Below, one piece after another: positions 1-43,065 of a DNA stretch of 43,065 bases (position 1 is the stretch's first letter; each line of letters opens with the position of its first letter). The position numbers and the translations under genes are program-made. Origin of the DNA: Rhodospirillaceae bacterium (lineage in GTDB: Bacteria; Pseudomonadota; Alphaproteobacteria; GCA-2746255); contig NVWO01000005.1 of the NCBI GenBank assembly GCA_002746255.1, positions 1 to 43,065 of the forward strand, written 5' to 3'. The notes below the pieces were generated by a model, which did no database searches, was not told the DNA's origin, and was given only the letters and a program-made list of their open reading frames with translations.

Positions 1-1711
1 TGGTCAGCCAGCTGTCGAAGCCGGGAATCAGCTGGGTCTGCAACCCCAGGTTGGTTCGTGCGGCGGTGCGCAGGGCGGGCTGGTCCAGTCGGTCCCGGTC
101 GCCGCGCGAGAGGATGCGATCCAGGTAGAGCTGTTCCAGACAGCGATGCGTTAACAGAACGGTTGCGTCGACGGGGGCCACGTCCCGCATCCCGACGGCC
201 TCGGGCAAGCGCCGGGCAGCCCTCTCAAACACCGCGCGCAAGCCAAGCCGCAAGCCGTTCTCCAGAACAAGGCGAATGATGCCAAGGGCGGCGCGACGAA
301 GGGCGAAGGGGTCTTTTGAACCCGTCGGCTTTTCGCCGATCGCGAAAAAACCGACCAGCAGATCAATCTTGTCGGCAAGGGCCAGGGCAACGCTTGCCGG
401 TTTCGTCGGGCAGACATCTTTTGGCCCCTTGGGCGCGTAATGTTCGGCAATCGCGTCGGCCACTTCCGGCGGCTCACCATCGCCAAGGGCGTAATAGCGC
501 CCCATGACACCCTGAAGTTCTGGAAATTCATGGACCATGCCGGAAAGCAGGTCGCATTTTGCAAGCTGGCCGGCGCGGCGTGCGTGGGCCGGCTTGGCCC
601 CGGTCTGTTTCGCCAGACCCGACGCCAGTTCCTGCAGGCGAAAAGCGCGATCCGCAAGGGTGCCGAGGCCGCTATGGAAAACCACCCCATGCAAACCGGG
701 GAACCAATCCACCAGGGCCGATTTTCGATCCTGATCCCAGAAAAATTTTGCGTCCTGCAGGCGGGCACGAAGCACACGTTCGTTGCCGGCAATGATTTCC
801 AGCCCGCCATCGGCGGCCTGCACATTGGCAACCACAAGAAAACGCGGCGCAAGGCTGCCATCCGGTTTCAAAAGAGAAAAATATTTCTGATGCGTCCGCA
901 TCGCCATCGTCAGCACTTCCGGCGGCAGTTCCATAAAACGGGAGTCAATATCGCCCAGCAGCACGACAGGCCATTCGACAAGGCCCGCGACCTCGTCAAG
1001 CAGGCCGTCTTCGCCAAGCAGGGCCAGGCCATCGTTCTTTGCCGCCAGCGCCGCGTCCGCAGCAATGGCCTGGCGGCGATCGTCCTTGTCCAGCATGACA
1101 TAGGCCCCACGCAGGCGATTGTGGTAATCGGCAAAGTCCTTCACCTGGAAGGCCTCTGGAGCGAGAAAACGGTGGCCCACCGTCTGGTCCGTGGCCTGGA
1201 CGCCACCGAAAGAAACCGGCACGACCCGGCCATCGAAAAGGCAGGTCAGCCCATGGAGGGGCCGCACCCAACGCGTGCGGCCCGAAGCCCAGCGCATGGA
1301 TTTCGGCCAGGGAAAACGGGACAGGATGTCTTCAAGCAGCGGCGCCAGCACGTCCGCCGCCGGCTGGCCCTTGCGTTCAATCGTGGCGAAATAGAATTCA
1401 CCTTTTGCCGTTTCCCGGCGCTCGCATGCCTCAAGGGAAAGCCCCGTGGACGCAAGAAAACCGGCAACCGCCTTTTCCGGCGCACCCACCCGGGGGCCGC
1501 GCCGTTCCTCAACAATATCGGGCTGTGCCTTTGGCAGGCCCGTTACCACCAGCGCCAGCCGCCGGGGCGTTGCGTAAGCGTCAATGGCATCGAAGCCAAG
1601 CTCGGCCTGTTTCAGCCCGGCCGCAACGAGGCGTTTGAGATCAACCGCCGCCGGATTCTGCATGCGCGCCGGGATTTCCTCCGAAAGAATTTCGAGAAAA
1701 AGCTCTGCCAT
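1..1711 (-). CDS. glyS: Glycyl-tRNA synthetase beta subunit (partial, C-terminus beyond window)
   Basis: Beta chain of the bacterial alpha2-beta2 glycyl-tRNA synthetase, which charges tRNA-Gly in the cytoplasm; the beta chain binds tRNA. The minus-strand frame opens at ATG 1711-1709 with [17 protein letters not shown], the characteristic GlyS N-terminus, and stays open for 570 codons to the window edge. A full GlyS is near 690 residues, so about 120 C-terminal residues (anticodon-binding region) are missing only because the window ends. The start lies 3 bases after the glyQ stop codon, so the two are co-transcribed. Internal stretches such as [16 protein letters not shown] and [11 protein letters not shown] are typical of the family. 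Identification is secure. Confidence 0.96.
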
Positions 1712-1714
1712 CGT

Positions 1715-2587
1715 TTACGCGCCGCCCTCGCCTTCAAGCCAGGCTTCACAGCACGCGCGCGCAAGCTGACGGACGCGCCCGATATAGGACGCGCGTTCAG
1801 TCACGCTGATAACGCCGCGCGCATCCAGCAGATTAAAAATATGGCTAGCCTTGATGCACTGGTCATACGCCGGAAGGGAAAGTTTCTGGACAATCAGGTC
1901 CTTGCATTCAGCTTCGACGTCGGCGAAGTGATGCAACAGGCGTTCCGTGTTTGCATGTTCAAAATTATAGGCCGAATATTCACGCTCGTTCCGAAGGAAC
2001 ACATCGCCATAGGTCACGCGCGCCTCACCGGGCGCACCATTCCAGTCAAGGTCGAAGACGTTTTCGACCCCTTGGACGTACATCGCCAGACGTTCCAGCC
2101 CATAAGTAATCTCGGCCGAAACCGGATCGCATTCGATGCCACCCACCTGCTGGAAATAGGTGAATTGCGTCACCTCCATGCCATCGCACCAGACCTCCCA
2201 GCCAAGCCCCCAGGCACCAAGGGTCGGGCTTTCCCAATCGTCCTCGACAAAGCGGATGTCGTGACGCGCCGGGTCAATCCCAAGATGTTTAAGGCTGCGC
2301 AGATAGATTTCCTGAACGTCTTTTGGGGACGGTTTTAAGATCACCTGAAACTGGTAGTAATGCTGCAAGCGGTTCGGGTTCTCGCCATAGCGCCCGTCCG
2401 AAGGCCGGCGCGAGGGCTGAACATAGGCCGCGCGCCATGGCTTGGGCCCAAGGGAGCGCAGCGTCGTCGCCGGATGAAAGGTGCCGGCACCGACTTCCAT
2501 GTCGTAAGGCTGCAACAACACGCAGCCTTCCTGCGACCAGAAGGCCTGAAGCCGTAAAATGAGTTCCTGAAAAGAAGGGACTGTCAT
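1715..2587 (-). CDS. glyQ: Glycyl-tRNA synthetase alpha subunit
   Basis: Alpha (catalytic, class II) chain of the heterotetrameric glycyl-tRNA synthetase, which activates glycine with ATP. The 290-residue product has the usual family length and begins [17 protein letters not shown]. Visible signatures include [13 protein letters not shown] around residues 32-44, the [20 protein letters not shown] block around 55-74 and the [18 protein letters not shown] block in the middle. It is followed after 3 bases by glyS, and a small membrane-protein gene ends 12 bases upstream, so a three-gene minus-strand operon is likely. Nothing unusual is seen. Confidence 0.97.
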
Positions 2588-2599
2588 CGCCGTTCCGCT

Positions 2600-2815
2600 T
2601 TACTTATAGGGACAGTCTTCGATATCGCAGGCGAAGGCGCCCTGGACCGGGCGATAAATTCCACAAACCGGGCATTCCTTCATTTCCAACGCGTCGGAGC
2701 CCTTGTCCGTGCCAGGCCGATGCCCGACCATCCCACTAACCCACCGATAGCCGTACCAGAGAACGCCGAGGACAACGCCGGCAACAAGCAGCTTCACAAG
2801 ACCAAGTGCAAACAT
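2600..2815 (-). CDS. Small membrane-anchored protein with C-terminal Cys pairs
   Basis: A 71-residue protein of unknown function. Residues 5-24 form a hydrophobic segment that should be a single membrane anchor. The C-terminal third carries two Cys pairs, CPVCGIY and CDIEDCPY, which could bind zinc or another metal. The start is supported by a GAGG ribosome-binding site a few bases upstream of ATG 2815. It sits 12 bases before glyQ in the same direction, a placement consistent with co-transcription, although nothing ties it to tRNA charging. The composition fits a real gene rather than a chance frame. I do not recognise a named family. Confidence 0.75.
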   Translation of the reverse strand: MFALGLVKLLVAGVVLGVLWYGYRWVSGMVGHRPGTDKGSDALEMKECPVCGIYRPVQGAFACDIEDCPYK

Positions 2816-2915
2816 ATTGGTTCCTCAAATCCGGCACCCATCCAGACCAGACCCGAATGGCACACGCAGATTTGGCAAACATACGGCGAGGAAGGCAGGT
2901 TGCCAACCAGCGCCA

Positions 2916-3686
2916 TCACACCGCACCCAGAACCAACGCGTCGGCGGTGCGAAGAACGGCCTGGGCAGCCTTGGTATAGCTGCCGTCCGGTTCGTGAAGC
3001 ACAAGCCCGTCGCAGAAGTTCTGCGACGCCGCAGCCCCTTTCCGGCCCTGAACGAGGACACGCTTGGCCGCCTTCCCCGCCATGGGAAGAAGCGGCAGGA
3101 CCTGCAACGCCCCGGCGCCTTCGGCCAGCTGCGCCAGCAATTCCTCGCACCGGTCAAAACGGTGCAGAAAGGTCAGCGTCGCCCCCGGCCGGGCCATGCG
3201 AAGCGCAAAGCGCACCCAATCGGCCAGACACGCCCGGCCTTCCACATGGGCGATGGCGCGGTCGGCCGCCGCCGGCAAGACAGCCTTCGCGGCTTCCAGA
3301 TGCGGCGGGTTCGCCATGACATGGTCATAAGACGCCCCTGCGAAGGGCGCCCCTGCGAAAACCGCAGGCGGGTCCAGCAGATCGCCGGACAGAACCCGCA
3401 CGCGATCGCCAACGCCGTTCAGGCCGATGTTGCGTTCCGCCAGAAGGCACATGGCGTCCTGAATTTCAAGGCCGTCCACCGCCACGCCCCCAACACGCCG
3501 GGCCAGGCAAAGGGCGGCGGCGGCACTGCCAGTGCCGATGTCCAGCACATGGTCGCCATCGCGCGCCGGCACGGCGGCGGCAAGGAAGACCGAATCCATC
3601 GCCACGCGGTAGCCGCTTCGCGCCTGGACCAGCCTGACGCGGCCATCCAACAGCGCGTCCTCGCTCCATTCAGGTGCCGTTTTCAT
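2916..3686 (-). CDS. tRNA1(Val) adenine-37 N6-methyltransferase-like protein (TrmN6/YfiC family)
   Basis: Class I S-adenosylmethionine-dependent methyltransferase of 256 residues. The SAM-binding glycine loop reads VLDIGTGSA around residues 47-55, and the amino-methyltransferase motif is NPPH at 126-129, a variant of NPPY/F found in N6-adenine enzymes such as YfiC/TrmN6. The N-terminal LVQARSGYRVAMDSVFLAAA resembles the family opening that precedes the SAM site. Its start overlaps the end of the DUF2007 gene by 17 bases, so the two are translationally linked. A 5-residue tandem duplication (FAGAP, FAGAS, residues 110-119) lies between motif I and NPPH. The tRNA substrate is inferred from family resemblance only. 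Confidence 0.85.
   Translation of the reverse strand: MKTAPEWSEDALLDGRVRLVQARSGYRVAMDSVFLAAAVPARDGDHVLDIGTGSAAAALCLARRVGGVAVDGLEIQDAMCLLAERNIGLNGVGDRVRVLSGDLLDPPAVFAGAPFAGASYDHVMANPPHLEAAKAVLPAAADRAIAHVEGRACLADWVRFALRMARPGATLTFLHRFDRCEELLAQLAEGAGALQVLPLLPMAGKAAKRVLVQGRKGAAASQNFCDGLVLHEPDGSYTKAAQAVLRTADALVLGAV
3333..3362. repeat. 15-base tandem duplication inside the methyltransferase gene
   Basis: Two adjacent 15-base units (3333-3347 and 3348-3362) agree at 12 positions; both begin cgcccctgcgaa. On the coding strand this duplicates five residues and keeps the frame. It is one of many short tandem duplications in the window. Confidence 0.8.
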
Positions 3687-3894
3687 TTCCCATCGCTTCC
3701 ACCTCCTGAAGAATTTCCCGGGCCCTGGAAAAACCGGCTTCGGCCACCATCAACCGCCTTGGGATGGCCGCAGCGCTCCCCTCCAGAATGCTCATATAGG
3801 TGTCGAGAACAACCGCCGGAATGGCTTCTTCCTCCAGCCTTGCCAGCATCAGGGAAAGCAGCACCGGTTCGTTCGTTCGTAGCAATTCGACCAT
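3670..3894 (-). CDS. DUF2007-family small protein
   Basis: A 74-residue cytoplasmic protein resembling the DUF2007 family. These short proteins have an N-terminal RTNEPVLLSLMLARLEEEAIP-type alternation of strand and helix, then a hydrophobic VVLDTYMSILEG segment and a C-terminal REILQEVEAM helix. The family has been labelled a putative signal-transducing protein, but the function is not established. It is the first gene of a minus-strand pair with the TrmN6-like methyltransferase (17-base overlap). It is divergent from the polyprenyl synthase gene, so the roughly 125 bases between them probably carry promoters for both directions. Confidence 0.75.
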   Translation of the reverse strand: MVELLRTNEPVLLSLMLARLEEEAIPAVVLDTYMSILEGSAAAIPRRLMVAEAGFSRAREILQEVEAMGNENGT

Positions 3895-4021
3895 AATTTT
3901 GCGTCTTTCAGACGGAATGGCCCGCGTTTTTGGACGACAAGCGCCTTGACCGACGCGGAACGGGACTTCTATGCTCGCCAGACCAGTTGCATGTCAAGCA
4001 ACGCAAGGGATAGAGGTTCAG

Positions 4022-5056
4022 GTGGGAGTCGTCGTAAACCTTGGCACCGCAAGCCTTGGCGCCGCCGATCACAAGGCGCATGCCGGTTTTGCACAGATAA
4101 GCGCGCTGGTTCGCGAGGACTTAAACGCAGTCAATCAGGTCATTCTCGAAAACCTGCAAAGCCGGGCACCCCTTATTCCACAACTTGCCCAGCACCTCAT
4201 CGCATCCGGCGGCAAACGATTACGACCGGCGCTGACTCTTGTCGCGTCGCGAATGTGCGGTCATAAGGGCACGCGCCATATCGGCCTTGCAGCCAGCGTC
4301 GAATTTATCCATACGGCGACCCTTCTTCATGACGACGTTGTCGATGAAAGCGACCTTCGCCGCGGCGAAGCCTCGGCAAACGTGCTTTGGGGCAATGAAT
4401 CCAGCGTGCTTGTCGGCGATTTTCTGTTCGCGCGCGCCTTTCAGCTGATGGTGGCCGACGGATCGCTGAAAGTGCTTGCCATCCTTTCCGAGGCGGCCAG
4501 CACCATCGCCGAAGGCGAAGTCATGCAACTGGCGACGGCAAACGACCCGGAAACCAGCGAAGCCAGCTACCTTGAGGTCATCCAGGCAAAAACCGCAGCC
4601 CTGTTCGCCGCCGCCTGCGAAATTGGCGCCGTGCTGGCGGATCGCCCCAAGATCGAGGAAGAAGCCCTGCGAAGCTATGGCCGCAACCTTGGCACCGCGT
4701 TCCAGCTTGTCGACGACGTGCTCGACTATTCCGCCCAGCAGGCAATTCTTGGCAAGACGATTGGCGACGATTTCCGGGAAGGCAAGGTCACCCTGCCCGT
4801 CGTGCTCGCCTTTCGCCGTGGCAGCAAGGAGGAGCGCCATTTCTGGTGCCGGACGGTCGAGGAACAGGATCAAAAAGAGGGCGATCTTGAACGCGCCATC
4901 GACATCATGAAGGCCCATGACGCCTTGAGCGATTCCATCGCACGCGCGCGCCATTACGGGTCCATGGCCCGGGACGCGCTTGGCATCTTCCCCCAGGGAC
5001 CGGAAAAAGAAGCCCTGGCCGGCCTCATCGATTTCTGCATCGAACGCGCCTATTAA
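4022..5056 (+). CDS. Long-chain (probably decaprenyl) diphosphate synthase
   Basis: Trans-isoprenyl diphosphate synthase of the IspB/DdsA type, which extends farnesyl diphosphate with isopentenyl units to make the ubiquinone side chain. Both Asp-rich motifs are present: DDVVD at residues 104-108 and DDVLD at 231-235, along with GGKRLRP and a KTAALF substrate-binding motif. I chose GTG 4022, giving 344 residues, because AGAGG lies 5 bases upstream and family proteins begin close to this point. An in-frame ATG at 3971 would add 17 residues with no family resemblance. Decaprenyl rather than octaprenyl product is inferred from alphaproteobacterial context (Q10). Confidence 0.93.
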   Translation: MGVVVNLGTASLGAADHKAHAGFAQISALVREDLNAVNQVILENLQSRAPLIPQLAQHLIASGGKRLRPALTLVASRMCGHKGTRHIGLAASVEFIHTATLLHDDVVDESDLRRGEASANVLWGNESSVLVGDFLFARAFQLMVADGSLKVLAILSEAASTIAEGEVMQLATANDPETSEASYLEVIQAKTAALFAAACEIGAVLADRPKIEEEALRSYGRNLGTAFQLVDDVLDYSAQQAILGKTIGDDFREGKVTLPVVLAFRRGSKEERHFWCRTVEEQDQKEGDLERAIDIMKAHDALSDSIARARHYGSMARDALGIFPQGPEKEALAGLIDFCIERAY

Positions 5057-5125
5057 GACTGCGCCTATTCGGCCACGCCTATCAGGCCAAAAATCTGCCA
5101 ACGACCCCGGCCCACGCGCACCCGC

Positions 5126-5155
5126 TTGTCGTACGTCCGATTTTAGGGGTATAAG
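5126..5155 (+). promoter_or_regulatory. Candidate promoter of tRNA-Pro
   Basis: TTGTCG at 5126-5131 and TATAAG at 5150-5155 are separated by 18 bases. Transcription would begin about 8 bases before the mature tRNA 5' end at 5170. Judged by consensus only. Confidence 0.5.
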
Positions 5156-5169
5156 GCGCCCTCACGGAT

Positions 5170-5246
5170 CGGAGTGTAGCTCAGCCTGGTAGAGCACCGT
5201 CTTCGGGAGGCGGGGGTCGGAGGTTCAAATCCTCTCACTCCGACCA
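5170..5246 (+). tRNA. tRNA-Pro (anticodon CGG)
   Basis: A 77-base tRNA with encoded CCA. The acceptor stem is CGGAGTG (5170-5176) paired with CACTCCG (5236-5242), discriminator A, then CCA at 5244-5246. The anticodon stem CCGTC/GGCGG holds the loop TTCGGGA, giving anticodon CGG, which reads CCG proline codons. The T arm GGAGG-TTCAAAT-CCTCT is canonical. It stands alone between the polyprenyl synthase gene and the TPR-methyltransferase gene. Confidence 0.96.
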
Positions 5247-5317
5247 ACTAAATCAAATAGTTATGTCGAAAAAAAACAGGGCACAATGGCCTTCATAAAG
5301 AACGCACAAAACGATCG

Positions 5318-7651
5318 ATGAGCACCGACACCCTCGCCGAAGCGCTACGCCACCACGAAGCCGGTGAGCTGGAAAAAGCGGCCGCCCTCTATCAGGCCAT
5401 TCTGGCAAAAACGCCGGACCAGGCCGACGCCCTGCATCTGCTGGGCGTGCTGACCCATCAACGCGGGGACGCGGAAGCGGCCCTTGGCCTGTTGCGCCGC
5501 GCCATCGCACAAAACCCGGACATACCTTCGTTCCACGGCAATCTTGGCAATGTGCTGCAGGAATTGGGGCGGAGCACCGAAGCCATCCCCCATTATGAAA
5601 AAGCGCTGGCCCTGGACCCGGACCTGCCCCCCATTCATTACAACCTGGCCATCGCGTTGGCGGCAAGCAACCGCCCAAACGAAGCCGTTCCCCATTTCGA
5701 CGCCTTCCTCGCCCGCCAGCCCGATCATGCGGACGGACGCATGGCCTATGGCAACGCGCTACGCGCCCTTGCCCGACCCGAGGAAGCTGCGGCGCAACTG
5801 GAACGCGCCATCGCCCTAACGCCCGACTCGGCGGCGGCCCACAACCAGCTTGGCAACGTCCTGCGCGATTTGCACGCGCCCGAAAAAGCGCGCCGTCATT
5901 ACAAAAAAGCGCTGCTTTACCAGCCGGATTTTGCCGAAGCCCACTGCAACCTTGGCGAGATGGCCTATGAAAAGGGCGATTTGAAGCGCGCCATGTTCCA
6001 TTACGAACAGGCGCTGGCCATGGACGCAGCCTTCCCCGAAGCGCCCCGGATTGGCCTGGCCCAGGTGCTGCAATTCCTGCCGTCCCGGACGTACCGGCCG
6101 CCGATCGAGAATTTGCTGCTGCAATGTTTTGCGTCCGATGCCGTCGGGTATCAGAAACTGGCCGCCCTTGGCGCCGAGCAGATTCGTTACAAATATCCCG
6201 AAATTTTTGCAACGGACGCGCCCGCGTCCGGCACAGCCACCCCCGACGCGTTCTTAAAGGACCCGCTGCTGCTGGCCCTGCTTGCGAAAACAATCAACAT
6301 CGACCCCGAACTGGAACGCGGCCTGACCCGTCTTCGCCGCCATTTTTTTCTGGCCGGCGACACGGGCGGCGACATGGGCGGCGACATGGGCGGCGACATG
6401 GGCGGCGACATGGGCGGCGACATGGCTTCGGGCGCACGGCCATTCCTGAGCGCCCTTGGCGAACAGGGGCTGAACAACGCTTATGCGTTTCTGGTCACGC
6501 CCGAGGAGGAAACCCGGCTGGCCGCCCTGAAAGGTGAGATCGAAACCGGCCTTGCCTTGGCTGGCGAGTTGAAGAAAGACGACGCCTTTTGCCACAAGCT
6601 GCTTTTGTTTTCGCTTTACGCGCCCCTGCATTGCCTTGCCGGCATCGACAAACAAAAGGCAGAGCCGCTTGCCGACTGGCCGGACTTCCTTCAACCCATC
6701 GTGCAGCGCACGTGGCTTGACTGGTTGGAAGAACAGGGAATCAAAGAGAAGCTGGCGACCCTGACCCCAATTGAGGATGCCATTTCGCGCGCCGTCCGCT
6801 CCCTTTATGAGGAGCACCCCTATCCACGCTGGTTTTCCGCCGACCGCCCGCAAGCCCCGGCCCCGGCCCCGGCAAAATCACCCGACGACGGCGACGCACC
6901 CAATGAAATTCTGGTTGCCGGTTGCGGCAGCGGCCAGCAGGCGATTTTACGCGCGTTGCGCCATCCCCATGTTCCCATTACCGCCGTCGATTTAAGCCGA
7001 ACCAGCCTCGCTTACGGCGTCCGCATGGCGCGCCGGCTTGGCGTCGAAAACATCGACTTTCTTCAGGCCGACCTTCTAAAGCTGGATATTTTAAAGAAGC
7101 AGTTTCCACTGATCGAATGCGGCGGCGTGCTTCACCACATGGCGGACCCCGTCGCCGGGTGGTCGGTCCTGACCAACCTGCTGCGCCCCGGCGGCAGAAT
7201 GTTTGTCGCCCTTTATAGCGCGCGCGCGCGCGAGGACATCGTCGCGGCCAGAAAATGGATCGCCGACCTTGGCCTGCAGCCAACGCCGAAAGACATGCGC
7301 GCGTTACGCAAACGCCTTTTCTTCGATGGCGATGACGCCGGCCTTCCAGATTTTGAGACGTTCAAGCGCTGCAAGGATCTTTTCGATCTAAATGGCTGCC
7401 GCGATCTTCTTTTTCACGTCCAAGAGCATCACTTTACCCTGCCGCAGATCGAAAAGATTCTTGACCAGCTTGGGCTTCGTTTCGCAGGCTTTCACCTGGA
7501 AGATCCCAGCATGGGGCCAGCCTATGCAACGCAATACCCTGAGGACCCGACCATGACCAATCTTGGCAATTGGAATCGTTTTGAAGCGGCACACCCAAGC
7601 GCCTTTATCAACATGTATCAGTTTTGGTGTGAGAAACCGGTCGCAACCTGA
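5318..7651 (+). CDS. TPR-repeat and class I methyltransferase fusion protein
   Basis: A 777-residue multidomain protein. Residues 1 to about 240 form a run of roughly seven tetratricopeptide repeats (for example FHGNLGNVLQELGRSTEAIP). A poorly defined middle region follows, then a SAM-dependent methyltransferase domain from about residue 525. Its glycine loop is VAGCGSGQQ (532-540), the acidic strand is ITAVDLS, and the post-motif segment is GGVLHHMADP. The fusion suggests that protein-protein contacts through the TPR array deliver a target for methylation, but the substrate is unknown. Between the domains an in-frame 12-base minisatellite encodes Gly-Gly-Asp-Met repeats (residues 350-369). 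An Ala-Pro linker precedes the methyltransferase. The gene converges on the DUF2336 gene with a 21-base gap. Confidence 0.85.
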   Translation: MSTDTLAEALRHHEAGELEKAAALYQAILAKTPDQADALHLLGVLTHQRGDAEAALGLLRRAIAQNPDIPSFHGNLGNVLQELGRSTEAIPHYEKALALDPDLPPIHYNLAIALAASNRPNEAVPHFDAFLARQPDHADGRMAYGNALRALARPEEAAAQLERAIALTPDSAAAHNQLGNVLRDLHAPEKARRHYKKALLYQPDFAEAHCNLGEMAYEKGDLKRAMFHYEQALAMDAAFPEAPRIGLAQVLQFLPSRTYRPPIENLLLQCFASDAVGYQKLAALGAEQIRYKYPEIFATDAPASGTATPDAFLKDPLLLALLAKTINIDPELERGLTRLRRHFFLAGDTGGDMGGDMGGDMGGDMGGDMASGARPFLSALGEQGLNNAYAFLVTPEEETRLAALKGEIETGLALAGELKKDDAFCHKLLLFSLYAPLHCLAGIDKQKAEPLADWPDFLQPIVQRTWLDWLEEQGIKEKLATLTPIEDAISRAVRSLYEEHPYPRWFSADRPQAPAPAPAKSPDDGDAPNEILVAGCGSGQQAILRALRHPHVPITAVDLSRTSLAYGVRMARRLGVENIDFLQADLLKLDILKKQFPLIECGGVLHHMADPVAGWSVLTNLLRPGGRMFVALYSARAREDIVAARKWIADLGLQPTPKDMRALRKRLFFDGDDAGLPDFETFKRCKDLFDLNGCRDLLFHVQEHHFTLPQIEKILDQLGLRFAGFHLEDPSMGPAYATQYPEDPTMTNLGNWNRFEAAHPSAFINMYQFWCEKPVAT
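6365..6424 (+). repeat. In-frame 12-base minisatellite, five perfect copies
   Basis: The unit ggcggcgacatg occurs five times without mismatch, preceded by a degenerate copy at 6353-6364. It encodes repeated GGDM, so copy-number changes keep the reading frame. Flanking sequence is not repetitive. Confidence 0.95.
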
Positions 7652-7672
7652 GCGCCGTAGCACCCGCCATCT

Positions 7673-8800
7673 TTATGTGTGCGACTGCGCATTTTCACCA
7701 GCACCCAGCTTCGTCATCCGGCCCAGAAGGTATTCAATATCGCCGCCCTCCAAATCCTCATATTGGGTGAGGATGCGTTCGATAATGCGCCGACTGTACC
7801 GTTCCTGATCGGCAGGCCCACCGTCGTAATCCGTATCACCAGCAACGTCGATAGCAATCCGAAAGGCCGGGTACAGATTTTTTGGCAGGCCGCTTCGTTC
7901 GTAAATCGCCTGCAGCCCCAAAGGCCCTTTGTCAAAAATCAACCGATAGGCATTCGCGAACGGCGCGCCAACGCGGATTGCCAGGCTGGCAACAAAAAAA
8001 TCAATGTCGCCGACACAGGCTGCGCGCAAAACGATCCCCGGCGTCAAACGGTTGTTCTCGTACAATTGCCGGACAAGCGCCTCTGCTGACGGTTCGTCGG
8101 AGCGCCCATCGAGAAGGCCAAGGGTTGCCCGCTCCCGGCTTTGCAGAATGAGGTCGCTTGCCGCGTCCGGCGGCAAGTCGTGATGCGCCACCAGATGTTC
8201 GCGCAGGCTGTCGGAAACAAGCGTCACCAGCCGTTCCGAAATTGAAACCGGAAGCTGCGCGCGCTTCACAATCGGCTCTTGGACCAGATCGCTTTCCCCA
8301 AAGCCGTCGATAACCTTGTGCAGCGTATCTTCGGAAAGCTCGGCCCCTTCGTTGCGTACCAGATTGGCGACGATTTTGACCTCTCCTGTTTCGACAAGCG
8401 CGTCGGAAATCTGTTCAGAAACCTGGCGGCGTCTGGAAATGGCAAGCTGCTTTTCGACACCCTGGTTCTGAATGATTTCAAGAAGGTCGGCATCCGTCAG
8501 CACGTCGCTTGCTTCAAGAACAGGCACCGCAACCGTCGCCACATCCTTGGCCAGCGTCACGGCCACGTCATGGGAAAGAAAGGTGCAGGCCTTCAAATTT
8601 TGGGAGAGTGCCTCGCGCACACGAAGCGCCGCATCCTGCATCATGACGCGAAAGATCTGTTCGGCAATGTCGCGTTCGGCCGCGTTCAGGCTACCGGCGT
8701 CAAACTGGCTTGCGATTTTGGCCGCCGCGCGTGCGCGTGCGTCCGGCGAAGGATCGCTGAGCAGATGCGCGACGTCCGCCTGGTTAAGCCGCTCCGTCAT
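7673..8800 (-). CDS. DUF2336 domain-containing protein
   Basis: A 375-residue, largely helical cytoplasmic protein that I assign to the alphaproteobacterial DUF2336 family. It opens MTERLNQADVAHLLSDPSPD and continues with HEAT-like helical pairs such as LVRQLYENNRLTPGIVLRAA and IDFFVASLAIRVG. The function of the family is not established. No Shine-Dalgarno sequence is visible before ATG 8800; instead the start is preceded immediately by GC-rich tandem hexamers and a duplicated 15-mer. No other in-frame start lies upstream. The gene converges with the TPR-methyltransferase gene and is divergent from the rubredoxin-like gene. Confidence 0.8.
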   Translation of the reverse strand: MTERLNQADVAHLLSDPSPDARARAAAKIASQFDAGSLNAAERDIAEQIFRVMMQDAALRVREALSQNLKACTFLSHDVAVTLAKDVATVAVPVLEASDVLTDADLLEIIQNQGVEKQLAISRRRQVSEQISDALVETGEVKIVANLVRNEGAELSEDTLHKVIDGFGESDLVQEPIVKRAQLPVSISERLVTLVSDSLREHLVAHHDLPPDAASDLILQSRERATLGLLDGRSDEPSAEALVRQLYENNRLTPGIVLRAACVGDIDFFVASLAIRVGAPFANAYRLIFDKGPLGLQAIYERSGLPKNLYPAFRIAIDVAGDTDYDGGPADQERYSRRIIERILTQYEDLEGGDIEYLLGRMTKLGAGENAQSHT

Positions 8801-8801
8801 G

Positions 8802-8860
8802 CCGGGACCGGGACCGGGCCTGGGCCTGGGCCGGGAAAGCTGTGGCCGGGAAAGCTGTGG
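8802..8860. repeat. Compound short tandem repeats abutting the DUF2336 start codon
   Basis: Positions 8802-8831 hold five hexamer units (ccggga twice, then ccgggc and ctgggc variants). These run into two perfect copies of a 15-mer beginning ccgggaaagc at 8831-8845 and 8846-8860. On the minus strand this occupies the leader of the DUF2336 mRNA, exactly where a ribosome-binding site is expected. Confidence 0.9.
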
Positions 8861-9008
8861 GTCAAGAAAGCCATTCCGTTGTGGGTCGCCTGTGGATTGC
8901 TTTTCTTCTACAAAATTAGGCGGACTTGGTTAAAGTTTCGTTACGCAGGACGGCCCTTGTGCGTCCTTTATTTGCGCCATTTTCCGGAAAAACCAGCCTT
9001 CCGGGTGG

Positions 9009-9037
9009 TTGCAGGGTGTCTCAAGGGGCCCTATACT
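9009..9037 (+). promoter_or_regulatory. Candidate sigma70-type promoter for the rubredoxin-like gene
   Basis: TTGCAG at 9009-9014 and TATACT at 9032-9037 are separated by 17 bases. This would give a leader of about 33 bases before the TTG start at 9077. Consensus-based only. Confidence 0.5.
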
Positions 9038-9076
9038 TGGCGCTGGGCTGGTTGAACCCTCCAAAAGGGGCAGGCA

Positions 9077-9271
9077 TTGGCAGACAATCCAGGCGAAAAT
9101 CCGGACTCCAACACCGAACTTCCCGATATTCTCTACCGATGCACAGCGTGCATGTACGTCTACCCACTGCAGCAATCGCCCCGAAAGGATGGGGAGCTGA
9201 CTTGCGCCCATTGCGGGGAGATTTTCGAGATGACCGAAGAAATGCTTGCCGATCTTGAAGTCGGCGCCTGA
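9077..9271 (+). CDS. Small rubredoxin-like/zinc-ribbon protein (TTG start)
   Basis: A 64-residue soluble protein with two Cys-X2-Cys knuckles: YRCTACMYVYP near residue 20 and CAHCGEIFEM near residue 43. The YxCxxCxYxY beginning and the spacing resemble a rubredoxin or zinc ribbon that binds one iron or zinc ion. The start is taken as TTG 9077 because AAAAGGGG ends 6 bases upstream and no in-frame ATG or GTG gives a sensible N-terminus. It is separated from the AOR operon by 226 bases with a hairpin and a possible promoter, so it may be transcribed separately. A role as electron carrier for the neighbouring oxidoreductase is conceivable but unproven. Confidence 0.7.
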   Translation: MADNPGENPDSNTELPDILYRCTACMYVYPLQQSPRKDGELTCAHCGEIFEMTEEMLADLEVGA

Positions 9272-9339
9272 GAAGAGGTGGCGGCCTTCGAAACAAATCC
9301 GGGAAAAACCGGAAAATCGGAAAAACCCACAAATTCTTT

Positions 9340-9372
9340 AGAGTTACTCTGGCGTCGCGACCGCTATACAAT
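9340..9372 (+). promoter_or_regulatory. Candidate promoter/operator of the AOR operon
   Basis: A TATACAAT block (9365-9372) could be a -10 element, with only a weak -35 near 9342-9349. Overlapping the -35 position is a small palindrome, AGAGT-T-ACTCT (9340-9350), a possible regulator site. Weakly supported. Confidence 0.3.
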
Positions 9373-9402
9373 GCCGTCACCGCCGGAGAACAACCGACAG
9401 CA

Positions 9403-9427
9403 GGGGTGCCACGTTGACAGGCACCCC
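9403..9427 (+). terminator. Terminator-like hairpin in the AOR operon leader
   Basis: GGGGTGCC (9403-9410) pairs perfectly with GGCACCCC (9420-9427) around a 9-base loop and is followed by T-rich sequence (tttggcttttagttttt). It lies about 70 bases before the first AOR-operon gene. It may end the rubredoxin-like transcript or act as an attenuator in the AOR mRNA leader. Confidence 0.65.
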
Positions 9428-9497
9428 TTTGGCTTTTAGTTTTTAAACATAGAGCGGCACAAAGCCGCCTATAAAAAGATAGAGGGGGGATACCGGA

Positions 9498-10004
9498 ATG
9501 CAGAAATCCCTAAACATCGATCCCAACAAATGCACAGGCTGTCTGCAATGCGAGATGGCGTGCGCCTTTGAACTGGAGGGGTCTTTTAACCCTGCGCATT
9601 CCCGAATCAAGATTTTCAACTTCGAGGAAGAGGGGCGTTTCGTTCCCTACACCTGTACGCAATGCGCAGAGGCCTGGTGCCTCCAGGCCTGCCCCGTTGA
9701 TGCCATCAAGATGGATGCCGGAACGGGCGCCAAGGTAGTGGACGAAGCCATCTGCGTCGGCTGCAAAGTCTGCACTATCGCCTGCCCCTTCGGCACGGTG
9801 AACTACAATCAGGCAAGCGGCAAAGTCATCAAATGCGACCTTTGTGGTGGCGATCCGGCCTGTGCGAAGGCCTGTCCGACGCAAGCCATCACCTATGTCG
9901 ATGCGAACTGGACGGGGCTCGACAAGATGCGAGCCTGGGCCGCCAAAACCGATACGGGCGCAGAGTCGACGACGGACACGCCGCAAGTCTCTGCCGGGCA
10001 CTAA
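9498..10004 (+). CDS. aorA: Ferredoxin-like electron-transfer subunit of tungsten aldehyde oxidoreductase, four [4Fe-4S] clusters
   Basis: A 168-residue polyferredoxin of the HycB/DmsB-like type. Sixteen Cys residues fall in four groups: CTGCLQCEMAC, CTQCAEAWCLQACP, CVGCKVCTIACP and CDLCGGDPACAKACP. This is enough for four [4Fe-4S] clusters. It lies 18 bases upstream of the AOR catalytic gene with the flavoprotein gene further on, the same order as aorA-aorB-aorC in Aromatoleum aromaticum. There AorA wires the tungsten subunits together. No signal peptide is present, so the complex is cytoplasmic. A GGGGGG-type ribosome-binding site precedes ATG 9498. The fold assignment is secure; the precise partner is inferred from neighbourhood. 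Confidence 0.9.
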   Translation: MQKSLNIDPNKCTGCLQCEMACAFELEGSFNPAHSRIKIFNFEEEGRFVPYTCTQCAEAWCLQACPVDAIKMDAGTGAKVVDEAICVGCKVCTIACPFGTVNYNQASGKVIKCDLCGGDPACAKACPTQAITYVDANWTGLDKMRAWAAKTDTGAESTTDTPQVSAGH

Positions 10005-10022
10005 ACATCAGGAGAGATCGCC

Positions 10023-11870
10023 ATGGGTTGGCATAAAAAGCTTTTGCGGGTCAATCTGACAAAGGGAACCTGCGAGACCGAGCCCCTTAACATGGAATGG
10101 GCGCAACTCTACCTTGGCTCCCGGGGTCTGGCAGCGAAATACCTCTATGAGGAAATCGACCCCGCCATCGATCCACTTTCCCCCAAGAACAAGCTTATTT
10201 TCGCCACCGGCCCGCTGACCGGAACCAGCGCGTCAACGTCCGGCCGTTACACGGTGACCACGAAAAGCCCGTTGACCGGCGCAATCGCGTGCTCAAACTC
10301 CGGCGGCTATTTCGGCGCCGAGCTGAAATTCGCAGGCTACGACATGGTGATTCTTGAGGGCCGGGCGAAAGAGCCCGTGTATCTTTGGATCAACGATGAC
10401 GAGGTGAAGCTGCTGCCCGCCGACAAAATTTGGGGCAAGACCGTCTGGGAGACGGAACCATGGATCAAAAAGACCCATCAGGACCCGTTGATCCGCGTCG
10501 CGTCCATCGGCATTGCCGGCGAAGCCGGTGTGAAATATGCCTGTGTTGTCAACGATTTGCATCGCGCCGCCGGACGTTCCGGCGTCGGCACGGTGATGGG
10601 ATCAAAAAACCTGAAGGCCATCGCATGCCGCGGCACCACGGGCGTGCGGGTCGCGAACCCGCGCGAGTTCATGAAAGTCGCGCAGGCGACAAAACGGGAC
10701 CTGAAGGAAAGCGCCTTTACCGGTGAAGGGCTGCCGCAATACGGCACCCAGGGGGTGACCAGCGTCATCAACGAATCCGGCATCTACCCGACGCGCAACC
10801 ATCAGGACGTGCAATTCGACGGCGCCAGCCGGATCGGCGGCGAAGCGATGTTCGAAAAGCGGGCATCGGACGGCAAGACGAACATGGTTCGCAACGCCGC
10901 CTGCTTTGGCTGCACGATTGCCTGCGGCCGGATTGCAAAAATCGACCCGAGCCATTTTTCCGTAAAGGACAAGCCGCGTTATCTCGGCGCGTCCGGCGGG
11001 CTTGAATATGAATCGTCCTGGGCCATGGGCGGCGATTGCGGCATCGACGACCTTGAAGCCCTGACCTTTGCAAACAGCGTCTGCAACGAGCAGTCGATGG
11101 ATACGATTTCCTTTGGGGCCTCGCTTGCCGCCGCCATGGAGCTGTACGAACGGGGCTACATCACCGACAAGGAAACCGGCGGCATCAAGTTGAACTTCGG
11201 ATCGGCGGAAGCCCTTGTCCAGATGGTGGAACTGACCGGCCGCAACGAAGGCTTTGGCAAGGACATCGGCCTTGGCTCAAAGCGTTTGTGCGAAAAATAC
11301 GGCCATCCGGAAATTGCCATGACCGTCAAGGGCCAGGAATTTGCGGCCTATGACCCACGCGGGGCGCAAGGCATGAGCCTGGCCTATGCCACCAGCAATC
11401 GCGGTGCCTGCCACCTTCGTGGCTACACCATTGCCGTCGAGATTTTCGGCGTCCATATGAAGGTCGACCCGCTGGTAACGGACGGCAAGGCAGAGGTTAC
11501 GAAATTTTCCCAGGATGTCACCGCCGCCATCGATTCAACCGGCCTCTGCGTGTTCCCGAATTTTGCCTGGACCCTCGACCAGTATCAGCAGCTCGTCCAG
11601 AGCGGCTGCGAAGGCGACTGGTCGATGGAAAAGATGATGGAAGTCGGCGAACGCATCTGGAATCTGGAACGCATGTTCAACAACAAAGCCGGCCTGACGA
11701 AGGCGGACGACACGCTGCCGAAACGGCTGCTCACGGAACCGGCGAAGACCGGCCCCGCCAAGGGGCTGGTTGCCCAACTCGACAAGATGCTGCCGGAATA
11801 TTACGAGCTTCGCGGCTGGACCCCGGACGGCAAGCCATCCAACAGCACGCTGAAACGGCTAAGCATTTAA
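10023..11870 (+). CDS. aorB: Tungsten-dependent aldehyde:ferredoxin oxidoreductase, catalytic subunit
   Basis: A 615-residue member of the AOR family, which oxidises aldehydes to carboxylic acids (and can catalyse the reverse) with a tungsten bis-pyranopterin and one [4Fe-4S] cluster. The opening MGWHKKLLRVNLTKG is typical. The cluster ligands appear as Cys294-X2-Cys297-X3-Cys301 (CFGCTIAC) with the fourth at Cys509 in STGLCVFPNF. The pterin-contact region DPRGAQGMSLAYATSNRGAC is present. An AGGAGA ribosome-binding site precedes ATG 10023. Tungsten rather than molybdenum is inferred from the family and from the tup genes nearby. The aldehyde range cannot be read from sequence. A hairpin with a T tract follows the gene. 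Confidence 0.95.
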   Translation: MGWHKKLLRVNLTKGTCETEPLNMEWAQLYLGSRGLAAKYLYEEIDPAIDPLSPKNKLIFATGPLTGTSASTSGRYTVTTKSPLTGAIACSNSGGYFGAELKFAGYDMVILEGRAKEPVYLWINDDEVKLLPADKIWGKTVWETEPWIKKTHQDPLIRVASIGIAGEAGVKYACVVNDLHRAAGRSGVGTVMGSKNLKAIACRGTTGVRVANPREFMKVAQATKRDLKESAFTGEGLPQYGTQGVTSVINESGIYPTRNHQDVQFDGASRIGGEAMFEKRASDGKTNMVRNAACFGCTIACGRIAKIDPSHFSVKDKPRYLGASGGLEYESSWAMGGDCGIDDLEALTFANSVCNEQSMDTISFGASLAAAMELYERGYITDKETGGIKLNFGSAEALVQMVELTGRNEGFGKDIGLGSKRLCEKYGHPEIAMTVKGQEFAAYDPRGAQGMSLAYATSNRGACHLRGYTIAVEIFGVHMKVDPLVTDGKAEVTKFSQDVTAAIDSTGLCVFPNFAWTLDQYQQLVQSGCEGDWSMEKMMEVGERIWNLERMFNNKAGLTKADDTLPKRLLTEPAKTGPAKGLVAQLDKMLPEYYELRGWTPDGKPSNSTLKRLSI

Positions 11871-11903
11871 GCCGCGCCACAGGTGAAGCCGCCACAGGAA
11901 TGC

Positions 11904-11933
11904 CAGGGAAGGTGCCGATGCGTACCTTCCCTG
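11904..11933 (+). terminator. Terminator-like hairpin inside the operon, between aorB and aorC
   Basis: CAGGGAAGGT (11904-11913) pairs perfectly with ACCTTCCCTG (11924-11933) around a 10-base loop and is followed by attcttttt. This has the form of an intrinsic terminator, yet three more genes of the same functional set follow. It may work as a partial terminator or as a 3' mRNA stabiliser for aorAB. Confidence 0.75.
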
Positions 11934-11995
11934 ATTCTTTTTCGCCGACGTTGCGCGTGCGCGTCTGATTCGGGCCGCAAGGGAAAGGACAGCGA

Positions 11996-13249
11996 ATGAA
12001 GCATGTCATCATTGGCGCCGGCCCGTCCGGCGTGATCGCCGCCACCACCCTGCGCAAATTATGCCCGGAAGACGAAATCCTGCTGATCGGCGGCGAAGCA
12101 GAGCCACCTTATTCGCGGATGGCCATCCCCTATTATCTGATCGGCGACATCAAGGAAGCGGGCACCCACCTCAAGACCAGCACCGACTATTACAAAAAAA
12201 ATCGCATCACCTGTCAGCATGGCCGGGTCACAAAAATTGATCCGAAGAAAAAGGCACTCCATTTAAAAAACGGCAAGACGGTCACCTATGACAAGCTGTT
12301 GCTGGCAAGTGGCGCCTATCCAACCCGCCCGCCGGTCCCCGGCATTGACGACCCGGAAATCACCGGCTGCTGGACCCTGGAGGACGCGCGCCTGATTGCA
12401 AAAAAATGCAGGAAAGGCGTGAAGGTTCTCCAGATGGGTGCCGGTTTCATCGGCTGCATCATCATGGAAGCGATCGCCGCGACGGGCGTCGATCTTACGA
12501 TCGTCGAGATGGGGGACCGCATGGTCCCGCGCATGATGAACGAAACCTGCGGCGGCCTGATCAAACGGTGGTGCGAACAAAAGGGCATTGCCGTTTACAC
12601 ATCAACAAAGGTTATCAAGATTGAAAAGCGGGAAGACAAGACACCCCGTTATGCCATCCAGATGGAAGGTGGAAGGACGCTGGAGGCCGATCTGATTATT
12701 GCCTCAACCGGCGTTGCGCCCGCCCTCGACTATCTTGATGGCAGCGGCATTGAAGCCGACAACGGCATCCTGATTGACCCGCACATGCGGACAAATCTGG
12801 CCAATATTTACGCCGCCGGCGATTGCGCCAAAGGACGGGATTTTTCGACCGGCGGCTATGAGGTCCAAGCCATCCAGCCAACGGCGACGGAACATGGCCG
12901 CATCGCCGCCCAGAACATGGCCGGCGTTCCAACGCCCCATCCGGGCTCGCTGAACATGAACGTACTGAACACGCTGGGGCTGATTTCCAGCTCCTTCGGG
13001 CTATGGATGGGCGTCGAAGGCGGCGAACATGGTGAATTGCTGGACGAAGAAAATTTTCATTACCTGCGCCTGGAGTTCAAGGACGACGTTCTTATCGGCG
13101 CCCAGGCCCTTGGACTGACCCAGCATGTCGGCGTGCTGCGAGGGCTTATTCAGACCCAGACGCATCTCGGCCCATGGAAAGACAAACTGATTGCGGACCC
13201 GACCCTTATCATGTCCGCTTATCTGGCAACAACCCAGGCACAAGCATGA
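11996..13249 (+). CDS. aorC: FAD/NAD(P)-dependent oxidoreductase subunit of the AOR complex
   Basis: A 417-residue pyridine nucleotide-disulphide oxidoreductase-type flavoprotein. The N-terminal FAD-binding loop is GAGPSG (residues 7-12), the NAD-binding loop is GAGFIG (148-153), and the second FAD motif is YAAGDCA around 272-278. It lacks the redox-active Cys pair of disulphide reductases, which fits the NADH-oxidase/ferredoxin-reductase branch. As the third gene of an aorABC-like operon it probably couples AOR to NAD reduction. It starts 125 bases after aorB with its own good ribosome-binding site (AAGGAAAGGA) and overlaps the MoaD-like gene by 4 bases (ATGA). A nitrite- or rubredoxin-reductase-like role is the alternative if it is not part of the complex. 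Confidence 0.88.
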   Translation: MKHVIIGAGPSGVIAATTLRKLCPEDEILLIGGEAEPPYSRMAIPYYLIGDIKEAGTHLKTSTDYYKKNRITCQHGRVTKIDPKKKALHLKNGKTVTYDKLLLASGAYPTRPPVPGIDDPEITGCWTLEDARLIAKKCRKGVKVLQMGAGFIGCIIMEAIAATGVDLTIVEMGDRMVPRMMNETCGGLIKRWCEQKGIAVYTSTKVIKIEKREDKTPRYAIQMEGGRTLEADLIIASTGVAPALDYLDGSGIEADNGILIDPHMRTNLANIYAAGDCAKGRDFSTGGYEVQAIQPTATEHGRIAAQNMAGVPTPHPGSLNMNVLNTLGLISSSFGLWMGVEGGEHGELLDEENFHYLRLEFKDDVLIGAQALGLTQHVGVLRGLIQTQTHLGPWKDKLIADPTLIMSAYLATTQAQA

Positions 13250-13497
13250 AAATTACTCTAAAATTCTACAGCTCACTTAGCGACTTTCTGCCCGATGATG
13301 CGAAGAAAAATGTGGGCGAGATGGACTTCGCCGACAATGCCTCCGCTCAAGACGTCGTCAACAGGCTTGGCATTGCCATGAAAATGGTTCACCTGACGCT
13401 GGTCAATGGCGTTTACGTCGCCCCCAGCGACCTTGCTGCGCAGGCTCTCAAAGAGGGAGACACGCTCGCCATGTGGCCTCCCCTTGCAGGCGGATAA
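13246..13497 (+). CDS. moaD: MoaD/ThiS-like sulfur-carrier protein
   Basis: An 83-residue ubiquitin-fold sulfur carrier. It begins MKITLKFYSSLSDFLPDDA, has the HLTLVNGVYVAPSD segment and the LKEGDTLAMWPPLAGG tail. The C-terminal Gly-Gly is the site of adenylation and thiocarboxylation in MoaD, which donates the dithiolene sulfurs of molybdopterin. The start ATG 13246 overlaps the flavoprotein stop (ATGA). An upstream in-frame start at 13174 would lie inside that gene and add residues foreign to the family. A MoaD-like gene in an AOR operon suggests a carrier dedicated to the tungsten cofactor. No MoaE gene is visible in the window. Confidence 0.9.
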   Translation: MKITLKFYSSLSDFLPDDAKKNVGEMDFADNASAQDVVNRLGIAMKMVHLTLVNGVYVAPSDLAAQALKEGDTLAMWPPLAGG

Positions 13498-13814
13498 TGC
13501 CAGACGCGCCGAAAAGCGAGAGCGCGCCGCAACGGCGCGTGCTTGAGCTTTCCTACAGCCATGTCGAATTGTTCCGCGCCTTCCAAAGAATTTTTGACCC
13601 CCTCCCCGTCTGCATCCAGGGAACGGGTCTGACCGTAACGGACGGAAAAAAGAAAATCGTCGTTGCCCTTGGCGAAGAGCGCGAGCGGCGGCTTGGCGCC
13701 GAGTTCAAACTTCCGGAAACGACAATCGATTTTGCCTTTCACGGCTATAGCGAGGACGAAGCGAACGCCATTCTCAACCACTTCATTCTGCGCACCCGGC
13801 GCGGCGGCGGCTGA
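13497..13814 (+). CDS. Unrecognised 105-residue protein at the end of the AOR operon
   Basis: I do not recognise this family. The start ATG 13497 overlaps the last base of the MoaD-like stop codon (TAATG), so it is translationally coupled. The product is soluble and mixed in structure. It opens with a basic, flexible stretch, then FRAFQRIFDPLPVCIQG, a strand-turn-strand GLTVTDGKKKIVVALG, and a helical SEDEANAILNHFIL, ending RTRRGGG. Only one Cys is present. Its place after a MoaD-like gene suggests a maturation or assembly role for the tungsten enzyme; the Aromatoleum aor operon is also described as carrying extra maturation genes. The three terminal glycines may or may not be functional. The stop codon lies one base from the convergent moaA stop codon. 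Confidence 0.75.
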   Translation: MPDAPKSESAPQRRVLELSYSHVELFRAFQRIFDPLPVCIQGTGLTVTDGKKKIVVALGEERERRLGAEFKLPETTIDFAFHGYSEDEANAILNHFILRTRRGGG

Positions 13815-13815
13815 A

Positions 13816-14805
13816 TTAACCGCCGGTGGTGCTCATATGGCGACGAAGGGCCGGTGCCGCATCGCGCCGGTCGATGACAAAGTCGTGCCCCTTGGGTTTG
13901 CGCCCGATTGCCTCACAAATGGCCTGAACCAGAAGGGCATCGCTTTCGCTCTCTCGGACCGGGGTTCTCAGATCGCCCCAATCGTCCTGACCAAGGCACA
14001 TGTAAAGCTTGCCGGTGCAGGTCAGCCGTACCCGGTTGCACGATTCGCAGAAATTGTGGGAAAGCGGCTCAATAAAGCCAATTCGGCCGCCCGTTTCCCC
14101 AACATCCACGTACCGCGCCGGTCCACCGCTTTGATGGTCGCTGTCGCGCAGGGTCCAGCGTTTTTCAAGCCGCCGGCGCAGTTCTGCCAAGGACAAATAC
14201 TGGTCCATCCGATCCTGTTCGATCTCGCCCAGAGGCATCGTCTCAATGAGAGTCCAGTCAAAGCCCTGGTCCCCGCACCATGCAAGCAAGGCGTCGAACT
14301 CGTCTTCGTTCGTCTCTTTCAGGGCAACGGTGTTGATCTTCACCTTCAGCCCCGCTGCCTTCGCCGCCTGGATGCCTTCCAGCACGGTTTCGATCTTCCC
14401 CCAGCGCGTGAGCGCGCGGAACCGGTCCGCATCCAGGGTATCGAGAGAAACATTGATGCGGCGAACCCCGGCTTCGTAAAGCGCCACGGCATGTTTCGCA
14501 AGATGGTTGCCATTTGTCGTCAGGGTCACTTCGTCAAGGTCGCCGGTCTTTAGATGGCGGCCCAAATTCTGAAACAGGGTCATCACGTCGCGGCGCACCA
14601 GCGGTTCGCCGCCGGTGATGCGGATTTTGCGCACGCCCATGGAAACAAAGGCACTGCAGACGCGGTCCAGCTCCTCCAGGGAAAGCAAATCGCGCCGGGG
14701 CAAAAAGGTCATGTCTTCCGACATGCAATAAACGCAACGCAGATCGCACCGGTCCGTCACGGAAACCCGCAAATAGGTCACGTCGCGTCCAAAGGGGTCC
14801 ATCAT
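13816..14805 (-). CDS. moaA: GTP 3',8-cyclase MoaA
   Basis: Radical-SAM enzyme for the first step of molybdenum/tungsten cofactor synthesis, GTP to 3',8-cyclo-GTP. At 329 residues it has normal length. The N-terminal cluster motif is C20-X3-C24-X2-C27 (CDLRCVYC), followed by [11 protein letters not shown]. The C-terminal second [4Fe-4S] site is C253-X2-C256-X13-C270. The protein ends with the conserved Gly-Gly that reaches into the active site in MoaA. It lies 51 bases downstream of tupC on the same strand and is probably co-transcribed with tupBC, tying cofactor synthesis to tungstate import. ATG 14805 is followed by a second ATG; either could be used. Confidence 0.96.
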
Positions 14806-14856
14806 GGGTTGTCGGTTCCTTCTTTCCAGCCGTCTGGTGGGGCCACAACCGTCAGT

Positions 14857-15576
14857 TTACCACGTAAGCCGGCCTGCGAGAAAGGCCACCGCTTCCGGGC
14901 TTTCCGGGCCGGAAAAGAAGGCTGCTGCCGGTTTCCGCTCGACCAGCCGGCCGCCGCAAAGGAAAAGGATGTCCTCGCCAAGCCGTCGCGCCTGGCCAAG
15001 ATCGTGGGTCGTCATCACAATTTTCGTGCCGCTGGCCTGAATTTCAAGAATAACATCTTCAACGATCCGGGTCGCCGCCGGGTCGAGACTGGCGCTCGGC
15101 TCGTCCAGAAAAAGCACCTGGGGCCGGACCGCCCAGGCGCGCGCAAGGGCCAGGCGCTGCTGTTCACCACCGGAAAGGACGCGTGCCGGCAGTTTTGCCT
15201 TCGCGGTCAGGCCGGTTCGGCCCAGAACTTCTGCAACCCGGCGATGACGTTCGGCCCTCGCAACACCGCGACCGGCCAGGGCATAGGCAACGTTGCCGGC
15301 CACCGAACGGCGCAGCATCACCGGGCGTTGAAAAACCATCGCCTGGGCGTGCATCGCTTCTTCCTGGCTGTGTTCATGCCAGGCGATCCGCCCCTCTGTT
15401 GGCGACAGCAGGCCGTGGCAAAGACGAAGCAGCAGGCTTTTCCCGGCGCCGTTCGGCCCCAGGATGAGCGTGCGGTCCTCCGCCTGAATGTCCAGGAAAA
15501 TGCCCTTTAGCAAGGCCTGGCCGCCTATTTCATAGGCAAGATCCGTCAGCACGAGAGGAAAGATTGTCGCACTCAT
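14857..15576 (-). CDS. tupC: Tungstate ABC transporter, ATP-binding protein
   Basis: A 239-residue ABC ATPase that would energise uptake of oxyanions through TupB. The P-loop reads GPNGAGKS, the signature LSGGEQQRLALARA and Walker B LFLDEPSASLD, followed by the switch TTHD. The start ATG 15576 overlaps the tupB stop (ATGA); an earlier in-frame start would lie inside tupB in the wrong protein context. The tungstate assignment rests on the TupB-type permease next to it, the nearby tupA and the AOR operon. By sequence alone the ATPase could serve molybdate or another anion. Confidence 0.88.
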   Translation of the reverse strand: MSATIFPLVLTDLAYEIGGQALLKGIFLDIQAEDRTLILGPNGAGKSLLLRLCHGLLSPTEGRIAWHEHSQEEAMHAQAMVFQRPVMLRRSVAGNVAYALAGRGVARAERHRRVAEVLGRTGLTAKAKLPARVLSGGEQQRLALARAWAVRPQVLFLDEPSASLDPAATRIVEDVILEIQASGTKIVMTTHDLGQARRLGEDILFLCGGRLVERKPAAAFFSGPESPEAVAFLAGRLTW

Positions 15577-16280
15577 GAAATGCCCCGTCGCGACGCCGCG
15601 TTGCCAATCGCATAAACCGCCCCATTGATCAGCAGTGAGATCCCAAGCAGCAGAATGCCCAGCCCAAGGGCAAGGGTCAGATTTCCCTTGCTGGTTTCCA
15701 GCGCAATGGTTGTCGTCATGACGCGGGTCACGTGGTTGATGTTGCCACCGACAATCATGACGGCGCCCACCTCGGCCATGGCGCGGCCCAGACCCGCCAG
15801 CACCACCGACAGCACCCGGGCGCGCCCGTCCCAAAGCAGGGTTGCCATCATCCGACCGCGGCCAATGTCAAGGGAACGCAAAAGTTCGCCATATTCGTCC
15901 CATAAATCGACGACCACCTGACGGGTGAGCGCGGCGATGATCGGCACCACCAGCAACACCTGGGCGATAATCATCGCCGTCGGCGTGAACAGAAGCCCAA
16001 GCACGCCCAAAGGCCCGGCCCGGGAGATCAACAGATAAACGATGAGGCCGACGACAACCGGCGGCAGGCTCATCATCGCGTTCAAAAGGACAGCAAGAAC
16101 GCCGACGCCCGGAAAGCGGAACAATGCGACGGCCGCCCCAAGGGGCAGGCCGATCAGCGCAGCGATGCCAACGGCGGTCAGGCTGACCTGCAACGACAGG
16201 GCGACGATGCTGACGAGGTCGGGATCAAAAGCCCCGATCATCGCAAAGGCATGGGCAAAGGCGGTTGCAAAATCGTTCAC
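15573..16280 (-). CDS. tupB: Tungstate ABC transporter, permease
   Basis: A 235-residue inner-membrane permease with about five hydrophobic segments. The long loop with the coupling helix includes EYGELLRSLDIGRGRMMATLLW and the AMAEVGAVMIVGGNI block typical of TupB/WtpB-type anion permeases. It is the first gene of a minus-strand unit tupB-tupC-moaA and is divergent from fetA across 131 bases. Unlike the common tupABC order, the binding-protein gene is not adjacent; it lies about 1.7 kb away on the other strand. A molybdate or sulfate role is the alternative, but the TupA homologue in the same locus favours tungstate. Confidence 0.88.
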   Translation of the reverse strand: MNDFATAFAHAFAMIGAFDPDLVSIVALSLQVSLTAVGIAALIGLPLGAAVALFRFPGVGVLAVLLNAMMSLPPVVVGLIVYLLISRAGPLGVLGLLFTPTAMIIAQVLLVVPIIAALTRQVVVDLWDEYGELLRSLDIGRGRMMATLLWDGRARVLSVVLAGLGRAMAEVGAVMIVGGNINHVTRVMTTTIALETSKGNLTLALGLGILLLGISLLINGAVYAIGNAASRRGIS

Positions 16281-16337
16281 GGCGTTTCCCTGTGTCTTGA
16301 GCCGTCAAAGTATCTCGGGCCGTCGAAAATCTACTGC

Positions 16338-16358
16338 CCTTTCCGGCGCGTGGAAAGG
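16338..16358. promoter_or_regulatory. Inverted repeat in the tupB-fetA divergent region
   Basis: CCTTTCC (16338-16344) and GGAAAGG (16352-16358) form a perfect 7-base inverted repeat with a 7-base spacer, midway between the divergent tupB and fetA starts. It could be a regulator-binding site for either unit. No bound protein is implied by the sequence. Confidence 0.35.
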
Positions 16359-16411
16359 ATTGCAAATCGGCAAACGGTGACGCCGGGCCCGCATTTCGCT
16401 ACAACCTAGAC

Positions 16412-17020
16412 ATGCTGCAGATCAACGCGTTGCAGACGGAGCACCTGGCCGCAATCGATGCCGCGATCGCCAGCGGCGAATGCGTCGCCGTCATGGGGCC
16501 AAGCGGCTCTGGAAAAACGCTGTTCCTGCGCGCCATCGCCGATCTGGACCCGGGCACGGGGCGGGTGACCCTAAACGGCGTTGAGCGGCAAAGCCTGACG
16601 GCCCCGCAATGGCGGCAAAAAGTCTGTTACCTGCCGCCGGATTCCGGCTGGTGGGCAGACGACGTCGCCGCGCATTTCCCAGACAGCCACGCGGCGCGCG
16701 CGCTTTTCCCGCGCCTGGGGCTGCCGGTGACGGCGCTGGACTGGGAGGTCGCACGGCTTTCCACCGGTGAACGCCAACGCCTGGCCCTTGCACGCGCGCT
16801 GTTGCTTCACCCCGCCGTGCTGCTTCTGGACGAACCGACATCCGGTCTGGACGCGACCACCATAGCAGCGGTCGAAGCGGTGCTGAAACACGCCCTGGAC
16901 GAAGGCACCGCGATCGTACTTGTCACCCATGACGCCGCCCAGGGAAAGCGCATGGCAAAACGCTGCCTGCATTTCAACCAGGGACGCCTTGAAAGCGAGG
17001 AACAATGGGCGCCGACGTAA
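16412..17020 (+). CDS. fetA: FetA-type metal-export ABC transporter, ATP-binding protein
   Basis: A 202-residue ABC ATPase with a compact fold as in FetA/YbbL. P-loop GPSGSGKT is near residue 30, the signature is the variant LSTGERQRLALARAL, and Walker B is LLLDEPTSGLD with VTHD following. It overlaps the permease gene by 16 bases. The E. coli FetAB pair is linked to iron export and peroxide resistance. Here the pair lies between tupBC and tupA, so a link to metal balance in the tungsten/iron-sulfur locus is possible, but no specificity can be read from the sequence. Confidence 0.85.
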   Translation: MLQINALQTEHLAAIDAAIASGECVAVMGPSGSGKTLFLRAIADLDPGTGRVTLNGVERQSLTAPQWRQKVCYLPPDSGWWADDVAAHFPDSHAARALFPRLGLPVTALDWEVARLSTGERQRLALARALLLHPAVLLLDEPTSGLDATTIAAVEAVLKHALDEGTAIVLVTHDAAQGKRMAKRCLHFNQGRLESEEQWAPT

Positions 17021-17811
17021 TAGCCTTAAGCTATGGCGACCTTGCGCTTGCGTCGCTGCTTGTCCTGCTGAACGCGGGCCTTTCTTTCGGCCTGCGCCTG
17101 CGCCTTGAAAGCCAGTTGCTGATCGCCGCCCTGCGAATGGTCGTTCAGCTTAGCCTTGTCGGCCTTGTCCTGAACGCGCTTTTCACAAGCGTCTCCCCCG
17201 TTTTGACAGGCTTTGTGGCCCTGGCCATGGTGCTGTTCGCCGGTCGTGAAATCGCCGCCCGCCAGGAACGGCGCCTGGCCGGCTGGTGGACCTATGGCCT
17301 TGGCACGACCAGCGTGCTGATGGCGGCCATGGTCGTAACGGTGCTGGCCCTCACCACCCAGATTCAACCGGACCCCTGGTACCACCCACGCTTTGCCATT
17401 CCCATTCTGGGCATGATCCTTGGCAACACGATGACCGGCGTCGCCCTTGGCCTGAACACGCTGATGACGACGGTCGCGCGCGAACGCGTCGCCATCGAAG
17501 CGCGGCTGGCGCTGGGCCACAAATGGCGCGATGCCTTTCGCAACGTCATCCGCGAGGCGATGCGAAGCGGCCTCATCCCGATCGTCAACGCGATGGCGGC
17601 GACGGGCTTGGTCTCGCTGCCAGGCATGATGACCGGGCAGATTCTTGCCGGGGCGGACCCCATGCACGCCATCAAATACCAGTTGCTGATTATGTTCCTG
17701 ATTGTTGGCGGCACCGGCCTTGGCGTCTTCGCAGCGATTCTGGCGGGCGCGCACCGGCTGACGGATTCCCGCCATCGCCTGCGCCTGGATCGCCTGCGCA
17801 AGGCCAAGTAA
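17005..17811 (+). CDS. fetB: FetB-type metal-export ABC transporter, permease (UPF0014)
   Basis: A 268-residue inner-membrane protein of the FetB/YbbM (UPF0014) family. Hydrophobic segments occur near residues 10-30, 37-60, 65-85, 95-115, 125-150, 193-215 and 225-250. Family hallmarks include LRMVVQLSLVGLVL, PILGMILGNTMTGVALGLN and ATGLVSLPGMMTGQILAGADP. Translation overlaps fetA by 16 bases, so the two form one unit. A hairpin follows the stop codon directly and separates it from tRNA-Gly. Iron export is the role known for the E. coli homologue; the substrate here is not established. Confidence 0.92.
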   Translation: MGADVIALSYGDLALASLLVLLNAGLSFGLRLRLESQLLIAALRMVVQLSLVGLVLNALFTSVSPVLTGFVALAMVLFAGREIAARQERRLAGWWTYGLGTTSVLMAAMVVTVLALTTQIQPDPWYHPRFAIPILGMILGNTMTGVALGLNTLMTTVARERVAIEARLALGHKWRDAFRNVIREAMRSGLIPIVNAMAATGLVSLPGMMTGQILAGADPMHAIKYQLLIMFLIVGGTGLGVFAAILAGAHRLTDSRHRLRLDRLRKAK

Positions 17812-17813
17812 GG

Positions 17814-17833
17814 CGGCCCTTGCACAAGGGCCG
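17814..17833 (+). terminator. Hairpin after fetB
   Basis: CGGCCCTTG (17814-17822) pairs perfectly with CAAGGGCCG (17825-17833), 3 bases after the fetB stop codon. There is no T tract, and a second GC-rich hairpin (GCCGCC with GGCGGC) follows, so termination efficiency is uncertain. Confidence 0.45.
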
Positions 17834-17860
17834 AGCCGCCGCCTAAAGTGGCGGCCGCAC

Positions 17861-17934
17861 GCGGGTGTAGCTCAATGGTAGAGCTCCTGCTTCCCAAGCA
17901 GGTGACGAGGGTTCGATTCCCTTCACCCGCTCCA
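17861..17934 (+). tRNA. tRNA-Gly (anticodon CCC)
   Basis: A 74-base tRNA with encoded CCA. Acceptor stem GCGGGTG pairs with CACCCGC, discriminator T. The anticodon stem CCTGC/GCAGG encloses TTCCCAA, giving anticodon CCC for GGG codons. The T arm GAGGG-TTCGATT-CCCTT is canonical. It sits between fetB and tupA. Confidence 0.96.
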
Positions 17935-17947
17935 TTGTCACAAAAAC

Positions 17948-17975
17948 GGGCCCGCCTGAAAGGGCCCGCCTGAAA
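17948..17975. repeat. 14-base perfect tandem duplication after tRNA-Gly
   Basis: The unit gggcccgcctgaaa is present at 17948-17961 and 17962-17975 without mismatch, 13 bases after the tRNA and just before the tupA leader. Each unit contains the palindrome GGGCCC, so the two can pair with one another as a weak hairpin. Confidence 0.9.
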
Positions 17976-17991
17976 GACGCTGGAAAATTTT

Positions 17992-18816
17992 ATGTCTTTT
18001 CGAAACGTGCTGTCCGTCCTGCTTGGCCTGTTTTGCATCAGCCCCGTCTGGGCAGCAGAAAAAGTGCTCGTTCTTGCCTCAACGACATCGACGGAAAATT
18101 CCGGACTCTATGATTTTCTACTGCCCATCTTCAGGGAAGAAACCGGCATTGCGGTCCGCGTCGTCGCCGTCGGCACCGGCCAGGCAATGAAGCTTGCCCA
18201 GAGAGGCGACGCCGACGTTCTGCTTGTTCATCACCGGTCGTCGGAAGATCGCTTCATCGCCGAAGGCTATGGGATCGACCGCCGCGACGTCATGTACAAC
18301 GATTTTGTGATCGTTGGCCCCGGTGACGACCCGGCCGGCATCCTGGGGGTGCATGATGTCGGCGACGCCCTGCGGAAGATCGCCAAACACAAGGCGATGT
18401 TTGTCTCACGCGGTGACGACAGCGGCACCCACAAGATGGAACGCGACCTTTGGCGGGCGATCGATTTCGATGTCCGCCCGGCCTCTGGCGACTGGTATCG
18501 CGAGACTGGTTCCGGCATGGGCGCCACCCTGAACACGGCGGCGGCGGCCGACGCCTACACGCTGACGGATCGCGGCACATGGCTTGGTTTTCAGAACCGG
18601 CGGCGGCTTATCCTTGCCGTCCAGGGCGACCCCCGGCTTCTCAACCCCTATGGCATTATCCGCGTCAACCCGGAACGCTTTGCGCATTTGAACGCCGAAG
18701 CGGCGCGGATTTTCGTCGACTGGCTGACCTCGAAGCGAGGGCAAGCCGCCATCGCCGCCTTCCGGATAAACGGCAAGCAGCTTTTCTTTCCAAATTACAA
18801 GAAAAACGCCCCCTGA
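17992..18816 (+). CDS. tupA: Tungstate-binding periplasmic protein of ABC transporter
   Basis: A 274-residue solute-binding protein. Residues 1 to about 21 form a signal peptide ending VWA-AE, so it is exported to the periplasm. The mature N-terminus LASTTSTENSGLYDFLLPIF carries the TTST-x-SGL oxyanion-binding motif of TupA. Further family features are DVLLVHHRSSEDRFIAEGYG, MYNDFVIVGP and SRGDDSGTHKMERDLW. It would capture tungstate and hand it to TupB/TupC, whose genes lie on the opposite strand beyond fetAB. TupA proteins of this type select tungstate strongly over molybdate, but specificity here is by homology. A gap of 98 bases separates it from the response regulator gene. Confidence 0.93.
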   Translation: MSFRNVLSVLLGLFCISPVWAAEKVLVLASTTSTENSGLYDFLLPIFREETGIAVRVVAVGTGQAMKLAQRGDADVLLVHHRSSEDRFIAEGYGIDRRDVMYNDFVIVGPGDDPAGILGVHDVGDALRKIAKHKAMFVSRGDDSGTHKMERDLWRAIDFDVRPASGDWYRETGSGMGATLNTAAAADAYTLTDRGTWLGFQNRRRLILAVQGDPRLLNPYGIIRVNPERFAHLNAEAARIFVDWLTSKRGQAAIAAFRINGKQLFFPNYKKNAP

Positions 18817-18852
18817 CATCCGGATAGGCTCTCTTTTCCGTCGCCAAGACCG

Positions 18853-18858
18853 TATACT
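18853..18858 (+). promoter_or_regulatory. Possible -10 element before the two-component genes
   Basis: TATACT at 18853-18858 matches the sigma70 -10 consensus well and lies 56 bases before the response regulator start. The hexamer 17 bases upstream (TCTCTT) is a poor -35, so the assignment is tentative. Confidence 0.3.
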
Positions 18859-18914
18859 TCCGAAACTGGATCCTTCGCGACAGGGCGAGCGTACCCGCCA
18901 GAAGCAGAGCCTGC

Positions 18915-19592
18915 ATGCGCATCTTAATCATCGAAGACGACCACGAGATGGCGGCCTATCTTATGAAAGGCCTGAAGGAACACGGCTATGTTGTCGATCA
19001 CGCAGCGGACGGCCGCGACGGCCTTCTGCTTGCATCAACCGGCGATTTTGACCTTCTGATTATCGACCGCATGCTGCCCCATACGGACGGCCTTTCCATC
19101 GTCAAGCTTTTGCGCGAACAGGGCATCAAAAGCCGCATTCTTCTCTTAAGCGCGCTCGGCCAGGTGGACGACCGCGTCAGCGGCCTGAAGGCCGGCGCCG
19201 ATGATTACCTTGCCAAGCCTTACGCCTTTTCCGAATTGCTGGCACGGATCGAGGTTCTGCTGCGGCGCAAGGATAGCGAGGGCGAACAAAGCCGGCTTCA
19301 CGTCGGCGATCTGGAGATGGACATGATCGCCCGGACGGTCAAGCGGGCAGGCAAAGAAATTGAGCTGAAGCCGCGCGAATTCCGCCTTCTTGAATATCTG
19401 ATGCGCCACGCCAGCCAGGTTGTCACCCGGACGATGCTGCTGGAAGGGGTCTGGGATTATCATTTCGACCCTCATACGAATGTCATCGACGCGCAGGTAA
19501 GCCGTCTTCGCCAGAAAATCGACAAGGGCTTTGGAAAACCGATGATCCATACGATTCGCGGTGCGGGGTATTTGCTTCGTGCAAATGATTAG
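18915..19592 (+). CDS. OmpR-family response regulator
   Basis: A 225-residue DNA-binding response regulator. The receiver domain (residues 1-115) has the acidic pair ED at 7-8, the phosphoacceptor Asp51 in IIDRMLPHTDG, and the Lys of LAKPYAF. The C-terminal winged-helix domain carries ELKPREFRLLEYLMRHASQVVTR and HTIRGAGYLLR. It overlaps the histidine kinase gene by a few bases and so forms a standard pair. The regulon cannot be read from sequence; the position directly after tupA makes tungstate transport or aldehyde metabolism possible targets. Confidence 0.94.
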   Translation: MRILIIEDDHEMAAYLMKGLKEHGYVVDHAADGRDGLLLASTGDFDLLIIDRMLPHTDGLSIVKLLREQGIKSRILLLSALGQVDDRVSGLKAGADDYLAKPYAFSELLARIEVLLRRKDSEGEQSRLHVGDLEMDMIARTVKRAGKEIELKPREFRLLEYLMRHASQVVTRTMLLEGVWDYHFDPHTNVIDAQVSRLRQKIDKGFGKPMIHTIRGAGYLLRAND

Positions 19593-21036
19593 ACTGTTTC
19601 GAACCTCGGCCTTTCGAATGGCGGTCCTTTACATGGCCGTCTTTGGGCTGTCCATGTTTGCCATCCTGGGCTTCACCTATTACGCAACGATCGAGGTCAT
19701 CGACGCGGAAACGAACAACGTTATCGACGCGGAAACGAAAGGGCTTGTCGAGCAATACAGCCTTCTTGGCCTGCGTGGGATCGCCAACGTCATTCAACAC
19801 CGATCCGTTAATTTGAAGGCACCGGGCGCGGTCTATCTGCTTGTGAACCATCGCTACGAACGGATCACCGGAAATTTAAGCGCCTGGCCAGCCGACACCG
19901 CCGAGCCAGCCGGCACCGCCGAGGCGGCCATCCTTCCTCTGGCACCTCCAGAGGACGGCAAATGGATTCATTTCCGTATCAGCCATGGTGAGGGTGAAGA
20001 AAAAGTCTCCCGCCAGATGCGGGCGCGAGTCATTGATCTGTCGAACGGCTATCACGCGCTGGTCGGCCGCGACATCGGCGAGCGCGAGCGTTTCCAGGAA
20101 GTGATGCGGGCGACGGTTGCCCTGTCGATTTTCCTTATGACCCTGCTGGCCTTTATCAGCGGCCTGCTTCTTAGCCGCCAGATGCTGCGTCGGGTTGATT
20201 CGATTGCCAAAATCAGCCGGCAAATTATTGACGGCGATTTGACAAAACGCGTCACCGTGCGCGGAACCGACGACGAGTTTGACCGGCTTTCCGCAAATCT
20301 GAACGAGATGTTCGACCAGATCGAACAATTGTTGCTTGGCATGCGCGCCGTAACGGACAGCATCGCCCATGATCTGGGTGCCCCGCTGACCCGCCTGAAA
20401 AACCGGATCGAGATGACGCTTCGCGGTGCACCGGACATGAACGCCTACCGGGCCGCCCTGAAAGGGGCCATCAAGGAGACCGATTATATCCGCGCAACCT
20501 TCGACGCGCTGATCGACATCGCACGTGTCGAGGCAGACGCGATGCGCCTTGAGATGGCGCCGCTGAACCTGACCGATCTTGCCGAGGAGTTGCTTGAGCT
20601 TTACGAGCCAATGGCGAACGAGCAGCAGCTTCACCTGGAAGCCTCCCTCGCCGCAACCGCGCCGGTGCTTGCCAACCGCCAGACTCTGGCCCGGGCGTTC
20701 TCGAACCTTCTCGACAATGCCATCAAATACACGCCGGCCGGAGGCACCATCCGGCTGAACGTCACAACGACACCCGAACAGGTCTGCTTTGTTCTTGAAG
20801 ACAGCGGCGACGGCATTCCGGCGGCGGATCGCGAACGCGTGCTGCAACGCTTCGTCCGGCTGGAAAAGAATCTGGCAACCCCCGGCACCGGCCTGGGGCT
20901 AAGTCTTGTCGCGGCGGTGGCAAAGCTGCATCGGGCCACCCTTGAACTGGACGACAACGCGCCGGGCCTGCGGATAACCCTCACCTTCCAGCGCTGCCGG
21001 AAAGACGACGGCCAGACGGAAAACCGTCAAGCCTGA
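19585..21036 (+). CDS. Sensor histidine kinase
   Basis: A 483-residue membrane kinase, partner of the preceding regulator. An N-terminal membrane segment (about residues 8-32) is followed by a periplasmic sensor region of some 140 residues, a second membrane segment near 172-194 and a HAMP domain. The dimerisation box holds the phospho-His262 in SIAHDLGAPLTRL, then the N box LLDNAIKYTP, G1 EDSGDGIP and G2 TGLGLSLV. ATG 19585 was chosen; GTG 19579 in the same frame is an alternative. The sensor region contains two tandem duplications (8-residue VIDAETNN/VIDAETKG and 6-residue PADTAE/PAGTAE), which suggests a fast-changing ligand region. The ligand is unknown. Confidence 0.93.
   Translation: MIRLFRTSAFRMAVLYMAVFGLSMFAILGFTYYATIEVIDAETNNVIDAETKGLVEQYSLLGLRGIANVIQHRSVNLKAPGAVYLLVNHRYERITGNLSAWPADTAEPAGTAEAAILPLAPPEDGKWIHFRISHGEGEEKVSRQMRARVIDLSNGYHALVGRDIGERERFQEVMRATVALSIFLMTLLAFISGLLLSRQMLRRVDSIAKISRQIIDGDLTKRVTVRGTDDEFDRLSANLNEMFDQIEQLLLGMRAVTDSIAHDLGAPLTRLKNRIEMTLRGAPDMNAYRAALKGAIKETDYIRATFDALIDIARVEADAMRLEMAPLNLTDLAEELLELYEPMANEQQLHLEASLAATAPVLANRQTLARAFSNLLDNAIKYTPAGGTIRLNVTTTPEQVCFVLEDSGDGIPAADRERVLQRFVRLEKNLATPGTGLGLSLVAAVAKLHRATLELDDNAPGLRITLTFQRCRKDDGQTENRQA
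19699..19739. repeat. 24-base period duplication in the kinase sensor region
   Basis: A 17-base sequence beginning atcgacgcgg is repeated exactly at 19699-19715 and 19723-19739, giving an 8-residue duplication just after the first membrane segment. Confidence 0.9.
19887..19922. repeat. 18-base tandem duplication in the kinase sensor region
   Basis: Two adjacent 18-base units (19887-19904 and 19905-19922) differ at one position and encode PADTAE and PAGTAE. Confidence 0.9.
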
Positions 21037-21056
21037 GAAACAGGGGGGTTGCAAAT

Positions 21057-21092
21057 AAAGGCGGCTCGCGAGGGAGTTCGCGAGCCGCCTTT
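21057..21092 (+). terminator. Strong terminator after the two-component operon
   Basis: A perfect 15-base stem, AAAGGCGGCTCGCGA (21057-21071) with TCGCGAGCCGCCTTT (21078-21092), around a 6-base loop, starting 20 bases after the kinase stop. The A and T ends of the stem could support termination in both directions. Confidence 0.85.
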
Positions 21093-21776
21093 CCGGACCC
21101 ATCAGCCCTCGATTCCACGGCCGGTCAGAAGGGAGCCGAGGTGAGAGCCCGGAAACCTCCGCGACTTGTCATTCGCGGCGGGCTGTACATCGAAGCCTTT
21201 AGGGAAAACTTCGATGCGGAGGATCTGTTTTCTGTGTTTGCAGTATCGGTTTTAAGCCACCCCACCTTGCAGCTGGATGACGGCCACATGAATTTTTTGC
21301 AATGTTTAAAAACCGCAGAATATCAACGATTTTAGGGCAGATTCGTTAGCGGTCGCGGTCACGCCTGATGAAAAAAGCGGGCGCAGACCGGCGTTTGCTG
21401 CCGCCTTCCAAGGCCCGTGGCAAGGAAAGAAAGCCCCGCATGGCCTTGGCCGGTGACGACGCCGACAAGGTGATTGCGTGGCGCAACGCAAAGCCGCTCA
21501 TTGCCCCTCCGGGCCCGTCCGGTTCATATGCGCAAGCGCAGCCATTTTTTTATGGCGTCTTTTTATGGCGGGATTGCTGCGCCAGCTTCAAGGCTCAGAA
21601 GATCGCGCATCCCCTGCAACGCGGCATCGGCATAGCGTTCCATCGTTGAAGGAAATTTCGCCTACGTGCCGGGCAAAGTTTACCGGCAAGAAGGGATCGG
21701 AACCAAGGACGGAACCAAAGGCCTCTCAGCCCATATCTGGCGTTGGGCCACGATCCGGTTTAAGGTCGCCGTTGCA
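21093..21776. other. Gene-poor interval of about 680 bases
   Basis: No convincing gene is seen. Short open frames of up to 101 codons exist but lack ribosome-binding sites and have low-complexity or Arg/Pro-rich translations. A 26-codon minus-strand frame (21563-21643) reads like ordinary protein, MERYADAALQGMRDLLSLE, but has no ribosome-binding site and may be a relic of a decayed gene. The interval lies between the terminator and the djlA leader. Confidence 0.5.
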
Positions 21777-21816
21777 TTTTTAAGACAAGGCATCCCTTTT
21801 TTAAGACAAGGCATCC
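21777..21816. repeat. 21-base period duplication carrying the djlA ribosome-binding site
   Basis: A 19-base unit (T5 followed by aagacaaggcatcc) occurs at 21777-21795 and 21798-21816. The second copy abuts the djlA ATG and supplies its AAGG ribosome-binding site at 21808-21811; the first copy repeats that site 21 bases upstream. Confidence 0.9.
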
Positions 21817-22569
21817 ATGGCAATCTGGGGAAAATTGATCGGCGGCGCCGCAGGGCTCGCCCTCGGCGGACCGCTTGGTGCCATCCTTGGCGCCATCGCC
21901 GGCCATGCCTATGACCGCGGCAAGGCTGAGCGCGCGCAAGGCGTTCATGGACAGGCGGGTGCCGACCTGTCCGCCACCCGCCAGGCCGCCTTTACGACCG
22001 CCGTCATCGTGCTGTCGGCAAAAATGGCGAAGGCGGACGGCGTCGTCACGAAGGACGAGATCCGCGCTTTTAAACAAATCTTTCACGTGCCGAAATCGGC
22101 CGCAGCCGAAGTGGGCGTGCTGTTCAACCGGGCGCGGAAGGAATCGGCGGGCTTCGAGCCTTACGCCCACCAGATCGCCACCCTGTTTGCCCATCACCGC
22201 GTCGTCCTTGAAGACCTTCTGGGTGGGCTTTTTCATATTGCCCGGGCCGATGGCTGGGTTTCCCCGGAGGAAATCGCTTATCTAAAAGAGGTCGCCCGGA
22301 TTTTCGGCTTCGACGCCCAGGCCTTTGAGCGGATTGCGGCGGCGCATCTGGGCGAAGGCAGCGTCGACCCTTACGACGTGCTGGACGTCAAACCCGATAT
22401 CTCCGACGAAGCGTTGAAGAAGGCCTATCGCAAACTCATCCGCGAAAACCATCCCGACCGGCTGATGGCGCAAGGCATGCCCCAGGAATTCATCGAAATC
22501 GCCAATGAAAAAATGGCGCGCATCAACGATGCCTATGCCCAGATTGAAAAAATGCGCGGCCGCAGTTAG
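21817..22569 (+). CDS. djlA: DnaJ-like co-chaperone with TerB domain (DjlA type)
   Basis: A 250-residue protein with a glycine-rich hydrophobic N-terminus (LIGGAAGLALGGPLGAILGAIAGHA, about residues 7-31) that could anchor it in the membrane. A TerB/DUF533-type helical domain occupies about residues 55-170 (MAKADGVVTKDEIRAFKQIF), and a C-terminal J domain about 185-248. The J domain has the HPD tripeptide in IRENHPDRL, which stimulates the ATPase of DnaK. This domain order is that of DjlA. The gene is followed after 3 bases by an EamA transporter gene. The ribosome-binding site is carried by a duplicated 21-base element. Confidence 0.9.
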   Translation: MAIWGKLIGGAAGLALGGPLGAILGAIAGHAYDRGKAERAQGVHGQAGADLSATRQAAFTTAVIVLSAKMAKADGVVTKDEIRAFKQIFHVPKSAAAEVGVLFNRARKESAGFEPYAHQIATLFAHHRVVLEDLLGGLFHIARADGWVSPEEIAYLKEVARIFGFDAQAFERIAAAHLGEGSVDPYDVLDVKPDISDEALKKAYRKLIRENHPDRLMAQGMPQEFIEIANEKMARINDAYAQIEKMRGRS

Positions 22570-22572
22570 GCG

Positions 22573-23439
22573 ATGAAGCCGCAACACATCGCGCTGGCCC
22601 TTGCCATCATGGTCATCTGGGGGATGGCCTTTGTTCCCAGCAAGATCGGCATCACCCAGATTCCACCGATTTTTTTTACCGCACTGCGCGCCTGCGTCGT
22701 GGCGTTGCTGTTGCTGCCTTTCCTGAAAAGCCCACGCGGCCATATCCGCGAACTTCTATGGCTGTCGCTGATGATGGGGACGCTGCATTACGGCTTTGTC
22801 TTTACCGGCCTTAAAAGCATCGACGCGTCCCTGGCCATCCTCCTGGTTTTGATGCAGGTGCCTTTCGCCTCTCTGCTCGCCGTGCCGTTTCTTGGCGAGC
22901 GGATCGGCTGGCGGCGCATCATCGGCCTTGTCACCGCCTTTGCCGGCATCGTGCTAATCACCGGCAGGCCGGAAATGCGAGCGGACTTCCTGCCGGTGCT
23001 GTTTATCCTGATCGGCATCTTCTTCTGGGCGGCAGCAAATATTCTGGTCAAACGCATGCGGCTGACTGACGGCAACCAGATCAATGGCTGGGTCGCAATT
23101 TTTTCGGCACCGCAACTTTTTGCCGTTTCCTTCTTTCTCGAAACCGGCCAGATCGAAGCGGCACAGACAGCCGACTGGACCGCCTGGACGGCGTTGATCT
23201 ACATCGCCGGGGTCGTCACCGTTATCTCGTTCGCCTTGTGGTACCGTCTGTTACGATGGTACCCGATCAATCAGGTGATGCCTTTTGCCTTGCTGATGCC
23301 GATCTTCGGCGTCGCAGCAGGCATGGTGGTGCTGGGCGAAACGCTGGCCTGGCAGACCATTGCCGGTGGCATCGTGACCCTTGCCGGCGTGGCCATCATC
23401 GTGCTGCGCCGTCCCGTACGCATCGACGCCGGAATCTGA
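22573..23439 (+). CDS. EamA/DMT-family transporter
   Basis: A 288-residue inner-membrane protein with about ten hydrophobic segments arranged as two EamA halves (drug/metabolite transporter superfamily). The first half begins ALALAIMVIWGMAFVPSKIG, the typical DMT opening with Trp-Gly and a following conserved Pro. The second half begins near ADFLPVLFILIGIFFWAAAN. The GVAAGMVVLGETLAWQTIAGG motif near the C-terminus is characteristic of helices 9-10. The substrate is unknown; members export amino acids or other metabolites. It is probably in one unit with djlA and the following amidase gene. Confidence 0.9.
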   Translation: MKPQHIALALAIMVIWGMAFVPSKIGITQIPPIFFTALRACVVALLLLPFLKSPRGHIRELLWLSLMMGTLHYGFVFTGLKSIDASLAILLVLMQVPFASLLAVPFLGERIGWRRIIGLVTAFAGIVLITGRPEMRADFLPVLFILIGIFFWAAANILVKRMRLTDGNQINGWVAIFSAPQLFAVSFFLETGQIEAAQTADWTAWTALIYIAGVVTVISFALWYRLLRWYPINQVMPFALLMPIFGVAAGMVVLGETLAWQTIAGGIVTLAGVAIIVLRRPVRIDAGI

Positions 23440-23462
23440 CCGGCGTCTAACCGGAGGCTAAA

Positions 23463-24194
23463 ATGGGTGTCACAATTTTCGAGCACCCCTCCCCGAACTG
23501 TGAGCCGCGCCCGCAAGGCGTTGCCATCGATACGCTTGTTCTCCACTACACCGGCATGAAAACGGCAAAAGCGGCGCTTGCACGCCTATGCGATCCCAAA
23601 GCCGGGGTCAGCGCCCATTATTTGATCGACGAGGCCGGCCAGATTACGGCGCTGGTGCCCGAAGAAGCGCGCGCCTGGCATGCGGGAAAGGCCTGCTGGC
23701 AAGGGGCCGAGAACCTGAACGACCGTTCGATCGGTGTCGAGATTGCCAATCCGGGCCATGAATTTGGCTATCGCCCCTTTCCCGAAGCCCAGATGGCCGC
23801 GCTGGAGGGCCTGCTTCTGGGCATCCTCGCGCGCCACACGATTGCGCCCGCCCGCGTATTGGGCCATTCCGACATCGCCCCGGACCGCAAGGAAGACCCC
23901 GGCGAGCTTTTCGACTGGCAGCGCCTGGCGCGCGCCGGCATCGGGCGCTGGCCGGACAACCAACGGCTGAACAACCAACGGCCGGAGAACACCCAACCGC
24001 CGCCGCCCATTGGCAAGGTACAGACCATGCTTCACCAAATCGGCTACGCGGTGCCGCTCACCGGCCAGGCGGACGCAGCAACGGAAAAAGTCATCGCGGC
24101 CTTTCAGCGGCACTTTCGCCCCGCACGCATCGACGGCGTGGCGGATGGCGAAACGGTGGCCCGGCTGCGCGCCCTTCTCGAAGGGGAGGCTTGA
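23463..24194 (+). CDS. N-acetylmuramoyl-L-alanine amidase (AmpD/AmiD type) with peptidoglycan-binding domain
   Basis: A 243-residue zinc amidase that cleaves the lactyl-peptide bond of muropeptides. The Amidase_2 domain has the zinc His in DTLVLHYTGMKT and the C-terminal GHSDIAPDRKEDPGELFDW with the second His and catalytic Lys/Asp region. A PG_binding_1 domain follows (about residues 182-240). No signal peptide is seen, so a cytoplasmic muropeptide-recycling role is likeliest. The linker between domains carries a 15-base duplication (DNQRL/NNQRP). GGAGG precedes ATG 23463. The stop codon overlaps the putative -35 element of rnpB. Confidence 0.92.
   Translation: MGVTIFEHPSPNCEPRPQGVAIDTLVLHYTGMKTAKAALARLCDPKAGVSAHYLIDEAGQITALVPEEARAWHAGKACWQGAENLNDRSIGVEIANPGHEFGYRPFPEAQMAALEGLLLGILARHTIAPARVLGHSDIAPDRKEDPGELFDWQRLARAGIGRWPDNQRLNNQRPENTQPPPPIGKVQTMLHQIGYAVPLTGQADAATEKVIAAFQRHFRPARIDGVADGETVARLRALLEGEA
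23956..23982. repeat. 15-base period duplication in the amidase linker
   Basis: The 12-base sequence acaaccaacggc occurs at 23956-23967 and 23971-23982, duplicating five residues between the two domains. Confidence 0.85.
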
Positions 24195-24219
24195 CCAAAG
24201 CCCGCCCAAAGCCTAGCTA
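24191..24219 (+). promoter_or_regulatory. Candidate rnpB promoter
   Basis: TTGACC (24191-24196) and TAGCTA (24214-24219) are 17 bases apart. Initiation about 7 bases later would coincide with the RNase P RNA 5' end near 24226. The -35 hexamer includes the amidase stop codon. The -10 is poor by consensus. Confidence 0.45.
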
Positions 24220-24223
24220 AAGA

Positions 24224-24600
<377 letters not shown>

Positions 24601-24629
24601 TTTCTCCAAGAAAAGCGAAAGATAGATTT

Positions 24630-24644
24630 GTTCCCGTTATGTTC
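24630..24644 (+). promoter_or_regulatory. LexA-type SOS box upstream of the dcw cluster
   Basis: GTTC at 24630-24633 and GTTC at 24641-24644 are separated by exactly 7 bases. GTTC-N7-GTTC is the LexA operator described in many Alphaproteobacteria. It lies about 150 bases upstream of the putative mraZ promoter and about 35 bases after rnpB. Which promoter it would control is unclear; a poor TTGTTC/TTAACG pair overlaps it. Confidence 0.45.
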
Positions 24645-24655
24645 TTATCTTAACG

Positions 24656-24700
24656 TTTTTCGGGCCTCATCTAGTAATCGCACCGGAAAAGGCCCAAAAA
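24656..24700. other. Inverted repeat in the mraZ upstream region
   Basis: TTTTT-c-GGGCCT (24656-24667) faces AGGCCC-AAAAA (24690-24700) across 22 bases, an 11-pair arm with one bulge. It lacks the T tract after the stem needed for a classic plus-strand terminator. It may be structural or a regulator site. Confidence 0.4.
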
Positions 24701-24732
24701 GCGTCGATGGAAGTCTTTCGCTATTTTTCGTG

Positions 24733-24758
24733 TCGTTCGAAATTCTCCTTTTGAACGA
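24733..24758 (+). other. Ten-pair hairpin just upstream of the mra promoter
   Basis: TCGTTCGAAA (24733-24742) pairs with TTTTGAACGA (24749-24758), with one G-T wobble, around a 6-base loop. It contains GTTC and GAAC in inverted orientation. It lies 21 bases before the TTGACA of the mraZ promoter, so it is more likely a DNA operator than an mRNA structure. Confidence 0.45.
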
Positions 24759-24779
24759 AGGTTTTACTTCCCCGCGTCG

Positions 24780-24808
24780 TTGACACCCATAAAAACCCAT
24801 GATATCCC
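24780..24808 (+). promoter_or_regulatory. Putative mraZ (dcw cluster) promoter
   Basis: A perfect TTGACA at 24780-24785 is followed after 17 bases by TATCCC (24803-24808). The -10 is weak, but the region coincides with the MraZ operator array, as expected for an autoregulated mra promoter. The leader to mraZ ATG 24928 would be about 110 bases. Confidence 0.55.
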
Positions 24809-24819
24809 ATAATGTCCCA
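24786..24819 (-). promoter_or_regulatory. MraZ operator: four TGGG boxes with 10-base period
   Basis: CCCA occurs at 24786-24789, 24796-24799, 24806-24809 and 24816-24819, exactly 10 bases apart; on the minus strand these are four TGGG boxes. MraZ of E. coli binds TGGGN repeats with 5-base spacers in front of its own gene. The array begins at the -35 element and covers the presumed start site, so binding should repress. An adjacent inverted repeat, ATTGGGC/GCCCAAT (24821-24840), may extend it. Confidence 0.75.
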
Positions 24820-24927
24820 AATTGGGCAGTAGCGCCCAATTCGGACAAGGCCGGGACCATCGCATTGCCCAGGGTTTTTGGGCCCAGGTTCCTGGCGGAT
24901 CGAAGAAATCGGCGATCGGGGGCCGGA

Positions 24928-25398
24928 ATGGCGCTGTTTCTTTCGACCTACACGAACAAAATCGACAAGAAGGGCCGTGTGTCGGTGCCGGCCTCTTTTC
25001 GTGCCGCCATTGGCGGCCAAAGCTTTCATGGCATCGTCGCCTTTCGTTCGTATCGGATGAAGACGATTGAGGCGTTTTCGATCGACCGCATGGAACGCCT
25101 GAGCACCAGCCTGGATGCGCTGGATCTTTTCTCTGACGCTCAGGACGATCTGGCTGCGACGATTTTTGCGGATTCGCGCCCCCTTCCCTTCGACAGCGAA
25201 GGGCGCATCCTGCTGCCCCCCGAATTTACCGACTACGCAAATCTTCAGGGCCAGGCCGCCTTTGTCGGGCGTGGCGCGACCTTCCAGATATGGGAACCGA
25301 AGGCGTTTGAGGCCCATCAGATGTCGGCCCGGAAACGGGCGCTGGAGCGCGGCACGACGCTGCGCCTTGGCCCCTCGGACGGACCGGGAGGCGATTAG
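24928..25398 (+). CDS. mraZ: Transcriptional regulator MraZ
   Basis: A 156-residue MraZ, the DNA-binding regulator that controls the mra/dcw operon. It forms ring oligomers of two AbrB-like halves, each with the DxxxR signature: DKKGRVSVPASFR near residue 13 and DSEGRILLPPEF near residue 89. ATG 24928 was chosen because MALFLSTYTNKIDKKGR is the standard family N-terminus and a GGGGGCCGGA sequence precedes it. Upstream in-frame starts give unrelated residues and would lie in the operator. First gene of the dcw cluster; rsmH follows after 2 bases. Autoregulation is supported by four TGGG boxes over its promoter. Confidence 0.96.
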   Translation: MALFLSTYTNKIDKKGRVSVPASFRAAIGGQSFHGIVAFRSYRMKTIEAFSIDRMERLSTSLDALDLFSDAQDDLAATIFADSRPLPFDSEGRILLPPEFTDYANLQGQAAFVGRGATFQIWEPKAFEAHQMSARKRALERGTTLRLGPSDGPGGD

Positions 25399-25400
25399 CC

Positions 25401-26402
25401 ATGACCCCCCGGACGCGGCACCAGGAAGCGCAACAACAAGAAACCCAAAGCCAAGCCGGTCATCGCCCCGTCCTTCTAAAAGAAGTGCTCGATGCGCTGA
25501 ACCCGGTGGATGGCGCAACCTATGTGGACGGCACCTTTGGCGCCGGTGGCTATACCCAGGCAATTTTAAAGGCGGCGGACTGCACAGTCTGGGCCATTGA
25601 CCGCGATCCCGAAGCCATCGAAGGCGGCGCGGCGCTGGCACGCCTTTATCCGAAGCGGCTTCACCTTGTCGAAGGCCGCTTTAGCGACATGGTTGCGCTG
25701 CTGGCGCAAAACGGCGTCCACCAGGTGGACGGCATCGCGCTGGATTTCGGCGTTTCCTCGATGCAGATCGACAGCCCCGAACGCGGATTTTCCTTCCGCC
25801 AGGACGGGCCGCTGGACATGCGCATGGAAAAGGCCGGCCTGTCTGCCGCCGACGTCGTCAACACCGAAGACGAAAAAACCCTCGCGACGATTTTCTTTAA
25901 ATATGGCGACGAACGCCGCTCGCGGCATATCGCGCGTCGCATTGTCGAAAGGCGGGCAGAAAAACCGATTACGCGCACCCACGAGCTTAGCGACATCGTC
26001 GCCAGTGTTGTGCGGAAGGGCAAGGACGGGATCAACCCGGCGACGCGCACCTTCCAGGCGTTGCGTATTTACGTCAATGACGAGCTTGGCGAAATCGAAC
26101 GGGCCTTAAACGCCGCAGAAAGCCTGCTGAAGCCCTCGGCGCGAATCGTCGTCGTCGCCTTTCATTCCCTGGAAGACCGCATCGTCAAAACGTTTCTGCG
26201 CCTGCGCAGCGCGCAAGCCGCGCGCGCCTCGCGCCATCTGCCCATGAAGCCGGAAGCGGCACAGGCGCCAAGTTTTGCCCTGCTGCACCGCCGGGTGGTG
26301 CGCCCAGGCCCGGCCGAGATTGCCGCCAATCCACGGGCGCGTTCGGCGCGCCTGCGCGCTGCGATGCGCACGACCGCCGCGCCTTGGGAGGCGTCCCCAT
26401 GA
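25401..26402 (+). CDS. rsmH: 16S rRNA (cytosine(1402)-N4)-methyltransferase
   Basis: RsmH (MraW), which methylates N4 of C1402 in 16S rRNA using SAM. The 333-residue product has normal length. Motifs include GHRPVLLKEVLDALNP at the start, the SAM loop DGTFGAGGYTQAIL, ALDFGVSSMQIDSPERGFSF and the C-terminal VVVAFHSLEDRIVKTFLR. The N-terminus has a 15-residue Gln/Thr-rich tail (MTPRTRHQEAQQQETQSQ) before the conserved domain. It begins 2 bases after mraZ and overlaps ftsL by 4 bases (ATGA). Confidence 0.97.
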   Translation: MTPRTRHQEAQQQETQSQAGHRPVLLKEVLDALNPVDGATYVDGTFGAGGYTQAILKAADCTVWAIDRDPEAIEGGAALARLYPKRLHLVEGRFSDMVALLAQNGVHQVDGIALDFGVSSMQIDSPERGFSFRQDGPLDMRMEKAGLSAADVVNTEDEKTLATIFFKYGDERRSRHIARRIVERRAEKPITRTHELSDIVASVVRKGKDGINPATRTFQALRIYVNDELGEIERALNAAESLLKPSARIVVVAFHSLEDRIVKTFLRLRSAQAARASRHLPMKPEAAQAPSFALLHRRVVRPGPAEIAANPRARSARLRAAMRTTAAPWEASP

Positions 26403-26689
26403 AGGGCCCGCTCATTTCCCTCTGGCTGCTGCTGACCGCTGTCATCTGCTTCGGCCTTTTCTTCGCGAAATACGAGGTGCAATCCCTGGAAGGCGAGCTT
26501 GCCGCCCTTAACCGGGAAATCCTCAACGGCCAGGGGGAACTCCATGTGTTGCGGGCAGAATGGGCCCTGTTGAGCCGGCCCGAACGCATTCACAGTTTAA
26601 GCACGCGCTATCTTGACCTTCGAACGGTGAGCGCGACACGCATTGGCACGCCGGACGCGCTGGCTGCGCATCTGGAGGCCGGCAAATGA
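26399..26689 (+). CDS. ftsL: Cell division protein FtsL
   Basis: A 96-residue bitopic division protein. One membrane segment (about residues 5-24, LISLWLLLTAVICFGLFF) is followed by a periplasmic coiled coil (KYEVQSLEGELAALNREILNGQ) and a conserved RPERIHSLSTRYLDL tail. FtsL forms a complex with FtsQ and FtsB that activates FtsWI. The start ATG 26399 overlaps the rsmH stop codon, and the 3' end overlaps ftsI by 4 bases. Sequence conservation in this family is low; the assignment rests on topology and position between rsmH and ftsI. Confidence 0.92.
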   Translation: MKGPLISLWLLLTAVICFGLFFAKYEVQSLEGELAALNREILNGQGELHVLRAEWALLSRPERIHSLSTRYLDLRTVSATRIGTPDALAAHLEAGK

Positions 26690-28395
26690 ACCGCCAGCCC
26701 CGCCAGCAAACCGATCGCGCCCACCGCCGGGCGATTGAAACCGGCCGCACGCGCCTTGTTCTGATGGGCGCGCTGGCGATGCTTGCCTTCCTGGCCGTTG
26801 GTGTGCGGCTTGTCGATGTGATGGCGCTTCGCGAAGGCCATGAGCCGCGACTGGCCGATGCCAATTTGCCCGTTGTCTGGCAAACGGAACGCGCCGATAT
26901 TCTCGATCGCAATGGCGAAATTCTGGCAACCAATTTGCGCACGGCATCCCTTTACGCCGACCCCAAGAAGGTGCAGAACCCGAGACAGGCGGCGCAGCGT
27001 CTTGCCCGCCTGCTGCCCGGCCTGAACCGCGCCGCAACCTTCACCCTGCTGACGTCCAATCGCCGTTTCATCTGGATTCGCCGCCACCTGACGCCGCGCC
27101 AGCAATACGCCGTCAACGCCCTTGGCATTCCCGGCCTTTATTTCCAGCATGAAGAGCGCCGGGCCTATCCCCATGGCCACCTGGCCGCCCATGTTGTCGG
27201 GTTTACCGGCGTCGACAATCGCGGCCTTGCCGGAATCGAAAAATCTTTCGACGAGGTTTTACGAAACGGCAGCGGCCCGTTGCGGCTTTCTCTCGACATT
27301 CGCGTCCAGCACATTCTGGCCGATGAGATTGCCGGCGCGATGCAGCGTTTTCAGGCCATCGCCGGCATCGGCGTTGTCATGGACGTAACAAATGGCGAAG
27401 TGCTTGGCCTTGTCTCGCTGCCCGATTTCGATCCGAACCGACCTGGCGCGGCTTCGCCGAACGCCCTGTTCAACCGGGCGACGCTTGGCATCTACGAAAT
27501 GGGTTCGACGTTTAAAATTTTTACGGCGGCGATGGCCCTTGAAAGCGGCACGGCAACCATTCAAAGCATCTATGACGCGTCGAAACCGATCCGCGTCGCG
27601 CGCTTTCTCATTCGCGATTTCAAACCAAAAAACCGCTGGTTGTCGATGCCGGAAATTCTGATGTATTCGTCGAACATTGGTGCCGCAAAAATGGCCATGG
27701 ACGTCGGCACCGATCGCCAACGGGCCTATCTTGCAAAGCTTGGGCTGCTGAACCAGGCCGACATCGAGTTGCCAGAGATTGGCACGCCGCTTAGCCCGAA
27801 GCGGTGGCGTGAAATCAATCTGATGACGATTGCCTATGGCCACGGCCTTGCCGTAAGCCCCCTGCAATTGACCAGCGCCGTCGCAACAGTCGCCAATGGC
27901 GGTATCGCCCTGCCCGCCACGATGCTGCATCAGCCGAACGCGACAGCGGCGCAAGACGCGGCGAAAGAAGGCAGGCGCGTTTTCTCGCCGGAAACGTCCG
28001 AAAGGATGCGCCGGCTTCTACGCCTGGTTGTCGCCAAGGGAACGGGCCGCAACGCGGCGGCCAAAGGCTATCTCGTTGGCGGCAAAACCGGCACGGCCGA
28101 GAAAATTTCCGCCAAGGGGTACGCGCGCAAATCGCTGCGTGCCTCTTTCATCGGCGCCTTTCCAATGCACGCTCCGCGCTATGCCGTCTTCGTCATGCTG
28201 GACGAGCCGAAAGGCGACAAAAAGAGTTTTGGCTATGCCACCGGCGGCTGGGTTGCCGCACCCCTTGTCAGTCGCATTGTCACGCGGATGGCGCCCCTTG
28301 TCGGGGTTGCGCCCATCGACGAAAACGCGCCCGCAATCAAACAACGGATGTTCATTGAAATAAACGACCGGGGACAGAAGCTTGCGTCTTTCTGA
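26686..28395 (+). CDS. ftsI: Septal peptidoglycan transpeptidase FtsI (PBP3)
   Basis: Class B penicillin-binding protein that cross-links septal peptidoglycan. It has 569 residues with a short basic cytoplasmic tail, one membrane anchor (about residues 24-45) and a periplasmic pedestal opening ERADILDRNGEILATNL. The transpeptidase domain has catalytic Ser274 in STFK (274-277), the SSN triad at 328-330 and KTGT at 467-470. It overlaps murE by 14 bases. It acts with FtsW, encoded further down the same cluster. Confidence 0.97.
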   Translation: MNRQPRQQTDRAHRRAIETGRTRLVLMGALAMLAFLAVGVRLVDVMALREGHEPRLADANLPVVWQTERADILDRNGEILATNLRTASLYADPKKVQNPRQAAQRLARLLPGLNRAATFTLLTSNRRFIWIRRHLTPRQQYAVNALGIPGLYFQHEERRAYPHGHLAAHVVGFTGVDNRGLAGIEKSFDEVLRNGSGPLRLSLDIRVQHILADEIAGAMQRFQAIAGIGVVMDVTNGEVLGLVSLPDFDPNRPGAASPNALFNRATLGIYEMGSTFKIFTAAMALESGTATIQSIYDASKPIRVARFLIRDFKPKNRWLSMPEILMYSSNIGAAKMAMDVGTDRQRAYLAKLGLLNQADIELPEIGTPLSPKRWREINLMTIAYGHGLAVSPLQLTSAVATVANGGIALPATMLHQPNATAAQDAAKEGRRVFSPETSERMRRLLRLVVAKGTGRNAAAKGYLVGGKTGTAEKISAKGYARKSLRASFIGAFPMHAPRYAVFVMLDEPKGDKKSFGYATGGWVAAPLVSRIVTRMAPLVGVAPIDENAPAIKQRMFIEINDRGQKLASF

Positions 28396-29872
28396 TCTCT
28401 TACGCGACGAAGAAATGGCTTTGATGTTTGCGACAACAGGAAAGAACGTGGAAATTACCGGGATTACAGCTGATTCCCGCAACGTCGAACCCGGCTTTTT
28501 GTTCGCCGCCCTTCCCGGCGCACAAACGGACGGCGCGCGGTTTGTTCCCCAGGCGCTTCGCCAGGGCGCCGTCGCCATCCTTGGCGCGCCGGCATTAAAA
28601 ACGGCCTTTCCAGACAGTGGGGCGGAATTTCTTCCCGCAGAAAATGCTCGCAAGGCCTTCGCCATGATCGCCGCGCATTTCTGTGGCGCGCAACCGCGCC
28701 AGATCGCCGCTGTCACCGGCACGAACGGCAAAAGTTCCGTCGTCGGCTTTGCGCGCCAGATTTGGGAGCATCTTGGCGTGCGCGCGGCAAGCCTCGGCAC
28801 CCTTGGCCTTGAACCGCCGCTTGCGTCCGACACCGGCGCGCAAGCCAGCCCGCTCACAACCCCCGATCCTGTAAGGCTGCACAAGCTGCTGGCCGAACTC
28901 GCCACGCAAAAAATCGATCACCTGGCGATGGAAGCCTCAAGCCACGGCCTGGAACAGTTCCGCCTGGACGGCGTGCGTGTAAGCATTGCCGTCTTTACGA
29001 CATTTTCACGCGATCACCTCGATTACCACGGTTCGCTCGAAGCCTATCTTGCCGCCAAGCTTCGCCTGTTTTCGGAATTGCTGGACGAAAACGGCACCGC
29101 CGTTCTCAACGCCGACGATGCCGCCTTTGACAGCGTTCAGGCCATCTGCGTCCAGCGCGGCGTTCGCATTTTCAGCTATGGCGAAAAAGGCGACGCGCTT
29201 CGCCTGCTTGAAAGCAGACCCGTCGCCGATGGCCAGGACGTTGCCTGCGAAATTCTCGGCAAAAAGACGCGCTTTCACCTGCCCCTTGTCGGTGCCTTCC
29301 AGGCGAAAAACGCCTTGGCCGCCCTTGGCCTTGTTCACGCCGCCGGCGCGGACATGGCCAACGCGCTGGCAATTCTGCCAAAGCTTCGCCCCATCCCCGG
29401 ACGTATGGAAACAATCGGCCGGCTTGCCAATGGCGCGCAAATTCATGTGGATTATGCCCATACGCCGGACGCACTGGCGAACGCATTGCGCGCGCTGCGC
29501 CCCTACGCAGCGGGCCGCCTGGTCGTTCTTTTCGGCTGCGGCGGCAACCGGGACCGGGGCAAACGCCCGGAAATGGGCGCGGTGGCCGATGCCCTTGCCG
29601 ATGCCGTCTTCGTCACCGACGACAACCCCAGAAACGAGGACGCCAGCGCCATCCGCCAGGACATTCTAATTGCGTCGCGCAAAGGGAAAGAAATCCCCGA
29701 CCGCCGCCTGGCCATCCATGCGGCCATCGAAAGCCTAGGCGCGGGCGACGTCTTGCTGATCGCCGGCAAAGGCCATGAGCAGGGCCAAATCGTCAACGCC
29801 GAAACCCTGCCCTTCGACGACCGCGACATCGCCCGCAACGCCATAAGCGCGACAGGAGACACGCCGAAATGA
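28382..29872 (+). CDS. murE: UDP-MurNAc-L-Ala-D-Glu:meso-diaminopimelate ligase
   Basis: Cytoplasmic ATP-dependent Mur ligase that adds the third residue of the stem peptide. It has 496 residues, with the P-loop TGTNGKSS around 112-119 and the DNPR motif at 414-417, which marks meso-diaminopimelate rather than lysine as substrate. The start is TTG 28382, overlapping ftsI by 14 bases, because MRLSDLL and the following ITADSRNVEPGFLFAALPG align with the usual MurE N-terminus. An in-frame ATG 11 codons later would lose the RLSDLL motif. It ends in a 4-base overlap with murF. Confidence 0.96.
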   Translation: MRLSDLLRDEEMALMFATTGKNVEITGITADSRNVEPGFLFAALPGAQTDGARFVPQALRQGAVAILGAPALKTAFPDSGAEFLPAENARKAFAMIAAHFCGAQPRQIAAVTGTNGKSSVVGFARQIWEHLGVRAASLGTLGLEPPLASDTGAQASPLTTPDPVRLHKLLAELATQKIDHLAMEASSHGLEQFRLDGVRVSIAVFTTFSRDHLDYHGSLEAYLAAKLRLFSELLDENGTAVLNADDAAFDSVQAICVQRGVRIFSYGEKGDALRLLESRPVADGQDVACEILGKKTRFHLPLVGAFQAKNALAALGLVHAAGADMANALAILPKLRPIPGRMETIGRLANGAQIHVDYAHTPDALANALRALRPYAAGRLVVLFGCGGNRDRGKRPEMGAVADALADAVFVTDDNPRNEDASAIRQDILIASRKGKEIPDRRLAIHAAIESLGAGDVLLIAGKGHEQGQIVNAETLPFDDRDIARNAISATGDTPK

Positions 29873-31296
29873 CGCGCAAACCCTTGTGGACATCGCGTGA
29901 GGCCGAAGCCGCAACCGACGGCACCGGCACAGCCGCCTGGGAAGCAAACGGCGTTTCAATGGACAGCCGCCATCTGAAACCGGGGGATCTTTTCGTTGCT
30001 ATTTCCGGGCCGAATTTTGATGGTCACGCCTTTGTCCGCGAAGCCTTCGCCCACGGCGCGGCAGCCGCCATTGTCGAAAGCCCGCCGAAGGATCCTTTAA
30101 AGCAAGCGCCGCTTCTGATCGTTGCAAATTCGTTTCACGCCCTTGAAGCCCTTGCCCGGACCGCGCGCGAGCGCGCGCGCGCACAAATCATCGCCGTCAC
30201 CGGAAGTGTCGGCAAGACCGGCACGAAAGAAGCCTTGCGCCTGGCCTTGTCTGAAAGCGGCAACGTGCTGGCGACCCAGGGCAATTTCAACAACGAATAT
30301 GGCGTGCCCTTGAGCCTTGCGCGTTTGCCGCGCGAAGCCGATTACGGCGTCTTCGAACTGGGCATGAACCACCCCGGCGAAATTCGCCCGCTTGCCAAAC
30401 TCGTGCGCCCGAAGATCGGCATCATCACAAATGTCGAAGCCGTGCACATGGCCCATTTTGATTCCGTCGCCGAGATTGCCGATACGAAGGCCGAAATATT
30501 CGAAGGCATGGACGCGGACGGCATCGTTATTCTGAATCGCGACAACCCCTATTTTTCGCGTCTGGCTGCCGCCGCCAAGGCCCAAGGCATCACGCGCATC
30601 CTTGGCTTTGGCGAACACCCCGAAGCTCAGCTTCGCCTGATCAACTGCACCTGCCATGCGCTTTCCAGCAACGTCGTCGCCGAAATCGGCGGCCATGAAA
30701 TTCACTACCGCCTGGGCGCACCGGGCCGCCATTGGGTCACAAACAGCCTCGCCGTGCTGGGCGCCGTCGACGCCGTAGGCGCCGATGTAAAAAAGGCGGC
30801 GGCAAAACTGGCGGGCCTTACGGCACCGGCGGGGCGAGGCCGACGGGTTCATGGCGTCATCCCAAGCGGCAAAATCGAGATTATTGATGAAAGCTACAAC
30901 GCCAACCCGGCATCCATGCGCGCCACCTTCGACACCCTGGCCGCAACCCCGGCGGGTCCGGTTGGCCGACGCATCGCCATCCTCGGCGACATGCTGGAAC
31001 TTGGAAAATTCGCACCCCGCATGCATGCCGAACTGGCCGGCGATCTGCTTCGTCACGAAATTGACCTCGTCTTCACGGTCGGCGAATTGATGAAAAATCT
31101 CGACCGCGAGATGCCGCCTCACATGCGCGGCGGCCATGCGAACAGCGCCGAAGCGCTCATACCTACGCTTCTGGAAGAACTTCATGGCAGCGATGTTGTT
31201 GCCGTCAAAGGCTCGCGGGCCATGAACATGAACCACATCGTTGCCGCCCTGCGCCAAGCCGATTCCGGCATGGCAAACGCAGCCAACGGCCACTAA
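29869..31296 (+). CDS. murF: UDP-MurNAc-tripeptide:D-Ala-D-Ala ligase
   Basis: Mur ligase that attaches the D-Ala-D-Ala dipeptide, completing the cytoplasmic pentapeptide precursor. It has 475 residues. The N-terminal [18 protein letters not shown] is the uridine-binding motif, the P-loop is [10 protein letters not shown], and [11 protein letters not shown] and [11 protein letters not shown] are MurF hallmarks. It overlaps murE by 4 bases (ATGA) and is followed 11 bases later by mraY. Confidence 0.97.
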
Positions 31297-31307
31297 GGAG
31301 CGGCAAC

Positions 31308-32396
31308 ATGCTTTTCAATTTTCTGTACCCGCTCTCGGATCAACTGCCGATCCTTAACCTGTTTCGCTACCTGACCTTCCGGACCGGCGGGGCCATCATG
31401 ACGGCGTTGCTGATCAGCTTCGTTTTCGGGCCAAGCCTTATCCGCTGGCTGAAACGCCGCCAGAAGGAAGGCCAGCCGATCCGCAAAGACGGGCCGGAAA
31501 GCCACATTCTCGAAAAGGCCGGCACCCCGACGATGGGCGGCTTTCTTATTCTGCTTGGGTTGCTGGTTTCAACGCTGCTGTGGGCGGACCTGACGAACAA
31601 TTACATTTGGGCAGTCCTTGGAATAACGACCGGCTTCGGCGTCATCGGGTTTCTCGACGATTTCCTGAAAGTTCGCCGCCGGACATCCCACGGCATGCCG
31701 GCAAAGGCAAAGTTTCTTGCCCAACTGGTGGTTGCCGGCGTGGGCATCTATGCCATCATGGCAAACACGCCCGAGCCCCTTGCCACGGGCCTGGCCGTGC
31801 CCTTCCTGAAAGACACGCTGCTCAATCTCGGCTGGTTCTTTATCCCCTTTGCCATGTTCGTCGTCGTTGGCACCTCGAACGCCGTAAATCTGACGGACGG
31901 GCTGGACGGCCTGGCCATCGTCCCGGTGATGATCGCCACGGCCTGTTTTGCGCTGATCACCTACCTTGTCGGCAACGCCGTTTTTGCCGGCTATCTGCAA
32001 CTTCACGCCGTTCCGGGTGCTGGCGAACTGGCCGTCCTTTGCGGCGCCTTGCTGGGCGCGTCCCTGGGCTTTTTATGGTTCAACACGCCGCCCGCCATGG
32101 TCTTCATGGGCGACACCGGATCGCTTTCCGTCGGCGCGGCGCTGGGCGCCATCAGCGTTGTAACAAAGCACGAACTGGTGCTGGCCCTCATCGGCGGCCT
32201 GTTCGTGCTGGAGACCGTTTCTGTCATCGTGCAGGTCGCTTCCTTCAAGCTGACCGGGAAACGCGTCTTCAGGATGGCACCGCTGCATCACCATTTCGAA
32301 AAGAAAGGGTGGTCGGAACCAACCATTGTCATTCGCTTTTGGATCATCGCCTCGGTGCTGGCCCTCATCGGCCTGTCCACCCTGAAGCTGCGGTAA
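31308..32396 (+). CDS. mraY: Phospho-MurNAc-pentapeptide translocase MraY
   Basis: Integral membrane enzyme that moves phospho-MurNAc-pentapeptide onto undecaprenyl phosphate to make lipid I. The 362-residue protein has about ten membrane segments. Conserved cytoplasmic loops are [30 protein letters not shown] with catalytic-site Asp residues, [11 protein letters not shown] and the [12 protein letters not shown] histidine motif. AAGGAG 7 bases before ATG 31308 gives a strong ribosome-binding site. murD begins 4 bases after the stop. Confidence 0.98.
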
Positions 32397-32400
32397 CGCC

Positions 32401-33810
32401 ATGATTGAAGTCATCGCCTACAAAGATCGCGCCGTGATGGTATTGGGACTTGGACGTTCCGGTCTTGCCACGGCGATTGCCCTGCGCAAGGGGGGCGCCG
32501 CCGTTCTTGTCTGGGACGACAACGCTGAAGCACGTGCGCTCGCCCTGCAGGAAGGCTTTCCCGTCACCGACCCGGACGCGATCAACTGGAAAAACGTCGA
32601 TGCCGTGATCCCCGGCCCCGGCATTCCGCTGACCCATCCCAAACCCCATCCGGTTATCTACAAGGCGCGCGCCGCGCGCTGCGACATTTTGGGCGACATC
32701 GAACTTTTGGCGCGCACGCAACCGGAAGCACGCTATGTCGGCATCACCGGCACGAACGGCAAATCGACGACGACGGCCCTGATCGGTCACCTGCTGAAAG
32801 AGGCCGGCTATCGGGTGGCCCTTGGCGGCAATCTTGGAACACCGGCGCTGGCCCTCCCCCCCCTGGGACCGGAAGGCATTTATGTGCTTGAGCTTTCCTC
32901 CTTCCAGATCGACCTCTGCCCCGCCCCCTTTCTTAAAATTGCCGTGCTTTTGAACATTACGCCGGACCATCTTGAACGCCACGGCGGCCTTGAAGGCTAT
33001 ATCGCGGTGAAACGGCGCATCTTCGACCTGCTTCGCAACGACGGCACGGCCATTGTTGGCATCGACGATTCCCACAGCCGGAAAATCCTGGACGCCATCA
33101 CCGGCAAGGTTGCACAGCTCATACCGATTTCGGCACACAGCAATCTCGACAAGGGCGTGAGCGCGCGCGCCGGCACGCTTACGGAACGGCTGGGCGAAGA
33201 CGTGCCGCCGGTCGATTTGCGCGGCCTGGCAGCGCTTCCCGGCGCCCATAACTGGCAAAACGCCGCCGCAGCCTGGGCAGCGGTCCGAACCCTTGGCGTG
33301 GCCCCCGCGCCTGCGGCAAAAGCCCTGGCAAGTTTCATCGGCCTGCCTCACCGTCAGGAGCCGGTCGCCATCGTAAACGGCGTCCAATATATGAACGACA
33401 GCAAGGCAACGAACGCGACCGCCGCAGCAACCGCGCTAACCTCCCATGACGCCATTTACTGGATTGTCGGCGGACGGCCAAAGGCAGACGGCATCGACGC
33501 ACTTGCCCCCTGCTTTCCGCGCATTCGCCACGCCTTCCTGATCGGCGAGGCCATGGACAGCTTCGCCAAAACCCTGGACAGCAACGTTCCCTTTACACGC
33601 TCTGGCGATCTGGCGACGGCCTTGCGCGACGCCCACAACATGGCCCAGGCCGCTGGCGAGAAAGGGGCGGTCGTGCTGCTTTCACCCGCCGCCGCCTCTT
33701 ACGACCAATGGAAAAATTTTGAGGAACGAGGGGACGCCTTTCGGGCCGCCGCCCTCGAACTTCCTGGCGCAAAAGCGATCCTGCCGACAAGTGGAGGCAT
33801 CGTTTCATGA
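32401..33810 (+). CDS. murD: UDP-MurNAc-L-alanine:D-glutamate ligase
   Basis: Mur ligase that adds D-glutamate to UDP-MurNAc-L-Ala. It has 469 residues. The N-terminal VMVLGLGRSGLATAIAL is a Rossmann-type uridine-binding motif. The P-loop is GTNGKSTTT, followed by LELSSFQID and NITPDHLERHGG, and the C-terminal domain has NDSKATNATA and VGGRPKADG. It overlaps ftsW by 4 bases. Confidence 0.97.
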   Translation: MIEVIAYKDRAVMVLGLGRSGLATAIALRKGGAAVLVWDDNAEARALALQEGFPVTDPDAINWKNVDAVIPGPGIPLTHPKPHPVIYKARAARCDILGDIELLARTQPEARYVGITGTNGKSTTTALIGHLLKEAGYRVALGGNLGTPALALPPLGPEGIYVLELSSFQIDLCPAPFLKIAVLLNITPDHLERHGGLEGYIAVKRRIFDLLRNDGTAIVGIDDSHSRKILDAITGKVAQLIPISAHSNLDKGVSARAGTLTERLGEDVPPVDLRGLAALPGAHNWQNAAAAWAAVRTLGVAPAPAAKALASFIGLPHRQEPVAIVNGVQYMNDSKATNATAAATALTSHDAIYWIVGGRPKADGIDALAPCFPRIRHAFLIGEAMDSFAKTLDSNVPFTRSGDLATALRDAHNMAQAAGEKGAVVLLSPAAASYDQWKNFEERGDAFRAAALELPGAKAILPTSGGIVS

Positions 33811-34931
33811 CAAGCTTTGCGCGCGCAGATACGAGCGTGTTAAGCCGCTGGTGGTGGACAGTGGACCGCTGGACGCTGGCGGCCATCGCGCTGTTGATAG
33901 GCATCGGCGTGCTTGTCGCATTGGCCGCAAGCCCATCGGTTGCCGAACGCATCGGCGTCGAGCCCCTTTATTTCGTCCGCCGCCATCTTATCTTCCTGCC
34001 ATTGGCGCTGGGCACGGTTTTCTTCGTCTCGCTGATGACGCCCAAAGATGCACGACGTCTGGCCATTTTCGTTTTTCTTGTTTCCATGATCCTGCTTGTG
34101 CTGGTCCTCTTTATCGGCACCGAGGTCAAAGGTGCCCGGCGATGGATCACGATCGCCGGATTTTCCCTGCAACCATCGGAATTCATCAAGCCAAGCTTTG
34201 CCGTGCTGGCCGCATGGATGTTTGCCGAACATCAAATGAACCATGAGTTTTCCGGGCGCAAAATTTCCATCGCACTTTGCGGAATCGTCCTTCTTCTTCT
34301 GCTTGCCCAGCCCGACATCGGCATGGCCATCGTCGTTCTCGTCACCTGGTGCACCCAGCTCTTCCTTTCCGGCCTGCCGCTGCTTTTGGCCGGCCTGCTT
34401 TTCCTGCTCGCCATCTCCGGATTGATCGGCGCCTATTTTGTCTTTCCCCATGTGGCGCTTCGCATCGACAGCTTCTTCGACCCAAGTTCCACCAGCGGCT
34501 ATCAGGTGTCGCGCGCCATGGAAGCGTTTGGAAATGGCGGCCTGTTTGGCCGCGGCCCGGGCGAAGGCCACATCAAGGAAACGATCCCCGATGCCCATGC
34601 GGATTTCGTCTTCGCCGTCATTGGCGAGGAGTTTGGCCTGTTCGCCTGCCTGCTGATTGTCAGCCTGTTCGCCTTCATCTTCCTGCGCGGCCTGAGCCGG
34701 ATGCTGCAGGAAGAGAGCCTGTTTCTTCTTCTTGCCGTCACCGGCCTGCTGACGCAATTTTCGCTTCAGGCGTTCATCAATTTGGCATCGACGCTTAACC
34801 TGATCCCAACGAAAGGCATGACCCTGCCCTTTATTTCCTACGGCGGGTCGTCGCTTGTCGCGCTGGCTTTCACGATGGGCCTTGTTCTTTCCTTCACCCG
34901 GCGGCACAGCCACTCCCGGGAGAAACTGTGA
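33807..34931 (+). CDS. ftsW: Septal peptidoglycan glycosyltransferase FtsW
   Basis: SEDS-family integral membrane protein that polymerises lipid II at the septum together with FtsI. It has 374 residues and about ten membrane segments. Family motifs include GARRWITIAGFSLQPSEFIK, the loop GYQVSRAMEAFGNGGLFGRG, PDAHADFVFAVIGEEFG with the catalytic Asp region, and the terminal PTKGMTLPFISYGGSS. It is translationally coupled to murD (ATGA) and to murG. Confidence 0.97.
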   Translation: MTSFARADTSVLSRWWWTVDRWTLAAIALLIGIGVLVALAASPSVAERIGVEPLYFVRRHLIFLPLALGTVFFVSLMTPKDARRLAIFVFLVSMILLVLVLFIGTEVKGARRWITIAGFSLQPSEFIKPSFAVLAAWMFAEHQMNHEFSGRKISIALCGIVLLLLLAQPDIGMAIVVLVTWCTQLFLSGLPLLLAGLLFLLAISGLIGAYFVFPHVALRIDSFFDPSSTSGYQVSRAMEAFGNGGLFGRGPGEGHIKETIPDAHADFVFAVIGEEFGLFACLLIVSLFAFIFLRGLSRMLQEESLFLLLAVTGLLTQFSLQAFINLASTLNLIPTKGMTLPFISYGGSSLVALAFTMGLVLSFTRRHSHSREKL

Positions 34932-36076
34932 TGGCAGAGGCGCGCAATCTTGTCCTGTTGACAACGGGCGGCACCGGCGGCCACGTCTTTCCCGCAGAAG
35001 CCCTTGCCGACGCGCTGACGCGCCGTGGTGTGCGGCTGGCGCTGGCAACGGACCGGCGCGGCCACGCCTATCCCGGCGCGCTGCGCAACCTCGAACGTCA
35101 CCAAATTCACGCCGCGCCCATGGCTGGGCGAAGCGTGGTGAAACTTTTCAAGGCCGGCTTTGAAATGGCGTGGGGGTATTTGCAGGCCCGCCGCCTGCTG
35201 CGCCGATTGCGGCCCCAGGCCGTCATCGGGTTCGGCAGCTATGCGTCGGTGCCCGTGATGCTGGCCGCAAGCCATCTGGGCGTGCCGACCATCCTCCATG
35301 AACAGAACGCCGTCATGGGCCGCGCCAATCGCCTGCTGGCACCACGCGTCACAACCATTGCCACGTCCTTTCCGATCACCCGCCATCTGCGGTCAATGGA
35401 CGAAGCAAAAATTCTTCTGACCGGCAACCCCGTGCGCGAGGCCTTCCATACGGTTTGCGAACGGCCCTACCCACCGCTTGGACTGGGCGACCCCTTCGTC
35501 GTGCTGATCCTTGGCGGCAGCCAGGGCACTCACGTCTTTGCCAACGTCGTGCCAAATGCCATGGCGGCGCTTGCCCCGGAAACACGGCGACGCCTTCGCA
35601 TCACCCAGCAATGCCGCCCGGAAGACCTTGAGGCCGTTGACGCAGAGTACAAGGCCCTTGGGATCAAGGCCGAAATTGCGTCCTTTTTCGATGACGTCCC
35701 GGAACGCTTCGCAAAGGCCCATCTGGTTATTTCCCGGGCGGGTGCCTCGACGGTTGCTGAACTGACCGCCGCGGGCAGACCCGCCATTCTGGTGCCTTAT
35801 CCCACCGCCACGGACGACCACCAGACGGCGAACGCCCACGCCCTGGAGGAGGCGGGCGGCGCCTGGCTGATGCCGGAACCCTTCTTCACGCCGGACGCCC
35901 TTGCCGCACGGATCACATCCTTCCTGGAACTGCCGGTGCTCCTCAACAAGGCGGCCACAAGCGCCCATGCCCTTCGCCGCGCTGACGCGGCAGAGCGGCT
36001 TGCCGAAGCCGTTTGCAAATGCCTGCCCAACACGAGTGGAACGCCGACCCATGCAACGCAAGGTGTGACGGCATGA
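34931..36076 (+). CDS. murG: UDP-GlcNAc:lipid I N-acetylglucosaminyltransferase MurG
   Basis: Peripheral membrane GT-B glycosyltransferase that converts lipid I to lipid II. It has 381 residues. The N-terminal glycine loop is TTGGTGGHVFPAEALA, then GFGSYASVPVMLAA and HEQNAVMGRANRLLA. The second domain has GGSQG and SRAGASTVAELTAAGRPAILVP, the UDP-GlcNAc site. ATG 34931 shares its first base with the ftsW stop codon; a GTG three bases earlier is also possible. It overlaps murC by 4 bases. Confidence 0.96.
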   Translation: MAEARNLVLLTTGGTGGHVFPAEALADALTRRGVRLALATDRRGHAYPGALRNLERHQIHAAPMAGRSVVKLFKAGFEMAWGYLQARRLLRRLRPQAVIGFGSYASVPVMLAASHLGVPTILHEQNAVMGRANRLLAPRVTTIATSFPITRHLRSMDEAKILLTGNPVREAFHTVCERPYPPLGLGDPFVVLILGGSQGTHVFANVVPNAMAALAPETRRRLRITQQCRPEDLEAVDAEYKALGIKAEIASFFDDVPERFAKAHLVISRAGASTVAELTAAGRPAILVPYPTATDDHQTANAHALEEAGGAWLMPEPFFTPDALAARITSFLELPVLLNKAATSAHALRRADAAERLAEAVCKCLPNTSGTPTHATQGVTA

Positions 36077-37503
36077 ACACCCTGACCCTTCCCACCGGCC
36101 CCATTCACTTCGTCGGCATCGGCGGCATCGGCATGAGCGGGATTGCGGAAATCCTCCACAACCTCGGCTATCGCGTACAGGGAAGCGATTTGAACGAAAA
36201 TGCGAACGTCCTTCGCTTGCGCAAGCTTGGCATTGCCGTCGCCATCGGACAGGCCGACAAGAATCTTGAGGGCGTCGAGGTCGTCGTTCTTTCCTCCGCT
36301 ATCAAGGAAAGCAACCCCGAAGTGATGGCGGCCAGAAAACGGCATATCCCAATCGTTCGCCGCGCCGAAATGCTGGCTGAGCTGATGCATCTTAAATCGG
36401 CGATCGCCGTTGGCGGCTCCCACGGGAAGACAACGACGACCTCCCTGATCGCCGCCCTTCTTGAGGCCGCCGACATGGACCCGACCGTCATCAATGGCGG
36501 CATCATCAACGCCTATGGCACGAACGCCCATCTTGGCGAAGGCGAATGGATGGTTGTCGAGGCGGATGAATCAGACGGCACCTTTATCAAATTGCCGGCC
36601 ACAATTGCCGTCGTCACAAACATCGATCGCGAGCATCTCGATTTCTACGGCTCCTTTGCCGAGCTAAAGAACGCCTTCGTGCAATTCGTCGAAAACATTC
36701 CGTTTTACGGCTTTTCGGTTCTCTGCATCGACGACCCGGAAGTTGCCGCCATGCTGCCGCGCATCTCGGACCGTCGGCTGGTGACCTATGGGGTCAGCCC
36801 CAAAGCGGAGATTCAGGGCCTTAATGTCCGCATCACGCCAACGGCAACCTATTTCGATGCCCGCATCAAGGGGCGCGGCGGCGATCCGGACACGGTCATC
36901 GAAGGCTTGCAACTGCCGATGCCGGGGCTGCACAACGTAAAAAATGCGCTAGCCATGGTCACCATCGCCCAGGAAATGCAAATTTCCGAGCCCGTCCTGC
37001 GCAAGGCGCTGGCCGAGTTTGGCGGCGTGCGACGGCGCTTTACCAACCTTGGCTGCGTGAACGGCATCACCATCATCGACGATTACGGGCACCACCCCGT
37101 TGAAATTGCTGCCGTGCTGAGCGGTGCCCGCGCCATCGCGACGGGCAAGGTCATCGCCGTCTTCCAGCCGCACCGTTACAGCCGGGTGCAAAGTCTTTTC
37201 GAGGATTTCTGCGCGGCCTTTGGCGACGCCGACACCGTCATCGTGTCCGACATCTATGGTGCGGGCGAAACGCCGATCAACGGCATCGACCGGGACGCCA
37301 TTCTCAAAGGCTTGCGCGCCCAGGGCCACGCAAACGCGTTGCCCCTTGAAAGGCCGGAAAGCCTTGCCAGACGCATTTACGACATCGCCGAAGAAGGCGA
37401 CTACGTCATCTGCCTGGGCGCCGGCGACATCACGGCCTGGGCCCAGGCGCTGCCGGACGCGCTGGCCCGAATTGAAGGAAAACCGCTGGAGGCTAGGCAA
37501 TGA
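36073..37503 (+). CDS. murC: UDP-MurNAc:L-alanine ligase
   Basis: First Mur ligase, joining L-alanine to UDP-MurNAc. It has 476 residues beginning MNTLTLPTGPIHFVGIGGIGMSGIAE, the MurC-type N-terminal uridine motif. The P-loop is GSHGKTTTTSL, followed by EADESDGTF and NIDREHLDFYGS, and the C-terminal domain has DDYGHHPVEIAA and FQPHRYSR. ATG 36073 overlaps the murG stop codon; a start 20 codons upstream would lie within murG without family support. It overlaps murB by 4 bases. Confidence 0.97.
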   Translation: MNTLTLPTGPIHFVGIGGIGMSGIAEILHNLGYRVQGSDLNENANVLRLRKLGIAVAIGQADKNLEGVEVVVLSSAIKESNPEVMAARKRHIPIVRRAEMLAELMHLKSAIAVGGSHGKTTTTSLIAALLEAADMDPTVINGGIINAYGTNAHLGEGEWMVVEADESDGTFIKLPATIAVVTNIDREHLDFYGSFAELKNAFVQFVENIPFYGFSVLCIDDPEVAAMLPRISDRRLVTYGVSPKAEIQGLNVRITPTATYFDARIKGRGGDPDTVIEGLQLPMPGLHNVKNALAMVTIAQEMQISEPVLRKALAEFGGVRRRFTNLGCVNGITIIDDYGHHPVEIAAVLSGARAIATGKVIAVFQPHRYSRVQSLFEDFCAAFGDADTVIVSDIYGAGETPINGIDRDAILKGLRAQGHANALPLERPESLARRIYDIAEEGDYVICLGAGDITAWAQALPDALARIEGKPLEARQ

Positions 37504-38474
37504 TAGCGGCGGATCGGAAAAACACCGAACGGCTTTGCGATCGCCTGCCCACCGTGCGCGGTAGCTATCAAAAGGCGGTGGCGCTGGGCGCCATGACCTG
37601 GTTCCGGGTCGGCGGCAAAGCGGAAATTCTGTTCCAGCCCGCCGATGTCGCGGACCTTGCCGATTTCCTGAAAGGAAAGCCCGCCGATATCGCTGTGACG
37701 GTGCTTGGGCTTGGTTCCAACCTTCTGGTTCGCGATGGCGGCATCGCCGGTGTCGTCATCCGGCTGGGCCGCGCCTTTGCCGATATCACGGTTGACGGCA
37801 CGACCCTTCACGCCGGGGCCGGGGCATTGGATCGCGCCATCGCCATGGCCAGCCGCGACGCCGGCCTCACCGGCCTTGAATTCCTGAGCGGCATTCCCGG
37901 CACCCTTGGCGGCAGCTTGCGCATGAACGCCGGTGCCTATCAGCACGAGATGAAAACCTGCGTCGAGACGGCCGAAGCGCTGGACCCAGACGGCGAACGC
38001 CACCCGCTTTCCCCAGACGATCTTGGCTTTACCTATCGCCAGTGCGCCGTGCCAGAAGACTGGATTTTTATCGGCGCGACTCTCAAGGGCGAAAAGGGCG
38101 ACCGCGAGGCCATCGCGCGGCGCATTGCCGAAATTGCCGACACCCGGGAGGAAACTCAGCCGATCCGCACACGCACCGGCGGCAGCACATTTGCCAACCC
38201 GCCCGGCGCAAAAGCCTGGGAGCTGATCGCCGCAGCCGGTTGCCGCGGCCTGAAGATTGGCGGCGCGATGGTGTCTGAAAAACATTGCAACTTCCTGATC
38301 AACACCGGCACGGCGAACGCCGCCGACATCGAAGCCCTCGGCGAAGAAATTCGCCGCCGTGTTTTTGCGAAAAGCGGCGTCTGGCTGGAATGGGAAATCC
38401 GCCGCGTCGGCAACCCCCTGCAAGGGGGCCCCCTGCAAGGGCAGCCCCAGGCCAAGTCCGGAGGCGCGCCATGA
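37500..38474 (+). CDS. murB: UDP-N-acetylenolpyruvoylglucosamine reductase
   Basis: FAD-dependent reductase that forms UDP-MurNAc with NADPH. It has 324 residues. FAD-binding features are TWFRVGGKAE, GLGSNLLVRDGGIAGVVI and SGIPGTLGGSLRMNAGAY; the proton-donor Ser lies in GGSTFANPPG. The C-terminal tail after the conserved domain carries a 15-base duplication (NPLQG, GPLQG) that lengthens the tail. Coupled by ATGA overlaps to murC and ddl. Confidence 0.96.
   Translation: MIAADRKNTERLCDRLPTVRGSYQKAVALGAMTWFRVGGKAEILFQPADVADLADFLKGKPADIAVTVLGLGSNLLVRDGGIAGVVIRLGRAFADITVDGTTLHAGAGALDRAIAMASRDAGLTGLEFLSGIPGTLGGSLRMNAGAYQHEMKTCVETAEALDPDGERHPLSPDDLGFTYRQCAVPEDWIFIGATLKGEKGDREAIARRIAEIADTREETQPIRTRTGGSTFANPPGAKAWELIAAAGCRGLKIGGAMVSEKHCNFLINTGTANAADIEALGEEIRRRVFAKSGVWLEWEIRRVGNPLQGGPLQGQPQAKSGGAP
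38414..38441. repeat. 15-base period duplication in the murB tail
   Basis: The 13-base sequence ccccctgcaaggg occurs at 38414-38426 and 38429-38441, giving NPLQG and GPLQG near the MurB C-terminus. Confidence 0.85.
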
Positions 38475-39397
38475 CGAAAAAGGCGAAAACAATCGCCGTC
38501 CTGATGGGCGGATGGTCCGCCGAACGCGACGTCTCCCTTGCAAGCGGCGCGGCCGTCGCCAACGCGCTGACCCAAAGCGGCTGCCGCGTCCAACGCATCG
38601 ACGTCACCCGCGACATGCGCGCCTTGCTCGACCAGCTCGACCCAAAGCCGGACGTTGTCTTTAACGCGCTCCATGGACGCTTTGGCGAGGACGGCGGCAT
38701 CCAGGGCCTTCTTGAAGGCCTCGGCCTGCCCTACACCCATTCCGGCGTTCTTGCCTCGGCCATCGCAATGGACAAGCCGATGACGCGGCGTCTGTTTGCC
38801 GAAGCCGGCATTCCCCATCCCGATGGCGGCGTCTTTCCCTGCAAGGCCGTGCAAGCGGCCCATCCGATGGAACCGCCCTATGTGCTGAAACCGCTCAACG
38901 AAGGCTCCAGCGTCGGCGTCCGCCTGGTCCTGGCAAAGGCAGACGCCCCCGGCTGTGGACCGGATTGGGCCTTTGGCAAGGACGTGCTGGTCGAACGTTA
39001 CATTCCCGGCCGTGAAATCTGTGTCGCCGTTATGGGGGACGCCGCCCTTGGTGCGATCGAGATCCGCCCCCGGGAAGGCTTTTACGATTACGCGGCAAAA
39101 TACACAGAAGACCGGGCCGAGCACGCCATGCCCGCACCCATCGCGCCCGAGGCCTATGAAGAAGCGCTGCAGCTTGGCCTGCGCGCCCATTGCGCCCTTG
39201 GCTGCAAAGGCGTGACCCGGGCCGATCTGCGTTACGACGACAGCCATGGCGAGCCTGGAAAATTCTACGTCCTTGAAGTCAACACCCAGCCCGGCCTGAC
39301 AACGCTTTCTCTCGTTCCAGAGATCGCCGCCCATGCCGGCATCGCATTCCCGGAACTCGTCACCTGGATGGTGGAGGACGCGCAATGCGAAAGCTGA
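38471..39397 (+). CDS. ddl: D-alanine:D-alanine ligase
   Basis: ATP-grasp enzyme that makes the D-Ala-D-Ala dipeptide used by MurF. It has 308 residues. The N-terminal IAVLMGGWSAERDVSLASG, NALHGRFGEDGGIQGLLE, SGVLASAIAMDKPMTRRLF, the loop LNEGSSVGV and the C-terminal LEVNTQPGLT metal-binding segment are all intact. ATG 38471 overlaps the murB stop codon. A start in the same frame far upstream at 38285 would be inside murB. It overlaps ftsQ by 13 bases. Confidence 0.97.
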   Translation: MTKKAKTIAVLMGGWSAERDVSLASGAAVANALTQSGCRVQRIDVTRDMRALLDQLDPKPDVVFNALHGRFGEDGGIQGLLEGLGLPYTHSGVLASAIAMDKPMTRRLFAEAGIPHPDGGVFPCKAVQAAHPMEPPYVLKPLNEGSSVGVRLVLAKADAPGCGPDWAFGKDVLVERYIPGREICVAVMGDAALGAIEIRPREGFYDYAAKYTEDRAEHAMPAPIAPEAYEEALQLGLRAHCALGCKGVTRADLRYDDSHGEPGKFYVLEVNTQPGLTTLSLVPEIAAHAGIAFPELVTWMVEDAQCES

Positions 39398-40242
39398 CCG
39401 CCAAATTCCTTCCGGGGAAGAAGAAAGCAGCACCGCGCAAACGCCGCCGGACGCGGCGACCCGACCGAAGGCGCACGCTGGGTCTTTTTCTCACCACCAT
39501 GCTTTTCGGCGTCCTGCTGGGTTTCGGCTGGGCCTGGTGGTCGGGATGGGCCATGACAGCGCGCGCCGAGCTTGCGTCCTGGGCCGTGGAAAAAAGCATT
39601 GCCAGCGGCCTTATCGTTCGGAAAATTGAAATCGAGGGCTACGCCGAGACGCGCCGAAAGACGATCCTAGACGCCCTTGGCGTGCAGGCCGGCGACCCGA
39701 TCCTCTCCCTTGACCCGGCCAAGGCGCAGGCCGCCCTTGAAGCCCTGCCCTGGGTGCAGACGGCCGCCGTCGAGCGGCATCTGCCGGATCGCATTCGCCT
39801 TCACCTGACCGAGCGCGAGCCCCTGGCCCTTTGGCAGAGCAACGGCAAGCTTGCGCTTATCGATGTGGAAGGCGTTGTCATCCAGCGCGGCAAGCTGGCG
39901 CGGTTCCGGACACTGCCGGTCGTGATTGGCGGTTCGGCACCGAAAAAGGCGCAGGCCTTGTTCGCAACGCTTGGGCGCGAACCCGAACTTGCCGCCCGGG
40001 TCGCCACCGCGACGCTGATCGGCCGGCGGCGATGGAATCTGCGCCTGAAAAACGGCGTCGAAATCTATCTGCCGGAAGAAGGCCTCGCTACCGCCTGGGC
40101 AACGCTTAGTGAATACGAACGCCTTGAAGGCATCACGCAACATAAGGTGACGGTGGTTGATCTTCGCCTTGAAGGGCGGCTTGTCGTCCGCATCCCACAA
40201 ATAAAGACAAAGCCGGGCCACCGGCCAGAACGCGAAACCTAA
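39385..40242 (+). CDS. ftsQ: Cell division protein FtsQ
   Basis: Bitopic divisome scaffold that binds FtsL and FtsB. It has 285 residues. A very basic cytoplasmic tail (KKKAAPRKRRRTRRPDRRR, residues 12-30) is followed by one membrane segment (about 32-53) and a POTRA domain (about 77-145, IVRKIEIEGYAETRRKTIL through IRLHLTEREPLALWQ). The beta domain includes LIDVEGVVIQRG. The start overlaps ddl by 13 bases. ftsA follows after 20 bases. Confidence 0.95.
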   Translation: MRKLTAKFLPGKKKAAPRKRRRTRRPDRRRTLGLFLTTMLFGVLLGFGWAWWSGWAMTARAELASWAVEKSIASGLIVRKIEIEGYAETRRKTILDALGVQAGDPILSLDPAKAQAALEALPWVQTAAVERHLPDRIRLHLTEREPLALWQSNGKLALIDVEGVVIQRGKLARFRTLPVVIGGSAPKKAQALFATLGREPELAARVATATLIGRRRWNLRLKNGVEIYLPEEGLATAWATLSEYERLEGITQHKVTVVDLRLEGRLVVRIPQIKTKPGHRPERET

Positions 40243-40262
40243 GAGCACCAGGAACGAATGCC

Positions 40263-41513
40263 ATGACACTCGCAAAAACACGAAACGGTCTGATCGCAGC
40301 GCTGGATATCGGCACGACGAAGATCTGCTGTTTTATCGCCGAGCACAAAGACGATGGCACCCTGAACGTGACCGGCATCGGCCATCAGCGGTCAAAAGGG
40401 CTGCGCGCCGGCGTCATCGTCAACATGGAAGCCGCCGAACAGGCCATCCTTGCCGCCATCACTTCGGCAGAGACGATGACGGGGGAAACCATCCGCGAGG
40501 TCATCGTCAACCTTTCCGGTGGCGCGCCGGGGTCAAAACTTGTCGATGTTGAGGTTCCCTTGAGCCGGGACGCCATCGGCGACAACGACATCCACCGGGC
40601 AATCGCGGAAGGGTTCCCCAACGACCTTCCGGAAGAACGCGCGCTTCTTCATACCATCCCGACCGGCTATCGCATTGATGGCAGCAATGGCATCGACGAC
40701 CCACGCGGGATGTTCGGCCACCGTCTCGGCGTAAAAATCAATCTGATTACCGCCATGGAAAGCGCCGTGCGCAACCTTTCTGTCTGCATCGAACGCTGCC
40801 ATCTTGATGTGCGCGTCATTGTCGAATCGGCCTTTGCCGCCGGCCTTGCGTCCCTTGTCGATGACGAAATGCAGCTTGGGGCGACGCTGATCGATATCGG
40901 CGGCGGCACCACCTCGATCGCCGTGTTTATGGAAGGCAACGTCTATTACACGAACAGCATCCCGATCGGCGGCCAGCATGTAACGAATGACATCGCGCGC
41001 GGACTTTCCACACCGATCACCCACGCCGAACGCATGAAAACGCTGTATGGCAGCGCGCTGACATCCCAGACGGACGACCGCGAACTAATCGACGTGCCTT
41101 CTGTCGGCGAAGACGAACGCGCCCGGGCCAATCACGTGCCGCGCTCCATGCTGACGGGGATCATCAAACCCCGCATGGAGGAAATCTTCGAGATGGTCCG
41201 CAACCGCCTTGAAACAAGCGGCTTTGACCGTCTTGCCGGCCGACGCGTCGTCCTGACCGGCGGCGCCAGCCAGCTTCAGGGAACCCGCGAACTGGCTGCC
41301 GACATCCTTGGCAAACAGGTGCGCCTGGGCCGACCGATCCGCATTCGCGGTCTTGCCGAAGCGACTGGCGGCCCCGCTTTCGCCACATGCGCAGGCTTGC
41401 TTGGCTACGCCCTTCGCGACACCCCCGACCCATCGGGCAAAATTATTTTTTCCCAATCGCGGCCAAGCGGCCGCACAGGCCGTATCGGCCAATGGCTACG
41501 TGAGAATTTTTAA
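40263..41513 (+). CDS. ftsA: Cell division protein FtsA
   Basis: Actin-like ATPase that tethers FtsZ to the inner membrane. It has 416 residues. Actin-fold motifs: phosphate 1 LIAALDIGTTKICCFIAE, phosphate 2 LIDIGGGTTSIAVF, and adenosine VVLTGGASQLQGTRELA. The C-terminus GRIGQWLRENF is the expected amphipathic membrane-targeting helix. ftsZ follows after a 94-base gap, the longest in the cluster, which may hold an additional promoter. Confidence 0.97.
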   Translation: MTLAKTRNGLIAALDIGTTKICCFIAEHKDDGTLNVTGIGHQRSKGLRAGVIVNMEAAEQAILAAITSAETMTGETIREVIVNLSGGAPGSKLVDVEVPLSRDAIGDNDIHRAIAEGFPNDLPEERALLHTIPTGYRIDGSNGIDDPRGMFGHRLGVKINLITAMESAVRNLSVCIERCHLDVRVIVESAFAAGLASLVDDEMQLGATLIDIGGGTTSIAVFMEGNVYYTNSIPIGGQHVTNDIARGLSTPITHAERMKTLYGSALTSQTDDRELIDVPSVGEDERARANHVPRSMLTGIIKPRMEEIFEMVRNRLETSGFDRLAGRRVVLTGGASQLQGTRELAADILGKQVRLGRPIRIRGLAEATGGPAFATCAGLLGYALRDTPDPSGKIIFSQSRPSGRTGRIGQWLRENF

Positions 41514-41607
41514 TCGGAGACAAGCAGTTGAAAAACCCGACCAACCAATCAAGAACCATCGGCAGGGGCCGAAAAATTAACGAAAACGGATCACCTTGGA
41601 GGCAATC

Positions 41608-43065
41608 ATGACGATTAACCTGACAACGCCTGAAAACTATGACCTGAAACCAAAAATTACCGTGATTGGTGTCGGTGGCGCCGGTGGCAACGCGGTGAAC
41701 AACATGATCGATGCCAATCTGGAGGGTGTCGAATTCCTGGTCGTGAACACCGACGCCCAGGCGCTTGCGCATTCAAAAGCATCGCGGAAAATTCAAATGG
41801 GTGTTGGCATAACCCGGGGCCTCGGCGCCGGCTCGCGTCCCGAGATTGGGCGCGCCGCCGCAGAAGAGGGGCTTCAGGAGATTCTCGACCACCTGGAAGG
41901 CAGCAACATGGTGTTCATCACCGCCGGTCTTGGCGGCGGCACCGGAACCGGCGCCGCACCGGTGATTGCGCGCGCCGCCCGCGAGAAGGGAATTCTCACC
42001 CTTGGCGTCGTTACCAAGCCTTTCGCCTTTGAAGGCACCCAGCGGATGCGGATCGCCGAAATGGGCATGACGGATCTGCAACAATATGTCGACACCCTGA
42101 TTGTCATCCCCAACCAGAACCTTTTCCGGATCGCGAATGAATCGACGACCTTCGCCGACGCCTTCCGGATGGCGGATGACGTTTTGCAATCCGGTGTGCG
42201 CGGCGTAACCGACCTTATGGTCATGCCCGGCCTGATCAATCTGGATTTTGCCGACATTCGCACCGTGATGAGCGAAATGGGCAAGGCAATGATGGGTACC
42301 GGCGAGGCCGAAGGCGACCAACGGGGCATGAAAGCCGCCGAAGCCGCCATCGCCAATCCGCTGCTTGACGACGTGACGATGAAGGGGGCTCGCGGCGTGT
42401 TGATCAACATCACCGGCGGCCTCGACATGACACTGTTTGAAGTAGACGAAGCCGCGAACCGGATCCGCGAGGAAGTGGACCCGGAAGCGAACATCATCTT
42501 CGGTTCCACCTTCGAAACGGCCCTTGAAGGCCGCATGCGGGTTTCCGTCGTGGCAACCGGCATCGACCTGGATGCGGCCGCCGCACCGAAGCCAAAGCGG
42601 ATCAGCCTCGTCGCCGATCACGGCCAGCCGATTGTAATAGAAGAAGGCGCAACGGCACAGGCCAAACCAATTCCGGCCGAACCGGCCCAGGCCGAAGCAA
42701 CCCAGGCCGAGGCAAAAATGGAGATGGCAGAGCCGGCGGAACCGGGCGCGGCAATGGACGAGCCCTTCATCGCCCCACGGCCAATGGAATCGCAGCCAAA
42801 AACCCCCGCAACCGGCGAGGCGGACCCCTTCGCAGCGGCAGCAATGACAAACGGTGGCCGCAAAGCAACCACAGGCCATCGCCCAAGCCTGTTTGAACGG
42901 ATGCTGGGAACCGGTCGCGCGGCCCGCAACCATGAAAAGGTCGCGATTCCGGCAACGGCACCAGCGGCAACACCACCACCTGCCCCGGCAGCGACCATCA
43001 TGACACCACCACCTGCCCCGGCACCGGTCATGGCGAGCCCGGAAGAAATGCCGGAAAGCGCAACA
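41608..43065 (+). CDS. ftsZ: Cell division protein FtsZ (partial, 3' end beyond window)
   Basis: Tubulin-like GTPase that forms the Z ring. A strong TTGGAGG ribosome-binding site precedes ATG 41608. The frame is open for 486 codons to the window edge. GTP-binding signature GGGTGTG is at residues 109-115, with [11 protein letters not shown] at the N-terminus, and the T7 loop reads [11 protein letters not shown]. From about residue 330 the conserved core gives way to a long Ala/Pro/Glu-rich linker with two internal duplications. The linker includes [18 protein letters not shown], seen in alphaproteobacterial FtsZ. The C-terminal peptide that binds FtsA lies outside the window. Confidence 0.97.
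42686..42715. repeat. 15-base tandem duplication in the FtsZ linker
   Basis: Two adjacent 15-base units beginning cccaggccga (42686-42700 and 42701-42715) differ at one base and encode QAEAT and QAEAK. Confidence 0.85.
42970..43023. repeat. 33-base period duplication in the FtsZ linker
   Basis: A 21-base sequence beginning acaccaccacctgcc is repeated exactly at 42970-42990 and 43003-43023, giving two TPPPAPA blocks 11 residues apart. Confidence 0.88.

Follow-up and report, generated by a model that had tools for sequence, protein, structure and literature searches.

A probable Aromatoleum-type aorABCDE operon beside Tup-type transporter genes

Overview of the locus

The genes at positions 9498 to 18816 of the window (the whole stretch of 43,065 nucleotides that was analyzed) very probably, at a probability of roughly 0.8, comprise the aorABCDE operon of the Aromatoleum-type "Class III" subclade of bacterial tungsten AORs, lying beside a tupBC-moaA operon, with tupA nearby as a unit of its own. 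The basis for this assignment is a set of homologies, conserved residues, operon layout, conservation across genomes, co-occurrence of AorE with this AOR subclade, and a hairpin between aorB and aorC. All eight genes that the original prediction had named within about 9.3 kb are present, and a further gene of 105 residues is aorE, so that the locus corresponds to the aorABCDE operon already described. At least three transcription units can be distinguished: aorABCDE on the forward strand, tupB-tupC-moaA on the reverse strand, and tupA on the forward strand.

The aorABCDE gene order has been published, as has the finding that aorDE together with tungstate increased the activity of the recombinant enzyme (PMC6365974; PMC9295118). 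Clusters of this type have been known before, and the one here extends a known tungsten enzyme to a further lineage. The results that go beyond published work concern AorE, an unstudied partner protein, and the aorB-aorC hairpin, both of which were exposed by comparing many copies of the locus. The host has a small genome and is probably an alphaproteobacterium; DUF2336 is found in the genome, which we take to be consistent with that class.

In the proposed pathway, TupA would bind tungstate and TupBC would import it. MoaA, acting with the MoaC, MoaE, MoaD-type carrier and MoeA encoded elsewhere, would make the tungsten pyranopterin, and AorD and AorE would assist maturation of AorB. The mature AorB would oxidize aldehydes to acids, with electrons passing through the four clusters of AorA to the FAD of AorC and from there to NAD+.

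The AOR complex

The subunits are encoded on the forward strand by aorA (9498-10004), aorB (10023-11870) and aorC (11996-13249), and AorABC show close sequence homology to the tungsten enzyme of Aromatoleum aromaticum. The best solved relative of each subunit is the A. aromaticum AOR (PDB 8c0z). AorB, the catalytic subunit, aligns with 8c0z_A over 614 residues (E 3e-274), and AorC with 8c0z_E (E 3e-134). AorA aligns with 8c0z_C through its C-terminal helix (phmmer, E 5e-79), which mediates filament formation in A. aromaticum (PMC10413684). AorB is 65% identical to its A. toluclasticum homologue, and seven homologues share invariant E330, Y443 and H464 together with C294, C297, C301 and C509; the functions of the catalytic Glu, Tyr and His and of the cluster cysteines are taken from PMC10413684. 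These matches bear out, by homology, the predicted tungsten AOR of three subunits, one of them an NAD-reactive flavoprotein.

The features of Class III enzymes are found throughout the operon. AorB corresponds to WorL, with the AFOR_N and AFOR_C domains and the residues for tungsten bis-pyranopterin and a [4Fe-4S] cluster. It adjoins a polyferredoxin with four [4Fe-4S] clusters and the filament helix (AorA), the third subunit (AorC, or WorN; Pfam Pyr_redox_2) is predicted to bind FAD and NAD(H), and aorD and aorE lie downstream. The accessible part of the account of Class III WorLSN describes the same WorL, WorS and WorN subunits with a predicted NAD+ partner, and that part does not treat AorE (PMC13328260). 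The likeness to A. aromaticum EbN1 covers all five genes in the same order, an AorB identity of about 65%, the three-subunit architecture and the AorA helix; the window differs in that its tupBC-moaA operon converges on aorE. An older comparison is provided by the AOR-MoaD-MoeB-MoaA clusters of Iyer et al. 2006, for which a tungsten-cofactor role was proposed (PMC1779556). In the accessible part of that paper these clusters combine AOR and a distinct MoaD with a pyridine-disulfide oxidoreductase, a ferredoxin and sometimes MoaA, and neither Tup genes nor the AorE family are described there.

Such islands had been predicted to be uncommon in the class, and rarity is supported: among 387 genomes, 16 carry an AOR with 57% identity or more, and 11 have the AorE-bearing type.

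The Tup transporter and the pterin genes

On the reverse strand, moaA (13816-14805) encodes a GTP 3',8-cyclase (TIGR02666, 365 bits against a cut-off of 284) and lies next to tupC (14857-15576), an ABC ATPase gene (ABC_tran) that is named from its neighbor and whose start overlaps the stop of the permease gene tupB (15573-16280). The predicted periplasmic tungstate-binding protein is encoded on the forward strand by tupA (17992-18816). TupA has NF041772 as its only NCBIfam match (E 2e-70), at 237 bits against an equivalog cut-off of 400. TupB scores highest with the broader permease subfamily NF038017; its best named transporter is TupB (NF041773, 159 bits against an equivalog cut-off of 320), ahead of ModB at 63.5 bits. 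Because both proteins fall under the equivalog cut-offs, we call them Tup-type, with a putative specificity for tungstate.

Several results place the proteins on the Tup side, as predicted, with no grouping with molybdate or sulfate proteins. The PDB entries that TupA matches strongly are of TupA type (lowest E 1e-70), and in a tree TupB groups with TupB proteins, apart from ModB and CysT/W (support 70 for the whole TupB set and 98 for the 26-row subset that contains the window sequence). Judged by motif, equivalents of Arg118, Thr124, Asp170 and His59 of the Desulfovibrio alaskensis system (PMC5517513) appear to be kept. The window differs from that system in having STTS in place of the TupA motif TTTS and in the detachment of tupA from tupBC.

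The genes between tupB and tupA, which the original prediction omitted, are a FetA/FetB-like ABC pair (16412-17811, forward strand; UPF0014 PF03649, 272 bits, and an ATPase) and a tRNA-Gly (17861-17934, forward strand). The FetA/FetB-like pair is missing at the corresponding site in genome G001 and is probably outside the tungsten pathway. The pair and the tRNA gene separate tupA from tupBC here, and two of the three sister genomes have tupA at another place, outside the cluster.

The notions of a self-contained module and a dedicated cofactor supply are not supported, which leaves the predicted module partly right. The genome was searched by family and by stretches (estimated completeness 99.8%), and the absences reported here rest on those searches. 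The moaA gene exists as a single copy, in the unit of tupBC and not in the aor operon, and so must also serve the remaining pterin enzymes; moaC, a canonical moaD, moaE, mobB and two moeA genes are located elsewhere. Apart from TupBC, no Mod/Tup-type permease was found in the genus, although the genome encodes apparent molybdoenzymes (NasA-like and MsrP-like), so TupBC need not be tungsten-only.

These facts give weight to the alternative that tupBC-moaA serves this genus as a general locus for molybdate/tungstate uptake and pterin synthesis and is located beside aor by chance, with TupABC supplying both the molybdoenzymes and AOR. We consider this close to an even prospect, though short of one. 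In each of the four genomes of the genus, the top-scoring ModB-type permease is TupB, no permease there reaches the ModB cut-off, and the remaining weak matches belong to Pst-like phosphate operons. In genome G019, tup and moaA are together, and its AOR is on a different contig. Against a chance neighborhood, the order aor-moaA-tupCB is retained in the three other genomes of the genus, three genomes from other families of the class (L118, L178 and L179) carry aorABCDE-tupBCA without interruption, and among the 42 loci with full flanks, 12 have tupA or tupB no more than 10 kb from aorB. By these patterns, the aor-tup linkage is not accidental.

Other possible clients of TupABC were sought in the genome. 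A tungsten formate dehydrogenase was rejected: of the PF00384 frames, the one of 915 residues encodes a nitrate reductase of NasA-like type adjoining NirB and a nitrate-type transporter, and the 690-residue PF00384 frame is probably NuoG, judging from size and conservation. No xanthine-oxidase-family client was found in the genome.

A hairpin between aorB and aorC

A stem-loop at 11904-11933 (forward strand) has a GC-rich 12-bp stem followed by a T-rich tract, the form of an intrinsic terminator or attenuator; two papers on the A. aromaticum AOR mention no hairpin or terminator. A terminator-like hairpin occurs in the same gap in 24 of 63 loci, against 1.7 expected, and in 7 of 114 other same-strand gaps used for comparison. 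The window's own gap folds modestly as a whole (z -1.7) and more strongly locally (z -4.0). All three sister genomes retain the hairpin; two of the pair changes among them affect both sides of the stem, and no pair is broken. No riboswitch in the window reached the Rfam gathering score.

By reducing aorC output relative to aorAB, the hairpin could fix the ratio of AorAB to AorC in the enzyme filament. Such a reduction would fit Aor(AB)nC filaments, in which a single AorC is present, and comparison of the hairpins makes testable how the cell builds a filament from many AorAB units and one AorC. A full terminator combined with a separate aorCDE promoter, or an effect on mRNA stability that leaves the ratio unchanged, is a serious competing possibility, somewhat short of an even prospect. 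In its favor, the T-tract is present in just 24 of the 63 gaps by the criterion used, though 45 of 63 fold with z < -2. Ratio setting is favored by the flanking genes, both of which encode parts of one complex, by a gap length usually near 100 bases, and by the lack of a promoter-like site in a scan of the gap for the sigma-70 consensus.

AorD and AorE

The aorD gene (13246-13497, forward strand) encodes a MoaD/ThiS-like carrier, with a beta-grasp sequence family (Pfam ThiS and Ub-Mut7C), profile matches to MoaD structures and the C-terminus PPLAGG. The predicted MoaD-like carrier is thus recovered as an AOR-linked protein, distinct from the canonical MoaD encoded elsewhere in the genome.

The aorE gene (13497-13814, forward strand) encodes a 105-residue protein with no match in Pfam or NCBIfam. 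The family is present in all 11 genomes with the Aromatoleum-type AOR subclade and in none of the 376 others, and it also occurs in A. toluclasticum, a congener of A. aromaticum. The terminal GGG is invariant, the C-terminus being [RK]GGG in all 63 complete matches; nine additional or unselected loci (L041, which is A. toluclasticum, L049, L115 and L174 to L179) confirm the tail without having been selected for it.

Two AlphaFold models give AorE the order b-a-b-b-b-b-a, a predicted helix-grip/TBP-like fold. In profile, predicted fold and tail, AorE matches the C-terminal half of the Thermus thermophilus "MoaD related protein" (1v8c), which ends in RGGG and is a single 168-residue chain, as opposed to two proteins here. 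The top Foldseek matches of the first model, plant ABA receptors and KA1 domains, are not regarded as kin because their E values exceed 1e-3 and their rmsd is mostly high.

It is very improbable that AorE is just a degenerate MoaD paralogue. The first report's description of AorE as resembling MoaD suggests such a reading, and the two AOR papers go no further on aorE than to call it a putative MoaD-like maturation factor; its similar size, position beside aorD and glycine-rich C-terminus speak for the reading (PMC6365974). However, an AorE-AorD profile comparison gives a probability of 1.3%, the profile match to 1v8c sits at the C-terminal end of that chain, 1v8c provides the first and second Foldseek matches of the second model, and the models and comparisons lack the beta-grasp fold of MoaD/ThiS carriers.

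A joint reading, which we regard as tentative and rather doubtful, is that AorE is a tungsten-AOR-specific maturation factor with a non-ubiquitin fold, its GGG serving as a carrier or insertion tail beside AorD (one fused chain in Thermus), while a conserved leaky aorB-aorC terminator sets the AorAB:AorC ratio of a conducting filament. The AorE comparison makes insertion of tungsten bis-pyranopterin into AOR-type enzymes testable, with the solved Thermus relative as a base for modeling.

The metal of the enzyme

The metal, substrate, NAD use and filament formation of this AOR are predicted from its homologues. Despite the apparent molybdoenzymes in the same genome, a molybdenum-containing AOR is very improbable, given that the closest characterized enzyme contains tungsten and no molybdenum (PMC6365974) and that the genome has a tungstate-type transporter and tungsten-type MoeA residues. 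The latter (IKPGR and NPVA), which have been linked to tungsten preference in Methylorubrum, are absent from one MoeA and present in that of the mobB operon (contig C5).

Identity and layout of the aor-tup cluster

Every gene listed in the original prediction was found where it had been placed, and strands and overlaps argue for three transcription units. The first, aorA-aorB-aorC-aorD-aorE (9498-13814, + strand), encodes a predicted three-subunit tungsten aldehyde oxidoreductase (AOR), a MoaD-like carrier (AorD) and the small protein AorE, with overlaps at aorC/aorD and aorD/aorE. The second, tupB-tupC-moaA, occupies 16280 to 13816 on the - strand; its first two genes overlap, a gap of 51 bases separates tupC from moaA, and moaA converges on aorE with 1 base between their ends. 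The third unit is tupA alone (17992-18816, + strand). A FetA/FetB-like ABC pair and a tRNA-Gly, both omitted from the prediction, separate tupB from tupA. The ABC pair (16412-17811) is not at the corresponding place in the sister genome G001. Downstream of tupA, an OmpR-type response regulator and a histidine kinase (18915-21036) remain neighbours of the cluster in the genus, and 26686-41513 is an ordinary dcw cluster of cell-division and peptidoglycan genes.

The best solved relative of AorA, AorB and AorC alike is the Aromatoleum aromaticum AOR (8c0z). AorB residues E330, Y443 and H464 are invariant and correspond to Glu331, Tyr443 and His464, the proposed catalytic residues of that enzyme (PMC10413684); C294, C297, C301 and C509 are also invariant. 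The AorA C-terminal helix, required for filament formation in A. aromaticum (PMC10413684), is kept here at the sequence level. The gene order aorABCDE is identical in A. aromaticum (PMC6365974), and AOR-MoaD-MoaA-oxidoreductase-ferredoxin clusters were described in 2006 as a tungsten-cofactor cluster that may be mobile (PMC1779556). The window cluster therefore belongs to a known kind; its AOR corresponds to Class III WOR in a 2026 classification (PMC13328260). The observation of a cluster is confirmed and its interpretation borne out in part, and AorE and an intergenic hairpin are side findings that deserve experiments.

Distribution in Alphaproteobacteria

The arrangement aor-moaA-tupCB is common to the window and its three sister genomes, with tupA adjoining it in the window's genome (G000) and G001 only. 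The order is aorABCDE-tupBCA in three class genomes from other families (G030, G179 and G385), and therefore the window layout looks like a rearrangement. The aor-adjacent tupA of G030 (C4:22358-23113, L021) has one internal TAG. Of 387 class genomes searched, 34 contain some match to the AOR family; an AOR of at least 57% identity occurs in 16, and in 11 it is of the AorE-bearing type. This bears out the prediction that such islands are uncommon in the class. Within the stretches fetched, tup genes lie beside aor in 6 of the 11. In Magnetovibrio blakemorei a ModE-like regulator gene was noted by eye downstream of aorE (L032, about 13750-14136).

Tungstate import and cofactor supply

TupA is similar to crystal structures of the TupA type, with E values as low as 1e-70, and the key residues of D. 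alaskensis TupA (PMC5517513) are recognisable by motif, with STTS here and TTTS there. Grouping of TupA or TupB with molybdate or sulfate proteins had been named as grounds for rejecting the tungsten reading; a quick tree places TupB with TupB, and the TupB model outscores the ModB model (159 vs 63.5 bits). Neither TupA nor TupB reaches the NCBIfam equivalog cut-offs, and tungstate specificity is therefore putative.

Contrary to the proposal, the module is not self-contained. Its moaA is the genome's sole copy, and the other cofactor genes lie elsewhere: MoaE, canonical MoaD, MobB and one MoeA together at C5:87-89.5 kb (moeA region L124 7050-9510, G000:C5 about 87.0-89.5 kb), and a second MoeA with MoaC on contig C4 (L125 8161-9845). 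The mobB-linked MoeA has the pocket pattern IKPGR...GLPGNPVA, whose residues have been linked with a preference for tungsten in MoeA1 of Methylorubrum; in the moaC-linked MoeA, PGK...NPVT stands in their place. The genome also encodes apparent molybdoenzymes, namely a NasA-like nitrate reductase and members of the SUOX family, including an MsrP-like protein. Nevertheless, no ModB-type permease above cut-off was found in any of the four draft genomes of the genus, where TupBC was the sole system of Mod/Tup type seen and the next best permease matches are Pst-like. Judging from absence in drafts, TupABC may therefore provide the main oxyanion route for both metals, or the only recognisable one.

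A hairpin between aorB and aorC

The aorB-aorC gap contains a terminator-like hairpin (11904-11933) with a 12-bp stem and a T-rich tract. All three sister genomes retain it; two of its base pairs differ on both sides and no pair is disrupted, which is modest evidence from four sequences. Across the 63 loci with an aorB-aorC gap of at least 45 bases, 24 have such a hairpin, vs 1.7 expected by dinucleotide shuffling, and the folding z is below -2 in 45. Other aor junctions have few (aorA-aorB 0/11, aorC-aorD 1/14), as do the remaining gaps of 45-200 bases between same-strand genes of these loci (7/114; p 2e-7, with rough gene calls and non-independent loci). A simple window-wide scan found no excess of terminator-like sites (13 vs 13.2 expected), and the aorB-aorC hairpin has the longest stem listed in it. 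As a leaky terminator or stability hairpin, it would lower aorC output. This reading, though putative, is attractive because the A. aromaticum AOR filament combines a single AorC with many AorAB units (PMC10413684). In the two AOR papers searched, no hairpin or terminator is mentioned.

AorE, a small protein with an invariant tail

The aorE gene (13497-13814) encodes 105 residues with an invariant GGG tail and matches nothing in Pfam or NCBIfam. Post-aorD ORFs with a [RK]GGG ending occur in 58 loci. That search presupposed the tail, and hence a profile was built minus the last six columns; all 63 of its matches having a stop codon end in [RK]GGG. The same ending occurs in nine loci never selected by tail (L041 from Aromatoleum toluclasticum, L049, L115 and L174-L179), and GGG alone is fully invariant in the alignment. 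The profile matches 11/11 genomes with this AOR subclade and 0/376 others (Fisher p about 2e-21, ignoring relatedness). No AorE accompanies AORs with an AorD ending in K/R/E/H/V-GG, and the AorE-related label switches just four times on the 91-row AorB tree.

Identification of AorE as a MoaD was rejected (profile probability 1.3%). AlphaFold models built on two different first sequences (mean pLDDT 87 and 90) concur on a predicted b-a-b-b-b-b-a, non-beta-grasp fold. The best structural matches of the second are both chains of Thermus 1v8c, a 'MoaD related protein' (E 6e-4 and 1e-3, probability 1.00); 1v8c ranks 19 for the first. Residues 124-168 in the C-terminal part of 1v8c align with the AorE profile and share its RGGG end (E 0.29, weak by itself). 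Combined, the profile and structure matches give 1v8c the look of a naturally occurring fusion of AorD with AorE.

Recombinant AOR gains specific activity when aorDE and tungstate are added, and with aorDE alone activity rises but W content does not (PMC9295118 Table 1). Maturation of AorB is our best guess for the role of AorE, with carrier, adenylation or insertion as putative functions of the tail. A Piscirickettsiaceae MAG has a tandem pair of aorE copies, ending in RGGG and KGGG (L094 7967-8557). In G232 a second, partial AorE-like stretch ending in YQRGGG directly follows a cobW-like gene (C1:1817383-1817514, L201) and is perhaps a duplicated remnant.

Follow-up and report, generated by a model that had tools for sequence, protein, structure and literature searches.

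The aor locus of the window, that is, of the whole stretch of 43,065 nucleotides analysed here, raises the question of what a strong hairpin followed by a U-rich tract does inside an operon, between the genes aorB and aorC of one enzyme. The solved A. aromaticum AOR, 8C0Z, contains three chain types, which match AorA, AorB and AorC. In its filament, AorAB units repeat and one AorC forms the cap; the C-terminal helix of AorA is required for filaments (PMC10413684).

The operon of the window has been identified as aorABCDE, located on the plus strand. The gene aorA (9498..10004) encodes a polyferredoxin subunit (168 aa) that carries the filament helix at its C-terminus (NWTGLDKMRAWAAKTD); the best PDB match is 8c0z_C (267 bits), and the alignment extends through this helix. 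The tungsten-cofactor subunit AorB (10023..11870, 615 aa) possesses AFOR_N and AFOR_C domains and has 8c0z_A as its best solved relative (914 bits), and the FAD/NAD-binding cap subunit AorC (11996..13249, 417 aa), with a Pyr_redox_2 domain, is closest to 8c0z_E (451 bits). The two remaining genes trail aorC with overlaps. The product of aorD (13246..13497), whose start shares 4 nt with the end of aorC, is a MoaD/ThiS-like putative maturation factor with matches to the ThiS / Ub-Mut7C and MoaD families. The gene in the aorE position (13497..13814) encodes a protein of 105 aa that matches no Pfam or NCBIfam family; L026, L036 and L041 have weak relatives of it at this position. The features of an Aromatoleum-type AOR are thereby found in a single operon: AorA with the conserved helix, AorB and AorC, together with a MoaD-like aorD and an occupied aorE slot of no recognised family.

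The inter-cistronic hairpin is located on the plus strand at 11904..11933 and has the sequence CAGGGAAGGT-GCCGATGCGT-ACCTTCCCTG. It is formed from 10 perfect base pairs with an inner G-U and C-G (12 pairs in all, 7 GC) around a 6-nt loop, begins 33 nt past the aorB stop (11870), leaving 62 nt between its end and the aorC ATG (11996). The sequence 3' of the stem, ATTCTTTTTC, includes an imperfect U-tract (ATTCTTTTT, 11934..11942, plus strand) placed directly behind the hairpin, with at least 6 T within 8 nt and one interrupting C. Two characteristic features of an intrinsic terminator are therefore present: (i) a GC-rich stem-loop predicted to be stable at 37 C; (ii) a U-rich tract directly after the stem. 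The earlier note, which had described a perfect 10-base stem with its tail 33 bases past aorB, proved correct in every checkable detail. The fresh ribosome-binding site that it assigned to aorC was found as a Shine-Dalgarno region (AGGGAAAGGA, 11980..11989, plus strand), and the genes that it placed downstream, aorC and two more, are present as aorC, aorD and the gene in the aorE position.

The 61 nt at this junction fold with -25.8 kcal/mol, compared to -14.5 +/- 2.7 for shuffles (z = -4.3; 0/200 shuffles as good), and the local dG of the hairpin is about -22. Terminator-like sites between 5 and 20 kb amount to 26 vs 21.9 in shuffles, a count not above chance, and the claim therefore rests on the strength and conservation of this particular hairpin. 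With 12 pairs it has the most of all these sites, the runner-up having 7. Among 44 co-directional gaps from the window and the stretches of its own genus (window junction included), the strongest hairpin with a U-tract is again that of the window. A repeat element or known RNA has been rejected, as the 2.1-Mb genome contains the junction only once and the hairpin has no match in Rfam.

Three congeners of the window (G001, G002 and G003) have been compared with it. AorB identity to the window is 85% for G003 and 84% for G001; the contig of G002 stops inside aorB, and its junction was recovered from another contig via the aorC protein. The hairpin and a T-rich tail occur in 4/4 species of the genus at the same distance past the aorB stop, and most other gap columns vary among the four. 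The congener U-tracts are ATTCTTTTT, ATTCGTTTC and (GAT)TTTTTCCC. In the alignment 12/12 pairs form in all four sequences, and sliding the partner by 1-3 columns lowers the pairing to 42-56%. Two stem pairs are altered on both sides (A-U to G-C and G-C to A-U), another two on a single side; with just four sequences, the shuffle control for the double changes is only moderately low (39/500). Between the hairpin and the Shine-Dalgarno site the sequence lacks conservation, and the three congeners have 13-15 nt less there than the window.

The comparison was extended by looking for AorB across the class and the phylum, within the family and order to which G605 belongs and within the family of G628, and by adding a scan of named genomes and the fetched stretches. 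A total of 187 distinct aorB-aorC junctions have been collected from Proteobacteria. The gap measures at least 40 nt in 147 of them, and 131 of these 147 contain a hairpin of -12 kcal/mol or better in a scan confined to nearly perfect stems. In the 40 junctions with a gap below 40 nt (Polynucleobacter-type and several others) no hairpin of that strength was found. The earlier note had named missing conservation in relatives as the outcome that would speak against it; the comparison gave the opposite result, with 4/4 congeners and most relatives keeping a hairpin at the junction. The stem sequences are mostly unrelated to that of the window, as in L049 (AAGAAGCGGCCCGAACAGGTCGCTTCTTTTTT), L109 (AGAGCGGCCACCAGTGGCCGCTCTTCTTTTTT), L114 (AACGGCTCTGCAAGGAGCCGTTTTTTTT) and L136 (ACAGGGGCGGCGAAAGTCGCCCCTATTTTTC). 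Sister genomes swap whole stems yet keep the pairing: L150 (GCCGCCTTCAACCGCATGGCTGAAGGCGGC) and L152 (GCCGGTCGCGCCCGCAAGGGCGCGGCCGGC) differ by six double changes over the gap consensus structure, at a column identity of 0.57.

A U-tract with at least 5 T accompanies the hairpin in 32/54 junctions of family f193 and is rarer in family f229 (19/61), whose hairpins are equally strong (53/61 at -15 or better). Among other Alphaproteobacteria a hairpin of -15 or better is present in 7/13 junctions and a U-tract of at least 5 T in just 1/13. A. aromaticum EbN1 is represented by L194, whose AorB agrees with 8c0z_A at all of the 167 residues covered (100% identity); its gap of 114 nt contains a long imperfect hairpin and no U-tract. 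Across the collected junctions, the constant element is the predicted hairpin, and the U-tract is its frequent, not general, partner.

Two groups of junctions are unusual. The gaps of L103, L105, L107 and L135 contain long near-perfect inverted repeats (for instance ACGCAGAAGACGCAAAG, and AACGCCGATGAACGC in L135), which resemble miniature mobile elements or intergenic repeats that have inserted there. Behind aorB, L011 and L203 have a very strong hairpin, which in L011 reaches -35.9 kcal/mol; no aorC was found directly downstream.

As controls, 182 co-directional gaps of the same length range were taken from the window and from 20-kb segments of these genomes and of related ones, in which genes were predicted with a simple home-made program. 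Among the junctions with gaps of 40-250 nt (n=142), 82% have a hairpin of -15 or better vs 23% of the controls (Fisher p 6e-27) and 11% of dinucleotide shuffles of the junctions, and terminators with at least 5 T in the 8-nt tail in 47% vs 8% (p 2e-16); the junctions are related by descent, so that these p-values are to be taken as effect sizes. The control set includes the window junction once as well as true operon ends, both of which make the comparison conservative. Within the same operons the median gaps are 17 nt for aorA-aorB, 80 nt for aorB-aorC and 9 nt for aorC-aorD, and the few long A-B and C-D gaps contained no terminators (0/6 and 0/13).

The reading that we prefer, at a probability of roughly 0.6, is that the hairpin acts inside the aorABCDE operon as a leaky 3'-end element and holds AorC and the maturation factors at lower levels than AorA and AorB. 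RNA polymerase from a promoter ahead of aorA would transcribe aorAB, and a fraction of the complexes would terminate at 11904-11942 on the hairpin and U-tract; the hairpin would also shield the truncated aorAB message at its 3' end. The remaining complexes would read through to aorC, aorD and aorE. Partial termination, together with a Shine-Dalgarno site that is strong for aorB and weaker for aorC, would hold AorC (one per filament) below AorA and AorB (several per filament). A complete terminator would leave aorC, whose product is part of the purified enzyme, unmade, and a partial one would give aorC, aorD and aorE a fixed lower share. The hairpin recurs across Proteobacteria, so that more filament body than cap is probably made. 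Termination or protection itself, its efficiency and its purpose are inferred.

The ribosome-binding sites point in the same direction. In the window, the Shine-Dalgarno site of aorB (AGGAGAG, 10010..10016, plus strand) is predicted at -7.4 kcal/mol and is stronger than that of aorC at -5.3; the other energies are -11.6 for aorA, -2.5 for aorD and -5.2 for aorE. Across the relatives the aorB site reaches -9.2, and control genes reach -5.5. The aorC site of relatives reaches -6.0 with the hairpin vs -3.1 in those without a hairpin at gaps of at most 20 nt. Such a pattern would be expected if either the hairpin or poor translation held AorC scarce. The weak aorC site has been rejected as proof of compensation: the difference is clear, but short gaps push the site into aorB codons and permit translational coupling, and the aorD sites are equally weak, so that it counts as support only. 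A surplus of aorAB over aorC would fit the layout as a whole, with U-tract and Shine-Dalgarno site abutting, promoter room absent in most relatives with a U-tract and Shine-Dalgarno strength falling from aorB to aorC.

The strongest rival explanation, which we regard as unlikely, is that the full aorABCDE message is cut 3' of aorB and the hairpin blocks 3'-5' exonucleases; aorAB would then outlive aorCDE, and termination would be minor. It is favoured by the strong hairpins without a U-tract in most f229 members, including A. aromaticum, and by precedents from puf, the cellulosome and E. coli. The hairpin of the Rhodobacter puf operon separates genes for the many-copy and few-copy parts of one complex. 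The aor hairpin of the window resembles it as an inter-cistronic hairpin behind a gene needed in excess, between many-copy and few-copy subunit genes and in Alphaproteobacteria; unlike the puf hairpin, it carries a U-tract. According to the passages of PMC5927463 and PMC7509114 that cite Chen et al. 1988 and Klug & Cohen 1990, the puf hairpin acts as an mRNA decay terminator, and examples from E. coli likewise act through decay (PMC5927463). In the cellulosome cip-cel operon, subunit ratios are set by stem-loop-dependent selective RNA processing and stabilisation (PMC4423207, PMC10311766). Here, as proposed for aor, intergenic stem-loops determine the subunit ratios of a multi-subunit assembly, but the cip-cel mechanism acts after endonucleolytic cleavage, and no cleavage site is known for aor.

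Against decay as the main route stands the strand on which the U-tracts lie. In the same gaps, U-tract terminators number 67 on the sense strand and 12 on the antisense strand, which ties the T-run to the direction of aor transcription, whereas a pure exonuclease block would need none; moreover, the U-tract is kept in 4/4 species of the genus of the window. The aorABCDE operon of A. aromaticum has the same gene order and subunits and its own aorB-aorC gap (L194) with a long hairpin (PMC6365974, PMC10413684), but, unlike the window, no U-tract. The U-tract in the window favours termination there, its absence in A. aromaticum favours protection after cleavage, and the mechanism therefore probably varies between lineages.

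A further alternative assumes that a full terminator closes the aorAB unit and that aorCDE has a promoter of its own. Where a terminator stands between co-directional genes, these often represent two units, and the 62 nt between hairpin and aorC in the window leave space for a weak promoter. Nevertheless, we consider this alternative improbable. No sigma70-like site was found on the plus strand between the window hairpin and aorC, and this candidate promoter region is the unconserved stretch that is shortened in the three congeners. Among the U-tract cases the median distance from the hairpin end to the aorC start is 24 nt, and in 45/68 it is at most 30 nt, too close for promoter room; in the relatives with such short spacing the U-tract touches the Shine-Dalgarno site. 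A promoter behind the hairpin hardly fits into this space, which argues that in these relatives aorC is reached by read-through.

The hairpin may also be a relic of a former operon end, from before aorC was appended, or a neutral chance structure. Hairpins are not rare in GC-rich gaps, as the controls themselves indicate, and some lineages lack one at the junction; on the other hand, the structure persists while the sequence turns over, and enrichment and strand bias lie far above the controls, which makes this explanation very improbable. Equally remote is a conditional attenuator with read-through set by a signal (tungsten, redox state or the ribosome position at the aorB end), an idea suggested by a tungsten-enzyme operon with maturation factors behind the hairpin, as there is neither a conserved sequence nor an Rfam riboswitch, and the stems are unrelated between genera.

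For the leaky 3'-end element, the proposed purpose, namely a filament with a scarce cap, would agree with the known AOR structure. The AorA filament helix is near-universal in the AorA proteins read, including those of hairpin-less Polynucleobacter-type operons with a gap of 8-10 nt; the junctions with a gap below 40 nt retain it wherever the locus included AorA. A link between hairpin and filament via this helix has therefore been rejected, as the two presences do not track. With a nearly universal helix, no direct correlation between hairpin and filament formation was found in the junction set. In L011, aorD lies 90 nt downstream of aorB with the hairpin ahead of it, and splitting aorAB from the maturation factors may thus be part of the purpose. 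The interpretation offered earlier, in which partial termination or 3' protection matches a filament with few caps, has gained from the conservation of the hairpin and the fitting layout, and its filament-cap part has been weakened by the hairpin-less lineages with the helix and by L011. A broader proposal, possible but on balance doubtful, is that a sequence-independent, structure-conserved RNA element at the junction controls the length of tungsten nanowire filaments in many Proteobacteria, and that lineages losing it swap to a weak aorC Shine-Dalgarno site; the nucleating cap would then be held scarce by two convergent means.

The closest parallel for partial termination is provided by the ABC-importer operons of Ruminiclostridium cellulolyticum, in which internal intrinsic terminators lie behind genes needed in excess; stem-loops of this type with a poor U-tract gave 21-96% termination in an artificial operon (PMC9045158). 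Both systems place the stem-loop right behind the gene of the excess product; read-through feeds the downstream genes there and would do so in aor, and the R. cellulolyticum terminators often combine a poor U-tract with a long GC-rich stem, as with aor. They differ in that R. cellulolyticum involves other genes and another phylum and its effect has been measured, whereas the evidence for aor comes from sequence. A search of the AOR papers for individual words, the selection varying from paper to paper, found no mention of a terminator, hairpin or intergenic element. The kind of element is already known; the aor case adds an unusually wide conservation, and it is an added case in which hairpin position and strength, not sequence, are conserved between species. 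If cap scarcity is set by a conserved element, this would be genetic evidence that cells aim at several AorAB per AorC, and deletion or strengthening of the hairpin would offer one handle on filament length and NAD coupling.

The surroundings of the operon have also been analysed. A hairpin at 9400-9430 (GCAGGGGTGCC...GGCACCCCTTT, then GGCTTTTAG) lies between a zinc-ribbon gene (9077-9271) and aorA, and is probably the terminator of the upstream unit and the 5' border of the aor operon. On the other side, aor is adjoined by moaA (13816-14805, minus strand), followed by an ABC ATPase within the ORF 14857-15834 and a permease-like ORF (15573-16280), both on the minus strand, and by a second ABC ATPase with a membrane protein (16412-17811) and a PBP_like_2 binding protein (17992-18816) on the plus strand. 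The region 13816-18816 resembles an island of tungstate/molybdate uptake and cofactor genes, in which the putative binding protein and permease lie on opposite strands. Further upstream, at about 6330-6400, a TPR/methyltransferase-like gene (5318-7651) contains an in-frame short tandem repeat of five consecutive GGDM units.
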